Shown here one piece after another: positions 1 to 64,000 of a stretch of DNA of 64,000 bases. The notes under the pieces are model-generated. The model was given only the letters and a program-made list of their open reading frames with translations. It was not told where the DNA came from and made no database searches. This stretch comes from Chrysophaeum taylorii. Taxonomy: Eukaryota > Sar > Pelagophyceae > Pelagomonadales > Pelagomonadaceae. The stretch covers positions 124,001 to 188,000 of the forward strand of contig JAQMWT010000320.1 in assembly GCA_029834535.1 (NCBI GenBank), given 5' to 3'. Position 1 is the first letter of the stretch. Every line of letters begins with the position of its first letter. A program made the position numbers and the translations under genes.

Positions 1-2112
1 TTACGTACACCACCGCTGGCTCGTTGAGCTTGCTTTCTTTCTTTTTCTCTCCGTGCATGTATGTATTCAGGGCGGTGTAGTAGTATAGTCTTCTGTTTCG
101 TGAGCTGCCGTCGAGGTTCGCGCCTGGACGGACATACACTCTCTGTCTGTCTGTCTGTCTGTCTGACAAGGCCCTTCACTATCGCTTCTGGGTCCTTGCC
201 ATGATAATTACAATATAAATATTTTTGCCACAACGAGGAATCGCAACAACAACAACTATAGACGCAGCCGTGGGGTGAACGCATCGCACACAACAGGTGT
301 CAGAGGCAATAAATAAATAACGAGGGGGAGGACGAATCAAAGCAGGAAATGGAACTCTATTCTTCCTTCCGAGGCCTGCCTGCAGTGTCGCCACGACCGC
401 CATCCTCGCCGTATTGCGTTTAGAGGAGGAGAAAACAAACCAAAGAAAACGAGAGGACGAGACGAGCAAAGCCCACAACGCAGACTGTTGCATTTCCTGC
501 AGAGGCGGCACCCGACGAAAGCCCTAGCACGCAGCGGGTCATTCATTCATTCATTCATTCATTCGGATGCTGCGTGCAAAGCTTCGTGTGCGGTCGGTTG
601 CCGGCGAGGTTCTTGCATTCCTTGTCGCGATGTTGATAACATGTGGTTGCCTTGCATTATCACGACATTTCGGCGCCTCGCCCTGACCATGTCCTTGCGA
701 CATTTTGGCATTATGCTGCGACAGCCTTCTAGCGAAGAAGCTTTATTAACCTGACTTTCTTCATACCACAGTCTTCCGCGTGCTTTTTTTCTTCGTCGGC
801 GTCCTTCCGTAATATTCCTTCGTCCCTTCGCCGATTTCCGTGCTCTTCTTTTGTCGCCCTTTCTGCTTCTTCTGCCTCTCTTGTGTCTTGCTCTTTTTCT
901 TGCGTTGGTTCTTTCCTTGACCTCATTTCTCCTCTCCCTCGCCTCTCTGCTTCTGCCATCCCTCTTATTTTCGTGCTTCTCTCTCTCTGGTCTTTCTTTT
1001 TTATCTTCCTCTGCGATCATCCATTTTACAACTCGTTGACACTTCGAGGCTGTGCACGAAGCCTGCTTGAGAACAATTTCGTCGCCTCGAGCCTCTGTGG
1101 ACGCGTGCGAGAATCTACTTTTGCATCGAAAAAGTGGATCCAGCTCGAGAGACGCCGCTCGCCAATTACCAATCGCAGCATTGTCGCCCTCTCACACGCT
1201 GATTAATCCGCACCGTTGGTATCAAGCGCTAGTTAAATTAATACACGACCAACGATTCGCCACGGCCGCGCGTCACTTTTTATTGGATTCGCAAACGAAG
1301 TTCGTGATGCAGGCGCATCGGTCGACGCGCAGGCGGTGTGGCTCTTCGGCTCTTGGTTGACGGCTTCGAAAGCAGATCGTGCTGCCTAGTGCTGATTTGG
1401 CCATGGACACCAAAGTACCTGTGGTTTTTAGACCCGCGGGGACGGCTCCGAGCGACGACTCCGAAGAAGAACAAAAATCATAACTTTCCTGGACGGAGTC
1501 CCATAAGTAGAAGTTCGAATTTCTCTTTGGCGGCAGTTCGTTCGTTAATGCGCCCGAAATTCTTGGTGCTGCAAGCAGGGGACGACGGCCGTCACCAGCA
1601 GAACCAATGGTGAACGCATCATCGCGTACAACTCGCGGCGCGCTGGCACATCCAACGTCGGAGCGAGCTGGGCTGCCAACGAAATGAAATGAAATTGCTA
1701 ATTGGCGACACGCCATGTTTTTGAAAATGCCCTTTTAAATCACACGCTGTTTCGGGGTTGCATTGCGAGCAGAGCTGTGAATGCTCGAGCGTACGACGTC
1801 GTGACTCCGCAACTCGTGGTGGTCGTAGTAGGGCAAAGTCCGCGAAGGTTGGTGATGTTTACACCAACAGTGACCTCAAATACCTGCACTTATCCTAAAC
1901 AATCAATATCCGCGAGAAATTTTATATCGCGGGCCTTTGGTGGGTGGGTGGTCCACCAAAAGAAGGAGAGGAAAAAAAAAAAACGACGAAAGCAGCACGA
2001 AGAGAATGAGTTGTAGACGTCGTTTTCAAAGAAGGCAGGAAGAAAGAAAGACACCGAGTTGGAAGGTGGTGCTTACTTCCCTTACCCACCCTTGGTCCAG
2101 TGAATGTGACAG
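1..2112. other. Intergenic stretch with simple repeats, no supported gene
   Basis: No reading frame here has recognisable domain content. Visible structure is limited to a GTCT tetranucleotide run (about 141-164), a CATT run (about 537-564) and a strongly pyrimidine-rich plus strand at 780-1015. The pyrimidine tract creates an Arg/Glu/Lys-rich open frame on the minus strand (559-1020), which looks like composition rather than a gene. A 5' UTR or promoter for the kinase at 2113 should lie in the last few hundred bases, but I see no clear motif. Confidence 0.5.
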
Positions 2113-3204
2113 ATGGTGGGTCGTCGTCGGTTGGTGAAGCGCATGATGAGTCGGTTCGAGCGGATCCTGGTGGTGGTGAAGCACACGCCGTTCGAGGCGT
2201 ACCAGCAGCTCAAGTTGCAGGGCAAGGCACCCAGGGCGCTGCGATGGGAACGGCTGCGAGATCGCCACGAGTCGCATCGTCGGTGCGTGAACGAGGTGTG
2301 CGAGATGGTGAAGGAATACGACGAGCACGTCCGCGTGGTATCGCGGGAAGATCTCGGGCCCCAGCACGTCGAGGGCGTAGACCTGCTGATCGCCGTCGGT
2401 GGCGACGGCACGGTGCTGAGCGCGACGCACTACGTCGACTCTGGCCTCCGCGGCCGCGCTACCCCGGGTCCCGTAGTCCTCGGGGTGAACTCGGACCCGA
2501 CCAAGCCCCACGAGAGAGGCGTCGGGACCGGGGGCGACGAGCGCCGGAGCTACGGAGCTTTGTGCTACGCATCGACGAACGATATGGCAGAAGTTTTGCC
2601 CCGAGTTCTGAGAGGCGAGCTCGACCATCACGTCGAGCTCCGACGTCGCATGGCCGTCACCGTCCGGAGTACCCTCAGCGAGACGCGCCTGCCGCCCGCC
2701 CTCAACGACGTCCTCGTCGCGCATCCCTCGCCGGCAGCCGTGTCTAGGTTCCGGATCGAGCGTCGCGGCAAGGCCGACTTTTCCTTTAACGTCTGGAGTT
2801 CCGGTCTCTGGGTCGCCACGGCTACGGGTTCCACCGCCGCCATGGCCTCCGCCGGGGGCACGGCCGACGTCCCGGCGACCTCGCCGGATCTCCAGTATAT
2901 GGTACGCGAGCAAATTATCGCCGGAAACGAGAACGCGAATTTCGTTCGCTCCTTGTCCCACGGCGTTGTCGACCAGCACCACCACCTCCAGATCCGATGG
3001 AACTCGCAACACGGTTGCGTAAGTCTTTTGTTTTTTTCGATCGATCGATCGATCCATCCGCAGGTCTGGATCGACGGCCCGCACACCAGCTTCGACCTCG
3101 AGCTCGGCGACGAGATCCTGATAACTTCCCACGCGATCCCGCTCCGCCTCTTCTCCCGCCCCCGTTCCTCGCGGCTCTACCCCCCGTTGCCGTCTCTTGA
3201 CTGA
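2113..3204 (+). CDS. NAD(H) kinase, plant NADK3/NADHK type
   Basis: Phosphorylates NAD(H) to NADP(H) using ATP. The frame gives 363 residues, or 348 after removing a likely intron. The glycine-rich GGDGT signature of NAD kinases lies near residue 97, followed by VLGVNSDPTKPHE and, near residue 200, ALNDVLVAHPSPAAVSRF, which matches the NADK3/NADHK branch better than NADK1/2. The motif TGSTAAMASAGG and the late VWIDG strand followed by LGDEILI complete the fold. The ATG at 2113 is chosen; a second Met pair at about 2143 is also possible. No obvious organelle-targeting peptide is seen, so a cytosolic site is inferred. Bases 3019-3063 begin GTAAGT, end in CAG and are 45 nt long, so the frame stays open whether or not they are removed. 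Removing them restores HGC-VWIDG, the contiguous form expected for the family. Confidence 0.88.
   Translation: MVGRRRLVKRMMSRFERILVVVKHTPFEAYQQLKLQGKAPRALRWERLRDRHESHRRCVNEVCEMVKEYDEHVRVVSREDLGPQHVEGVDLLIAVGGDGTVLSATHYVDSGLRGRATPGPVVLGVNSDPTKPHERGVGTGGDERRSYGALCYASTNDMAEVLPRVLRGELDHHVELRRRMAVTVRSTLSETRLPPALNDVLVAHPSPAAVSRFRIERRGKADFSFNVWSSGLWVATATGSTAAMASAGGTADVPATSPDLQYMVREQIIAGNENANFVRSLSHGVVDQHHHLQIRWNSQHGCVSLLFFSIDRSIHPQVWIDGPHTSFDLELGDEILITSHAIPLRLFSRPRSSRLYPPLPSLD
3019..3063 (+). other. Probable 45-nt in-frame intron in the NAD kinase gene
   Basis: Starts GTAAGT, has a T-rich middle and a short GATC run, and ends CCGCAG. Its length is a multiple of three in phase 0, so it translates as 15 extra residues without a stop. 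The insert interrupts a conserved strand of the kinase, which supports splicing. Introns of 37-86 nt elsewhere in the window show that this size is normal here. Confidence 0.8.
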
Positions 3205-3247
3205 CTGACTGACTGACTGACTGACTGACTGACTGACTGACTGACTG
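3198..3247 (+). repeat. (TGAC)n microsatellite covering the NAD kinase stop codon
   Basis: About 12 copies of TGAC begin within the last codons of the kinase gene. Because the unit is four bases long and contains TGA, stop codons fall in all three frames within 12 bases. Confidence 0.95.
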
Positions 3248-5598
3248 TCCTCGAGAGCAGAAGAAGAAGAAGATGAAGAAGAACAAGATGCGGGTTGTTC
3301 TTTGTTTCGACAGAAGAAAGAAATAAAGAAATAAATAAAGAAAGACGGCCTTTACTTCTTCGATTCTCGACACCTGCGGAGGTGGTCGTCGTCGTCGTCG
3401 AGGACATGCTTCTTCTTCTCCTTTTTCGCGCGTCGTGATTCCGAGAAGCAGACTTGAGAGTGTCGTCGTCGTCGTCGTCGTCGAAGGAGGTACGAGTATA
3501 TAATAGAACTGCATCTATAAATCGGACGGCTATCGTCGTTATCGTACGAAGTGCGGCGCGTTAATCAATCATCTGCCTCCCTAAACTTATTAAAAATCCT
3601 GATGCGTCACAACAAGATGAGTGTTTGAGCACGGGATTAAAATATCGGTATCTCCGGTATAGTTGAAATTACGAATCTCACTCTCCTTGGTAGGGGTAAA
3701 TAGAAATGGTCGTCGGTGGCACACCCATGAGCAGCGAGGTGTTGTGTGCCACAAACTTGATATATTTTAAAACTCGAAAGTGCGGTTGTCTGGTAGCGAA
3801 TGTTTCGCCCAGGTATTTCTACTACTCTTATCATCATCATCTTCGTCGCCGGGAAAGTCAACAACATCCAAGATGGCTCTGCATGCATGCGCTTGGTGCG
3901 TTATGCAGCGTCGTCGGCCTTGCTCGGTTTTCGGGCGACCACGAGGTTGAGGGAGGGCAAATGGCATCTCGAGCTCAGGTTCCGGTGTCGAGTCCTCTCG
4001 CACTGGGACACGCCCTCCTCCTTCAGGGACTTGGAGAGAATAAACTGTTTGCCGGCGGCTAGTGCGGCGCGGGCAGTTGTCAACTTGAGGCTTTCCGCAA
4101 CCACATGCTGGCGGATTGGATAATTAGCCATAATTAGCCATATTGGCGGGGCACAGTTGGGTCTGGATATAGGTAGACCCGCGCCACACCACCAGGATCG
4201 CTGAACCTTGCTGGCTGCGTCGAGTGCGAGCTTGGCCAGGCCGCCACAGACAAGCTTGGCGTGTATGTAGCTTGATCAGCTCCGCGCTTGCACTCGAGGT
4301 GCTTCTCCCTTTTTTATGTAGGGTCGACGTGATAAAAACGGAAATCCTGCTGGCACGGACCTAATTTCGGACCTAATTTCTTCAAGGAGAAATTCTCGCG
4401 CTCCGCACGGTTGTCCTTGGACACACCCACCATACGCCAAAATTTAAACACACACTGGTAGATTTTGGTGTGGTACTTTGTCAACACACAGCCGCTCCTC
4501 TTGATTGAGTCGTGTCTACCGAGCGCGGCCTGCTGGTCAACTTCCGTAGCCGCATCGACGACGGCTATGTACCGCGCTTCGGATCTTTTTTCTCGTGTTG
4601 AGGTGTTAACGCGAGAGACTATGGTAATAAGTTGCCGCCGAAATAAAAACGATGTTAGAGCGAACTGTTTCTACGAGCGGCGTCGCTATATTATCTTGAA
4701 ACTTACGACGTGAGCCACATCATTCGCCCAGGATTTTTCTTCAGTCTCGTTGAGGATGGCATGTGCACGACGTATCAGAGGCATACGACGACTCGATGAG
4801 CAGCACTTCTCGCAACTCCAAAGTTACCCATGCCTCGTGGGACTAAAGTCCGCGAAGAAGAGGGGGTTCGAGTTTTTTTTTTCCCGCTTGAAACATTTCT
4901 CTTTTGTCGAGCAGAGACTCCGCCCGCCAAAATAATATTGCAGAAATGGGTAGGGAACTCGAAGGTCGAGCGCGGCGGCTCCAAAATGCCGCCGTTGCGC
5001 AGTCCGCATTTGTTTCATCTTGAACCTTGGCTTTGACTGACAGAATTCATACATTTGCGCGGGTCCACGTTCTACGATATCAGCGCAGTACTCAATTGAA
5101 CGAACTCTCGTTTCAGTCCGCGCTGCTCGAGCGAGGTCTTTATTTTGGAGCATCGTAAATTTGTGCGGCGATTCTGGTTTCGAAGACCGCTGTGGCGGTG
5201 GTACCATCCACATTAACTCTGTCGATACTGTTTCCGTCAACGCCCAGCTAGCCGGCCACAGTTCGTTCTTATACGATGCGGCGTGCACCTTTACCCCGTG
5301 CGTCTTGCTACCATGTTAGGTCGACACCATAAGTCGCTACAAGTAAAATTACCCAAGAAGCAGATGATAGCGCCGTGTCTACCTACAGGTTTTTGTTGGC
5401 GGGTGGTGGCTCGGGCCGCCATGTGCAAAAGAAGAAAAGCTTTGCAAACAACAAACCGCTCCCCCGTACAACAACAACAGCCTGTGGGGGGTTTTGCGAA
5501 CGAAAAATACGAACGAAAAAACCACCAAAAAACGTCAGCAGCAGCGGTGACGTCGCAGCGTAGTCAGTCACACGTCTTAAAACGTTCGTTGGCGAGAG
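3205..5598. other. Gene-poor 2.4-kb stretch, possibly decayed repeats
   Basis: No intact gene is recognised. It holds trinucleotide runs (GTC near 3390 and 3460-3485), a small direct duplication of TAATTAGCCA near 4120-4141, and several short frames on both strands without family motifs. Composition is less GC-rich than in the flanking genes. The 5' UTR and promoter of the megaenzyme gene at 5599 must lie in the last few hundred bases. Confidence 0.4.
4824..5288 (-). pseudogene. Unrecognised minus-strand frame, possible transposon remnant
   Basis: A 154-codon frame of ordinary, not low-complexity, composition lies in an otherwise gene-poor stretch. Its middle is rich in Arg and Ala with the phrase ADIVERGPAQMYEFC, and it ends against a poly-Lys/Phe segment that looks non-coding. 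I do not recognise a family. Its isolation and the different composition of its two halves suggest a fragment of a mobile element, but it could also be a chance frame. Confidence 0.2.
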
Positions 5599-8500
5599 AT
5601 GATGACCACAGCGAGAAGAAGCACCGAGGAAAAGATGAAGCGCGACGTGATCTTTGTGTTTGGGGGGGAAGGCGCCCACAGCGAGAAGACGGACATGGAG
5701 GTGGTCCGCGAGTCGCCGGTGTACGGCGAGGTGATGAAAGGCTTGGCGGAGATGGGCGTGAGCGAGAAAAGTGTCCTCGGTGCGCTCGGGGTCCACGATT
5801 CGCCGTTGTCGACGATCGCGACGACCGTGATCAACGTGTGCTTGTGCGAGGCGTGGCGCGCGTGGGGATACGAGCCGACGATCGCTACGGGACATTCGGT
5901 CGGCGAGCTGGCCGCGGCGTACGCGTCGGGCATGTACACGATTAAGCAGACGTTAGAGGTGGCCAAGGAGCTCGGCGAGCTCGGGGCGAGCCTCGAGGGG
6001 GGTATGGTGCACACGACTGTCAAGAAGTCGGAGGTGCCGGGGCTGCGAAACACGACGACGACGACGAAACTAGCCCTGGCGGCGATTAACGCCGAGTACG
6101 ACGATTTTGCCGCGGTCACTCTGTGCGGACCGACGGAGGCGGTGGAGGAACGCGTGGCGACGGACGCGAACGCCGCCAAGCTCAAGGTGGGGCGGCCCTG
6201 GCATCACCCGAAGTACGCGGGAACGCGCATGAACAAGCCGGTGGTGGCGAGTCGTCCGTCCAAGTGCGATTTCGTGTCGGCGACGACCGGGGAACGCGTT
6301 TTGGATACCATCGGCGCCGACCATTGGGCGTCGTGGCTCAAGTCGCCGGTCGAGTTCGCGAGCGCTTTAGAAGCGCTGCCCAAGGAAGAGGTCGTCGTCG
6401 AGATCGGCCCTCACCCGACTTTCGCGGAGTCCCTCGCGCACCACGCCAGGCCGGAAGTTATGGCTTCGTCGATGCGACGCGGCGAGAAGTCGGTGGAGTT
6501 CGCGTTGGCGCAGCGGAGGTCGTTGCCCGAAGGACCGCGCCGCGCGGCGATCGCGAAGGTTGTGCCCTTGGTGTGGGACGTGCCCTTTGGCGACCAGGGT
6601 CTCAGAAGTATCGATTACCCTCGGGTCGCGGCCTCGCTTCGGACCTTTTTTCCCGGCCTCGAAGCCCATCATCTCTTCAGGTTCTCGAGTCTGGAAGCCC
6701 TCGACCGCGAATACCCGGACGGGCACAGCAACCCGCTGATCGCGACGAAGAGTGGTGTGGACTTGTGTTGGCACGTGGTGGGGGTGAGCGTGGAGCTCGA
6801 GGGGGTGCGCGACCTCGACTCGCTTCGCGCCGCGTTGGCCAAGTCTGGCAGGAGCGCGCTAGACTTGGACGAGCTGCGTTCGGAAGCGGCGTCACTTTTC
6901 GGGTCGAAGGCCGAGGCCGAGGCGGCCTCACCCCAGCACGCGCTCGCCCTCCTCCTCGCGCGGCGCGCCGTCGACGATTTTGGGAAAGATCTCGCGAGCC
7001 TCGCGCCGCCCGAGCGGGTGGGCGTCTACGTCGGAGCTTGGCAACAAGAAGAGGTCGGTTCCGGCGCGTACTCGGCGCTCGGGTGTTCGTTGGGATCGCT
7101 TCCGGGCCAGGTCGCGGGGCTCGTCGACGCGCGCGGGCCGTGCGTCGGTGTCAACACGGCCTGTTCGAGCGCGCTGGTCGCTCTCGATTCGTCCCTCGCC
7201 GATCTTCGTCGGGGACGCGTGGACGCGGCGTTAGTTGGTGCCGTCAACGTCCTGGATCGCAGCTGGGACGCTCCTTTGGCTAAAGCGAGATTCGCGTCGC
7301 CGACGGACAGGTGCCACACCTTTTCCTCCGAGGCGGACGGCTACGCGCGGGCCGAGGGCGGCGCGTTTTTCCTCCTGCTCTCGTCGTCGTCGTCGTCGTC
7401 GTCGCTTTGTCGTCCGGCGAGGACGGCGATCGTGGGCTCGGCTATCACCCAGAACGCGCGCCAGCGTCCGCTCAGTGCTGTCGACGGCCGCGCGCAGGAA
7501 AGGTGCGTGCGCCTCGCGGCCGCCGACGCTGGGATCGATCCTTCTTGTCTCGGAGCGGTGGAGTGCCACGGCACGGGGACCCCGCTGGGTGATCCGGTTG
7601 AAATCGACGCGCTCCGGCGCGCGGGCTTTGGCGGATACGTGACGGCGTCCAAGCGCGCCTTTGGCCACTGCGAGGCGGCCGCGGGCGCCGTCGGCCTCGC
7701 GGTGGCCGTCGCCTTCGCGCGCGGGGGGAGTGTGTTGCAGCCGGCGGTGACGTCCCCGAACCCGGCGGTCGCGCGCGCGGCCGGAGGGGTCGTTTTGCTC
7801 CCTGGGAAAAGCGCCGCGGAGCACGTCCTCGACAAACCCTACGTCGGCGTCTCGTCGTTCGGCTTTGCCGGCTCGAACGCGCACGCGATTGTCAAGCGTC
7901 TACATACCCTCCGCGTGGAAGAATCGGAAGAAGAATCAACGACACCACTACCGCTCGAGGAGGAGGAGGAGGAGAAGAACAACTCGCCTCGAGGCGTGGC
8001 TGCTAACGCGGCTGGCAATGTTGTTGTCACCACCGATGAAAATGATGATGAAGTCGAGGCGGCGGTGTGGGCAGCACTGTCGAGGGTTGTTGACGTGAAA
8101 GGCGTCGCGGCGTCGGACGATCTCCTCGATGTCGTGGGCGTCGACTCTCTGGGGGTGGCCGAAGTCGTCGCCTCTCTAGAAGGGAGCTACGGCGACGACG
8201 TGGTCACGGTCGATTCGATCTTCGCCGAGCCCACGGTAGAGGCCATCGTCGCCCGCATCAAGAAGGCGGCGGCGGCGGCGGCGGCAACTGGAGTCGTGGT
8301 AGCTGCTGGTGCTGCGAAGGCGACGGCCGACGAAGTGGAAGCGGCGGTGTGGGCGGCACTGTCGAGGGTTGTTGACGTGAAAGGCGTCGCGGCGTCGGAC
8401 GATCTCCTCGATGTCGTGGGCGTCGACTCTCTGGGGGTGGCCGAAGTTGTCGCCTCTCTAGAAGGAAGCTACGGCGACGACGTCGTCACGGTCGATTCGA

Positions 8501-11500
8501 TCTTCGCCGAGCCCACGGTAGAGGCCATCGTCGCCCGCATCAAGAAGGCGATCGTACCTTCCGCTGTTGAGGAAACAACGCTGGAGACATTGGGCGGCGG
8601 CGGCGGCGGCGAAAGGCCACCCGAAGAAAAGAACATGAAGGAGGCGGCGCCGCCTTCTCTTCGGGGCGTACACGGCTTCGAGGAGGAAAAGAAGAACAAA
8701 AACGGTCTGGGTGATGATGAAAGGAAGACCACGCAACCACCACCACCGTTAGGTGACCCGTGGTTCGAGGTGACGCACGTCGGTTCTTTGCCGCGGGACG
8801 GGCTCGGAGACGTCGTGGCGCGACAGGTGGCGTGCGGCGTGGACGTGGTGAACGACGGAGAATGGGGCCGGCCGAACTACGTGTCCGAGCTGGTGGCGCG
8901 GATCGACGGGCTCGGGGACCCGGAGGTTGGCGCCTTCTCGCGCGAACGGTCGGCGTGCGCGTGCTGCGTGATGCCGGTGGCGGCGGACCTCGCGGAAGTG
9001 CCGGGACTCGCGCGTCGATTCGACGGGTCGAACGGCATCATCAGCCTCAATCCGGCGCGGCCCGCGCGGTCGAACGTGGCTTGCGTAGGTCGACCGCGGC
9101 GGGCAGTTTTAGATTCGCGGTTGGACGCCGAGATCGGCGATCTCAAACGTCGCGCCGGCGGCCGGAAATTCTTCTGGTCTGCACCCTCGCCCGGAACGCT
9201 CGCGTGTCTGTGCGAGGACCGGTACTTTAACGGGAACCACGAGGCGTACGTGATGGCGCTCGCCGAGGCGATCAAGCCAGAATACGAGGCGATTTCGGCG
9301 GCGGGGGCGATTCTGTCGATAGATTGCCCGGATCTCGCGATGGGCCGGCACACGCGATGGTCGGGGGTGAAGGACGACGAAGAGTTTGTGAACAAAATAC
9401 TGGCTGCCAACGTGCGGGCTTTGAATTCCGCGCTCGAGGCCGTTTCGGGAGAGTGTCGGGTCCACGTGTGCTGGGGAAACTACGCTGGAAGCCACCACCG
9501 CGATATCGAATTGTCGAAGATATGGGGCGAGGTGATGAAGATCGAGAAAGTGAAAGTGATATCGGTGGAGGCCGCGAACCCTCGTCACGAGTGGGAGATC
9601 GCAGATATACGCGAGGACCAGGTGCTCGCGGCGGGCGTCGTGGACACGAAAACCGTGGTGGTAGAACATCCCGAACTGGTGGCGTTGAGGCTGCTGCGGC
9701 TCGCGAAGAGGTTTGGACCGCATCGGGTATCAGCGTCGACGGACTGCGGTTTTGCGTCGACGGCCAAGTCGACGGCCATTCCCGCGGAGATCGCGTGGAT
9801 GAAGCTCCGGGCGTTGGGCGAGGGGGCAGCCCTCGCCCGGCGGAAGCTGGCGTCGGTTCCGGTCGCGCTCCGGCCCGTCGGGTTCAGGGCTATCGTCGTG
9901 TCGAAGGATAGACCCGATCTTCGCGCCGCCTGCTTTCCGTGGCCGTGCGACGTCGTCGCCGCTGCTGCTCCCGAGGAAATCTTAAAAGCGGCGCGGTACG
10001 TGGATTTTCCTCTGGCTCTGGTGGGTCCGTTGGAGATCGTGGAGAAGGCGGCAAAGGAACTGGAGGAGGATGGGTGTTTTGCGGTCGGCTTTGGGCCGGA
10101 GACGCCCGCCGACGAGATCGTTCGGGCGATGACGGCGCCCCAGCGCCGCGACAAGCTCAGGTTGTTGGGTGCTCGTCGTCGTCAAGTCAAGCCGCCATCC
10201 GAGGTAGACGTCGTCGTCGTTGGCGCGGGTTTGTGCGGTTTGACGGCGGCGAGAGCTTGTCAGCGCGAGGGGTACGAGGTCGTGATTTTAGAACGCCGGT
10301 TCCTGGCGGGCGGCGTCTGGACGTCGTTCGCCAACTCCTCGTCCCAAGTCAACTCGTCGGAAGGCGGCTACGCTCCGGTTGTTTCGTCGAAGAAACAAAA
10401 GAAGAACCGCGACCATACCCCTACGCACGAAATCGTCGACGATCTCGCGCGTTTGGTCGACGAGGTTGGGGAGGACGTCCTGTACTTTGGCTGCGACGCG
10501 ATGAGAATCGTGAACAACTCTCTCGTGGTGACGCGCATGGTGGATCACGCGGGCAACGGATTTTCGGACGCGACGACGATTCTCGCGTCGAAGGGCGTGG
10601 TCGTCGCCATCAACGACCGCGTCGGCGTGCCGAGGCCGTTCGACGTCGAAAACAAAAGCTTCCGCGGCTGTATACGACGCGGCCTCTGGGACGACCTCGC
10701 GGATTACGATTTTAGGGGCCGGCGCGTGGTTATCGTCGGATTTGGAGCGTTCGCGGTGGAAAACGCGAGAACGGCGCTCGAACACGGCGCGGCCAAGGTG
10801 ACGGTCGTCGCGCGCCGCGCCGGCGCCGTCTGCCCCAAAGCCATTGACTACCTCAACTTCGTGAAACCGTTTTCTAACGATTACCGCCACGACCCCGCCA
10901 CGAACGTCAAGCAACTCCGGCAGTGGCAACGCCTCTACGAGGCTTCGGGGGCTCGTCCCCCCGACACGTGGCCGGCGAAGATCAAGCCCGACGGACACAC
11001 GATATCTGTATCGGACGTGTGGTGGATCGGTCATCATCTCAAAAAACTCGAAACCAAGATCGGACGCAAAATCGCGAGGATGGAGGAGGATGGAGCGCGA
11101 TTAGACGACGGGGACTTTGTTCCGTGCGATCTCGTCGTCGCGTGCGTCGGCTTTGAACGCAACGCGCGAGCGTGCGAGAGGCTTACGGGGGTGGATACGG
11201 TTACGGACACGAATTTTCTGGCTCCTAAATTGATGTACTTGGCCGACGCCGAGATCGACGACGGCGCCTTCAATTTCTTCTTTGGCTCGTCGGTTCTGGA
11301 GTACGCCAAGTTCTACTCGAACGTTTTCGCGAAGGCGCTCGGGGATAAAGCGTTGGGCGAGGCGTTGTGGGGTCCCGACGTGCCGACCCACCCCGTCGAC
11401 GACCGCAAGTGGTCCCACTACATCCAAGCGGCGCGCCGATTGATTAAAGCCTTCCCTCGAGTCCGCGACCTCGCCCGCGACCAAGTCGACGACCGCACCC

Positions 11501-11673
11501 TGCACTTCTGGAACACTTTCCCGCCGCAGTCCTGGCTGGGTACCAACAAGCGAGACTGGCACGAGCTCCACACCCGCCTCAACAACGGCGTCCCCGTCGA
11601 CAACGAGCTCCCCTACTTCTTCGACGACCTCCCCGCCTGGTGCGGCGAGGATCCGCGTCGCGGTGAAGAATAG
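5599..11673 (+). CDS. Multidomain AT-KS-ACP-ACP-MetE-like-FMO enzyme (2024 aa)
   Basis: A polyketide/fatty-acid-type assembly enzyme fused to two tailoring domains in one uninterrupted exon. Order: acyltransferase, about 10-300 (GHSVGELAAAY, catalytic Ser100; GPHPTF near 405); ketosynthase, about 385-775 (TACSSALVALD with Cys522, CHGTGTPLGDPVE with His657, GHCEAAAG with His690); two acyl-carrier domains with GVDSLG phosphopantetheine Ser850 and Ser944; MetE-like zinc methyltransferase, about 1055-1415 (candidate zinc ligands His1289 and Cys1291 in HVCWGN, Glu1324, Cys1383 in STDCGF); a 110-residue alpha/beta linker; and a flavin monooxygenase, about 1537-2000 (GAGLCG at 1542-1547, second dinucleotide site GFGAFA at 1714-1719). 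The catalytic residues I can locate are present, so it is probably active. AT before KS is the reverse of the usual order, and no KR, DH or thioesterase is seen. Start is 5599, with Met at 5635 as alternative. The product is unknown; carbon- or sulfur-methyl transfer plus oxygenation is inference only. Confidence 0.85.
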   Translation: MMTTARRSTEEKMKRDVIFVFGGEGAHSEKTDMEVVRESPVYGEVMKGLAEMGVSEKSVLGALGVHDSPLSTIATTVINVCLCEAWRAWGYEPTIATGHSVGELAAAYASGMYTIKQTLEVAKELGELGASLEGGMVHTTVKKSEVPGLRNTTTTTKLALAAINAEYDDFAAVTLCGPTEAVEERVATDANAAKLKVGRPWHHPKYAGTRMNKPVVASRPSKCDFVSATTGERVLDTIGADHWASWLKSPVEFASALEALPKEEVVVEIGPHPTFAESLAHHARPEVMASSMRRGEKSVEFALAQRRSLPEGPRRAAIAKVVPLVWDVPFGDQGLRSIDYPRVAASLRTFFPGLEAHHLFRFSSLEALDREYPDGHSNPLIATKSGVDLCWHVVGVSVELEGVRDLDSLRAALAKSGRSALDLDELRSEAASLFGSKAEAEAASPQHALALLLARRAVDDFGKDLASLAPPERVGVYVGAWQQEEVGSGAYSALGCSLGSLPGQVAGLVDARGPCVGVNTACSSALVALDSSLADLRRGRVDAALVGAVNVLDRSWDAPLAKARFASPTDRCHTFSSEADGYARAEGGAFFLLLSSSSSSSSLCRPARTAIVGSAITQNARQRPLSAVDGRAQERCVRLAAADAGIDPSCLGAVECHGTGTPLGDPVEIDALRRAGFGGYVTASKRAFGHCEAAAGAVGLAVAVAFARGGSVLQPAVTSPNPAVARAAGGVVLLPGKSAAEHVLDKPYVGVSSFGFAGSNAHAIVKRLHTLRVEESEEESTTPLPLEEEEEEKNNSPRGVAANAAGNVVVTTDENDDEVEAAVWAALSRVVDVKGVAASDDLLDVVGVDSLGVAEVVASLEGSYGDDVVTVDSIFAEPTVEAIVARIKKAAAAAAATGVVVAAGAAKATADEVEAAVWAALSRVVDVKGVAASDDLLDVVGVDSLGVAEVVASLEGSYGDDVVTVDSIFAEPTVEAIVARIKKAIVPSAVEETTLETLGGGGGGERPPEEKNMKEAAPPSLRGVHGFEEEKKNKNGLGDDERKTTQPPPPLGDPWFEVTHVGSLPRDGLGDVVARQVACGVDVVNDGEWGRPNYVSELVARIDGLGDPEVGAFSRERSACACCVMPVAADLAEVPGLARRFDGSNGIISLNPARPARSNVACVGRPRRAVLDSRLDAEIGDLKRRAGGRKFFWSAPSPGTLACLCEDRYFNGNHEAYVMALAEAIKPEYEAISAAGAILSIDCPDLAMGRHTRWSGVKDDEEFVNKILAANVRALNSALEAVSGECRVHVCWGNYAGSHHRDIELSKIWGEVMKIEKVKVISVEAANPRHEWEIADIREDQVLAAGVVDTKTVVVEHPELVALRLLRLAKRFGPHRVSASTDCGFASTAKSTAIPAEIAWMKLRALGEGAALARRKLASVPVALRPVGFRAIVVSKDRPDLRAACFPWPCDVVAAAAPEEILKAARYVDFPLALVGPLEIVEKAAKELEEDGCFAVGFGPETPADEIVRAMTAPQRRDKLRLLGARRRQVKPPSEVDVVVVGAGLCGLTAARACQREGYEVVILERRFLAGGVWTSFANSSSQVNSSEGGYAPVVSSKKQKKNRDHTPTHEIVDDLARLVDEVGEDVLYFGCDAMRIVNNSLVVTRMVDHAGNGFSDATTILASKGVVVAINDRVGVPRPFDVENKSFRGCIRRGLWDDLADYDFRGRRVVIVGFGAFAVENARTALEHGAAKVTVVARRAGAVCPKAIDYLNFVKPFSNDYRHDPATNVKQLRQWQRLYEASGARPPDTWPAKIKPDGHTISVSDVWWIGHHLKKLETKIGRKIARMEEDGARLDDGDFVPCDLVVACVGFERNARACERLTGVDTVTDTNFLAPKLMYLADAEIDDGAFNFFFGSSVLEYAKFYSNVFAKALGDKALGEALWGPDVPTHPVDDRKWSHYIQAARRLIKAFPRVRDLARDQVDDRTLHFWNTFPPQSWLGTNKRDWHELHTRLNNGVPVDNELPYFFDDLPAWCGEDPRRGEE
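8041..8548 (+). repeat. Tandem duplication of the acyl-carrier domain
   Basis: Two carrier domains are offset by 282 bp (94 residues). Over about 224 aligned bases I count seven differences, all synonymous, so the two proteins are identical across about 74 residues. A short Ala-rich linker separates them. This indicates recent duplication or gene conversion together with selection on the protein. Confidence 0.92.
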
Positions 11674-11884
11674 TAACTTTCTTCTTCTTCGTAGGTAAGT
11701 AGGTAGGTAGGTAGGTAGTACCGCATCCTGCCGTGACGGACACCTTCCCTCACGCCAGATTCATATTCCCGTCGCGCCGCCGCCGCCAAAGCCGCCGCCG
11801 GCGCCGCGATGATGAGTAGTATATTTTAAGAATAAAACACACTCATTTTTTATTTACTCTAAACACACTCATTTTTTTATTACT
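11674..11884. other. Convergent 3' spacer with short repeats
   Basis: Holds a GTAG run (about 11691-11719), a canonical AATAAA at about 11830-11836 that could polyadenylate the megaenzyme transcript, and two tandem copies of a 27-nt AT-rich unit containing ACACACTCATTTTTT (about 11836-11888). The second copy overlaps the end of the minus-strand gene that follows. Confidence 0.6.
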
Positions 11885-12772
11885 CTATACTATTTTGTCG
11901 TCTTGTTCTTCCTCTTGCTGCTGCTTCTTCTTGAAGTTGGCAAGCGCGCGCTCGGTGAGGTGCTGAACCATGTAGGGAACGTCCGGGGGAGAGTCCGCAT
12001 CGGGCCTCGAGTGGTGAAGCAGACTCCAAAAGAACGCCGGGGACTTGGAGGCTATGGAGTCGATGTGCAGAAGCCGCGTCGACGGCTTGTCCGTCGTCGC
12101 GCGCCGCCGATTGGACCCGGCCTGACGCCACAATATCGCCGTCGCGAGGTCCTCGCACTCTTCGGGCGACAAAAGCCGGACGCGCTCCTCCCTCACCTTT
12201 CCCTTGTTACTCGTCTTGAACTCGACGTGAATCGTCTTGGAAGTCGACCCCAACACCCTCGCGAGATTCTTCGACGCCGACTCGACCCGCGCCGCGCCCG
12301 CCTGCGTCACATACATGGCCGACGCCGTGCCCAGCAAACTGTCGGGGGCCATGTGCGCGGCGATGAACTTGCCCGCCATCGTCTCGACCGACTCCCCGAG
12401 TCCCTCGACGCCCGGAACCGTCTTCTTCGTCGTTTTCTTCTTGTCGACGCAAACCTGTTTCGTACTCACGTTCAGGGTCTCGCCATCCTCCAGGAGACTC
12501 TCGATCGGCGTCTCGGGACCCACGATCAGAGCACCGCCGGCAGGGTACTCGCCATCGCTCAGCAAACTCACCGGACGACCCGTAGCATCCCGAAAGCTCG
12601 CGCTCACGACGGGGGCCTTCAGCTCGCCGCTCACCTGCTTCCAGAACCCCGCAAGGCTCCCTTTCGCCTCCAAGCTCAACACCCCGCCCGAGTGCCGCAC
12701 GCGAACTTTCTTCTTCGCCTCGGGGATGGCCTCCTCCAACTTCCTCTTGGGCGTCTCCTTCTTCCGCGGCAT
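11885..12772 (-). CDS. Hypothetical basic nuclear-type protein (295 aa)
   Basis: Family not recognised. The N-terminus is a dense basic stretch (Met-Pro-Arg-Lys-Lys, then KRKLEE and AKKKVRVR within the first 26 residues) that looks like a bipartite nuclear localisation signal. The middle is a globular alpha/beta region with repeated Gly/Pro turns, a second KKKTTKK patch near 110, and a helical part around 125-200. The C-terminus is a Lys/Gln/Glu tail. A folded segment near 225-280 (LLHIDSIASKSPAFFWSLL) looks conserved in character but I cannot name it. The start at 12772 faces the gene at 12853 across a gap of about 80 bp. A nucleic-acid-associated or ribosome-biogenesis role would be guesswork. 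Confidence 0.65.
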   Translation of the reverse strand: MPRKKETPKRKLEEAIPEAKKKVRVRHSGGVLSLEAKGSLAGFWKQVSGELKAPVVSASFRDATGRPVSLLSDGEYPAGGALIVGPETPIESLLEDGETLNVSTKQVCVDKKKTTKKTVPGVEGLGESVETMAGKFIAAHMAPDSLLGTASAMYVTQAGAARVESASKNLARVLGSTSKTIHVEFKTSNKGKVREERVRLLSPEECEDLATAILWRQAGSNRRRATTDKPSTRLLHIDSIASKSPAFFWSLLHHSRPDADSPPDVPYMVQHLTERALANFKKKQQQEEEQDDKIV

Positions 12773-12852
12773 CCTTTTTCTACCTAGCTTGCTTACCCTG
12801 GAGGGAGGGAGTTCGCCTCGAGTCTAATATAACTAGCCCCTGCTGGTTGACC
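12773..12852. promoter_or_regulatory. Short divergent intergenic region
   Basis: Only 80 bp separate the two divergent start codons, so both promoters and both 5' UTRs must share this interval or extend into coding sequence. It contains a GAGGGAGGGAG purine block and the AT-rich TCTAATATAACT. No named element can be assigned. Confidence 0.45.
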
Positions 12853-13887
12853 ATGTACTATGACGACGGTGCGAACGCCGTGTTCGCCTTTGTGTGGTTT
12901 AGCGCGCGCATCTTCGTGGTCCCGTTGTGGTTCTGGTATGTTCCGCTCGCGAGTCCATTGTACGCGCAGGGCGTTATCTGGTGGAGCGCCCTGTGGCGAT
13001 TCCGCGGAATTTGCGCGCACGTCGGCGCGGGCATGGCTTGCCTCGGGCTGGCACTCGTGCAGTTTGACGCGCCGACGAGGCGCGCAAATATCGCGCGGCA
13101 CAGGTGGACGGGTCGCGCGTACGTTTTGTGCGGCCTCGCGACGCTCGCGGCGCTCCGGCCGCTTCGGGCGACGGTCGGCCAAGGCCCGGGGACCGGTCCT
13201 TCTCGAGCGCTCCAGGTCTTCGTGGACGTCTCGTCCTTGATGTGGATCGTGGCGACGGCTTTCGGCGTGGCATTCGCGGCGTGCGGCCGCGTCTCGGCAC
13301 ACCGCGTCGCCATGACGTGGTCGGTCGCCGCCGTGAGCGTCCCCGTCGCGCAGCGATTTTGCGCGTGGATGGCGTGCACGCCCCTTGTTCTGGGACTCAA
13401 GCTGTGTCGAGAGGCGGTGCGGGGGACATCTCCGTGGGAGGCGAGGTGGAACGACGAGACGCGAGTCCTGTCCTTCGGAGGCTACGGCGTAGCGGAGCAC
13501 GAGGGTTTCCCGGCGTCGGCCTGGCTTGGGCTAGGTCTCGTCTGCGTCCTCGCGCTGCGCGCCGAGAAAGAGAGTGTGCAAGACCTCCAAGCCCTGCGCC
13601 CCGCGCGCAAGCTCGTTGAGCTCCGGGGAGACTACGAGCGGGCATTCGCGGAGGTCCTAGCGTCTCTGCGCCGGACCTTCGAGGGCCGTTGGGCTCGGGT
13701 CACCCCCGCGCTTGCCGTTTACTGGGGTCTCGAAGGGTTGTTTTTTTTTTTTTTTTTCGCCGGCCTCGCCCTCGGCGTCGTCGGCTTCTTCGTCGTCGCC
13801 CTTCTCTCGCTGGTCTTCCTCTTCGAGTTCAGTCCGGCCATCCTCGCGGCGACCCCCCTCTACTTCTTGGCACGATCTTTTTCATAA
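12853..13887 (+). CDS. DUF2306-like polytopic membrane protein
   Basis: About 344 residues starting at the first in-frame ATG (the open frame begins slightly upstream at a TTG). Hydrophobic segments cover roughly residues 8-30, 55-75, 88-105, 125-150, 158-180, 220-240 and two at the C-terminus. The HRWTGRAYV motif near residue 82 and a second SAHRVAM near 150 match the paired His/Arg pattern of DUF2306 membrane proteins, whose biochemical role is unclear. Near the end, 17 consecutive T bases (13741-13757) encode six Phe inside the penultimate membrane segment. The downstream frame stays strongly hydrophobic, which argues that the T count is right. Function is not known from sequence. Confidence 0.65.
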   Translation: MYYDDGANAVFAFVWFSARIFVVPLWFWYVPLASPLYAQGVIWWSALWRFRGICAHVGAGMACLGLALVQFDAPTRRANIARHRWTGRAYVLCGLATLAALRPLRATVGQGPGTGPSRALQVFVDVSSLMWIVATAFGVAFAACGRVSAHRVAMTWSVAAVSVPVAQRFCAWMACTPLVLGLKLCREAVRGTSPWEARWNDETRVLSFGGYGVAEHEGFPASAWLGLGLVCVLALRAEKESVQDLQALRPARKLVELRGDYERAFAEVLASLRRTFEGRWARVTPALAVYWGLEGLFFFFFFAGLALGVVGFFVVALLSLVFLFEFSPAILAATPLYFLARSFS

Positions 13888-14542
13888 TTCTAATAGATCC
13901 TGTTGATTCTTTTTCCAGGTGTTTGGGGACTTTTTTTCTTCGGGCGACCGCGCGATTCTTCACGATGGTGGGACAAACCTTGATTGGCGACCTGCGATCA
14001 CGGGAGCGGTGAGTTCGATGTCGTCGATGTTGGCGCACGTCAAGAATTTCCGCGCGTTTTGGAATGGTCGGTGTGGGCGCACCGTGTAGTACCCGCCGGC
14101 TTTTTTGTAGTCCTACCGACGCACTTACTTCCTTACTTCGAGAAGTGCATTATTATTCCTCGTAATCCTCGGTTTCGACTGCTTGCTAGGGGTGGTGTAA
14201 TGCGAGTCCGCACCCACCTTAATTGTTGCAACAACAACCCATCCCCAACGAATAATTCTCGGTACGACCCCCCCCCCAAGACTCGGCTTCGACGTAAGGC
14301 CACGACACATTGGACACCTTTTCACGACCCTCGCGTCGCTCTCGTACACGCGCTCGTTTCCACCTTCTATTGCAACAACAACACACCCCCAACGAATACA
14401 CGACACACTAAACACCCTTTTCACGACCCTCGCGTCGCTCCGGTGCGTACACGTTCGTGACATACCAGAGCTTTTACGTTCTTCGTGTGGGGAAAAAATC
14501 TATCTCCCGTACCGCGTACTGCTTCACTACACCCAATTTCAA
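13888..14542. other. Intergenic stretch with a local duplication
   Basis: No gene is recognised. Two phrases each occur twice: TTGCAACAACAAC followed by CCCCAACGAATA (about 14223-14252 and 14371-14399), and TTTTCACGACCCTCGCGTC (about 14319-14338 and 14417-14436). The spacings are about 148 and 98 bp, so it is an imperfect tandem duplication with internal loss. Confidence 0.6.
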
Positions 14543-14614
14543 GTCTCTGCCGGGATTCGAACCCGGAATCTCTTGCTCCGGAGGCAAGCGCCTTATCCAT
14601 TAGGCCACAAAGAC
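14543..14614 (-). tRNA. tRNA-Arg (anticodon CCG)
   Basis: Read on the minus strand, a 72-nt cloverleaf closes fully. The 7-bp acceptor stem GTCTTTG pairs with CAGAGAC (one G-T pair). The D arm is GCCTAATGGATAAGGC. The anticodon stem CTTGC/GCAAG encloses loop CTCCGGA with anticodon CCG, reading CGG Arg codons. The T arm CCGGG/CCCGG has loop TTCGAAT. There is no intron and no encoded CCA, as expected for a eukaryotic nuclear gene. The T-arm GGTTCGAATCC and the D-arm segment act as internal B and A boxes for RNA polymerase III. The nearest long T run on the transcribed strand is about 45 bp downstream. Confidence 0.96.
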
Positions 14615-14896
14615 GATTGACGACGCGGCTGCTGCTGTGTACGACGCTGTGTATTTATTTTATATATCAAAGTTACAGACCAGCACGTTCACTTGGTTAC
14701 GAGTTGGTCCAAAACCTCATCACTCCCACGCAAACACTCGCGATCGCCCGACAGGGTCGTCACCTCCAAATGCAGGCCAGTACGCTCATTTGGTTCTAAA
14801 TTTCAAAAAGTTTCGTGCTGCGCTCACTTCTTCGACGCGGTCCCTCGCAAACACTCGTCCTTCTAGAGGTGCTCCACCGCTTCGTCCTGTGTAGAC
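14615..14896. other. Spacer upstream of the tRNA
   Basis: About 280 bp with no gene recognised and no repeat that I can define. Confidence 0.4.
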
Positions 14897-15720
14897 TCAG
14901 AAGACGATGTCCTCGGGCTTACCGACTCGGTTGAGGGCCGCGTAGAGCTGGCAGTGGATGGAGACGGGCTTGGTCAAGAGGACACCGACCTCGCGGAGCG
15001 TCTGGCCCTGGCTCTTGTTGATCGTCATGGCGAAGGCGGGGCCGAAAGGGAAACTGGCGTCGGCGCAGCTCGAAGGGGAGCTCGTCCTGCTTCGCGGTGA
15101 GGGTGACGCGCGGAGGGGCCTCGGCGAGACTATATTTGATCGATGATGTATCGGATACCGTTGCAGTGGCCGTGCGACGGGTCGCGATTGCGACGCAACA
15201 TCTCCGGCACGCGACTTTGCGCGCACCTCTTGTGCGGCGGCACGTCAGGGAGTTCAGAAACTCGACTGGGTAAAGAGCGAGGTGTCGTCGTTCGACCCAA
15301 CCTCGCCCTACCTCGTGGCGAGGGTGACGCGCGGGACCACTATGATGTTTTTATTCTCGCCGTTCACCCAACAGGCGAGTTGGAGGAGCCTCAGCGAGAC
15401 TATATTATTTGATCGATGACTCATCGGGCGCCGTTGCAGTGGCCGCGCGACGGGTCGCGATTGCGAAGACGTTGAGCTCGCGCTCAAAGTCGGCATGCAG
15501 TTGATTGTCCGGGAGTTGGGAAACTCGACTGGAAAGAGCGAGTCGTCGTCTTTCGACCCAACCTCGTCGGCCGAAAAAAGAAACTCCGACGCCTCGTCTC
15601 CGGGAAAGAAAAGGCCGCGGTCATGCGCGCGTTGACAGAATCGACAACAGATCGTTTCGGCGAGGATGGCGCGCTGGAAGAGCCACCGTTGGTCGTGGAA
15701 ACTGTCTGCGAGGCCCGGAA
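14897..15720 (-). pseudogene. Decayed Helitron/Pif1-type helicase fragment
   Basis: The minus strand at 14897-15060 encodes the C-terminal end of a Pif1-like helicase of the kind carried by Helitrons: AFAMTINKSQGQTL followed by VGVLLTKPV and QLYAALNRV. Farther upstream (15370-15720) the same strand carries broken pieces corresponding to the region with LFQRAIL and DNARMTTAFPGDEAS, which is clearer in a second copy at 30540-31118. A segment of about 270 bp is duplicated within the fragment: a CAGTGGCC-GCGACGGGTCGCGATTGCGA phrase recurs near 15165 and 15438. No N-terminal helicase motifs, Rep domain or intact ends are visible. It is a dead fragment of a repetitive family. Confidence 0.75.
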
Positions 15721-16906
15721 CTCGGGAAGGGCGGTTGGCTGGGATTTCCAGGCAAAGACCTTGCTATCATCGACGGGAAGAAAAAGAACTTCATTGAGGG
15801 AGACGTTTTCGGCGATCGTGTCTCGCGGATAATGTTTTACATCGAAATAGCTGCGGAGTCTCCGGAGTTGACCTGCGCCCGGAAGAAGAGCGCGTCGGTT
15901 TCGAAATCCAGAAGAAGAGCCGCGCGGAAGGAGAGCGCGTCGGCTTCCAGAAGAACGGTCGCGTTGTGGTTGGCGAACCCGAGGTTGTGTGGATGCGCCG
16001 GTGATCGGTCCAGGTTCGTCAGGAAGCCTCGTGCTGTGCAGCGGGACGGGATAGGCCGCGAGCCTCGTCGCGTCGCCCGTTTTTATGAACCCATCGTCAT
16101 AACGGCGACTCGCCGACTAGCACGGCGTAGTTGTCGGAGTTGAACATGCAAGTTATGGCATCTTTGTCGCACGAGAGTCCAAACCCCAAGAAAGTAGGCA
16201 TCGTTATGAAGATGTAGGCGATCACGGGTCGCTGAGCTCGGTGTCGAAATCACAGTTGCCCTTCGCAGCGAGCTAGCTACAAAAGCCGTAGAGCCAAGCT
16301 GTTAAGCATCGTACATGTACACAGTTGCTTTTTAGGCCGCCTGGTCTGCGTCTCGCTTGGACGATCGACGCAGCAGACATGATCACGTTCGTCGGCTGCC
16401 GCCTCTGGTGTCAAAAATACTATTCGGCAAGGTCCGACGACAACCCGGCCCTCTGGGGCGGTTGGAGTCGCCGAGAGTTGTATGATCTCCGCGGCTTGTC
16501 GGGGTCTCTGTGGTGTGATCGCTTCGCTCGCCTTCCGTGCGCGCGTGCAACTTCCGGAGACTTAATTAATTTCCCGTGCAGATTAGAACATGGTTCGTAG
16601 AATAATAATAATAAACGCGGATCCAAAAGTACGACGACTCTGGAAAATCATCGGGCCAAGTAGAAAGAAATTGCTGCTTCTTCAAATGCACCACCCATGT
16701 ATCGGCGGCGGCGGCGGCTCGTCGTTGGGCGCGCCGCATTACTACTACTACTGTTTGTCAAAATGGCTGTGCCATACATAGACTTTTTTTGAAAATGAAA
16801 TGAGCCGTTTTATGTGGCCGTTAAATTCACCAAGTGGAAGGCGCGTGGATCGATTCGATTCGTTCTTCGAGCAAATGAAAGAAAAAAAATGCTCTAATAT
16901 AGTAAA
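15721..16906. other. Intergenic stretch, no gene recognised
   Basis: Several short frames occur but none shows a motif. The first part may still belong to the degraded Helitron-like element. The last 100 bp before the gene at 16907 are AT-rich and probably hold its promoter. Confidence 0.4.
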
Positions 16907-19678
16907 ATGATGCAGCATGTGCGTCGGTCGAAGCGGGGCGTCCTCGAGCGCGCGCGGGGACTAGTCCACGAGCTGCGGCACGTCGGGCGGCACCACCACT
17001 ACGGTCCGAAAATCGAGGCGCCGCGGGCGTCTTCGTACCGGGGTCAGCGGCGAGATTCGTCGTCATCGACGATCGACGAGGCAGAAGAAGAAGTGTTGTT
17101 CGAGGCCGACTACGAGTCGCCAGAGGCGGCGCAGCGGTTCGTGCGCGCGACCTTGTGGCCGATCGAGGAGCGGCGGAAGCTGCGGATCGGCAAGGTACGC
17201 GTCCGCGTGGTCGAGGGCGCGTATCTACCCTCTCTCGACGGCGGTCGGCCGTCGGCTTACTGCGTGGTCGACGTCGAGGAGCGACAGTGGCGGAGTCAGG
17301 CGGTGCGGCGGAACGAGTCGCCGATGTGGCGCGAGGAGGTGGAGCTGTTCGTGAGCCGCCACGACGCGGTTCTGGTCGTCGAGGTGATGGACGAGGCGGA
17401 GTCCCACGACGACTTCCTCGGCCGCGTCTCCGTGAAGCTCGAAGATCTGGCGGGGTTAGGGACGACGGTGAAGAGGTGGTACGCGCTGGAGGGCGATGTC
17501 GCGAACCAGGGGTCGATCCACCTACACATCACGTACGACGTCTCGGCGGTGGGGGAAGCGATGTCGCGGGCCTGGACGAATCCTCCGCCGGGTCCGCCCG
17601 AGTATCCGGTTTTCGACATAAATCGACTCTACGATTCGGCGATGGGTCTGCGGCGGGAGACCCAGCCGTATTTGAACGCCGCGGAAGCCTGGGAACGACT
17701 CCTCAAGTGGACTGACGTGCCGTGGTCGCGGGCGGCGTTGGGGGCTGCGATCGTCGCGGGGATTTTTTTGGAACATCTTTTCGTGATAATCCACGTCCTA
17801 GTCGCGGCTTTTTTGGTGAAAAAGTACTTTTTGAAGGCCAAGCTCGACAAGCTCCGCGCCCAGGCGATCGAGATATTCGCGAAGATCGACGCCGACAACA
17901 ACGGCGAAATCGACCGGGCGGAGCTCGGGGTGGCGCTCCAGGATCTGATTTCGAGAGCGAAATGCGAATGCAGGCCGACCGAAGACGACGTGTCGCGCCT
18001 CTTCTCTCGATTTTCCCACGACGGCAAGATGCACCTCGACGACCTCATCGCGCTCCTCATGTCCTACCCAAAAATAGTCTGGGGCTACGACAAGGTGGCC
18101 CGAGAGGAAGAACAACGCGAGGAGCGCCGGATAAAGGAGGAGGAAGCCGACGCCGACGACGAGATCTCTTCGGACCTCGAGAGCTTCGAGGACGACGCGA
18201 CCACCATCGTCACCGCCACCACCGCCACCGACGACTCTTCCTCGGCCTCTTCTTCGGCGACCCTCCGTCGCCGCTTCCGCCGTCGTCAGCGCAAGAGACT
18301 CGAGGCTTCCGCCGCCGCCGCCGCCGGTGGTTCTGCCGGTTCGTCTGGCCCCGTCACGGGCATGGCTCGGAAGATCGTCAATCTGGCCGGACGAAAGTAC
18401 ACGGGCAGGTCGGTCGCGTGGGCGACGAGAAAGGTCCAGGCCTACGCCTCTGATCTCGCGAAGATGAGGAACTTGTTCGAATGGACCGATCCTTTAAAAT
18501 CTTTCGGTTTTCTCGTCTTCAACCTCGGGCTCGCGACTTGGCATTGGTACGTCAGTTTCAAGATCACGTGGATTGTCTTTTTTTGCCTCGCTTTCTTTTA
18601 TTATTCGGAGAAAAAGCGCGTCGCCCTCAAACTCATCAAGTCGGGCTTCCAAGCCTACAAACGGTACCGCGACCTCAAGGAAAGGAAGAACCTGAGGTTC
18701 GACCTCCTGGAAAACGACCCCGCAAACCTGCCCGCGATCCCAGATAGGGTCAGGCACCCGCGCGACCATGGTCTCCAGGCGGTACTCCGAGGCATCTTCT
18801 CGCGCCTGGATGCCGACGGCGACGGCAAGGTAAACCAAGCCGAAATGATGGAGTTTATCCTCACGGCGCTCCCGCTCGCGACCCCAAAAATTCAACAAAA
18901 AGCTTCGGTCTGCGTCACCTCGCTAGAAACCAAGGTCCGCGACATGTTCGACTCGTTCAACAAGCATCGAAACAGCCTTCCCGACGAAGACATCGATCTC
19001 GACGCCCTCGTCGAATTCATCGTCCACCACACCAAGTGTTCCACGCTCTTCGTTCAAGACGAACTCAGACGACAACTCGAGACGACCGGCGTCAAGTGTG
19101 TCAAGCTTCCCTCCAAGCACGAGCCCGCGCCCGGGAGGGGGGCATCCCTCGCGCCCCACCCTCACGTCTTCTTTGGGGCGCACCAAACCCTCCTCACCCT
19201 CCGGGGCCAATGGCTCCGCTACACGAACCGCCGCGGCTTCCGCGTCGCTTTGTCCCCCGCGATGCTCGTCGACGTCAGACCTTCCAACACCTCGCCCAAC
19301 GTCCTCTCCGTCCTCTACAAGGACACCACCGAAACCAAGACCCTCATGTTCTCCCTTTCACCCATCCTCCGCGACCCCCTTCTCGACTACCTCCAGGAAA
19401 CCCTCAAAGAGTCCCTTCTCCATCGTCGTCGCGAGGATAACGTCGCCCTTCGAGCCGCCGACGACGCGACTCCGGCCGGCGCCGTCGTTGCTTCGCGCCC
19501 AAACCACCACCACCACCACCACCACAGACGCTCTTCCCTCAAGCCAACACCCCAACCCCCCACGCCCAGGCTCCAGCCCGCCCTCGCCACGACCCTCGAG
19601 GCCTCCCTCAACACCTCCAAACCACCCCCCTCGCCCACCGACATGGCGGCGGCCAACTTCGCCATGCTCAGCGGCTGA
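16907..19678 (+). CDS. C2-domain, EF-hand, multi-pass membrane protein (923 aa)
   Basis: A calcium-responsive membrane protein. A C2 domain lies at about residues 87-200 (KVRVRVVEGAYLP start, DDFLGRVSVKL late strand). A membrane hairpin follows at about 278-308. An EF-hand at about 327-338 reads DADNNGEIDRAE, and its paired hand is degenerate (FSHDGKMHLDDL). After an acidic, Ser/Thr-rich spacer comes a second hydrophobic pair at about 533-570, then another canonical EF-hand near 634 (DADGDGKVNQAE). The C-terminal region around 750-840 resembles a GRAM/PH-like beta domain. A run of eight His and a Pro-rich tail end the protein. C2 plus paired membrane hairpins recalls MCTP or reticulon-like tethers of ER contact sites; that role is inference. 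One long exon; start at the first of two Met codons. Confidence 0.78.
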   Translation: MMQHVRRSKRGVLERARGLVHELRHVGRHHHYGPKIEAPRASSYRGQRRDSSSSTIDEAEEEVLFEADYESPEAAQRFVRATLWPIEERRKLRIGKVRVRVVEGAYLPSLDGGRPSAYCVVDVEERQWRSQAVRRNESPMWREEVELFVSRHDAVLVVEVMDEAESHDDFLGRVSVKLEDLAGLGTTVKRWYALEGDVANQGSIHLHITYDVSAVGEAMSRAWTNPPPGPPEYPVFDINRLYDSAMGLRRETQPYLNAAEAWERLLKWTDVPWSRAALGAAIVAGIFLEHLFVIIHVLVAAFLVKKYFLKAKLDKLRAQAIEIFAKIDADNNGEIDRAELGVALQDLISRAKCECRPTEDDVSRLFSRFSHDGKMHLDDLIALLMSYPKIVWGYDKVAREEEQREERRIKEEEADADDEISSDLESFEDDATTIVTATTATDDSSSASSSATLRRRFRRRQRKRLEASAAAAAGGSAGSSGPVTGMARKIVNLAGRKYTGRSVAWATRKVQAYASDLAKMRNLFEWTDPLKSFGFLVFNLGLATWHWYVSFKITWIVFFCLAFFYYSEKKRVALKLIKSGFQAYKRYRDLKERKNLRFDLLENDPANLPAIPDRVRHPRDHGLQAVLRGIFSRLDADGDGKVNQAEMMEFILTALPLATPKIQQKASVCVTSLETKVRDMFDSFNKHRNSLPDEDIDLDALVEFIVHHTKCSTLFVQDELRRQLETTGVKCVKLPSKHEPAPGRGASLAPHPHVFFGAHQTLLTLRGQWLRYTNRRGFRVALSPAMLVDVRPSNTSPNVLSVLYKDTTETKTLMFSLSPILRDPLLDYLQETLKESLLHRRREDNVALRAADDATPAGAVVASRPNHHHHHHHRRSSLKPTPQPPTPRLQPALATTLEASLNTSKPPPSPTDMAAANFAMLSG

Positions 19679-20256
19679 TTGATTTTCTATTATTATTATT
19701 ATTATTATTACTACATGCACGCTATTCAAGTCCGTCGTCGTCGGAGCAGGGAGGGAGTCGAGAGAGCGCCTCGGCGACTGACTCTCTCCGCACCGCGCTC
19801 TCTTAAAAACATAACCGCCGCCGCCGCAAAAGCCGCCGCCCGCCAGGTCCTCCTCCGACTGGCACTGTCGTCTTTCCCGACTGCGGGCAGCGGCTGGCGA
19901 AACATACGTGATACTTTTTTTATTTTGCGCGCGGGCGAATTCGGGGAAGGAATCACAACAGCAGTTTTTGGGCAGCGGCCAGATCCTCCTCCGAAGACGA
20001 CAGCGGCAACTCCCCCACGATCCGACACCTCTTTTTTCCACGATCATCGAGCGGTCGCATGGAAGGAGGCGCTCACTGGAGTTTTGATTCACATCCAGCC
20101 GAAAGACAACACCCGCGTCGAGCGCGACGCGCCCCGTAAAGAAACCAAACACAGGGGGGGATCTCAAGAGTAACCTACAAATATCAGCTTGTCGTCGAAA
20201 GTGCGGGCGAGATCTAGGCGCGTCACGTCACGTCAGGTCGCATGTGTGAGAAGAAT
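19679..20256. other. Convergent intergenic stretch
   Basis: Contains a (TTA)n run immediately after the upstream stop codon (about 19686-19710) and GCC-rich triplet runs near 19815-19845. No gene is recognised. Confidence 0.5.
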
Positions 20257-20607
20257 CTAGTAGTAGTCGTCCTTGCGCGCGGGCGGAGGTTGGCCCTGGA
20301 CGTAGACGCCGTCGGGGCCAGTGACAGCGACGGCGCGGGCACGGCCGTTCTTGTCTTGCTCGACTTCGAACTCGACAGCCTCGCCGTCGGCAAGGCTACG
20401 GAACCCACGGGCGTAGATCTCTGTCTGGTGGACGAAGACGTCGCTGCCGCCGTCGTTGGGGATGATGAAACCGAAGCCCTTGGTCGGGTTGAACCACTTG
20501 ACAGTCCCCGACCGCTTTTCTGCGCTCATCGACAGCGTCCTGCGGGCGACCTGCGGCGCCTGCGTGAAGGCGCGCGATCGTGCTAGAGCGAGCATCAAAA
20601 ACACCAT
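20257..20607 (-). CDS. Cold-shock-domain RNA-binding protein
   Basis: A single cold-shock domain binding single-stranded RNA or DNA. Residues about 33-100 hold the RNP1 signature [15 protein letters not shown] and the RNP2 signature DVFVHQTEI, with the expected closing strand [18 protein letters not shown]. The C-terminus is short and Gly/Pro-rich, unlike plant glycine-rich cold-shock proteins with zinc knuckles. The first 26 residues are hydrophobic and Arg-rich ([13 protein letters not shown]), which could be a mitochondrial or plastid presequence; the Met at 20529 would give a cytosolic form that starts just before the domain. It diverges from the methyltransferase gene at 20716, with 108 bp between start codons. 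Confidence 0.92.
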
Positions 20608-20715
20608 CGCTGTTTTACGACCCTTGCCCGTTTTTCCCGCGATGTGTTCTCACTACTTCAATTATGCCAGCCGCCCACAGAACGAACCGGATGCTTACCA
20701 CCACCACCGCCACAA

Positions 20716-21966
20716 ATGGATGATGAGCCAACGATTGGCTACATGTTCGACGCGGCCGCGTCGCGGGAGTTTGGCGAGTTCGAGGGCATCGCGTACGCGT
20801 GCGCCGACACGGAGACGGGCGCGGTCCAGTCGGGTCACGCCGTGTGGCCGGCCGCTCGAACGTTAGCGCAGTTCGTGAGTCGCGCCAGCGTGGACCAGAA
20901 CAGCGAGGTGATCGAGCTCGGGTGCGGGGTGGGGCTCGCAGGTCTCGCGGCCTGCAGGCGCGGCGCGAGGCGGGTCGTCCTGACGGACCGGGACCCTGGC
21001 GCGCTCGACCTCGCGCGGGCGGGTATCGAACGGAACGGTTTCCTCAACGCGACGTGCGAGGCGTTCCGGTTTGGCGAGACCAGAAGCGACACCTTCGACG
21101 TGGTTCTGGCGAGCGACGTTATATACGACGCCGGGATCGCGGGACTCGTGATCCGGACGGCCGCCTCTCTTCTTAAACCCTCGGGATATTTCGCTCTATC
21201 GTTTTCGTTCGAGGTCGACGAAGAAGAGATCATCAGAGCATGTGCCGACGTCGGCCTCGGTGTTGTTAAGGGAAATGTGTGGGTCATGAGACCGCTGGGC
21301 GTCGAGAGTGCCGTCAAACGGACGCCCAGGTTTGTCCTGCGACCGAAAGCTCTGGTGGCGACGTGGAACGGCGCCGTCGCCCTCGCTTTTTCCGGTTGGC
21401 CGCCGGCAGCCGTCGCGCTTAAAAACAAGCTCCCCGTGCACCCCCCCGAGAACCCGGGTTCCCGGTGGCCCAAGGTCACCCTCGGCGCCGCCAGGAGACC
21501 CCTCGACCTTAAAGAGTTTGAAGCGCTGCGATCGATTCTGGTCGACGTTGGTCGATGCGCTGAATGGCGCGTCGCAACTCTCCATGTCACAATCTACGCT
21601 TCCGGCTCCCACGAGTGCCTCCTTAGCGCCAAGCCCCTCGCTCTCCTGCGAGAAACGGAGGACGACTTCCCGTCCGCCGTCGAAGTAGACCGCGTCGACG
21701 GCGTTATCGGCGAGGCTGACGACGACCTCCGTGCCTACCTTGCGCGCTTCAACGGCTCTTCTGTTGTCGACCACAGCCTCCGCTATACCCGGAACGATTC
21801 CCCCGGGGCGAGCCTCGTGGCCTTTTTGCCCCCGGACCTCTATCCATTTCTCCACGACCTCCGGCGCCGCGTCGACGAAATTCTTCCGTTTGCGTTCCGT
21901 TGGTTTAGTGACGACGCCCTTCACTGCACCCTAAGAGCCCTTTGTTGTTGTTCTTCTACTTGTTAA
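20716..21966 (+). CDS. METTL21-like lysine methyltransferase with C-terminal 2H-like domain
   Basis: The N-terminal 200 residues are a seven-beta-strand methyltransferase of the METTL21/Methyltransf_16 group: the approach motif SGHAVWPAARTLAQF, motif I VIELGCGVGLAG, the acidic loop LTDRDPGALDLA, and DVVLASDVIYD as the family DxxY-type motif. Such enzymes trimethylate lysines on chaperones and translation factors using SAM; the substrate here is unknown. The C-terminal 200 residues are a separate domain with two His-x-Thr signatures (LHVTIYASG and LHCTLRAL about 110 residues apart), the hallmark of 2H phosphoesterases; this assignment is inference. Start is the Met of MDDEPTIGYMF, directly before the conserved fold. 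The frame is open farther upstream to 20644. The stop codon overlaps the next ATG in TAATG. Confidence 0.8.
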   Translation: MDDEPTIGYMFDAAASREFGEFEGIAYACADTETGAVQSGHAVWPAARTLAQFVSRASVDQNSEVIELGCGVGLAGLAACRRGARRVVLTDRDPGALDLARAGIERNGFLNATCEAFRFGETRSDTFDVVLASDVIYDAGIAGLVIRTAASLLKPSGYFALSFSFEVDEEEIIRACADVGLGVVKGNVWVMRPLGVESAVKRTPRFVLRPKALVATWNGAVALAFSGWPPAAVALKNKLPVHPPENPGSRWPKVTLGAARRPLDLKEFEALRSILVDVGRCAEWRVATLHVTIYASGSHECLLSAKPLALLRETEDDFPSAVEVDRVDGVIGEADDDLRAYLARFNGSSVVDHSLRYTRNDSPGASLVAFLPPDLYPFLHDLRRRVDEILPFAFRWFSDDALHCTLRALCCCSSTC

Positions 21967-22298
21967 TGTTGTTGCGTTTCTTGTTCCTCTTCCTCGGGGT
22001 GCGCGCCTTTCGGGTCACTCCAATCCCCTCGAGCCGCGCGGGGCTCGCGGCGCGGGCCGAGCAGCAGGAAGACAATGAGGTCTTCATACCCCTCGCGGAT
22101 GAAGAACCTAATATCGCTTCCAAGAAAACCCTCGACGCCGCCGCGAAGAACGACGACGACGACGACGACGACTTCAAGAGGGCCCGCGTCCTCGTCTACA
22201 TGGGCGTCTCCCTCCTCCCCATTCTCGCCTTGGTCCCCTTCATGGCCGGCCGAGACTTCGTGCCGGCGGACTCCGCCGCAACATTATTCTCCTCCTGA
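21966..22298 (+). CDS. Small predicted plastid membrane protein (110 aa)
   Basis: Starts at the ATG that overlaps the preceding stop by one base. The N-terminus is a strong signal peptide (LLRFLFLFLGVRAF) followed by a Ser/Arg/Ala-rich stretch. The Phe right after the predicted cleavage point (VRAF-RV) is the hallmark of bipartite targeting to secondary red plastids. An acidic linker with a run of seven Asp follows. A single hydrophobic helix (VYMGVSLLPILALVPFMAG) ends near residue 98, and the tail is short. The architecture suits a small thylakoid membrane protein, but I do not recognise a family. Confidence 0.65.
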   Translation: MLLRFLFLFLGVRAFRVTPIPSSRAGLAARAEQQEDNEVFIPLADEEPNIASKKTLDAAAKNDDDDDDDFKRARVLVYMGVSLLPILALVPFMAGRDFVPADSAATLFSS

Positions 22299-22637
22299 TG
22301 TTTTTTTCTTACCGAAGAAGTTCTTCTAGTTTTTTTTTTTTTTGAGCACCTTTTTTCGTCCGTCCGTTCTGTTCTGTTCTGTTCTCTCTCTTCTTCGGGA
22401 GCTGCGTTACGACGTATCGTCGACGAAACACGATTGTCCTTTTTTTACATTTTTTTTTCCACTTCTCTCGGGCGCCACAGCATGCATATCCGCGCGGGTG
22501 GAGGAGGGTAAGACTTATTATTATCAGCCGCGGCGAAGGTGATACATACATAGGAATCCAGCACCTAAAAATGAACTATAACTGACTGTCTGAAGGATTA
22601 AAAAGATCTTCACAGTAGGACTACCTACCTACTGCTG
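22299..22637. other. Short intergenic spacer
   Basis: Contains poly-T runs, a GTTCT pentanucleotide repeat (about 22366-22386) and the CTACCTACCTACT tract just before the next start. No gene is recognised. Confidence 0.5.
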
Positions 22638-24257
22638 ATGCGACGGAGCGAGGTGGAGGTGCGGGCATTGCAGGGCATTCCGGCTAGTGTGGGGGGGTGC
22701 AGCGAGTTCGGGACCGAGCTCAAATTAGAGGTGTTTCCCGGGCCTGATTTGGTGCTGGAGAGGTCGTGTAGCTTCGACGTTAATCTGCCCAAGGAGTATC
22801 CTGTGAGACCCCCGAGCGTGCGGTGCCGTTCGATCGAGGCCCTGCCGTCCAAGTTCTGCTCGAACGGAACCTATCGGCGGCGCGGCGGCGATGAGATCGA
22901 GGGGACTATCGACACGTCCTCCGGCCGCGTCAGGCTCGGTTTGCTCGACGAGAAAACGCAGTGCGGATGGTCGCGGAGCTACGACCTCGCCGTTCTCTTT
23001 TATGGGCTGCGAAGACTCTTTTCCGGGGCGGACCACTCGCCCTGGGACTGGTTCCCGACACCGCCCGGCCGGCACGCGACCCCGGATAAGACGACGACGA
23101 CGACGGTCGCGACTCGGCGGTCGCGCCCGACGACGCATCATCATCGTCGGGTGTCGATAGCTGCCGTCGAGGCGAGCACTCGCGGACGGCGGCGCGAGAT
23201 GGAGGACGTGACGACGGTGATCCCCGACGCGGGGTTGGTCTGCCTCTTCGACGGCCACGGCGGAAGAGGATGCGCGGCGTGGGCGGGCAGAAACGTTCCG
23301 CGCAAAATCGTCGAGCTCGCCGCGAGGCTGGATCCGCGCGAGGCTATGTGGCGCGCCTTCGTCGACGCCGATCGCGAGTGGGTCGCCGGCCGCCAGGACA
23401 CCTCGGGCTGCACGGCGATCGCCGCACTCTTCAGAGACCGGACCCTCTACGTCGCAAATCTCGGCGATTGTCGATGCGTCTTGGCGCGACGCGGGCGCTC
23501 GACGACCCTCGCGCGCGACCTCTCCTTCGACGCCCGCGCGGACCGCCCCGACGAGATCGCGCGGATCTGCGCGGCGCGGGGCTTCGTCGCCAACCGGCGC
23601 GTCAACGGCCAGCTCGCCGTCTCGCGAGCGCTCGGGGACGTCGCCTACAAACACTACGTCGCGGGTTCGAATCGCGGTCCCGTGTCGTCGCGCCCCGACG
23701 TCGTCGAGATCGCGCTCGAACCCGCGGACGACTTTCTCGTCGTCGCCTGCGACGGCCTCTGGGACGTCCTGTCGTCCCAGGCCGTCGTCGACTTCGTCCG
23801 TTCCAACGCCGAAGCATCGACCGGCAATCTCAAAACCGTGTGCGAAAAGCTCGTGCGCCACGCCGTCGACGACAAAAAGTCTACCGACAACGTCTCCGTC
23901 TGCCTCGTCAAAATCCTCCACTACCACGCGACGCATCGCTCGACGAGCGTCGGGCTCTCGTCGACGCCGAGATTTCCCTTCGGCGCGAGCGCCACCTCGA
24001 GAGGCATTCGAACTCTCTCCGCTTCGTCCTCCTCCTCCTGCGAACCGCCCAGTATCGACCACCTCGGTTCCTCCTCGCGGATCAACGCCTCCTTGATGGG
24101 AAACGCGCGCCTCGCCACTTTCGCCGCCAGACCGAACCCCGCCGCGACCAGCAAGCGCCTTTCCACGCCCGCCCTCGCCGCACCCAAGATCGCCGACAAC
24201 GACGATGACCTCTTCGAATATCTCCTCGACGACCGCAATTTCGCCGCCAAGGCATAA
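22638..24257 (+). CDS. UEV-like / PP2C phosphatase fusion (539 aa)
   Basis: The N-terminal 135 residues resemble a ubiquitin-conjugating fold: FDVNLPKEYPVRPPSVRC is the FPxxYPxxPPxv strand-turn, and GRVRLGLLDEKTQCGWSRSYDL occupies the position of the catalytic GxxCLxiL-xxWsp segment, but the cysteine is replaced, as in ubiquitin E2 variants. A Thr/Arg/His-rich linker leads to a complete metal-dependent PP2C Ser/Thr phosphatase (about 165-430) with REMEDVT, FDGHGG (Asp205), SGCTAIAAL, LGDCRCVL, GQLAVSRALGD, ACDGLWDV and STDNVSV, so all metal-binding acidic residues are present. The C-terminal 100 residues are Ser/Ala-rich and probably disordered. Ubiquitin- or E3-guided dephosphorylation is an inference from the fusion. 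Confidence 0.82.
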   Translation: MRRSEVEVRALQGIPASVGGCSEFGTELKLEVFPGPDLVLERSCSFDVNLPKEYPVRPPSVRCRSIEALPSKFCSNGTYRRRGGDEIEGTIDTSSGRVRLGLLDEKTQCGWSRSYDLAVLFYGLRRLFSGADHSPWDWFPTPPGRHATPDKTTTTTVATRRSRPTTHHHRRVSIAAVEASTRGRRREMEDVTTVIPDAGLVCLFDGHGGRGCAAWAGRNVPRKIVELAARLDPREAMWRAFVDADREWVAGRQDTSGCTAIAALFRDRTLYVANLGDCRCVLARRGRSTTLARDLSFDARADRPDEIARICAARGFVANRRVNGQLAVSRALGDVAYKHYVAGSNRGPVSSRPDVVEIALEPADDFLVVACDGLWDVLSSQAVVDFVRSNAEASTGNLKTVCEKLVRHAVDDKKSTDNVSVCLVKILHYHATHRSTSVGLSSTPRFPFGASATSRGIRTLSASSSSSCEPPSIDHLGSSSRINASLMGNARLATFAARPNPAATSKRLSTPALAAPKIADNDDDLFEYLLDDRNFAAKA

Positions 24258-24452
24258 TAATCTCTTCTTCTTCTTCTTCTTCTTCTTCTTCTTCGAGCGG
24301 TCTCTACGACCGAACCTCATCATCAAATCTTGTTGTTAGTAAGTTAGTTTGTTTGTTTGTTTGCAACACTCTCTCGTCGCGCGCCTCGTATTCATTCCTG
24401 CCGCGGGCCATTCTTCTTCTTCTCGAGGGGAGGGTTTGAGGGTCAGCGGGCG
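24258..24452. other. Spacer with TTC repeat
   Basis: A (TTC)n run follows the PP2C stop codon (24264-24293) and GTTT repeats lie near 24345-24362. The last 80 bp should hold the promoter or 5' UTR of the small zinc-finger gene. Confidence 0.5.
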
Positions 24453-24779
24453 ATGGTGCGAGGACACGCGAAGAGCGTGGCCCAGCAGAAGAACCAGAAG
24501 AAAGCCGAGGAAAGACGGAAGGCCGGGTCGAAGAACACGGGGGATGACAAGAACACGAAGCGGGCGTTGACTTGTGCGTGGCTTGGATTCGTTTTTTTGA
24601 GAGACCGCAGGCAAGATCTGCTTCGCGTCGGTGATCGGCGAGAAGGTATCCTGTATTATTAATTATTATTATTTAGTGTGACGGTTTTTTTTTTTTTTTT
24701 TGCGCAGGCCCTCAAGGAGCACTTCGCGGCGAAGCACATCGGGAAGGAGCTCAAGCTAGGCGACTACGGGCTGGGCTAG
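24453..24779 (+). CDS. Small SERF/4F5-like C2H2 zinc-finger protein, three exons
   Basis: Assembled from three exons: 24453-24573, 24611-24645 and 24708-24779. The introns are 37 nt (GTGCGT...CGCAG) and 62 nt (GTATCC...poly-T...GCGCAG), and the total is exactly 76 codons with the stop. The N-terminus is a Lys/Gln/Arg-rich 4F5-type segment (GHAKSVAQQKNQKKAEERRK). Splicing then creates a zinc finger, CKICFASVIGEKALKEHF followed by AAKH, that is a Cys-x2-Cys...His-x4-His arrangement. This is the layout of the small plant At2g23090-type proteins. The 35-nt middle exon carries most of the finger knuckle, and none of the finger is readable without splicing. Function of the family is poorly known; nucleic-acid or protein binding is likely. 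Confidence 0.85.
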
Positions 24780-24797
24780 GAGATGGGGCTAATTCGA

Positions 24798-25547
24798 TTA
24801 AGAGGAGGATTCGGCGACGAGCTTGGCTTCCACGCGGGCGACGATGTCCCGGAGCTCGGCTGGGCCGTAGAGCTTGAAGCCGTGTCGGGTGACGGAGGCA
24901 ACGTCGATGTTGTCGTCGGTGAGCTTGTCTCCCATGACCTGCTTGAGGGTTTGGAGGGCGAGGACCTCGGCCTCGGGGAGAGTGAGGGTGTCGGAGTAGA
25001 GGTCCTGGATGGTGGACTGGGCGCCCTCGCCGCCCGAGCCGATGGCCTTGGCCTTGTACCGGGCGAAGGTTCCGGAAGGGTCGGCGTAGTACAATTTCGG
25101 GGAGCCGTCGCAGAAACCGGCGATAAGAAGGGCGACCCCGAACGGCCGCGACATCTTCTCGTCGTCGCCGTCTTCCCCAAACGAGAGGGCGAGATCGCAG
25201 ACGGCTTGAGCGAGCGCGCCAGTCGTTACGGGTTCGTCGTAGGTGAAGCGATGGTTCTGGGCCTCGACGCGCGCGTGGTCGACGAGGGTCCGGGCGTCGG
25301 CGATGAGCCCGCTCATCGCAACCCCGATGTGACTGTCGACCTCGAGAATTTTCTCGACGCTCGACGACTCGAGGAGGCTAGAAGTCAACCGCTTTTCGAC
25401 GGCGAGGACGACACCCTCATCGGTGCGAATGCCCACGGCCGTCGAACCGAGTCGCACGGCCTGGATGGCGTACTCCACCTGAAACAGCCGACCCTCGGGC
25501 GAAAACGTGTTCACTCCGCGATCGTATTCGCTCTTCGCCATAAACAT
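24798..25547 (-). CDS. PSMA5: 20S proteasome subunit alpha-5
   Basis: A structural alpha-ring subunit of the 20S core, guarding entry to the proteolytic chamber. The start [19 protein letters not shown] is the diagnostic alpha-subunit N-terminal signature in its alpha-5 form, followed by [20 protein letters not shown]. Other alpha features: [47 protein letters not shown] and [17 protein letters not shown]. Length (249 residues) is normal. The frame is open 18 codons upstream to 25601, but those residues do not fit the family, so the Met at 25547 is chosen. It converges with the zinc-finger gene with only 18 bp between stop codons. Confidence 0.96.
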
Positions 25548-25800
25548 CTTTGCGAACGACACACCCCGAGGGTTATGATTGCTACCTTCAACGGGACGCA
25601 CTTCTTCGGTGATTTATTTATTTATTTATTTATTCACTTGCGGCGGGCGATCGTCGTCGTCGCCAGTTGAATTGAAGAAGACGACGACGAAGTGCGCACG
25701 CTGTGTCAGTCACTGTTCGTCTTTTGTTCCTCCCACCATCGCCATCAACGCGACGCTTCGAGAGTCCACGGAACCAGCTTGATTGATTGTGTCGTCTATT
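25548..25800. other. Spacer between proteasome gene and retrotransposon
   Basis: Contains a TTTA repeat (about 25612-25635) and a GAC-rich stretch. It should include the promoter of the alpha-5 gene. The retrotransposon begins at 25801, about 250 bp upstream of that start codon. Confidence 0.5.
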
Positions 25801-26123
25801 TGCAGAGCATCATTTAGCATGCAGTGGTATGTCACCTGGAAAACCATCCCGTCTCATCATGAACGTCTGGAAGTATTTAATTCGGGGAATGAAAGGTTAT
25901 GTTCCCAATATCCTCAGAACACGACAGGCAGCATCTAGAACTACACGAGAAAGGTTATGTGTATAGTGCTACATACCTCGGGACGCGCTAGACCATGATG
26001 ATGAGCTTGAGCACAAATATCAGAGGACTAATTGAGGACTGTGTAGAAAGGAAGAAGAAGGGTAAGGAAGAGATCACGTTCTCAACGGACGGATAAGGGG
26101 AAGAGGCAGCCGATTTCTCTGCA
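25801..26123 (-). repeat. 3' LTR of the copia element
   Basis: 323 bp; begins TGCAGAGCAT and ends TCTCTGCA on the plus strand. It is collinear with 38639-38953, with three small insertions (3, 2 and 3 nt) that account for the 8-bp length difference. Confidence 0.95.
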
Positions 26124-26133
26124 CCCCCTCGAG
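26124..26133 (-). other. Polypurine tract of the copia element
   Basis: On the minus strand CTCGAGGGGG lies immediately before the 3' LTR, the position and composition expected for the plus-strand primer of reverse transcription. Confidence 0.8.
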
Positions 26134-26265
26134 ATGTCTTAAGCGCAAGGTGCGACTATAGAACATCTCTTGAGAAAGATGATGATGAAGGAAAGAAAAA
26201 AGGAGAATACAGTCTTGATGGTCGCAGAGGTCACATACGAAGCATCAAGAGTATAGAAGGGTGTC

Positions 26266-28242
26266 TTAGGGCTTGGACTTGGTGGAGCTGAGAGTCGACT
26301 TGACGCTTTTGAACAGAGCATTACGAAACACAGGTACGACAGACAGTGTGTTAGGGCTATTTGAGGTGGTGGACATCGTTACTGGTTCGAGAGTATCGGT
26401 ATCGTCGTCGTCAGCTTCCGCTGTAAGGTGGTGAACACCAATAGCAGAATGGTGTGGTACCATGCGAAACGTGAGTGCAAGTAAAGCATTCAGTATGGAT
26501 GGCACCAGCGAGTCAAGTTGTAGGGTGTCCAGTTGGTTTTCCACGAAGTTGGACTCAGCGAACGGATCCGAGAAGATAGAAGAGTCTTCCGATTCACATG
26601 CGAACGGGATGCTCTGAATGCATGAGAGCAACTTGTCACGCAGATGAAGGAGGTGATCGTCCGGGGAGGAGTGGTTGGCGGCATATTGGTCATGAGCGGT
26701 AAGAGTTAAGCGAGACAATAGCTCTGTGATCTTGTACAGTGTTATAAGTAACACGTGCGCGTTGGCTGTAGGAGGAAAGAGCCGGTTCTCCAGGGAGGTG
26801 ATTGAAGCAATGGCAGCCTGTAGATCTGTGCGTAGAGATAGATTCTCAGCACTGAGAGTGTTGACCTTGCGAATGTGTAGTCGAAGAGCTTCCTGGAGTT
26901 GTGCGACTTGTTGACGCAAGGCATCGAATTCATCAAGCGAAGCAGAAGGCGCAGGGTGTGTCGATGGCGAAGACATCTCCAGAGTAGGGTCTGATGTGGA
27001 GAGTGAGTAGTTTAACGACGTTTCGGTCAACACATGCTGTGCAAATAGGGGGTGTTTCGCGTTTAAAAAGCGCAGAAAGTCTTGATGTTCTGCCTGAGTA
27101 TAAGTGGGGCCGAACATTACGTCCAGGAGTGACGGCGGTTTTGTATCATCTGGAGATGAAACGTAGTCGTCAAGATGTTGTGCCCACGATTGGGCAACAG
27201 TGGTAACCACAGGTTGGAATTTGGAGGGCTTGAACATAGCCTGGGCTTTGCGACTCTGTGTTCGAACAAGAGTCACAAGGAAAGTAAGATGCTCAAGGTG
27301 CATCTGTGTTATAAGCCGAAGATCCAGTGCGAATGGCCATTGTGCAGTAGGATCTGTTGTGGCCAGAGCGGATACAGATAAGACCAAGTTAACAAGTGAC
27401 GGGTGTTGTGCTAGTATACTTGTAAAAGGAGTATATAACTCCCTTGGCAAATGATAGATGCGTATGAGGGTAGCGCGTATATGACCAGCTGAGCGCGCAT
27501 CACAAGGGAAATGGAAGGAAGTATCATTGCGAGCACATACGGTAGGTTGTATAGGCACCTGATCAGTATTGTGGCAAGCAAAGCACACACTCATAGTAAT
27601 AGCGGAGATGGGGATGTGACCATTCTTCTTATGGTCGTCCGTGTTGAGGTGACTCAGCACTTCGGTGGGGAGTTCACGAGGTGTTTGTGCCTTGGAACTG
27701 TACGTGGTCGAGACGAGGAAAGTCGGTTGTCCAAGATCATTGAGGCATTGCGTACAAAAGGACGACAAAATGAAACGTTCGCGTTTGGGGCCTCTGTAGC
27801 AGCCAATAGAAGCAATAGCAGGAGCAGCTTCCCAAGGTATAGTAATGTGTAAGCGCATGGATATGAATGTGGTCAGTTCCACGAATAATGAAAAGTCAGA
27901 AGACTCATAGACGGAGTGTAGGGCAGTGATGAGTTCCACTCGCATAAAAGAAGAGAGAAATGGGGTGACAGGGGCACGGAAGTTCTCAAGGAGAGAGATT
28001 CCTCGTTCGTACAAAGCATAGTCCATGCTGAGGCCGTCCTGGAGCGTTAGCGATTGAGGTAAGATATGTTCGGCTGGTGTCGGTGCAACAGGAGCAGCCT
28101 GTGGGGTAGCAGTAGCAGCAGTCATGGGTTGTCGCTTTTGCGACAACCTGGGAGAAGGTTCGGCCGTGGAGAGCGAGCGTGGGACTGTCCTTCGAACGAC
28201 TGGGGTGATGCCGTGGCCACGGGAGTGCCAAGAAAAGGACAT
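26266..28242 (-). CDS. Extra ORF between RNase H and 3' LTR of the copia element
   Basis: An intact frame of about 658 codons from the ATG at 28242 in the position where envelope-like or accessory ORFs sit in some LTR elements. No signal peptide or membrane segment is visible, so an envelope role is unlikely. Two Cys-x2-Cys pairs (FCTQC near residue 168 and VCFAC near 225) could form a zinc ribbon. A coiled coil with regular Leu spacing covers about 440-490 (LRQQVAQLQEALRLHIRKV and following). One SLNY motif (27008-27030) lies just before the coiled coil. It has no frameshift although RT, RNase H and the methyltransferase do. Function unknown; a second structural or chaperone protein is possible. 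Confidence 0.6.
   Translation of the reverse strand: MSFSWHSRGHGITPVVRRTVPRSLSTAEPSPRLSQKRQPMTAATATPQAAPVAPTPAEHILPQSLTLQDGLSMDYALYERGISLLENFRAPVTPFLSSFMRVELITALHSVYESSDFSLFVELTTFISMRLHITIPWEAAPAIASIGCYRGPKRERFILSSFCTQCLNDLGQPTFLVSTTYSSKAQTPRELPTEVLSHLNTDDHKKNGHIPISAITMSVCFACHNTDQVPIQPTVCARNDTSFHFPCDARSAGHIRATLIRIYHLPRELYTPFTSILAQHPSLVNLVLSVSALATTDPTAQWPFALDLRLITQMHLEHLTFLVTLVRTQSRKAQAMFKPSKFQPVVTTVAQSWAQHLDDYVSSPDDTKPPSLLDVMFGPTYTQAEHQDFLRFLNAKHPLFAQHVLTETSLNYSLSTSDPTLEMSSPSTHPAPSASLDEFDALRQQVAQLQEALRLHIRKVNTLSAENLSLRTDLQAAIASITSLENRLFPPTANAHVLLITLYKITELLSRLTLTAHDQYAANHSSPDDHLLHLRDKLLSCIQSIPFACESEDSSIFSDPFAESNFVENQLDTLQLDSLVPSILNALLALTFRMVPHHSAIGVHHLTAEADDDDTDTLEPVTMSTTSNSPNTLSVVPVFRNALFKSVKSTLSSTKSKP
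27008..27030 (-). repeat. SLNY motif copy A
   Basis: On the minus strand this encodes LTETSLNY in the frame of the ORF at 26266-28242, followed by SLSTS. Confidence 0.85.
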
Positions 28243-28298
28243 GAGCGACACTCACACGCGTACAAAAGAATTGTGGCAAAAGAAGGTAGGGCCTGGGC

Positions 28299-28320
28299 TA
28301 GTTTAACGACGTTGCGGTCA
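28299..28320 (-). repeat. SLNY motif copy B
   Basis: Minus strand encodes VTATSLN followed by a stop (TAG where TAC/TAT stands in the other copies). It sits between the RNase H end and the extra ORF, in a decayed stretch. Confidence 0.8.
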
Positions 28321-28440
28321 CTAGGGTTAGGCATCTTCAATCCTGTAAAGGCTTGTCGTCAGAGGCATGATGCATATCGAGTAGAGAATGAAAAGTGGAG
28401 AACTCAGCAGCATGTGGCTTTGTAAAACCATCAGCCACGT

Positions 28441-29155
28441 TTAGCTTGCCGGGAACATGTGGACTCGAATTTTCTGTAGCGAGATGTACTCACGGATCTT
28501 AAACCATCTGGTCGACAGTGCCTTGGATCGAGAGGATCCATCTGGGTTATTAGAGGTGTGAACAGCAGCAGCATTGTCAGACAAGAGGGGTAGGCTTCTG
28601 ATGAAGCGCATATCTTCAGCAATTGGGTTGTCATTGTCATCGAAATCAACAGGATTAGCGGTGTTCTCACCATTAACATTGTTGACGTAGTTAGAAGGTG
28701 GGGTTGACGACAAATGAGAGTTCCAACAGCAGCTTGCGTAGCCAAACAGCTTCATCAGCACAAATACTGAGGGCAATCAACTCAGCTTCGTGAGTTGAGC
28801 AGGAGACAATCGGTTGTAACTTGCTTTTCCAACCAATAAGGCAGTTGAAAAGATAGAAGACAAACCCGGTGGTAGATTTCCTATCTTCCTGTGCTAAGGA
28901 AGGGGCGTTGTCAGCGTCAACCATGGCAACTAAGGGATCAAACTGTCCAGTGGATACATCCTGCGGTTGGTAGTCAACCACAGTGGAAAGATCAATTCGA
29001 TTAGCGGAGACAGTGCGAAGGTGAGCTTCAATAGCATTACCTTTAGGATGGAACCAGAGGCGAAGTGAGCGGTTTTCCGGCTTCCTCAGGTAGCGGAGCA
29101 GGTGTTCTAGCATTTGAACGTGAACATACGTGGGGCATGCATACCACGCGAACAT
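28441..29155 (-). pseudogene. Copia RNase H domain (frameshifted)
   Basis: Two overlapping frames together make the C-terminal RNase H of a Ty1/copia polyprotein. The first (28691-29155) has VDADNAPSLAQEDRKSTTG and the diagnostic CLIGWKSKLQPIVSCSTHEAE segment followed by LRKLLLEL. The second (28441-28776) continues with LLSDNAAAVHTSNNPDGSSR and the His/Arg-rich RWFKIREYI stretch. Past 28441 a further shift leads into KLNVADGFTKPHA, the normal end of copia pol. At least two frameshifts make this copy non-functional. It degraded the RNA strand during reverse transcription. Confidence 0.88.
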
Positions 29156-29315
29156 CTGCCTAAGGCTTACGAGAAGTCAGGTCTGCAGGCCACTTGCATG
29201 AACACCAGCTTGCCAAGGAGGGTGGCAAAGTGCGAGTTCATGTACAACTCTGTTTCAGAGCTGGGAGTGCCATATTTATACTTGAAGGACGATGACATAG
29301 GATATTTATGCGGAG

Positions 29316-30230
29316 TCAGTTGCTGCAAGACAGGTGATCAGCGAAGACTTCATCGAGCTTGGCTTGCACATCCAGAGAAATGGATCCATCAGATGTGCGC
29401 CACACACGCATGCCTAGGAGGGTATGGACAGGTTCAAACTGCTCTACAGCATACCGTTTGTGAAGGGCATCCTGTAACTCAGTACGAAGAGTGTCATCAT
29501 TGGACACAATAACAATGTCGTCTACAGACAGACTGCATACGACGAACTTAGCATGTGCGGATACTCGAGCATGTAGGCAAGAAACCGAATGCAGGCGCTT
29601 GTAGCCAAGGCTACGGAAGAAGCCGTCTATCTCTTTGTTCCAAAGAGATGGCGATTGACGAAGTCCATAAAGTGACTTAAGCAGTTTTGGTAGGCGTCGG
29701 CCCTTGTACTTAGCGTCATCGGGGTCGATAAGCTTGATGCCGTCTGGTAACTGAACATAGACGTTAGCATCAATGTCAGACTGAACGAAGGCGTTCGGGA
29801 CGTCTGCGTGGTAGACAGGCACTTGCTTGTATGCTGCAATAGCCAGTAGTACCCGCATTGCGGTCATTGTGGCCATTGGGCTGAAGGTGCCAAGGAAATC
29901 GGCGCCAAGAGATGCTAGGAAGCCACGTAGCACGAGGCGAGCCTTGTGCTTAACGTATTTGCCTGCAGAGTCTGTTTTAATCTTCAGCACCATCCTGCTG
30001 TCAATAGGGCGAGAGACACCGTCGGGTAAAGAAAGTTTGAAGCAGCCAAAGCGGATAATGTCGTGGAGTTCCTTGGCGATGGCCTTGAGGTAGGCGTGCC
30101 TGTCTTCAGGCGACATACCGTGGAGGCACTTAAGTTTATATTCGTCGATGGAAACGTCCGCTTCTTGGACCTTATATTCGTCAGGACCAACAGTGGCTGG
30201 TGAATTATAGTTTAGCGACGTTGCGGTCGA
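29316..30230 (-). CDS. Copia reverse transcriptase domain
   Basis: RVT_2-type reverse transcriptase. The frame is open from the SLNY motif at 30230 through the ORF ending at 29316. It shows GCFKLSLPDGVSRPIDSRMV, KHKARLVLRGFLASLGADF, TFSPMATMTAMRVLLAIAA, VYHADVPNAFVQSDIDANVY (catalytic Asp), KLLKSLYGLRQSPSLWNKEID and LSVDDIVIVSNDD, where the usual YVDD is SVDD. It ends before the connection to RNase H, which is in a different frame. The nested Helitron fragment begins just upstream. It copies element RNA into cDNA in virus-like particles. Confidence 0.9.
   Translation of the reverse strand, partial: STATSLNYNSPATVGPDEYKVQEADVSIDEYKLKCLHGMSPEDRHAYLKAIAKELHDIIRFGCFKLSLPDGVSRPIDSRMVLKIKTDSAGKYVKHKARLVLRGFLASLGADFLGTFSPMATMTAMRVLLAIAAYKQVPVYHADVPNAFVQSDIDANVYVQLPDGIKLIDPDDAKYKGRRLPKLLKSLYGLRQSPSLWNKEIDGFFRSLGYKRLHSVSCLHARVSAHAKFVVCSLSVDDIVIVSNDDTLRTELQDALHKRYAVEQFEPVHTLLGMRVWRTSDGSISLDVQAKLDEVFADHLSCSN
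30208..30230 (-). repeat. SLNY motif copy C
   Basis: Minus strand encodes STATSLNY in frame with the reverse transcriptase, about 25 residues before the first RT-like sequence. Confidence 0.85.
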
Positions 30231-30539
30231 GGCAGTGTGCGCAACTTCGGGATAAGCGGAAACAAGTGCAGGCCAGTAAGTTCACCTAGTCCCAATCTCT
30301 AACCCCAGTAAGTTCGGCGGAAACCCACTCGTGCTCACACCCACTCACCCCACTCTCCTTTGTGCTCGTCGCTCTCACCCCCGCCAATCCAAGCTGCTTT
30401 GATCCGCACACGCCGCCCGCCTTTGAGTTTACTCTAAAAACTCCAGTAAGCTCACCTGGTCACTCATTTCACCTAGTCCCAATCTCTAACCCCAGTAAGT
30501 TCACCTGGTCCCAGTAAGTTCACCTACAGTGCGCGTGTA

Positions 30540-31118
30540 GACGCCGTGAGAGGGCTTATCGGTATTGCGCGGCACGTGTGGGGTAGGGTGGAGTCGTCGA
30601 CCCAGAAGAGGATATCCTCGCGGTTGCCGACTCGACAGAGATCCACGTAGAGCTGGAGGTGGCAGAAGACGGGCCTTGGGCAAGAGGACATCGACCTTGC
30701 GGGGCGTCTGCCCCTGGCTCTTGTTGATCGTTTGGCGTCGGCGGGGCTTAAGGGATACTGGTTGAAAGAGCCTCGGTGACACGACACAACATGATCGATG
30801 ACGTATCGGGTGCCGTTGCAGTGGCTGTGCGACGGGTCGATGTTGCGAAGACTTTAAGCTCGCGATCAAAGTCAGCATGCCGTTGGTTGTCAGGGAGTTG
30901 AAAACTCGACTGTAAAGAGCGAGGCGTCGTCTTCCGACCCAACCTAGTCGGCCGAAAAAGAACTCCGACGCCTCGTCTCCGGGAAAGGCCGTGGTCATGC
31001 GCGCGTTGTCAGCATCGACAACATCGTTTCGACGGGGCGTGAGAATGGCGCGCTGAAAGAGCCGACGCGAGTCGTGGAAATAGTCCGCGAGGTCGTTGTA
31101 GACGGCTTGGAGGATCAA
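30540..31118 (-). pseudogene. Helitron-type helicase fragment nested in the copia element
   Basis: The minus strand reads ILQAVYNDLADYFHDSRRLF, then LFQRAILTPRRNDVV and DNARMTTAFPGDEASEFF, and farther on INKSQGQTPRKVDVLLP: the C-terminal part of a Pif1-like Helitron helicase, with frameshifts. It is clearly similar at DNA level to 14897-15720, with long shared phrases such as GCCGAAAAA-GAACTCCGACGCCTCGTCTC. The exact insertion ends in the retrotransposon are unclear; similarity to the host element stops near 30231 and resumes near 31546. Confidence 0.75.
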
Positions 31119-31364
31119 TGCTTGGCTTGCGCGCCTACCTGATCCTTACCCTGACTCGGGGACGAACCCCACCCAGGCCGCCCGATCCCAGCAGGACGTC
31201 ACCCTTCGTCGCACATACGTCCGGCGGCAGCACGCATACGACCTACAGGCGGGGCCCGTCCTCTCTTCGCCTGCCCCACGACTCGGCGATGACCCCGACT
31301 AGGTCCCGCGTACTTGTCTCCGCCCGTCAGGCACATCCCTCCTACCCCACAAACCCACCCACAT

Positions 31365-31507
31365 CCCTCATAGCAGTCGCCCTTTAAAGACAAACCACCC
31401 ACATCCTTCATGCCCCACACACACACACCCCTCTTAGCAGTCGACCTTTAAAGACGAACAGACAGACACACACAACCCCCTCTTAGCAGTCGACCTTTAA
31501 AAGACAA

Positions 31508-31542
<35 letters not shown>

Positions 31543-31545
31543 TCT
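31365..31545 (+). repeat. Short tandem repeats with CAGA microsatellite
   Basis: Three imperfect units contain AGCAGTCGACCTTTAAAGAC, near 31369, 31434 and 31481, followed by a pure CAGA/CAAA run (about 31505-31541) at the boundary with the element coding sequence. Confidence 0.8.
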
Positions 31546-32155
31546 GTCGATTAGTAGTAAGGACAGCGTCAGTAGGAGGGGTAGAAGAAGCAGATTCCAG
31601 TTGAATATGGATAGTAGGGTCGGCATGTAAGACCTGGGTGATGTACTCTATAGAGACCAGAAGGTGTTCCTCCAAGTCAGACAGAGATGCGGAATTAGCG
31701 CCAAACTCGGAGGAGTTGTGATCGATAAAGCTGGTCGGCGCCAGATACGTAAGTGCATACTGTAAGGAAGAGATGCCAAAGGCAGCAGCGTGCTCAGTGA
31801 ACGCAGCTAAAGGCTGGGGAATGGGGCACGTAGGTGAGTCATCAGCAGTGAGAAAGGTTGCGGCTGGGATGCTGGATGCGCACTTAGCGTGGGCGAAGTA
31901 ACCATCGACGTGCGGGTAACGGGCAAGTAAGTCAGTGCGCAACGGGAGAAGAAGACGAGCTAACAACGCATGTTCCCCCTCTGAGCAGATAGCAGACCAG
32001 AGGATACCACCATTGATATGAAGGGCGGAGAGGGCGGGAGACTTGAACGTAAGAAAGTGGTGGCGAAGATCCCAGCGGAAATCGGCGAGTTTGCCACCAG
32101 CGGCTTTGTAACCACCAATAGTAGACGCTTGCAGCCGGGCTTGGATATTTTTCAT
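31448..32155 (-). CDS. Unknown segment of the copia pol, between integrase and RT
   Basis: An ATG-initiated frame of 235 codons whose first about 203 residues look like protein (globular, Ala/Leu-rich, two isolated Cys) and whose end runs into the CAGA repeat of the nested insertion (poly CLSV). It directly follows the integrase C-terminal Pro-rich tail. In copia elements this is the linker between integrase and reverse transcriptase, but here it is longer and shows no motif I know. Probably truncated by the nested insertion. Confidence 0.5.
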
Positions 32156-34016
32156 GGAGGTTGCCTTGCGGGTGTTAGGTTGTTTGGAACCTGGGACAAG
32201 AATGAGGTCATCTTGTGCAAAAGGTCTTTGTAAGAAGGAAGCAAGGGCGGCGGTGGCATAGAGCCAGAATCGTCGACAGGAGCGTCGGAAGAGGGAGGAG
32301 AGGCAGGAGCAGGGGACGAAGAAGGAGCTGAAGGAGGTGGAGAGTACCCCTTCTGAGGATGAAGTGTCCGTGTCCCCCGCTGAATGACATGGTCTTGGAT
32401 AGCAGCGTGGGGTGTGAGCGAGAAAGGCGCGGGAGGAGCGTGAGGCGGAAGAGCAAGTTCAGAGTCACGAGTAGGATGCTGGAGCATGTAGAGGAATTGC
32501 AGCTTGGACGAAACACGGCTTTGTCCGTTTTCAGGGTTGAGGACGACGTCGGCAATATGGTCAATACGTGGGGAGACGAGCGGGTATTGCGCGTTGGCGC
32601 AACATAGATATAAGTATTTGCGGCGGCACGGTTCCCGCACGGTTCCCACTTGTGGTGCTCGTGGGGTTCCAATAGAAGGTAGCATTCAGCGCCGAAGATC
32701 TTGAGCATGTCATGCTGGGGGGTGCTCAGTTGATTGTAGAGCAGCTGTTGCGGACTTAGGATGGCATGGTGAATGCGCTCGGGCGTGGCGTTCGGGAGAA
32801 TGTTGTAGCTTTGGATGGTATGTATTACCGCCCAGGGAAACATGATGGCTGGTTCCACGATCTTTGAGCCACGATAATGAGCATTAAGGAGAGAACGAAG
32901 GCGAGTTGAGGAGGCGGAGGCGATGAAGCCGATGGCTGACTGAACTTCAAAGCTAAAGTGGTGCATGTACGGCGGGAAAGCGATGAGCTGAATGCCTTTA
33001 TCGACGCGGTACGGGGCGGTAATGTGCTGGCTAAAATAGGGCTTGAAGGCATCAGAGAAGAGGGTGCGCATGTGCACGTTGAGTTGTGTACGACAAAAGT
33101 CATACACAAAGTCCAGAGCTTGAGTGAACTCCGTGGCGTTGGTGGTGCGTGTAAAGTACACCAAGAGAAATTTCGAGATAAGTTCTTTGAATACGATAAG
33201 ATGTGTGAAGCCTCCCCATTCGGATGGGATGGTCACATAGCCGCCGTCGCACGCCCAGACTTCGCCGGCTTTGTGAGTTTGCTCAAAAGAGGGCTTGGTC
33301 GGATTGAAGTGCTTGTGCGGGTGGCGTTTGTTATGTGCGATGCAGTCGGTGCATAAGTCGCGATACGGTAGGTCAGAGGCAGAGAAGCCAGGGCGAGCCA
33401 GTACGTTGGGGGCCTTGGCAGCGACGTTGTCGGGGCAGTGGTGCACCCGGTGGAAGCGATTGGCACGTTCTTTGGCGTTGAGGTATTCGGCAGATCCGTG
33501 TGCGAAGGACTTGCGAGGAATGGGATGAGCGGGGATATGACGTTTGCGCCGAACATCGAACTTGAGTTCGGTGTCCAAGGCAGGAGGAGGCGGTGCGTCG
33601 TCATCCTGGTGCGCAGCAGGGTCACTTGGAGGTGCATCCTCATCATCACGAGTAGCGAGAGTATCTTCGTAGGACGAAGATATATAGTTTAACGACATTT
33701 CGGTCAAGCAGTTGCTGGAAATAGACGTCATGAAGGCTTGAGCCAAAGACAAGGTATCTGTGCTGCACGTGGTGGAGGCCGGATCAAAAGTCATGAAGGT
33801 GGATACATAGGATTTCTTCATCACGGCAGCAGCATGTTGGAAGTTAGGGTCCAACATTAGAGGTTTAATATCGGCAACGAGGAGCGAAAGGTGCTTGTAC
33901 AGTGTGCTGTACGTACCGGCAGGCAGAGCATTGCTGAGCATGTCGCAGCAAAGGTCGTGGCGAAGAGACAAGAGGAAAGATTCCTGTTGTTTGGTGTGGT
34001 TGTTAGCACGAATCAA
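32152..34016 (-). CDS. Copia integrase domain
   Basis: DDE integrase inserting element cDNA into the genome. The N-terminal zinc-binding module is visible as FHRVHH followed after about 30 residues by LCTDC. The catalytic core has VWACDGGYV (Asp), RTLFSDAFKPYF (Asp) and HHFSFEVQSAIGF (Glu). The frame has no ATG at its beginning (TTG at 34016), consistent with a polyprotein. A frameshift near 32600 moves the C-terminal part to the frame 32152-32685, which reads YPLVSPRIDHIADVVLNPEN and ends in a Pro/Ser-rich tail. A SLNY motif lies about 105 residues in, before the zinc module. Confidence 0.88.
33685..33707 (-). repeat. SLNY motif copy D
   Basis: Minus strand encodes LTEMSLNY in frame, N-terminal to the integrase zinc-binding module. 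Confidence 0.85.
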
Positions 34017-34166
34017 CTCCGGTCGAGTAGGATAGCGTAATTTCCCGTTGCGAGGGTCGAGTAAGTAATGTTTGCATACCCTCGGACGGTGGGCAATGGA
34101 GCAAACATGGAGTGGATTTTAGAGCCGAGTTTGCGGTCACTTCCACGAAGATACCCTATATAGCGA

Positions 34167-35900
34167 CTATGAGATAAGTGGTGATCTTCCAGAGCAAAAT
34201 GAGAGTCCTTGTAGTCGAAAGAATTGTCGGTGGCCTTGTAGGTAAGGCAGCCAGGCATCACAAGAGAGCATCTGGACAAGAGCTTTTGTATGGCGGTGCC
34301 ATAGGTGGCAGCGGAGCCAACTTGAGGAAGGGCTTGGATTATCCACAAGTAACCCATAAACGGCTCCAAATATATAGATCTGCAAATATATAGATCTGTC
34401 TCTGTCGCGGGGGACGTTGGAGGCAGTAAACGTATACGTGCTTCCAAACGCGTCAATGGAAGCATGATATTTGGTGGCGGCGTTCTCTATGGTGAGGTTG
34501 CCGTCAGAATGGTGGCCGCCGGTTAGGAAGTAGATATTATGTGATGTTGATGAGGTTGTAAGTAGTAACCTATGTGACGGTTGGTCAGTTTCGAAAACGG
34601 TTATGTAGTAGGACACAGGAGTGGGTGAGTTAGTGTGCAATCTGGCAAACACGTTATAGAGGATGGTAAAAGCCTTAACATGCAGTGGGTTAGTTGCATG
34701 TGGCAGTGGATCCATGGAGGAGCGTTTGAAACACAGCTGATGATAAGTACACTCGAATTGAACTGAGTGCGTACGTTGCTCGTGTTCCTGTTGTGAGTGA
34801 AGGCGCAAAAATAACATATTGAGTGTTTCAAGGTCAGTCATAGTAAGCTGAACAGAACCTGTGCGAGAGTAAGGTGCAAAAGTTTTAGGAACGGGGACAT
34901 ATGGAGGATCGGGGAACACCCGGATCCAATCTTTGGCGATATGTTTGGATAGCCAAAGTCGTTTAGGAATGGCCTGTATGTCATCCACGATCTTAAAGAA
35001 GGGGCGTGGGTGGTGGATAGGCCATGACAGTATGTTGATTGGTCCAGTAGAATACCTGCGTGCGATGCAGATCCATCTTTCCCTAGATTGGTAGTCGCCA
35101 CAGAGGTAGGTCGGGAACCTGTCAACAACATCGACACAGTAATCGAGTGTGGCATGGATGAGATTGGCGACATTGATGTGGTCTTGATGACAGTACTTGT
35201 GGGGTGGTGTCATCTCAGCCAGTAGTACCTAGGGTTGGAGAAGTTTGATGACAGACAGCATGCTGTCGAAAAGAGAGTCGTCAAGCAGGCTGTGTAAGTC
35301 TTCGGTCTTATGCTGCTTTATTAGATTCCTGTTGGTGCAGGGAGGAGTGATCTCAATAATATCACAATAAAATTTGCGCCTTTCCTCTGGTGAGATTAGG
35401 TGAAGGTGGTTGATAAAGGCGGGTAAAGATTCAAATAATAATACTGTAGGAAAACGGTGGCGTAACATGCGCACAAGCGTATCATCAGACTCAACAACAA
35501 CTTTTACATTGATATTTAAGCCTAGGTCATTAGTGGCTTGAGACAGGAACGCTGGGGTTGACAAACCAGAACAGAGTAACATGACAGAGGGTTTGCGAAG
35601 ATTGGGCTCTTGTGAGAGAAACACTGGGCGAGAAAGTATTCATGTTAATGGCGGAGTGTTTTGCTGGACGACCTTGTTCTGTTTCCGAAGATTAAGAACC
35701 AAAGGGCGAATCCACGGGCGATCTGGTAAAACTCTCTTGAGGAGATAGTTGTAATATGCCAGTAGATCCCTGTTTTCGTGGTATCGCTTGAGCGGAAATG
35801 CGAGGGAGCGTAGTTCGAGTTGCTTGTCGCGAGCGATGTTGTAGGTGAGACAGGGGAGAGCAGGTAAATTAGCTGCTACGTAGTGTATGGGAATACGCAC
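34167..35900 (-). pseudogene. Cytosine-5 DNA methyltransferase domain in the retrotransposon
   Basis: One reading frame (same phase as integrase) with two internal stops, TGA at 35640-35642 and TAG at 35229-35231, carries the ordered motifs of a C5 methyltransferase. Motif I: VMLLCSGLSTPAFLSQA (about 35585). Motif II: VVVESDDTLVRMLRHRFP. Motif IV: DIIEITPPCTNRN, with the catalytic Pro-Cys at about 35337-35342. Motif V: LFDSMLSVIKLLQP. A motif VI-like VLLAEM follows the TAG. Motif VIII: GDYQSRERWICIARR (about 35090). A weak motif IX follows. Downstream, IENAATKYHASIDAFGS (about 34480) may be a degenerate copia protease site, where Asp-Ser/Thr-Gly is expected. Such enzymes methylate cytosine in DNA; retrotransposon-borne C5 methyltransferases are known from dinoflagellates and Klebsormidium. 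This copy is inactive unless stops are read through. Confidence 0.85.
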
Positions 35901-38115
35901 ATCTTTGTCTTAGCACAAGAGTCAAAAAATATAAAAAGGAAAAATGTTGGGGAACACTGTTTACCTTCATATATTTGGTTAGAAGTGCATTTTCCGAATA
36001 TGGGCAAGTAGTGGAGAGGCTGGCAGTGAAGAAATTCTCCAGAAATAACAAGTGATTTGGAATGATAATCGGTTGAACAGGTGGTGATGGTTCGTCAGCC
36101 TCATCAGCCATGCCGTGCTTTTCATCAAATGATGATAGCGAGGTCTGATCGACATCCCTTGTGGTTTCGGCTTGTGGTGGTTGGTTAATGGCTGATTGGA
36201 CCTGTGAAGATAGCGAGGACAGTAACGCTGGTGGTAAAGCGGAGATGGCAGAAGCAGTGAAGAAGTTAGGCAAAATATCGGAGGGATTACCGTGTGTGTT
36301 GGAGGCATCCTTGGTATCTGTAGTAGGAGGACTTGCCGTTGGGGTGGGAGCAGTAGCAACAGTATGATGTTGTGGCTCCACGTAGTTTAATGACTTTTCG
36401 GTCGAGGATAGATGAACGTCTACATCATAAATGATGTCTTCTGCGAACATGAGTTGTTCGTTTAGGCGAAGTAAGTCACTATTGTCCTCAGTAGATGTCG
36501 TTGACAGAATATCGGCGGATTGCAACAGAGTCTCAAATAACTTGGTGATGTTCTGTTGTAGCTGAGCCGTGATATCATTATCTGTCACATGCTTCGTAAG
36601 TTCACTACACTGCTCTTGCAGTGTATTTAAGGTGTGCTTCGTTCGGTCTAATAATTTCATGTTAGATCGAGAGGACCTGTCGAAAGTGCGAGGGTAAATT
36701 GGACGGTCATGGGACTGTCCAGCAGTTTTCTTGGTGACATAAGAATCACCAGAACGATAATACGATAGGTCGCTGCGAGAGAAAGGCTGGCGAGCATCGT
36801 TAGAGTTACGCAAGAGTCTAGCGTTAAACGTGGAGAGTGTTGCAGGTTGAGAAGAAGTAATCGACGCGAGTGTGTTTGCAGTTTGAGTCAGACTTTTGTC
36901 TGATAAATCCAGCGTGTTGGTCAGTAGTAATTTTGGCTTTGGTTGTGGTGTCAGTCCTTCGACATAGGGTTGCCAAGAAACAGGGCGTTCTAAGTGTCTT
37001 TTGTTCGACCCATTTGATACTACATTATATAAGTCTAATGCGTATTCTAAGGTATAGCTAGGGTTGGTAGGATGACACAATCGTTCAGCGTCTGGCACAG
37101 GCCGAGATGAAGATCGAGTTTCATACATATAACACCAATCTACCCAACCACGATCGCAACGATTGTTGCTGGTATTATCGGCATAATGCCGATGTATCTC
37201 TTCATAAATTTTTCTACAAAGAGTGCCAAAGTCGAATTGAAGGTCAGTCTCTTCCTGGTTAAGTTGGTAAGAGAGTTGCCTAAATGCTAGGACAGCTTCG
37301 ATAAATACATGGACATACCAGTTAGGATTATAAACAACAGAGTTAAATTGCTGTTTCAAATAGGACACATCAGTAGTCGTAACAGACTCGTAGTGACTAA
37401 AGGCGATGAGCATAATAGCTCGAGCCTTGTTGGGTAAATAACTTTTGTTGTATACCTCATTGATGGCGGGCCAGGCCGCAAGTGCCGGTTTTCCAACACT
37501 TTCAAGATTGAAGTAAGTATGCAAGAATGTAGCATACGTGTTCTGATAAGTGTGCCAGTCAGCAGCAGTTAACGAAAACATGGTAACAGGGGCACGAACA
37601 CGGGTGTCAAAAGCTAATGCTTTCGGGTGCGCGCGATTTAAGATTCGTTCCTCTTCTAAGAAACGAACATTGATTTCAGGGCGTAATGCCTTGACTTCAT
37701 TGTCGTAACAGACAGTAGCTAGCTGAGCTACTTCTGCGTCAGGTAAGTTGGGGAAAGCTTCATTGGTGAAGTGCCATTCCTGATACTCAGGGGGCAATTC
37801 ATCAACAGCTAAACGGAGATCAGCAGCCCTATCGGTCTTCCATTCCAGGAAAACGCGATCGAGAATTTGATTCCGGAGGATCTCGTAGTCCTTGCATGAC
37901 CGAGTGTATGCTTCGTACGAGTCGTACTCGAGGAAGGCATCGGCATGACTGGACCGTAATAACTGCTTGATATGTTTAATTTGCAAGGATACCTTGCGGG
38001 TCTGAAGCTGAAATCGATTTCCTTCGTTGAGAAACTCAACTACAGGAGCTTCGAGCTTCAATATGTCCGCACCTGTGATCGCCTTGGGTGCGGCTCGTGC
38101 TGCGTGTTCTGCCAT
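35869..38115 (-). CDS. Gag-like polyprotein of the copia element
   Basis: An intact frame of about 748 codons from the ATG at 38115 (the frame is open to 38205). It is the first ORF after the primer site, as expected for Gag. The N-terminal 330 residues are helical and acidic, with aromatic-rich phrases such as WHTYQNTYATFLHTYF, resembling a capsid domain. The middle is Ser/Thr-rich. A helical segment at about 500-590 (LNTLQEQCSELTKHV and following) may be a coiled coil. It ends in a Pro/Thr tract after a SLNY motif (36383-36405). No CCHC zinc knuckle is seen. It would package element RNA into virus-like particles. It is in a different phase from the methyltransferase/integrase frame, so a frameshift or re-initiation would be needed for pol. 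Confidence 0.72.
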   Translation of the reverse strand: MAEHAARAAPKAITGADILKLEAPVVEFLNEGNRFQLQTRKVSLQIKHIKQLLRSSHADAFLEYDSYEAYTRSCKDYEILRNQILDRVFLEWKTDRAADLRLAVDELPPEYQEWHFTNEAFPNLPDAEVAQLATVCYDNEVKALRPEINVRFLEEERILNRAHPKALAFDTRVRAPVTMFSLTAADWHTYQNTYATFLHTYFNLESVGKPALAAWPAINEVYNKSYLPNKARAIMLIAFSHYESVTTTDVSYLKQQFNSVVYNPNWYVHVFIEAVLAFRQLSYQLNQEETDLQFDFGTLCRKIYEEIHRHYADNTSNNRCDRGWVDWCYMYETRSSSRPVPDAERLCHPTNPSYTLEYALDLYNVVSNGSNKRHLERPVSWQPYVEGLTPQPKPKLLLTNTLDLSDKSLTQTANTLASITSSQPATLSTFNARLLRNSNDARQPFSRSDLSYYRSGDSYVTKKTAGQSHDRPIYPRTFDRSSRSNMKLLDRTKHTLNTLQEQCSELTKHVTDNDITAQLQQNITKLFETLLQSADILSTTSTEDNSDLLRLNEQLMFAEDIIYDVDVHLSSTEKSLNYVEPQHHTVATAPTPTASPPTTDTKDASNTHGNPSDILPNFFTASAISALPPALLSSLSSQVQSAINQPPQAETTRDVDQTSLSSFDEKHGMADEADEPSPPVQPIIIPNHLLFLENFFTASLSTTCPYSENALLTKYMKVNSVPQHFSFLYFLTLVLRQRCAYSHTLRSS
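36383..36405 (-). repeat. SLNY motif copy E
   Basis: Minus strand encodes STEKSLNY in the Gag frame, followed by VEPQHH and a Pro/Thr tract. Confidence 0.85.
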
Positions 38116-38622
38116 AGCAGTTGACGGGGAACCTGTGGGTTCAGTCACGCAGTTGACACTGTCTAGACATTCTAAGGGGGTCTGTCTATCGGTGTCTATG
38201 TACACTCATGCGTTATCGATGGAAAAAATGTCTATTTGACAACTGTGCAAGCTGTGAGTCCAGAGTAGTGTCGCTAAGCGTAGTCACTCATGGCAGCTGG
38301 TTATTTTGGTGCTCTCAAGGAGCTTGGTAGGTGCATTGCCATGGAATGTACGAGTGGACGTACCCAAAATATTCCATAACATGTGTGCAAGAGTACAGGT
38401 TAGCCAACTTACACGCACATCAACATTAACATGACAATACGATACTATGAACAGGTGCACACAAAGTTACACGATCACGTGTGCAAAATATGCTATATAC
38501 AGCCCAATGGTAATGGCGTTATATTGACAAGCGTGTTTGCGTGGCGAGGCTGGACCGGCGCGGTAACAGTCCAAAACCCATAGGTTACGTGCACGCGTTA
38601 ACACATGGTTTCTCAGGGACCC

Positions 38623-38638
38623 GCCTGGGCCCATAACC
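38623..38638 (-). other. Half-tRNA primer-binding site
   Basis: Directly inside the 5' LTR the minus strand reads GGTTATGGGCCCAGGC. Its complement, CTGGGCCCATAACC, is the anticodon stem-loop of eukaryotic initiator tRNA-Met, so the primer is the 5' half of that tRNA cleaved in the anticodon loop, as in Drosophila copia and yeast Ty5. Confidence 0.88.
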
Positions 38639-38953
38639 TGCAGAGCATTTAGCATGCAGTGGTAAGTCACCTGGGAAACCATCCCGTCTCATCATGAACG
38701 TCTGGAAGTATTTAATTCGGGGAATGAAAGGTTATGTTCCCTATATCCTCAGAACACGACAGGCGGCATCTAGAACTACACGAGAAAGGTTAAGTGTATA
38801 GTGCTACATACCTCGGGACGCGCTAGACCATGATGATGAGCTTGAGCACAAATCAGAGGACTAATTGACTGTGTAGAAAGGAAGAAGAAGGGTAAGGAAG
38901 AGATCACGTTCTCAACGGACGGATAAGGGTAAGAGGCAGCAGATTTCTCTGCA
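38639..38953 (-). repeat. 5' LTR of the copia element
   Basis: 315 bp, begins TGCAGAGCAT and ends TCTCTGCA on the plus strand. It carries the promoter of the element on the minus strand. About 98% identical to 25801-26123 apart from three small indels. Confidence 0.95.
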
Positions 38954-39388
38954 CTATGTATGTATGTATGTATCCTGGCGGGATGCGGCCGGCCCCTAGA
39001 ATTTACTACTAAACTCAAACTACCTGCTACTACTACCGACTCGCACCAAAACTCGGACGTCGACTCTCCTCTAACCATTATACCTACGTCCGGTGTATCT
39101 CGACTGGCGTCACGCTGCGTGCTTTGGCGCCAGAAGAATCAATGACTCCACTCAATTTACTATACCGTCCGGTGCGTTAACTGGCGCAAAGCACGCTGAG
39201 CTCGTTGCCGCAAAAATGGATGCACGTCTGAAACCGCACGTTATCCTCTCTTGCCTCTTCATTGTACGTATCAAAAAAAGACCATGACTACGATGGCAAC
39301 TGCCACTACTTTTCCTCGTGTTAGCTCCCCAAAGTATACATTGCTTCTTGGTTTGTTTTGCTCTTTACTAGACTTTAGTACTAAAACA
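38954..39388. other. Spacer between copia and hAT elements
   Basis: Starts with a TATG tetranucleotide run (38955-38972). The phrases TATACCTACGTCCGGTG and TATACCGTCCGGTGCG (about 39080 and 39160), each followed by TTGGCGCC or CTGGCGCAAAG-like sequence, suggest another small decayed repeat. No gene is recognised. Confidence 0.45.
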
Positions 39389-42037
39389 CAGCGTTGGGAA
39401 TTCACTTCAGCAAGTGAACGTGAACCACTTCACCAGCCACGCAATATTGGTGAAGTGATTTGAAGTGAACACGTCACCCTACGTGGCCATCGTGAACCTT
39501 TGTGAAGTGATCGCCACATTTTTTTTTTACTTTTTTTAACGCCAGGGCCGGTACCTGCCGCGCCCCGTCAGTTCCGTGCCCCCCGCGCGCTATTGCCTAG
39601 GTCTGGTGCTCTTATATTCATTCGCGTTTCGGGACGAAGGAGGAGTTACCGTGGATGGGGTTCAGTGTTTCTTACTTTAGGCGATGTGAACGACCTCGGT
39701 ATCTTCGTCTGGTTCTTTCTCATCAACCTCCATCTCCAAAGAGTCTCGGGGATGGTGCTCTCGGCGTTTTTGAACTCGGTCTCGGCGAGGTCCCTGTACT
39801 TAATCCGGGCCGCGGCAATGAAATTCTTGTTCATGCGCAGTAGGGCAACTTTGTCCGTCTCGTCCGCGCCGAGCAGCGTGTTTCCCTCGGTCAGGACAAG
39901 ATTTCCAATGCTCAGGCAGCGCTCACAGTAGCTCTGCGCGCCATGTGTACCAATTGAACCCTTAGCGGCTCTCGCCATGTCCGGAAGGAACCCATACTGC
40001 TCCTTGGTGAGCGGTCGATACAGCTTTCCAACGTCGAGCACAGCCAGATCTGTGAAGCCGACTTCATCCTTCTTCTCAAGTTCAGGAAAATGCACTTTCT
40101 AGTTGAGCGATCTCGAGAGCCTGATCCATTGAGTGAAGACCTGTTCAAACTCCACATTGAAATCGGGCATCTGGTTCTCAGGCATAGCAAAAGAAGGCAC
40201 GTCGCCACTAATGTCGTCCCAAGCGCCGGGTGCGTCGAGTGCCGCCAAGAGACTGCGGGCAGGAGCAGGCTCGGAGGGCGGCGCAGACTCGGAGGAAGTC
40301 TTTGCTTTTTCGTGGTGGAATGCAGTCCGTGCGTAAATCACATATTCTTCCTTGAGCAACTTCCTGGCCTGAGCTCTCTGATTGGACGACAGGTGCCGAC
40401 AGTTGATAGTCCGAAAGTCAAGAAGGAAGGCAATCAGCTCGCGATCGTTGAATTGGTATTCGAAGTGACGCTCGTAGTTTTCATTTTTCCTGCAAAACCG
40501 ACGCTCACATTCGAGTATAGCCCGCTGAAGACAGATTTTTCCGGTCTCGCTGAGGTCGTCAACATCGACAGTCTTCCGTGGCATGGATTTCGCAGTTATG
40601 TTCGGGAGATCAATGACTTCTAGCGTCCCAGCTCGCAGAGACTCGATCATGTTGTGCTTGATCAATGCGGCGCAAGCCCCCAGGTATAAGTGTTCATGTT
40701 GCACGAAAACAACGGCCTCGTCCGTTATAGCAAAAATCGCCTCGAATTCAGCCAACGCCACCCATTGCTCATCACAGATTGTCTAGGGGAGTCCAATGTT
40801 GGTAGCCGTGTACAGTTTAAGCACGCGGTGCATACGCATCAAGGAACGAATAAGTTCGTATCGCGCCCGGAACCTCGTCTTATTGAGGTCGAGCTTGAGC
40901 TGGAGCTTCGGCGATTTCGCCGGCTGTAATGGCAAAAGCGCATGCAGATCCTTCAAACGTGTGCCGTAAGAAAAGTACTTGGCTCCATCGTGGGCACTGT
41001 TCTGCAGCTCTTGGCCAGCTGGGAATGGATTGATCACCTGCTTGCCTCTGGATCGTGTCAAGTCGCCACATGCCGCTGCCGAGATTTTTGAGATATCATG
41101 CATGTCACACGCTTCGACCTCAACAAAAATTTCTTCCGCGACGCCAATTCCAGCCCGGTCTTGAACAATGGTTGCGGCCGCCAAATCGATATCGATTCTC
41201 GCACGCTCCGCGACCACAGAACGGAGCAGAGAAGCCGTGCCGGAATCGGTTCCGTCGTCAGCTGGAACAAGGCCCACGCACACCGTCTCAACGCCACTCC
41301 AATCGGGCCAGATGAAGGATAGGCCAATGGCCTGTCGCTTGAACTAAACCTTGAGTGTCCCGCCGTCATGCAGCACCTGGGCGAATGGCTTGCCGAAAGC
41401 CGCTTCATAAATAACACTCCGTAACGACGTGCTTCGAGATTCGAACAACAAAACAACGATATTCAGCGTCAACCCATTCAAACAGCGCCTTTCGAGTCAT
41501 GAACGAGGGCGCTTGCCTTCCCCCCACCGCCGCGGTAATACTACGCCTCGATTGGGTTGCGATGATCTTCGTCGTCAAAGGTGCGCTTGGAAAAAATCCG
41601 CTGCGACGTGTACACGTAGTGCCGAGCCGAGAACGCCATCAAAGAAGAGTGCTTTGCCTGGCTGGGCATGGCCATGAAGTATCTCTTTAATATCCGATTT
41701 ACCCTTCGAGGCTGCCACAACGCCCACGGCCGTCATAACGCCCTCCTTTTCTTGGTCTGTCTTCGGTTTCTTGGTGAGCTGTTGACGGACGTCCCAGCTC
41801 GTCGAATCCTCCTCCGGATGCGCAGCCTTGAAGTGGGCCCCAAGAGGGCTTGGTCGTCTGCCTTGTGCCCTTTTCTTGAAGTCTCTCCGGGGTCAGGGTC
41901 AGGCCGTCAGCCGAAGTGAACGAACGTGAAGTGAACATTGGACTGATCGGACGAAAAAAATCGGTGAAGTGAAGTGAAGTGAAGTGAACCAAATTCAGTG
42001 AATCTAGTGAACTGAGCTCAGTGAGTTCCCAACGCTG
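39389..42037 (-). mobile_element. Decayed hAT-type DNA transposon
   Basis: Bounded by terminal inverted repeats CAGCGTTGGGAAtTCACT (39389) and, on the other strand, CAGCGTTGGGAAcTCACT (from 42037), matching the CAGxGTTGGGAA ends typical of hAT elements. Both subterminal regions are rich in AAGTGA units (39409-39475 and 41915-42000), probable transposase-binding repeats. A broken transposase lies inside on the minus strand. The flanking 8 bp (CTAAAACA and a T run) do not match, so the target duplication is lost or the ends are slightly different. Confidence 0.85.
39646..41456 (-). pseudogene. hAT transposase remnant
   Basis: Three consecutive frames on the minus strand, separated by stops or shifts (41283-40783, 40761-40099 and 40095-39646), with N-terminal debris to 41456. 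The first contains CDMHDISKISAAACGDLTRS, then NPFPAGQELQ and FSYGTRLKDLHAL, in the style of the hAT catalytic core. The last contains the C-terminal dimerisation signature in degraded form: GAQSYCERCLSIGNLVLTEG then LLRMNKNF, corresponding to the SERxFS...l..N pattern of hAT transposases. It cannot produce an active enzyme as it stands. Confidence 0.7.
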
Positions 42038-42172
42038 TTTTTTTTTTGCCCGATTGTACGTAAATGTGAATTTAGTGCTTATTATTATACGGAAGTAGGA
42101 TATATTCTTCGAGCTCGTCAGCCATCGCCAAATGAAATTATTATTGCACTCTGTGGCACAAAGGAGGACCGG
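42038..42172. other. Short spacer after the hAT element
   Basis: T run and AT-rich sequence; probably the 3' UTR of the minus-strand gene that ends at 42173. Nothing else is seen. Confidence 0.4.
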
Positions 42173-43846
42173 TCAGTGCACGACGCTTTGATTATCGTAG
42201 TAGAGTCGGTTTTGGGGGTCCGAGAGGACAGCGTAGGCGTGGGCGAGACGCGCGAAGCGGCGGTGGGCATCAGGATCCTGGGGATTTTTGTCGGGGTGGA
42301 GCCGGAGCGCGAGGGAGCGGTAAGCGCGTCGGATGTCGGCGGGCGAGGCCGTCCGGTCGAGGCCGAGGACGCCGTAGAGGCCCGCGTCAAGATGGTCGTC
42401 AACGTCGTCGTCGAAGTCGGCGTCCCTCGTCGGCGGGTCTTTGTCGTCGTCGGGCGAGACAGTTTCGTGCCACTGGACGCCGGTCCAGTCGAGCTTTCTC
42501 GCGCGGTCGGGTCGGGTGACTCCGGCGTTGACGAGGGTCGCGACGAGATGGCGCGCCCTCGCCGCCTCGGGGGTGTGCTGGAGGCGCTCGAGGTCGAGAA
42601 AGTCTAGAAGATCCAAGAGAGCGGCGGCGTCGTCGACGCCGAGAGAGGCCTCGGCGCGAACGAGGAGGGGTTTTGGCGACGTGCCCAAACCCAAGGCGAT
42701 CGAGGCCTGGTTCGCCGCGTCCGCGGGCGACGTGGTCAGCAGGCTCCTGGCGAGCGCGAGGCGCGCGATCGGGTCTTCCGGATCCTCGGCGACCGCGCGT
42801 TCCGGATCTTCGACGACTCGCCCGTCGTCGCGGCCCGCGTACCTCGATGCCTTCTCGTAGGTCCGTAGGAGTTGCGAAGGAACCTCTTCGTAGTACCTGT
42901 CGCAGGCCTCCAGCACCTCCTCCCACTTGCGCTGGGCGGCGAGCGCGCGGACGTGGATCAGACGCGATTCGTCGTCGTCAGGGTTGGCGAGCGCGGCCTC
43001 GATCGCCGCCTTCCAGTTCGACAGCCCGAACGCGAGCCTCGCCGCGTCGAGGGGACTACTCTTGCTTGTTGTCGAAGAACGACGCCGCGGCGCTCTTGAT
43101 TTTGCGGGCTTGGCTTCCGTCGCCGCCGCCCACGGCCTCGCGACCAGGCGAGTCCCGTCTCGGACGACGTCCCCGACCAGCATCGCCCCCGGAATCCATT
43201 GGCCCTCGCCCTCGAGCCGCAGCTCCCCAGACTGCTGGTGCTGCCGCCGTTTCCGGACGACTTCCGCGAGCTCGCGACAGGTCTTGCGGAGCCAGCGCGG
43301 CGTGAGCTGCAGCTTCAACGTGACGTCCTCGTGACTCACGTAAATCACTCTCGTCGCGTTCGACGCTTCCGTCGCTCTACGGAGGGCGTCCTCGAGCGAC
43401 TCGTTGCCGGGCCACAGCTCGAGACCGAGACTCGCCTCCCGCGCGGCGCTTTCGGGATCCCCGGCAGCGTGGAGCGCGGCAACGAGCCGACCTCGGGCTT
43501 TCGCCCAACTGGGCGCGGCCTCTACGAGCCTCCGCGCCTCGAGGACCGCCGCCGGAGCCCGCTTCGCCGCCAGCAAAGCGGCGCACCGATTAGACATGGC
43601 CACCACCGACCGCGGGTTCAACGCGAGCGCCTCCCCATAAACCCTCGCCGCCGCTTCGTACTCCTTCTCTCGCATCAACATGTCCCCGCGCTCCTTCTTC
43701 GCCTTCTCGTCGCTCCGACTCACCGTCTTCGCCTTGACGACCACCGCGGGTTCCTTTTCCTCCTTCCTCGACACCCCCAGCACATCGAAGGGCTCGATCG
43801 TCGCGCCGCCGTACGATGGCCCGCGCCATCGCAGCTTTTCTCCCAT
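42173..43846 (-). CDS. TPR and J-domain co-chaperone (557 aa)
   Basis: An Hsp70 co-chaperone. Three tetratricopeptide repeats cover about residues 47-155 (GDMLMREKEYEAAARVYGEA, ALNPRSVVAMSNRCAALLAA and a following AKRAPAAVLEARRLV unit). A weaker helical-repeat region lies at about 270-420. The C-terminal J domain (about 490-550) reads YGVLGLDRTASPADIRRAYR, LALRLHPDKNPQDPDAHRRF and AYAVLSDPQNRLYYD, with the HPD motif that stimulates Hsp70 ATPase intact. The order TPR then J matches DNAJC7 and P58IPK; absence of a signal peptide favours a cytosolic DNAJC7-like protein. Start is the ATG at 43846. An N-terminal phrase EPFDVLGVSRKEEKEP resembles the beginning of a second J domain but lacks HPD. 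Confidence 0.88.
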   Translation of the reverse strand: MGEKLRWRGPSYGGATIEPFDVLGVSRKEEKEPAVVVKAKTVSRSDEKAKKERGDMLMREKEYEAAARVYGEALALNPRSVVAMSNRCAALLAAKRAPAAVLEARRLVEAAPSWAKARGRLVAALHAAGDPESAAREASLGLELWPGNESLEDALRRATEASNATRVIYVSHEDVTLKLQLTPRWLRKTCRELAEVVRKRRQHQQSGELRLEGEGQWIPGAMLVGDVVRDGTRLVARPWAAATEAKPAKSRAPRRRSSTTSKSSPLDAARLAFGLSNWKAAIEAALANPDDDESRLIHVRALAAQRKWEEVLEACDRYYEEVPSQLLRTYEKASRYAGRDDGRVVEDPERAVAEDPEDPIARLALARSLLTTSPADAANQASIALGLGTSPKPLLVRAEASLGVDDAAALLDLLDFLDLERLQHTPEAARARHLVATLVNAGVTRPDRARKLDWTGVQWHETVSPDDDKDPPTRDADFDDDVDDHLDAGLYGVLGLDRTASPADIRRAYRSLALRLHPDKNPQDPDAHRRFARLAHAYAVLSDPQNRLYYDNQSVVH

Positions 43847-44045
43847 ATGGAGAGAGAGATAGATCCGTTGGGTTCATCCATTTTTTTCGAGTTTTTATTG
43901 GGGGCAGGGCCCGCGAGAGAGAGGAGCCAGAACAAACAAAAAAAAAACGCGCGGCCCTCTACAAGAATCTTCTTCTTCTTCTTCTTCTTCTACCGCGGAC
44001 AGACAGACACCAAAAAAATCGCATCGATTATATTGACCATGATGA
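43847..44045. other. Spacer with TTC run
   Basis: Holds a (TTC)n tract at about 43969-43991 and an A run. Probable promoter of the TPR/J-domain gene and 3' UTR of the flavin monooxygenase gene. Confidence 0.45.
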
Positions 44046-45233
44046 TTACAAGACGGTAGTTATTATGAGGTCGCGGACCGTGGCCTCGAGGTCGTCGGGG
44101 TCGTCGGGGGAGGTCGCGGAGAAGCCGTTTTCGTCGAGGCGGTGGACCAGACGACGGCGCTGGTCGGGGTCTTTGACCATGTTGAAATCGTAGAGGTCGA
44201 GGACGGCCGGAGAGTGGAGGAACAAGGCCGCGTCTCTCGAAGCGCGGACCCTCGGGGCTGCGCGCTGGAACATCTCGCGCTCGAATCTCCGGAGACTGGG
44301 GGGGGTAAGCTTCTGCGAGAGACACCTTCCTAGCGTGACGGCGTCAGCGAGCGCTTGGTTGGCGCCCTGGCCCTTGAAGCAGGTCATCGGATGAGCCGCG
44401 TCCCCCAGGACCGTAACCCTCGAAGCGGTCCGGGGGTCAAAGACGGGGTCGCGGTCGAAGAGCGGGGAGGCCCAGACCTCCTCCTCCTTTGTCGCATCGA
44501 CGAGGCCTGCGGCCACCGGAACGCTAACCCAGTTCCGGACGACGTCGCGAGCGTCGTCCAAACCCCCGAGCCTACGACCGCTGAGCTGCCACATCGTGAG
44601 GTCGGAGGAAAAAGGCATCGTGAAGAGGCGATAACTCCCGTCGACGACGTAAAAGCCCCGGCGGTCGAGGAGCGGATGTCGAAAACTGGAAATTCCGACG
44701 ACGAGCGATATCCCGACTTCCCGGAGCTCTTCCGGTCTAACGGCGGACCGGTGACCGTCCGCGCCAACCAGGACCTCCGCGACGCAGCGCGAGCCGTCCT
44801 CGAAGTAGGCCGTCACGCAGTTCTCGTCTTCGGTGTGGCGGAGAAACCGCTTTCCCCACGATACTCTTCCCCCTAGATGTTGGTAACGCGCGAGGAGCGC
44901 GCGCCGCGCCTCTTGCCGCGGCACGCGGAGCGAACCCGTGGCGGCGGCGCCGGCGCCCCCGCGGTGGCCGTAGTACCCCCGGATGCGACCCTGTCCGTCG
45001 AAGGTCCAGTGACAACGGCTCTCGCAGCTCAGCGCGCGGCAGGCATCCAGAATCCCGAGGACTCCCAACGGACCTCGGCTGTCGGCGGACAACGTCATTC
45101 CATACCCCTGGCGCCGCGCCTCGAGGGACGCGTCGCGCTCGAAGACGACGCACGCGACGCCAGCCTGCCGCAGCGCGACCCCGGCCCCGAGGCCCCCGAG
45201 CCCGCCACCGATAATTGCGACCCTCGTGTCCAT
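44046..45233 (-). CDS. Group A FAD-dependent monooxygenase
   Basis: A single-component aromatic-hydroxylase-type flavoenzyme of 395 residues. The N-terminal Rossmann motif VAIIGGGLGGLGAGVALRQAG binds FAD ADP; VLVGADGHRSAVR is the DG motif; VTVLGDAAHPMTCFKGQGANQAL is the GD motif that contacts FAD ribityl and closes the active site. Members include salicylate and p-hydroxybenzoate hydroxylases and zeaxanthin epoxidase; the substrate here cannot be told. The protein starts directly at the Rossmann strand with no presequence, so a cytosolic site is likely unless an upstream exon exists. Its start codon abuts the ATG of the divergent gene at 45234 (CATATG), leaving no intergenic space. Confidence 0.9.
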   Translation of the reverse strand: MDTRVAIIGGGLGGLGAGVALRQAGVACVVFERDASLEARRQGYGMTLSADSRGPLGVLGILDACRALSCESRCHWTFDGQGRIRGYYGHRGGAGAAATGSLRVPRQEARRALLARYQHLGGRVSWGKRFLRHTEDENCVTAYFEDGSRCVAEVLVGADGHRSAVRPEELREVGISLVVGISSFRHPLLDRRGFYVVDGSYRLFTMPFSSDLTMWQLSGRRLGGLDDARDVVRNWVSVPVAAGLVDATKEEEVWASPLFDRDPVFDPRTASRVTVLGDAAHPMTCFKGQGANQALADAVTLGRCLSQKLTPPSLRRFEREMFQRAAPRVRASRDAALFLHSPAVLDLYDFNMVKDPDQRRRLVHRLDENGFSATSPDDPDDLEATVRDLIITTVL

Positions 45234-45775
45234 ATGATGCTTACCCTTCTTTTGCTGTCTCTCACCACCAAAGTCGCCGCGCTTCGGCCGCCGTCGCCCG
45301 CGCCGGTGGGGTTCACCACAACGAATTATTAACCACCACCAACGCTCCGCAGACCCTCATCAACGCGCTCTCGACCGCCGCCGCATCCGTATCCGACCCC
45401 GACCTCGCCGCCATCGTCAAAGCCGTCGACGTAGAGTCCCTCACCCATCTCATCGAGACCCTCGTTGTCGAGAACGCGCCGTGGGTTGCCAAGTACGGCG
45501 AGCAAGGCAGATTTGGCCTTCCCCTCGACTCCCAGGACCCCCTCGTCAAGCTCCAGCGTGAGGAGGAACCCAACAGATTCCATAATTGTTGTGTTATTTC
45601 GTAGGCGCGGAGTGCGTCCTCGCGCTCCACCTCATCCTCCACCACGAGGCCGCCACGGTTCCCGGGACCGACCGGTACGCCCCGCTCTCCCCCTCGGACT
45701 TCATCGACCCCGACCGCCTCCAAGTCCTCCTTTCGGCCTCCAACGGGGGGAAATCCGAATCCGAAACCAAATCTT

Positions 45776-45777
<2 letters not shown>
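45234..45777 (+). CDS. Hypothetical targeted protein, three exons (149 aa)
   Basis: Assembled as exons 45234-45305, 45353-45557 and 45605-45777. Both introns are 47 nt (GTGGGG...CCGCAG containing a TTAAC branch-like site; GTGAGG...TTTCGTAG), and the sum is exactly 150 codons with the stop. The N-terminus MMLTLLLLSLTTKVAAL is a signal peptide, followed by RPPSPAP, so the product enters the secretory route or the plastid. The mature part is helical (ALSTAAASVSDPDLAAIVKA, VESLTHLIETLVVENAPWVA) and includes a segment with Cys-His-His (ECVLALHLILHHEA) and SPSDFIDPDRLQVL. I do not recognise the family. Confidence 0.75.
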
Positions 45778-45807
<30 letters not shown>

Positions 45808-45854
45808 GGATCCTTCCAACCAGTCGCAGGATATATATAATAATAATAATAATA
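45778..45854 (+). repeat. CAA and TAA microsatellites
   Basis: A (CAA)n run follows the stop codon (about 45777-45807), and a TA/TAA run (about 45831-45856) leads directly into the ATG of the next gene. The whole spacer is 77 bp. Confidence 0.9.
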
Positions 45855-46910
45855 ATGAAAATTACAATCGACAATGAGCTCGTGTCGCTCAGGGATGCCA
45901 TCCGCTTCAAGCCCAAGGACGCCGACGCCCACTTCGACGTCGCCCGCTACCTATCGAAACGCGACAGGCCCAGGGAGGCTCTCATCTACTACCGGCGCAC
46001 GGTGGCGCTGCGGCCCGAGGACGCCGAGGCCGCAAACAACCTCGGCGTCACCCTCTTCCGCACCGGCGACCACGAGGCCGCCCACAAGATACTCGAAAGT
46101 GCGGCGCGCCGGTTCCCGGACCACGGGGTGATCCACCTCAACTTGGGCCTCGCGACAGACGCGCTCGCCCGACACAAGGCGGCCTGCGTGATCTACCGAA
46201 GAGCCGCCGATTTGTTGTCGTCGTCGTCGTCCCGAAGCGTCGCGTACCACGCCATGGGCTTCGCGCTCGAGCGCACGGGCTTCGCGCAGGAGGCGATCGA
46301 CGCCTACCGCGAGGGGCTTCGCTGCGACGCCGACAACGTCTCGTGCCGCGACGACCTCCGATTTGCGCTCGCGATCCAGCGCCGAGACGAAAGAAAGAAA
46401 ACCAAACGTGGCGGCGGCGACGACGACGACGACGAGGTGCGGGCGTTGGACCGGGTGCAGCAAGAGCGAGACCAGCCCTTTATCCATCCCGCGGCCCTCG
46501 CGGCGAGGCTCCAGCAGAGGCTCGCGCAGCTCGGGGAGGAGCTCCGCGAGCTTCCGCGCGAATGCCAGAACGAGCCAACGAGGGTCGTCGTCGGCCGCGA
46601 CAAGCCGGTGGTGGTGTCGTGTTGGAAGCCGCCGGGCCCGGGCGTGGACGGCTTCCACGACGACCGAAACCTCCCGGTCGTGGGCATCGACACGAAGCGA
46701 CGCGTCTGCCCGCAGCTCGCGCCGACCTGGCGCGCGAAGAGGAGGATTCGCCACCCCGCGGACCTCATCCACAACGGCGACTACGTCCCCCCACGCCCCG
46801 CTTACCTCGACCCCCTCGGCGACGTCCCGCGACCCGAGCCCATCTTCGCTCGCAGACTTAGACCCGCCACGTCCTCTGCCGCCGCCGCCGCGATAATGGT
46901 GATGAAGTAA
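45855..46910 (+). CDS. TPR-repeat protein (351 aa)
   Basis: Start chosen at the ATG after the TAA repeat. The N-terminal half holds four tetratricopeptide units: about 20-53 (AHFDVARYLSKRDRPREALI), 54-87 (AEAANNLGVTLFRTGDHEAA), 88-121 (VIHLNLGLATDALARHKAAC) and 125-160 (AYHAMGFALERTGFAQEAID). These form a protein-binding superhelix. An Arg/Lys and poly-Asp spacer follows near 195. The C-terminal 150 residues are unique, rich in Pro and Arg, with NLPVVGIDTKRRVCPQLAPT and HPADLIHNGDYVPPRPAYLD. No enzymatic motif is seen. Partner unknown. Confidence 0.8.
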   Translation: MKITIDNELVSLRDAIRFKPKDADAHFDVARYLSKRDRPREALIYYRRTVALRPEDAEAANNLGVTLFRTGDHEAAHKILESAARRFPDHGVIHLNLGLATDALARHKAACVIYRRAADLLSSSSSRSVAYHAMGFALERTGFAQEAIDAYREGLRCDADNVSCRDDLRFALAIQRRDERKKTKRGGGDDDDDEVRALDRVQQERDQPFIHPAALAARLQQRLAQLGEELRELPRECQNEPTRVVVGRDKPVVVSCWKPPGPGVDGFHDDRNLPVVGIDTKRRVCPQLAPTWRAKRRIRHPADLIHNGDYVPPRPAYLDPLGDVPRPEPIFARRLRPATSSAAAAAIMVMK

Positions 46911-46946
46911 TAAAGCCCCCCCCCCTTGCGGGTTCGGAACACCAAT

Positions 46947-47744
46947 ATGTTCTGCTGGCTGATTATTATCTTGGTGGGCTTCGGGGAGGCGTTCGTGCAA
47001 CACTCCCCTCGGGGTGTGGTTCGGGCCGCGCGTGCGACGGCGGAAGACATGGGAGCGCGGGAGATAGCAGCCGAGCTCAAGTCTCTCGGTGTCGAGACGG
47101 CTGGGCTCTTCGAGAAACGCGCGCTCGCCGAGCGCCTCGCGAGCGCTCGCAGGGAAGAGGCGATTCGCGCGACGGTCGAGGCGTCGCGGGAGCGGCGGCA
47201 CGCGGGCCGTAGCCTCGAGCTGCGGCGCGCCCAGCAACTCTCGGACCCCGAGCTCCGCGCGATTCTGGTCGGACGAGGCGTTCCGGAAGCCGACGACCCG
47301 TGCGTTCCGGTCCCGCTGCTCGCCGCACTCCTCGCCGAGCTGCGCCTCGCCGAACAGCCCCAAGAAGTAGTCGACGTGGGGGGGGCGGTGCTCGATCGAG
47401 CCCGGGCCTTCGTCGTCGAGAGCGGCGTTTTGAATACTGCCGCGGACGCGGTAGCGCAGCTCGGGCGGTCCGTCGCAGCGGCCGCCCAGCGCGCGGCGCC
47501 GCAGACCAAGCGCCGTCGGAGCGTCGTCCTCCCCTTCGTCTTCAACAGACTCTTCGCCGGGGTCCTCGACGTCGGAGAGTGGGCCGGCGGAGGGATCGTC
47601 GACAAGCGCGTCGTGGCTGCCGTTGCCACCCTCGCCGCCTTTACCACCCACGGCCTCAAGGCGTCCCTGGCCTGCCTCCTCCTCACCCGCCTCATCACCG
47701 GCCTCTTCCAGCAGCAGCCCCCACCACCCTCCTCTTCGTATTAA
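46947..47744 (+). CDS. SAP-like domain protein with plastid-type targeting (265 aa)
   Basis: Starts at the ATG at 46947. The signal peptide MFCWLIIILVGFGEAF ends in Ala-Phe, the cleavage-site style of red-derived secondary plastids, followed by an Arg/Ser-rich transit-like stretch. Residues about 32-70 (EIAAELKSLGVETAGLFEKRALAERL) match a SAP-like helix-turn-helix as seen in MANF-type and plastid proteins. A central helical, Arg/Glu-rich region and two hydrophobic stretches near the C-terminus (about 215-255) follow, so membrane attachment is likely. Family not otherwise recognised. Its TAA stop at 47742-47744 directly abuts the stop codon of the convergent giant gene. Confidence 0.7.
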   Translation: MFCWLIIILVGFGEAFVQHSPRGVVRAARATAEDMGAREIAAELKSLGVETAGLFEKRALAERLASARREEAIRATVEASRERRHAGRSLELRRAQQLSDPELRAILVGRGVPEADDPCVPVPLLAALLAELRLAEQPQEVVDVGGAVLDRARAFVVESGVLNTAADAVAQLGRSVAAAAQRAAPQTKRRRSVVLPFVFNRLFAGVLDVGEWAGGGIVDKRVVAAVATLAAFTTHGLKASLACLLLTRLITGLFQQQPPPPSSSY

Positions 47745-47937
47745 TTAATTCCTCCTCCTACAATAGTTGAGGGCGGCGGTCGCGCCTCGGCACGCGCCAA
47801 AGGCGACCGAGAGCCCAAAAATAGCCAACATCAGAAACACCAGCTCCCCCGTGTCGTCGTCGAGGCTCGAGGACCCAAAAATCGCGCGAATCGCCCAGTT
47901 GGTCACAACCGTGCCGAAGATGGCCGCGCCTAGGGGC

Positions 47938-47973
<36 letters not shown>

Positions 47974-49437
47974 GTCTCGAAAAAAGTCAAAGGTCTCACT
48001 CACCGAGCGTGGTTTCCTCGATGGCGATTTCCCGCGCCGTGTCTGGGAGCGCGACGAGGAGCGCTGCTACTCTGAGGCCAGCGCGAACAGCGGCGTTTGG
48101 TGTCCACATCGTGTCTTCGTGGACGCCGGGGAGACGAGAGTCGAAAAACTGCACGATTGGATCATTCGGTTGTTTTCCCTCGACAACCACGAGTTTTTCA
48201 TCATCATCGGACTCGCGCCATCGCAGCAGTATTTTGAGGGCTGCCGATTCTGATACCGATTCTCCTTCGGGCGGATGATGTTTTTTGAAAATCGAGTTAG
48301 CGTCGCCGACGGCGAAGCGACCGAGGCGGGTTTTAGCGTAGGTCGGGTCGAGGTGGCACAGAAAAAAGAGTGGCGACGAGGGAACGCGGGCCGCGAACGG
48401 AAAGGACCGGAGCGACGTCGGGTCGGTCAGGTGCTTCATCCGGTCGGCGATGAGCCCCGGCAGAACCGCGTCGAGCACAAAAATCTTGAGGGGGATGACG
48501 ACGACGTACATGATAAGGACGTTCACGAGGACGGCGACCAACCACATCGACGACCTGTCGTTGCCGAGCGTCGTCGCGAATTGCAGCGTCACCGCGAAGA
48601 AGGCGCCGATCGTCGAAAGCACGCCAATGCAGGCGCCGACGTACGGCAATAGGGGCGGCGCTTCTTTTTGCCGCGTCGCGCGGTTCCCTGCGAGCCAGAG
48701 GTGGTGAATCTTCCGCTCGACGGGCGACAGCCGCGCGAGCCGCTCCACTTCGAGAGCACGCTCCGCGCGCAAAGCTACGGTCTCCTCGTCCGTGTCGCCG
48801 CGGAGTAGCTCGAGCTCTTCGCGGAGCGAATAGGCTTGGCCCACGAGACGCAGCAAGCGACCAAACACGTTCAACTCCCAGACGTCGGGATCCCACCCGA
48901 ACTCGAGTCGAAAGTGATTCTCCAGGTCGTCGAGCATCGCGACGGCGTCGGAGCGACCGCTGCTCGCGGCCACCTCTCGACACTCGCGGATCTCCTCCAA
49001 ACACAGTCGCATGTTCTCGACGACCGCGCGCGCGACGCTCCGCACGTCCCTCGACGCGCGACGTTTGGTTGGAACCTGCTGCGTCGCGGACGAGACTCTG
49101 GTGCTGCTCATCCTCCGAGCGCTACCGAGTCTGTTGAGCGCCGACCCCGGCGCTCGGAGCGACCACGAGTGTCGCACGCGGTTCTTTATGGTCGAGAGAC
49201 GGAAGTACGAACTACGCCGCGCGGCCGTGCTGCTCTCTTCTTCTTCTTCGAACAGCGACGACGACATTCGTCGTTGGCTGTCGAACGAGAGACTTGTGAA
49301 CGACGAAAGGGACGCGCGGCTCGAGAGCGACGCGCGCCGACCGCGCTCTAGCGACTCGAGGCATCGCGTCGTGAACGTCGTCCACTCCGTCGAGCCCTGC
49401 GATATCTGGCCTGATGACGTGCGGTGCGAGCTCATCC

Positions 49438-49471
<34 letters not shown>

Positions 49472-50108
49472 CGTGGGAGAATGACTTGTGCTTCTACTTC
49501 TTCTTCGCGCAGCATCAGCAGCGCCGTCGTGGAGGAAAGAAGCACCAGTCGTCGTCGTCGTCGTATCTTCGAGGTCCTCCTTCGAGTTGTTGTTGTTGTT
49601 GTAGCCGGATTCCTCCGACGCCGCCGCCGCCGCGGCCGCCGCTGTGTCGAGGCCAACCGTCGTGCTCTCCTCCAACTCGAATCGCTCGGCATCGTCGAAC
49701 TCGATAGTGTTGCGGCCGTAAGTTTCTTCTTCCGAAGCCGACGACAACAAGTCGTCGTCGTCGTCGTCGTCGAAATCAAATATTTCGTGAAATCCGATTG
49801 TCGCCCTGCACACCTCGGCGTCCAAGTGCGGCATCCCGCAAGCATCGTCGTCGTCGTCATCTATGGAATCCCATAAGTCACGGGACTTTTGGCTACTAAA
49901 AGTGGTGTCGCTGTCGGCGGCGTCCGGGGCCAGAGGAGCACCACCAATATCACTAGCGGATGATGGTTCGGAGCGACAGAAACTCCTGATGCTTTCCGGT
50001 ACCGGCGCAAATACGTACTTGTCGATAAGATGGTCCAAGAACGCGGCAACTGGAATACTCAAGGCCAGAACAACAAGGATCATCACGAAGTGTTCGACGC
50101 GCTGCGAC
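47745..50108 (-). other. C-terminal membrane region of the giant gene
   Basis: Exons 50108-48004 and 47929-47745, joined by a 74-nt intron (48003-47930) that contains an (ATC)n microsatellite. The first hydrophobic helix is FVMILVVLALSIPVAAFLDHL. A long acidic and Ser-rich cytoplasmic or luminal stretch with poly-Asp and poly-Ala tracts follows. Then come the helices VGACIGVLSTIGAFFAVTLQ, MWLVAVLVNVLIMYVVVIPL and a final pair, one of them LVFLMLAIFGLSVAFGACRG, near the end. The splice joins CTCG to GCGCGG and gives TLG-AAIFGTVV. Confidence 0.75.
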
Positions 50109-53100
50109 CTGCGTCGACCTTCAAAAAAACTCACTCATTTGGAAGAATAAACGACGACACCGGGTGCGACGCCTTGCTGACGTTTTCTTTCACACACTTC
50201 GCCGAGCACGCGTCATAGTAACATAAGGGCTGCCTCGAACCGAGGGTCTTCGCCTTGTGTTCGCAGTCGTACGGATCATCGTCATACTGCGAGCAGTCGA
50301 ACGCTGGAAACTCTAAAACAATGACTTCGAAGGCCAGCGCTAGAAAGAGCACGGCGAGATCGACGCCGAGCTGAAGAATGCGCTGTTTCCGAGACTTGAC
50401 CGCACTGTACACGAAAATAATATTCGTCACGGGATGCTTCAAGATGATTTGCTTCCAGAATCCTCGAGTGCTCTCTTCATCGACGTCGCTCCAGAAATGC
50501 CGGCTGAGGACGCGCGTCCTTGGCGTGTCGAGGAGGAGGCTTTGTGGTTGCTTGTGCGACCAGGAGAGATGGTCGTTTTTGGAAGTAGTTGTGCTGGCAC
50601 GCCCTGCGCTGCGTCGGTCGGAAATCTCTCCCAAGGCGCCGGCGACGACCAGGCAGGCCACGAGGGACAACCACACGCTAAAGACGAGTCGCGACCGCCG
50701 CAGATCTGGTTTTCTCTCGAACACGGCCGTGTACATCTCGATTCCGTTTGTTACTTGCGAACGGGTCGAGTAATCACTCGCACCTTGGTGGTCATCATCG
50801 ATGCGGCACTCGCAGCGAGTCGAGGCCTCGCCCGCGATCGTCTCGCACGACGGTGGCACGACCCACCGACGCCTCGACGCGTCCCACGTCGCGCACGCGA
50901 GCGACGTCGAATTGCACGTGTAGTTGAAGAAACCCGGCGCAGATCCGTCGCAGTAGAGTGGAACCGTCGCTTCTGGGCACTCCACCTCTTTGAAGCCAAC
51001 AAAGCCGCACTCGCATTCCGCGACGACGGTAGTCGCCGCCGGTGTCACGTTCAGGGTCACCTCCCCCGGTATTGTCAGGTTGACGTCGGTGGTGGTGGTG
51101 GTGGCTTCGTTTCCACTGCTCGTGACTCCATTGTCTGCAGCAGCCGAAGAAGACGTCGAGACGTTAAAGTCGAAACGCACAACTCGCGACAGCTGTAAAT
51201 TGGTTTGCTCCACATCGTGAGGATTGATGAGGAACTCGGCGAGGGAGATAGCGTACACGGAACCATCGTCAGGTATGATCGACGACGACGCGTTCATTCC
51301 TACGACTCCGATCTCTTGTATCCCATCTCGGAGCTGATTTGAAACTATCTTTGACGTTGTCCCCAAGTTGGAAGCCCGCGCCCCGTATGCATCCTCGTTT
51401 TCCACCAGTGTCTCGCGCTGGACCAGCGTCAGCAAGTCGACAGTCTCGAGAAGAACAACAGAAGCGAAATCATCCTCATCCTCCTCCTCCTCGAGACGGC
51501 GATGCCGTCGCCGCGATGCATATTCCTCGGCGGCGGCGGCGGCGGCGGCGGCGCCGCCGCCGGAAGTGAATAACCCCTTTCCCAGCAAATTGCTTAATGC
51601 TTCGGTGGCGGCCTCGACCGCCGTCGTGTTGCCCGAAACGCCAATGCCCACGCTCGCGAGCATTGACGTGAGCCCATTCAAGATGTCCAGAACTTCTCGC
51701 GTAGAAGGGTCGTCGAGGCGTCCCTCGCTCAACGCACGCGACGATTCAATGCTGAGTTCAAGCTGTTCGAGCTCCGTGTCGACCAGATCTTCGACGGCAT
51801 CAGCGAGCGCGGTCACGATTGCTTCGAGCACGTCGTCATCGTCTTCCAAGATGCCCGCCGTGGCGGCGATAACCTGACAAACTTCGTCGAGCGAATATTT
51901 CGCAAAGCCCGTTGACAGGGCGGCGTTCACGTCGTCGACGAGCAACGTGGTGTTGGATAGGGAAACGTTCACGTTGCGAGACGCGCTCGCCACGCTCTCG
52001 AGAGAGTCGGTAACGACCACCGTGACTTGGAGCCAAGGCGGCGCGACGCCGATCGGGAGTCGCGCGTTGTCCAGGACAGTGTCGGGCGATGACGTGCGTA
52101 GGATGCCGCGTTCGGTCTCGAAACGATATTGAAGGGGCGGCTCTGCTGACACCCAGCCCTCGGCCAAGAGCGTGAAGAGCGTGTATAATGCAAAACCGGC
52201 TGCGGGAGTCACGCGCACACTTCCAGAAGTCGGAGGTTCGATGGCGACGACAGAGATGCTCGCGTAACCGCTATCGCTACCGACCGTCGCCTCTAATTCG
52301 AACGTGTATGCACCTCCGGGGACGAGCGCGGAAGGTGCGATCACGAGCGGGTGAGACCGAACCGAGTTGCTGCTGCCACTTAGCGCCTTTGATACGCTAA
52401 GTGGGGTCCGTGACACGCTCGCGAGGCTCTGATCAGCGACAAGATCGCCACGGATTAGCGACCAGGTTGAGACAACGATCTGTTCGACGTCCGTCGCGTC
52501 CTCAGCCAGCCCCACGCTGCCCTCGATTGTCAACTTGTCTGTGGAGCTCACGGTGGTGTCGACGAACGCAATGGCAACTCGGGGGATTGCCGTCGCATCC
52601 ACCGTGAGCATATTCAGCGCTTCCGCCGTCCGTCCATCTTGGGAGGAGATGTTGACACCAAACGTGTACGTGCCAGGCACGAGCGTCCCAGCAGTGAGGG
52701 AGAGCACAGAACTATACGTCTCTGGGACGGCATCGCAGCTGCTCGTGTCTGCCGAAATGCACCACCACCGGTACGCGAACATTGCCGTGGGGTCGTCCTC
52801 GTCGTATGATGAGGCAGCCGAGAGCGCGACGTCCTCGAGGGTGGATGCCGACTGTTTTTCGCCGCCTTCGATGATCGCGACGACTTCACCCACACCAACC
52901 TTTATCGACACGTCTTGTGTGTTGTTTAGACCCGAGACGATCTGGTCGAAGACGGTAGTGCGGAGCACGTAGGATGTATTCGACGCCAACGCCTGAAATC
53001 GAGGTTGTTTTTGCTGTAACGAGTGACTTAAATTCGCGTACACACAACAAAAACGGCGAAACGACTCCGGCCTATGCAAAGGCATCGAGCTTGAAAAAAC

Positions 53101-56100
53101 GTTCGTTGTTGGAAGTTGACTCCAAATTTGTGCGTAAGAGCGACCCGTCGTCTGGTTGTTCCTCAAAGAGCGTCCACAAAAAGTCAACTTGACGCTGGGA
53201 GTCAACTCTCCCGTCACATGCTGTGGCGAATCCCTCAGCTTCTATTGAGAGAGCTTCTCTTCGGCTCGGCAAGACAACAATGGCGCCGCCGACGATCACG
53301 AGCGACGGGATCTGGTCATACGTCAGTCGAATCTCCAAGCTGGAAGTCGTGGTAACCTAAGGGGACAGATACGAAGTCAGAGAGACGTGAGAGACAACAA
53401 CATTGGTGGCGAACCTGGAGAAAGTTTGTAAGACTCAGCGTCAGTTCAAGCCGGGTGCTGTTCGCAATGACTTTTTTGAGCTCAGTGTTTGACATCTGGA
53501 AGAAGGATCTCCCTTGAGAGCGCTCGACTGCGGTCGTCGTGCTCTCCGTGTCTGTACTCCAGAGAAAAATCATCTCTCGACCAGCACTGCCCGTTGATTG
53601 ATCAGCCCGCAGGGTAAAATTCTCGCAGACAGATGTCGACGTCGGACCTTGGAAGACTACGCGCGGAACGATTGCATCAGCGGATGCTTCCGCCCGAACG
53701 GTCGTCCCGTTCGCCGGTACGTAGCACTCACACCTGTGCATCAAACCAGTCCATCAGCCCACCTCGTGGTGGTGTAAATTCGAGGAATTCGTTTGAATTC
53801 CCCGACATGATGAGCTCACCTTACGTCGTTCACACACTCCGCTTCCACCACACCATCCAGGAGAGTGACATTACTTTCCGGTTTGAAGCCCAGTGCATCG
53901 CTGACGATGGCATCCACAGTCGTCGAATTCACCCACACGCAAGTCGTCATTCTGACGTCTGCGAATTCAACCAGCTCACTGCAGGCGAAGTCAAGGCCAG
54001 CGACACGTCCAGCACGATTCGTCGGCGCGTCAAAGGTGAGGTCCAACCGTGCGCCGCTTGAGCTGAAAAGGGCTGAGATAAGCTTTGGTGGTTCAGGCAA
54101 ATCAAGTTCTGTGCAAGGAACTTGGGTCAGTGACAACGACGGCAGGTTGTTGTTTGTCGGCACGCGAGATGGGTGCCCTGTTTTCTTGAAAAACAGCGTT
54201 GGCGAGCGGGTTGGCGAACTGCTCGGCCACGTCGTAGCTGAGCTCAGTCTAAAGGCCGGTTGCAATGTCGGACTTTGTATGTCCTGGAACAGGACCACTT
54301 CGAGCCTCGTTTCCTCTGCGATGCTAGCCAACGAGGCGGCCTCGTCGACCGTCGCCTCACCTAACGGCGATGTGGAATTGGCCGCTTTGACGACTGCTCG
54401 CAGTGCATCTTGGAGAGGACATGTTGATGTATTGGCCGAGAACGTGACAGCTTTCGAGAGCCTTGCTTTGACGTGAGCCGTCAGAGCAGCGCCGTCGTTA
54501 TAAGCGACGGACTCGAAGAAGAGAACAAAAGAGACTTCGATCGAACTATTCACTTGCTGCAATCGACGGAATCGCACGAGGCGACGAGTGGTGCGATCTT
54601 CCGCTTCAACATCGGTCACATAATCGGCGCCTTCTATTAAGCCGACAACTGCCATGGAAAATAGTTCATCTTCGTCTTCGTCAAAATCAGCAGTTGATAT
54701 GCTTGCGAGGACAATCATAGACTTAATACCCAACGTCACATTGGTCACTGATGAGCTAGGTTCCGGCGATTCAGTGGGCGGTGCCGATGGTGCGGCCAAT
54801 TTTTTGGCTTGCAGTGAAGTGTAGCTAGTTGGCAACAACACGCTCGACAGCAAGCTTGGTTGCGATGCTAGCGAATCAGTCGGATTTATTACAGTGGGAG
54901 CCATGGTAGGGTCGTTTGTGCTCATCAATGTTGGATGCAACGATGACTCGTGGTAGGTGGGTAACCAGGTGTTTGGAACAACTGCTGGCACCTCTAGTGA
55001 TGTGCTCGACGGTCGCGTGGTCGGAACAGGCGAGGGGGTGAGCTCCGAAGCTGTTGGCACGCTGGATAAGACACCATTCATTGGAACACTCGTGACTGTT
55101 CCCGTCGGCCGCGATGTCAGCGTGCTTGTTTCTCCATATGTTGATGCCGCGGACGGGAAAATCGTTGGCTCAAATGTCGGAGCCATCAACGGATAGGGGG
55201 TCGGCACCCACGAGAGCTGAAGAGCTGGCTCGTATGACAAGTCGGGATTGGATGGAGCAGCAACAGGACGTGCGGACGGTTGTCCGCTGCTTGAACTTAC
55301 AGATGGGCTCGGAGATGTGCTCCGAGAAAATGAAATACTCGAAGGAATTAGGGTGCTTGCGGTGGGAATCCTCGAAGGCACTATAGTGTTTGGATCTGTT
55401 CCGCTGCCGCCTCTGCCAGATGTCGATGGGTGCGTCGATGGGTGCGTCTGAGGTGAGATAAGCAAGCTCGGCAGTGTTGACGGCGTAAAACTCGCCAGCA
55501 CTGCAACGGGGGTAAATGTTGTCACACGCGCTGTTGGCATTAGGCCTAATCCAAAAAGTGAGGGCGTTGTCGTCACACGGACGGTGGTTGGATGAGCCAC
55601 TGGCAATTGGGTTGGCGAATCGACGGGGCAAGGGGTCGGAACGCTCGAGATTTCACCGACTGGAGGCGTGGATGATGGAGTCTGACCTTGGGAGGGCGAC
55701 GGTGATGGCCGACCTGTCTGAGATGAGCTCGGCGTCTGCGATGGAATACTCGTGGTAATCATCGACGGAATGCGCACGCGTTCACCATTTGCGGATGGTG
55801 TCGCTGATGGTGGTGCCGTTGGATACGGGAGTGGCGAGGGCGACAGCGACGGATAAAATGTGGGACTCGAGGTTGGCGACTGTGACGAAATAATTGTCGG
55901 ATTGATCGACGGAACGCGCTGGCCTTCGCCTAATCGTAGTGCTGTTGGACTTTGACTCAAAACACGTGACAGCGACGGATAAGGTGTTGGAATGGAGGTT
56001 GGCTGCTGCGACGGAATCTTTGTTGGAGTAATAGAAGGGACTCGCAAAATTCCAACAGATGGTAGTGATGTTGGCCAAAGAGATGGTGCGGATAACAACG

Positions 56101-59100
56101 ACGGGTTCAACGTGGGAGTAGAGATTGGCGGTTGCGACGGAATGTTCGTCGGATTTGCTGACGGGATGTGTACACCATCTCCAGATGGCCGTGGTGGTGG
56201 ACTCTGACTTAGCGAAGGAGACAGCGTCGGACAGGAGGATGGTAGATGCGTCGGAATCTTCGTAGGAGTTATCGAAGAGTTGCGCACGACTCCAACAGAT
56301 GGTGGTGATGTTGCACTCAGACTTGGAGAATGTGAGAGTGATGGGGAGAATTTTGGAGATGAGGAAGGCGGCTGCGACGGAGTACTCGCTAGTGCCCTTG
56401 ATGGAATTAATGATGACGCAAGGCTCTGCGTTGGAGTTGGTGACGGCGCGAGACTTGGCGTCTGAATTGAAGATGGCTCGAAGTTTGGTGTTTGAGTTTG
56501 AATTGGTGATGGGGAAAAGCTTGGCGACTGAGTCGGAGGCGAACTTGCAACCAATGGTGACCTTGTGGCCAGCCTCGAAGGAGCCCGCATGCTTGGCGGA
56601 GCAGTTGGAAGCGGCGAGGACACAACTGCGGACGGCTCGGACGCACGTGACGCCGAGGGGCCGGTTGTCGACACAACATTAAGAGATGCCGATGGCGACA
56701 TCGTCGGCGTCGCTCTCGGTGAACCCGATGGCAAGGTTGTTGGAGCTGACGACGGGGCTAGTATGGGCGTCCTAACGGGGGAGGTCGTCGGTGCCGTACT
56801 CGGCAAGCCTGATGGCGAGGGGATTGCGGAGAGCGAGGGCACGACCGTAGGCGACACAAAGGGATAGATCGTCGGTACTGTGCTGGGCGAGCCCATTGGT
56901 GAGGTGGTTGGAGGTGACGTGGGCGATCCCAGCGGGAAGGTCGTCAAAAGCCGCGAGGGCTCAAACGTGGGCGAAGCGAAGGAACATGTCGACGGCGCTA
57001 CATTGAGCAATGGCGTCGGTGTAGCCGTTGGCTGGCTCGACGGCGCATGGCTAGATACGCTTATTGGAGAGGCTGATGGAATGCTTGTTTGTCCAACATT
57101 TTTTAAGCTCGAGGGAAGAAAGGATGGAAATGCGGTTGGGGTCAACGTTGGAATGGGCGACTGAACGCCAATAGGACAGGTGCTCGGCAGCTTCGTCGTA
57201 GGAGGCGATGATAGGTCTGAAGTAGGTTCAGAGGACATGAGAACAGAGCTTGGACTTGCTCGAGCCACTCCTGTGTGCACCATCGACGGCACTGCGGTCG
57301 GCAACACGGAGATAGGGAAAGACGACGGAGGCACAGTTGGAGGCGTTGTTGGTTCGTGCATTGGGATGTTGGTTGGACGCGAAGTGGGATACGTTCGTTC
57401 CGACGAAGGCCGCAGCGTCGGTTCCGAGGTGGGCTTGACACTCGGCATGTGCAAAGGCACTGCTGTAAATTCCGATGTTTTAGAAGCAGATGGGGCTCCC
57501 GTTGGGTGGCTTGATGGTGCGCTGATTGGCGACTTCGATGGACTGCTGGTTGGATTGGCTACGCCAAACACACTGGGAGTGTTCGTTAGCGCCATCGACG
57601 GCGATGACCTTGGCTCAGTGCTAGGCAGGTGCGAAGGCAATGCAGTAGGTTCCGGCATTGGAGACACAGTTGGAGACGCTGTCGGAAAGGCGCCAGGTGC
57701 ACTGGTTGGGACCATCGATGGCGGCGAGCTTGACCCAGCGCTCGGCATTTGCAAAGGAAATGCTATTGGTGCCGATGTGGGGATCACAGATGGAGCTGTT
57801 GTCGACTGGCTCGATGGAAGGTGACTTGGTGCGCTAAATGGGCTGCTCGAAGGACTGGTGGCCGGGGTCGTCGTCGGTGAGGCGCTGGGTGAAGTGCTTG
57901 GCACTATCGAAGGTGACGAGCTTGGTTCAGCACTGGGCACATGAGAAGGCGACGTTATGGGTGCCGAGGTGGGAGACACATATGGAGATTTCGTCGGCTG
58001 GAACGATGGCGAGTGACTACGTATGCTCATTGGCGAGCTTGAGGGACTGGCCGTCGGAGTCCTTGTCGGATATGTGCTAGGCACCTTCGTTGGAGCCATC
58101 AATGGCGATGCAGTTGGCTCGGATGAAGGCAAAGAGGAGGACGGCTCGACGCTAGGCATCTGAGAAGGAAGTGCTATCGGTTTCGAGATTGGAGATGACG
58201 ATGGAGGCGCCGTTGGCTGATTTGACGGCATTTCACTCGGAGCGCGTGTCGGCGACCTTGAAGAAGTGGCTGATGGAAATGCGCTGGGTCTATTGGTGGG
58301 CGCTATCGACGGTGACGAGATTGGCACTGCACTAGGCTTGAGTGAAGGCAACGATGTAGGTTCCGAAATTGGAGACACAGATGGAAACGTCGTCGGCTGG
58401 CTCGAAGGCGTGTGACTTGGTTCGCTGAATGGCGATCTCGAAGGACTGCTTGTCGGAGTACTCGTCGGGACAATGGTAGGCACGTTTTTGGGTGCCATCG
58501 ATGGCGATGCAGTTGGCCCAGGAGAGGATGACCAGGAGGGCTCGACGCTCGGCGCGTGCGAAGGCATCGCTGTAGGTTCCGAGATTGGAGACACAGATGG
58601 AAGGGTCGTCGGCGGCCTCGATGGCATGTGAGTTGGTGTGGTACTTGGTGAGATCGAAGGGCTAAAGGTCGGTATTGCCATCGGACAGGTGCTAGGCACG
58701 TTTGTTGGCTCAATCGACGGCGATGCAGTGGGTTGGAATGACGGACTCGAAGACGGCTCGACGCTCGGCGCGTGCGAATGCACAGCTGTAGGTTCTGAGA
58801 CAGGAAAAGCAGATGGAAGGGTCGTCGGCTGCCTCGATGGCATGTGATTTGGTGTGCTACTTGGTGAGATCGAAGGGCTAGCGGTCGGGGTGACCGTCGG
58901 ACAGGTGCTAGGCACGTTTGTTGGCTCAATCGACGACGATGCAGTTGGTCGGAACGACGGACTCGAAGACGGCTCGACGCTCGGCGCTTGCGAAGGCAAC
59001 GTCGTCGGCTGCCTCGATGGCGTGTGAGTTGGTGTGCTACTTGGTGAGATCGAAGGGCTAGCGGTCGGGGTGACTGTCGGACAGGTGCTAGGCACGTTTG

Positions 59101-62100
59101 TTGGCTCAATCGACGACGATGCAGTTGGTCGGAACGACGGACTCGAAGACGGCTCGACGGTAGGCGCGTGCGAAGGCATCGCTGTAGGTTCCGAGATTGG
59201 AAACACAGATGGAAGGGTCGTCGGCTGCCTCAATGGCATGTGAGTTGGTGTGCTACTTGGTGAGATCGAAGGGCAAGCGGTCGGGGTGACTGTCGGACAG
59301 GTGCTAGGCACGTTTGTTGGCTCAATCGACGGCGATGCAGTTGGTCGGAACGACGGACTCGAAGACGGCTCGACGGTAGGCGCGTGCGAAGGCACCGCTG
59401 TAGGTCCTGAGACAGGAAACGCAGATGGAAAGTTGGTCGGCTGCCTCGATGGCATGTGAGTTGGTGTGCTGCTTGGTGAGATCGAAGGGCGAGCAGTCGG
59501 GGTGACTGTCGGACAGGTGCTAGGCACGTTCGTTGGCTCAATCGACGGCGATGCAGTTGGTTGGAATGACGGACTAGAAGACGGCTCGACTGTAGGCGCG
59601 TGCGAAGGCACCGCTGTAGGTCCTGAGACAGGAAACGCAGATGGAAAGTTGGTCGGCTGGCTCGATGGCACGTGAGTTGGTGTGCTACTTGGTGAGATCG
59701 AAGGGCAAGCGGTCGGGGTGACTGTCGGACAGGTGCTAGGCACGTTCGTTGGCTCAATCGACGGCGATACAGTTGGTTGGAATGACGGACTAGAAGACGG
59801 CTCGACGGTAGGCGCGTGCGAAGGCACCGATGTAGGTCCTGAGACAGGAAACGCAGATGGAAAGGCGGTCGGCTGGCTCGATGGCACGTGAGTTGGTGTG
59901 CTACCTGGAAAGCTCGAAGGAGAAGAGGTCGAAGTGGCTGTCGGACAGGTGCTAGGTATGTTTGTTGGATCAATCGAAGGCAATGCAGTTGGTCGGAATG
60001 ACGGACTCGAAGACGGCTCGACAGTAGGCTCGTCCGAAGGCAGGGCTGTAGGTTCGGAGATTGGAGACGCAGACGGAAAGATGGTGGGCTGGCTGGACGG
60101 CTCGCCGGTAGGCGCAAGGGAAGGCAGTGCTGTAGGTTCGGAGATCGGAGACACGGACGGAAAGGTTGTCGGCTGGCTGGACGGCATGCGAGTTGGCACG
60201 CTAGCCGGTAAGCTCGAAGGAGTAAAGGTCGGGGTACCCGTCGGAAAAGAGGTAGGCGCGCTCGTTGGCGCAACCGAGGGCGCCGCGGTTGGCATGGATG
60301 ATGGCAAAGAGGATGGCTCGACGGTCGGCGCGGACGAAGGCGACGACGTCGGTTCCGGAATGGGAGAAACAGACGGACACGCACTAGGGTGATACGTTAA
60401 CGGGCCCGGAGTTGGTTGTTCAGTCGTCGAGGGTGCTTTACTTGGAAAGGCCGAAGGTGACGTCGTCGGCGCCGCGCTCGGGGAGGGCGTGGGAGGCGCG
60501 GTTGGTAAGGAGAGCGGGAGGAGCGTGGGCGAGGGCAAGGAAGGGGCATTCGTTGGGTTGGTCGAGGGGACGCTCGAGGGGAGCTCGGTGGGCATCGACG
60601 AGGGCACGACGGCGGCGGTCTCGCAGATACACTTGAAATAAGAATAGTCCAAGTAGTCGGCCCAGGTTCCATCAAAGGAGACGTGGGTGTAGTAGTAACC
60701 CGCGAAACCGTTCGGGTAGCTGGTATCCCAGTTGGTATAATTTGAGTCGCAGCCCTGAACCCATTCGAACGTGCCCGAGGCTCCGGAATAGCCGATCCAG
60801 AAGGCGCCGTAATCCCAAACCTTGAAGTTTCGCGGGTCGACATCGTCCTCGTTGTAGCCGGAGAGAGTCGTGAATTCCTCGAACGCGAAGTCGTTGTCCT
60901 CGCTCGACCGCGGGCAGAACATGATGTCTCCTCGCGACTCGCACTCGGTTTCGCACGCGGTCCAAGAGAGCGACGAGCCGGCCTCGATGTAGCACCGCTG
61001 GGAGACCGGCGAGGCCGTATAGTTGTCGGGACACGTAGCCGTCGGCGCGGTGGACGGCGGCCCGAGCGACGGAGCGGCCGTCGGCAACGCTGAAGGTTCA
61101 GAGACAGGAAACGCCGACGGAAAAGTGGTCGGCTGGCTCGACGGCGTGTCAGTTGGTGCGCTCGCTGGTACGCTCGAAGGACTCGTGGTCGGAGTACTCG
61201 TCGGCACGTTTGTTGGCGCCATCGATGGTGATGCAGTTGGCGCGGGATGGGAGGGTGACCAGGAGGGCTTGATGCTCGGCGCGTGCGAAGGCCATGCTGT
61301 TGGTGCCGAGGTGGGCAACACAGATGGACATGCGCTCGGCTGAAACGTTGGCGGCGATGAGGGGACCGGAGTTGGTCGAGGAGTGGGTACGGGAGTTGCC
61401 GCCCTTGGTGTGGGCATCAGGGTATAAATTTTACTGAACTTAAAGGTCGGCGTCTGCCCGGAGGATGGAGCAGCAGCTGGCTCGGATGACGGCTGGCTCG
61501 ACGGCGTGTCTGTTGGTGCGCTCACTGGTAAGCTCGAAGGATTGGTTGTCGGGGTACTCGTCGGCACGTTTGTCGGCTCAAATGATGGCGGCGATGATGG
61601 GACCAGAGTTGGTCGAGGAGTAGGATAAAACATTTTTGGCGTGGGCACAGGATCGATTAACCATAAGTAGGTGGAAGTTGGAGACGCCGATGTAAATGTT
61701 GTCGGCTGGCTCGACGGCGTGGGAGTTGGCGCGCTCGAAGGCGTAGTGGTCGGGGTGGCTGTAGAACAGGCGCTAGGCACGTTCGTTGGCGTCACCGACG
61801 GCGATACGGTTGGCTCGGGTGACGGCTGGCTCGACGGCTCGCCGGAAGGCAGTGCTGTAGGTCCGGAGATTGGAGACACAGATGGAGAGCTCGTCGGCTG
61901 GCTCGACGGCTCGCCGGAAGGCAGTGCTGTAGGTTCGGAGATTGGAGACACAGATGGAGAGCTCGTCGGCTGGCTCGACGGCTCGCCGGAAGGCAGTGTT
62001 GTAGGTTCGGATGTTGGACACACCGACGGAAACGTTGTCGGCTGGCTCGACGGCTCGTCGGAAGGCATTGCTGTGGGTTCGGATGTTGGACACACCGACG

Positions 62101-64000
62101 GAAACGTTGTCGGCTGGCTCGTTGGCTCGCCGGTAGGCGCGTGCGAAGGCAGTGCTGTCGGATCGGACGTTGGACACACAGACGGAAACGTTGTCGGCTG
62201 GCTGGACGGCAAGCGAGTTGGAGCGCTAGCCGGTAAGCTCGAAGGAGTGGAGGTCGGGGTATCCGTCGGAAAAAAGGTAGGCACGCTCGTTGGCGCCACC
62301 GAGGGCGATGCGGTTGGCATGGACGATGGCAAAGAGGATGGCTCGACGGTCGGCGCGGGCGAAGGCGACGACGTCGGTTCAGGGATGGGAGAGACAGACG
62401 GACACGCACTAGGGTGATACGTTGACGGGCCCGGAGTTGGTTGTTCAGTCGTCGAGGGTGCTTTACTTGGAAAGGTCGAAGGCGACGTCGTCGGCGCCGC
62501 GCTCGGGGAGGGCGTGGGAGGCGCGGATGGTAAGGGGGACGGGAGGAGCGTGGGAAAGGGCGAGGAAGGGGTATTCGTTGGGTTTGTCGAGGGGACGCCC
62601 GAGGGGAGCTCGGTGGGCATCGACGAGGGCACGACGGCAGCGGTCTCGCAGATACACTTGACATCATAATAGTCTGGGTAGTTGACCCAGGTTCCATCAA
62701 AGTAGACGTGGGCGTATTCATAATCCGCGGAACTGACCGGTTTGCCGGTATCCCAGTTGGTAAAATTCGAGTCGCAGCCCTGAACCCATTCGAATGTGCC
62801 CGAGCTTTCGTAATAGCCGATCCAGAAGGCGCCGTAATTCCGAACATTGAAATATCGAAAGTCGACATCATCCTCGTTGTAGCCGGAGAGCGCCGTGAAT
62901 TCCTCGAACGCGAAGTCGTTTTCCTCGATCGACCGCGGGCAGAACATGATGTCTCCTCGCGACTCGCACTCGGTTTTGCATGCGGTCCAATAGAGCGACG
63001 AGCTGGCCTCGATGTAGCACCGCTGGGAGACCGGCGAGGCCGTATAGTTGTCGGGACACGTAGCCGTCGGCGCCGTCGACGAGGGCCCGAGCGACGGAGC
63101 GGCCGTCGGCGTCGCCAGGGTGAACGTGTACGCTGAGCCAAAATCCCCTTCGATGTCGGGGACGGAGGCGAGACCGTCGGCGTCGGCGCCGACTACGGCG
63201 AGATCGTCGTCGATGGCGACCGATATCCCAAACCGCGCCCCCAAGGTTTCGGTTCCAGAGAGAAGCGCGTACTGCGATCCGTTCCTGAACGCGTAACTCA
63301 ATCCAGTTTTATCGGCCGCGTAGGCGCCCACAATGATGAGGTCGCCCGAGATGCCGACCGCAGCCCCAAACTCGGAGCCCCCCGTCAGCGTCTGCGTTTG
63401 CGTAAAGCTGAGGTCGTCATTCTTTTCGAAGACGTAGGCGGCGCCGTTGATGGCAGACCCGACGACGACGCGAGTTCCGTCGACGGCGACGGAACTCGCG
63501 TTCGCGGCCAGGATCGTCGTCGAGTCGGAGGCTACGCCTTCCGACGTCGTCGCAAACGCGTACGCTGCCCCGACAGAAGCGTTCGCGCCGCCGACCACCA
63601 CCAGCGACCCGGAGACGTCAACCGACAGCCCGAAGTAAGCGGAAGCCGAAGAAGGCGCGAGCGCGGACGTTAACGTATATAAGCCGCTGCCTTCGTACAA
63701 ATACAGGTACGCCGCGCCGCTCGCGTTGGACGGCGCGCCGACGCACACGAGGGACCCGTCGACGGCAACGGCTGCGCCAAACGAATTCGTGCCTTCGAGC
63801 TTCGCGGCCTGCCAGAAGCTACCGTCGGATGCTTCGAAGACGTACGCGGCGCCTATTGCCGGCGCACCCACGACCACCAGGTTCCCCCCGACTGCGACCG
63901 ACGCCCCGAACTCGTCGCCCGCCCCCGTGTCCGAGCCGATGAGCGTCTCTACCAGCGAAAACGACGCCCCCGAGTCCTGGGTCTCGAACACGAACGCAGA
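47745..64000 (-). CDS. Giant lectin / Pro-Thr-repeat / REJ membrane protein, 5' end outside window
   Basis: A single gene of at least 5,200 residues, open at the right edge. Exons read on the minus strand: 64000-53820, 53733-53415, 53356-about 53100, 52992-50135 (or 50153), 50108-48004, 47929-47745. Introns of 86, 58, 26 or 44, and 74 nt have GT-AG ends and keep phase; the intron near 53000-53100 is unresolved. Order: FG-GAP-like repeats, C-type lectin, Pro/Ser/Thr repeats, second lectin, long Pro/Ser/Thr repeats, SEA-like region, REJ-like region, GPS-like Cys cluster, then several membrane segments in polycystin-1 style. No PLAT domain or ion-channel pore is identified. Probably a cell-surface adhesion or recognition protein. 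The Cys-rich lectins and rigid stalk suit carbohydrate binding at a distance from the membrane. Confidence 0.8.
50135..53733 (-). other. REJ/GPS-like ectodomain and first membrane helices of the giant gene
   Basis: Exon 53733-53415 has PRVVFQGPTSTSVCENFTLR and QSTGSAGREMIFLWS, the style of REJ modules. The next exon repeats the pattern (VIVGGAIVVLPSRREALSIE). The large exon has MFAYRWWCISADTSSCD, another REJ-type phrase, repeated beta modules, an Asp/Glu-rich helical part, and a Cys-rich region (CECGFVGFKEVEC, CATWDASRRRWVVPPSC, RCECRIDDD) resembling a GPS motif without the usual HLS/T cleavage triad. Membrane helices VFSVWLSLVACLVVAGAL and LGVDLAVLFLALAFEVIVL follow, with a Cys-rich loop after them. 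Confidence 0.72.
58638..59950 (-). repeat. 216-bp coding minisatellite in the Pro/Thr-rich region
   Basis: Seven units whose equivalent positions start at 58638, 58854, 59034, 59250, 59466, 59682 and 59898. The spacing is 216 bp (72 residues) except one of 180 bp that has lost a 36-bp subunit. Units are nearly identical at DNA level. The 36-bp (12-residue) subunit encodes variants of PSxxPTxxPSxx, so this is a higher-order repeat. Confidence 0.92.
60181..63065 (-). repeat. 2,025-bp tandem duplication including the C-type lectin domain
   Basis: Sequence at 60181-61040 matches 62206-63065 at a constant offset of 2,025 bp, without indels at the three positions I compared. The block contains a whole lectin domain and its flanking Pro/Thr linker. 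The copies differ by scattered substitutions, several of them amino-acid changing within the lectin domain. Confidence 0.9.

Follow-up and report, generated by a model that had tools for sequence, protein, structure and literature searches.

A predicted C5-cytosine DNA methyltransferase domain within the Pol region of copia retrotransposons from a pelagophyte-like alga

Results

A degenerate copia element in the window

The window, by which we mean the whole stretch of 64,000 nucleotides that was analysed, contains a 13.15-kb LTR retrotransposon on the reverse strand (25801-38954, -), recognised by a pair of LTRs, a match to the copia reverse transcriptase profile RVT_2 and a weak match to the integrase profile rve. 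We assign it to a family that we call A. The features described below lie on the same strand (-), apart from an insertion that is given without strand. The RVT_2 matches (1.1e-42 in the window and 1.6e-38 in a second family, B), together with the order protease, integrase, reverse transcriptase (RT), identify these elements as copia. The 5' LTR (38639-38954) and the 3' LTR (25801-26124, with termini TGCAGAG..CTCTGCA) match in 309 of 324 aligned columns, gaps making up 8 of the columns. The initial annotation had correctly recognised an LTR pair, and these counts replace its figure of about 98% identity. As a check for a target-site duplication, we compared the flanking 5-mers, CTATT and CTATG, which are equal at 4 of 5 positions.

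Read from right to left, the element carries Gag, a protease remnant, a UGA codon, a DNA methyltransferase (DNMT) domain, integrase, an insertion, RT and a third reading frame, ORF3, and it is co-linear with the copies L009, L010, L013 and L047. The domain order was taken from the open frames, the protease being recognised by eye and the integrase matches lying below the Pfam cut-offs. The Gag reading frame (35872-38205) is broken by a frameshift immediately 5' of the protease DSCA motif, and directly past this motif, at 35910/35911, 319 bases are gone relative to copy L013, in which the Gag-protease frame runs uninterrupted for 960 aa. The in-frame UGA at the boundary between Gag-protease and DNMT (35640-35642) is followed by the DNMT domain (about 33900-35639), which is broken by a TAG stop and two frameshifts. 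The integrase core (33030-33275, in a frame spanning 32211-34118) matches rve at 0.003 and SH3_retrovirus at 0.0056, and RT occupies 29349-30032 within a stretch extending over 29319-30281. An insertion of about 1.3 kb (30264-31563) splits pol and is missing at the same place in L009, L010 and L013; since parts of it resemble window positions 14966-15649 (81-93% in short blocks), it points to another repeat family within pol. ORF3 (26269-28251), in the interval between RT and the 3' LTR, encodes 661 aa, is open in the window copy and is coiled-coil-like, as are its weak Pfam matches. Its omega is 0.41 in comparison with L047 and 0.25 with L049.

The window copy of the family A element is dead, and the initial description of the element as complete cannot be maintained, given the 319 missing bases, the two frameshifts in the DNMT domain and the insertion in pol. 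The relatives with intact frames that the same annotation anticipated were found, family A including many long open frames of up to 1691 aa.

Elsewhere in the window, positions 55698-62555 form a long degenerate direct-repeat tract, probably repetitive coding sequence, with spacings that are often 216, 84 or 72 bases. A direct duplication of 222 bases, 97% identical, occupies 8047-8268 and 8329-8550, the two starts being 282 bases apart.

Motifs and identity of the DNMT domain

The frame 35900-34167 (-), in which the initial annotation had placed a C5 methyltransferase borne by a copia element between Gag and integrase, indeed sits inside a C5-cytosine DNMT domain, with the protease on one side and the integrase on the other. 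The motif names are assignments by eye. Motif I (LLCSGLSTPAF, 35547-35579, alignment A1) is followed by a motif II-like VVESDD (35481-35498), by motif IV (EITPPC, 35337-35354), with the catalytic Cys present in 17 of 17 copies, by motif VI (LLAEMTPP, 35202-35225), whose Glu, that of ENV, is likewise present in 17/17, and by motif VIII (GDYQSRERW, 35073-35099), in which both Arg are kept in all 17. Among the motifs originally listed (I, II, IV, V and VIII), I, IV and VIII were recovered and II was retained as II-like, but V was not assigned on its own. Past motif VIII lies a long segment leading to a motif IX-like LRYPTRPEL (34014-34040), aligned with families B and C, and a motif X-like LSNALP (33921-33938), whose N, A and P are kept in 14 of 14 copies, the other 3 of the 17 having no sequence at this point. 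In the window these last two are in a different frame because of the two frameshifts. Both candidates are kept across A, B and a third family, C (alignments A1 and A5); they were named by eye and lie outside any profile match, and in the element copies Pfam coverage ends short of both.

The TAG stop in the DNMT domain (35229-35231) is private to the window copy (1 of 17). The other of the two in-frame stops counted initially, the UGA, is common to nearly all copies and is not decay.

More broadly, the Pro-Cys of motif IV, the Glu of motif VI, the Arg of motif VIII and a Glu past motif I are intact in 17/17 copies of family A and 23/23 of family B. The catalytic Pro-Cys, Glu and Arg are also present, by eye, in the family C copy L051. 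In families A and C, motif IV reads PCT, not PCQ, and motif VI reads EM, not EN.

The proposed check against the Pfam DNA_methylase family (PF00145) went against the window sequence, three pieces of which gave no match at E up to 1. Five of the six family A copies scanned match below the cut-off of 22, the best at 17.3 bits, and L017 gave no match; family C likewise did not reach 22. Family B matches at 37.1 bits, above the cut-off, and is also significant against phage methyltransferases. Because family A alone stays below the Pfam cut-off, its assignment as a DNMT leans on family B, on the predicted fold and on the conserved catalytic residues.

The predicted structure of the family A core is a methyltransferase Rossmann fold whose nearest solved structures are C5 methyltransferases. 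The whole-model AF2 confidence is low for A (40.4, from an alignment that included B rows) and not usable for B (29.0). In the fold search, DNMT1, DNMT2, DNMT3 and DNMT5 fall within about 2 Z of each other and the class DNMT3 is not singled out. From the profile search with alignment A1 we used the rows below about E 0.1 alone, because above this value DNMTs are interspersed with unrelated Rieske and antibody chains. When B was left out, a profile of A+C gave no methyltransferase match against PDB, and a B-only profile gave a single methyltransferase, at 0.074. The hhalign comparison of A2 with A3 returned a probability of 1.5% (Neff 1.1) with a co-linear alignment.

The segment between motifs VIII and IX was also considered as a 2OG-Fe(II) dioxygenase, on account of an H-x-D..H pattern seen by eye in family B. 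We rejected this candidate: three pieces gave no Pfam match at E up to 10, the Asp is not kept in A and C, and there is no model confidence in that region.

Three families and host-like genes in the same genome

Searched against the 70.8-Mb genome, a 136-aa piece with motifs I-IV matched at least 150 times, with identities of 88-100%; this is a lower bound, 150 of 777 candidates having been scored. With the DNMT of family B as query, at least 78 matches came from the 66 candidates scored out of 808. A whole-genome search with Pfam DNA_methylase gave 57 matches above the cut-off, and the 20 that were fetched comprise 18 of family B and 2 that are host-like. One family B copy has a pol frame of 1952 aa with DNMT, rve (weak) and RVT_2.

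The domain is also present in other copies of the element, as the initial annotation required. When elements were selected by their RT, a sampling independent of the DNMT, the domain was found in 3 of 3 (L049, L051 and L052). L052 belongs to family A. L049, which begins at motif VIII, and L051 form family C; the DNMTs of C and A share 42-56% identity, depending on the part compared. The features by which a retrotransposon DNMT is recognised, namely a DNMT inside an element ORF, multiple copies and purifying selection, were all found.

Several further observations were made in passing. The two host-like matches are a gene with DNMT and SNF2 domains that is DNMT5-like (L020/L048, G000 C621:10500-20400) and a full-length DNMT that is DNMT2-like by eye (L019, C634). 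Copy L052 (G000 C319) has very many frameshifts and is either old or affected by indel errors of the assembly; by comparison with it, some frameshifts elsewhere in the assembly may be sequence errors. In L038, a gypsy-like integrase fragment (3-1088, +; Integrase_p58_C and SH3_Tf2-1, below cut-off) directly precedes a family B fragment, and the two are probably nested elements.

A stramenopile host, which the initial annotation had thought probable, is likely. The rbcL of the assembly, the sole basis for this placement, is 93% identical to that of Pelagococcus subviridis, which is the one row with a species name among the 120 listed; other rows reach 97%.

The domain is under purifying selection

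We split changes into shared ones, seen in at least two copies and mostly dating from active lineages, and private ones, which mostly followed insertion, with 5 to 23 copies depending on the region. In family A, omega for shared changes is 0.08 for DNMT motifs I-VIII, 0.19 for the middle segment and 0.13 for IX-X, alongside 0.09 for Gag-protease, 0.04 for integrase, 0.08 for RT and 0.23 for the stretch preceding RT. The corresponding values in family B are 0.18, 0.18 and 0.24 for the three DNMT parts, 0.18 for the protease part, 0.04 for integrase and 0.02 for RT. Motifs I-VIII are thus the most constrained part of the DNMT in A, and the three parts are alike in B. For private changes, omega in the DNMT is 0.46-0.57 in A and 0.50-0.67 in B. 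The DNMT domain is kept by purifying selection.

A conserved junction precedes the DNMT

The Gag-protease frame of family A closes with UGA, and the DNMT frame opens at the next codon with the frame unchanged. The flanking pattern occurs at 129 sites in the genome, 125 of them with TGA. Of the 16 fetched copies in which the junction aligns, 15 have TGA and the remaining one has TGC (L010 is not alignable there). The preceding codon is ACA, ACC or ACT in these 16 copies, always Thr, and the following codon is variable, CTA being a common form; UGA-CUA would be a readthrough context. In family C, the junction is covered by one copy, which has TGA as well. Since it occupies 125/129 sites and recurs in family C, the window UGA is not the product of decay; it is probably a programmed recoding site.

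Family B differs in that gag and pol overlap, with pol in frame -1. Of the 25 aligned rows, of which three are repeats of one copy, 22 have GCTTTTTCG adjoining the gag stop on its 5' side. An example of the overlap is L039 3580-3650; TGATG is missing from five rows (L021, L025, L026, L028 and L031). Given the UGA of family A, shared by one copy of C, and the -1 overlap in B, the DNMT lies in all three families just past a junction that would require recoding, alongside the Pol enzymes.

Termination followed by reinitiation was considered in place of readthrough and is less likely, an ATG past the UGA being present in some haplotypes only. A search for RNA structure 3' of the UGA gave 24 predicted pairs, none with two-sided change among 8 sequences.

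CpG mutation

In family A, C>T singletons per site-copy amount to 54/8977 at CpG and 182/34224 at other C (ratio 1.13), and in family B to 70/9563 and 236/28219 (ratio 0.88). Relative to transversions, the C>T changes of family A show a mild excess at CpG (54:24, compared with 182:169 at other C). The observed/expected CpG ratio is 0.91 in the window element and 1.29-1.38 in the window flanks, and the lower value of the element may reflect composition. With CpG C>T singletons barely raised in A and not raised in B, there is no sign that old copies are heavily methylated at CpG. The singleton ratios, the excess over transversions in A and the observed/expected values being ambiguous as a whole, we dropped CpG decay as a proof of methylation.

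Discussion

Our analysis places a DNMT domain in the Pol of three families of copia elements. The domain order, the conserved catalytic residues, the methyltransferase fold predicted for the family A core, the purifying selection and the conserved junction (UGA in A and one C copy, -1 overlap in B) support this directly. The explanation that we favour, with moderate confidence, is that a Ty1/copia lineage of a pelagophyte-like alga carries a full-length C5-cytosine DNMT as a standing Pol domain between protease and integrase, which would be expressed by recoding, packaged, and used to methylate cDNA or insertion DNA. Recoding would bypass the junction, so that the DNMT would be produced within a Gag-Pro-Pol fusion and packaged in the particle with the other Pol enzymes, where it would act on the cDNA of the element or on the DNA at a new insertion. 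Methylation by the element of its own cDNA is likely. The likeliest pay-off would be that new cDNA comes to resemble the resident, methylated DNA of the host, and the next a damping of the element's own expression.

Other roles for the same domain have to be weighed against this explanation. That the motifs arose by chance in a copia spacer might have been suspected from the window pieces, which have no Pfam match; we regard this as already refuted and leave it next to no probability, in view of the at least 150 copies, the invariant catalytic residues, the omega of 0.08, the fold match, and the significance of family B both in Pfam and against phage methyltransferases. A fold retained for a non-catalytic role, such as DNA or RNA binding, spacing of protease and integrase, or trapping of a host protein, would fit the divergence of family A beyond the Pfam cut-off and the loss of the motif IV glutamine and the motif VI asparagine in A and C. 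It appears quite improbable, however, because Cys, Glu and the motif VIII Arg are invariant in the 40 of 40 copies scored and because motifs I-VIII carry the strongest constraint in A (0.08 against 0.19 and 0.13), although the parts of B are alike in this respect. An enzyme acting on RNA, either the element RNA or the tRNA primer, in the manner of DNMT2 or DNMT6 and aiding reverse transcription or packaging, is unlikely but deserves more weight. It would agree with the CpG mutation rates, not raised in B and hardly in A, and with a fold search that separates DNMT1, DNMT2, DNMT3 and DNMT5 by no more than about 2 Z. An RNA substrate is also proposed as possible, in the available text of PMC5890265, for SymbioLINE-Dnmt, which was inactive on DNA in yeast.

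A further question is whether the three families go back to one acquisition. Families A and C are 56% identical in DNMT motifs I-VIII, 58% in integrase and 65% in RT; for A and B, whose DNMTs are about 20-26% identical, the values are 20%, 27% and 38%. Such low identity between A and B would be expected if A/C and B had acquired their DNMTs independently at an identical position in Pol, and in the middle segment the A+C profile scores B no better than shuffles, although the pairwise score is 4.6 standard deviations above shuffles. On the other side, the two families share the Pol position, a single alignment spans motif I to X across both, and the residue spacings are similar in A and B (221/228 from the protease motif to motif I, 544/509 from motif I to X, and 160/139 from X to the integrase HHCC motif). 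Integrase and RT being very diverged too, the DNMT may simply have diverged along with Pol. We consider two captures somewhat doubtful, and from these comparisons a single capture with fast divergence seems likelier. Tentatively, and at less than even probability, the single-capture reading may be carried further: the DNMT would be an ancient core domain of the whole pelagophyte copia clade, made only via recoding and packaged with integrase and RT, and new insertions would arrive already methylated before integration. In the protein library (queries A and A+B) and in viral contigs, relatives were absent at the thresholds used, and these libraries may not hold the known retrotransposon enzymes.

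Tca2 of Candida albicans is a copia-type element with its protease in pol. It offers a precedent for the junction of family A: its gag and pol are separated by an in-frame UGA, and pol is expressed only if this codon is bypassed; in contrast, the available part of PMC2194720 mentions no DNMT, and in family A the protease lies with Gag upstream of the UGA. The host DNMT5, with its DNMT and SNF2 domains, is a C5 methyltransferase as well, and has a candidate in the same genome (L048), but it belongs to the host, has an ATPase domain and is not part of an element.

DNMT-bearing retrotransposons as such are already known. The accessible sections of PMC5890265 describe such enzymes in two lineages and three element classes, LINE, DIRS and Gypsy, and Symbiodinium Copia elements without a DNMT domain. 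A close parallel there is KnitGypsy-Dnmt3 of Klebsormidium nitens, also an LTR retrotransposon with the DNMT inside Pol. It differs in being a Gypsy element with a Dnmt3-related enzyme in a charophyte host, whereas the present elements are RVT_2 copias with a UGA or frame overlap upstream of a DNMT whose class is not assignable. SymbioDIRS-Dnmt3 and SymbioLINE-Dnmt of Symbiodinium are likewise high-copy retrotransposon DNMTs, the DIRS enzyme within Pol, but they belong to DIRS and LINE elements and not to LTR copias (PMC5890265). The same sections report that SymbioDIRS-Dnmt3 methylates CG and argue for methylation of its cDNA before or at integration. One clause in the portion of PMC12344493 at hand, citing de Mendoza 2018, assigns DNMT3, for streptophytes and dinoflagellates, to 'LTR Copia and DIRS' elements. 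Copia is named there as it is here, but that portion describes no pelagophyte element, and the cited PMC5890265, in the sections mentioned, has LINE, DIRS and Gypsy. Within the open-licence PMC full text covered, which includes passages of PMC9998398, PMC12477816 and PMC3145265, we found no copia DNMT element from a pelagophyte or other stramenopile. As far as we have searched, the copia DNMT lineage in a stramenopile is therefore newly described.

With a third lineage and a fourth element class, present as three diverged families and well over 100 copies in 70.8 Mb, the uptake of DNMTs by retroelements would be a process that recurs and lasts, and not an oddity of dinoflagellates. The small genome and the host DNMT5-like gene make the element's gain from its DNMT testable through the methylomes of individual copies, and the conserved UGA 5' of the DNMT offers a testable point of dosage control. 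The DNMT-bearing copias may be able to place marks on the host genome or on copies of themselves; on the extended single-capture reading, if true, an LTR element would write its own epigenetic mark ahead of integration.
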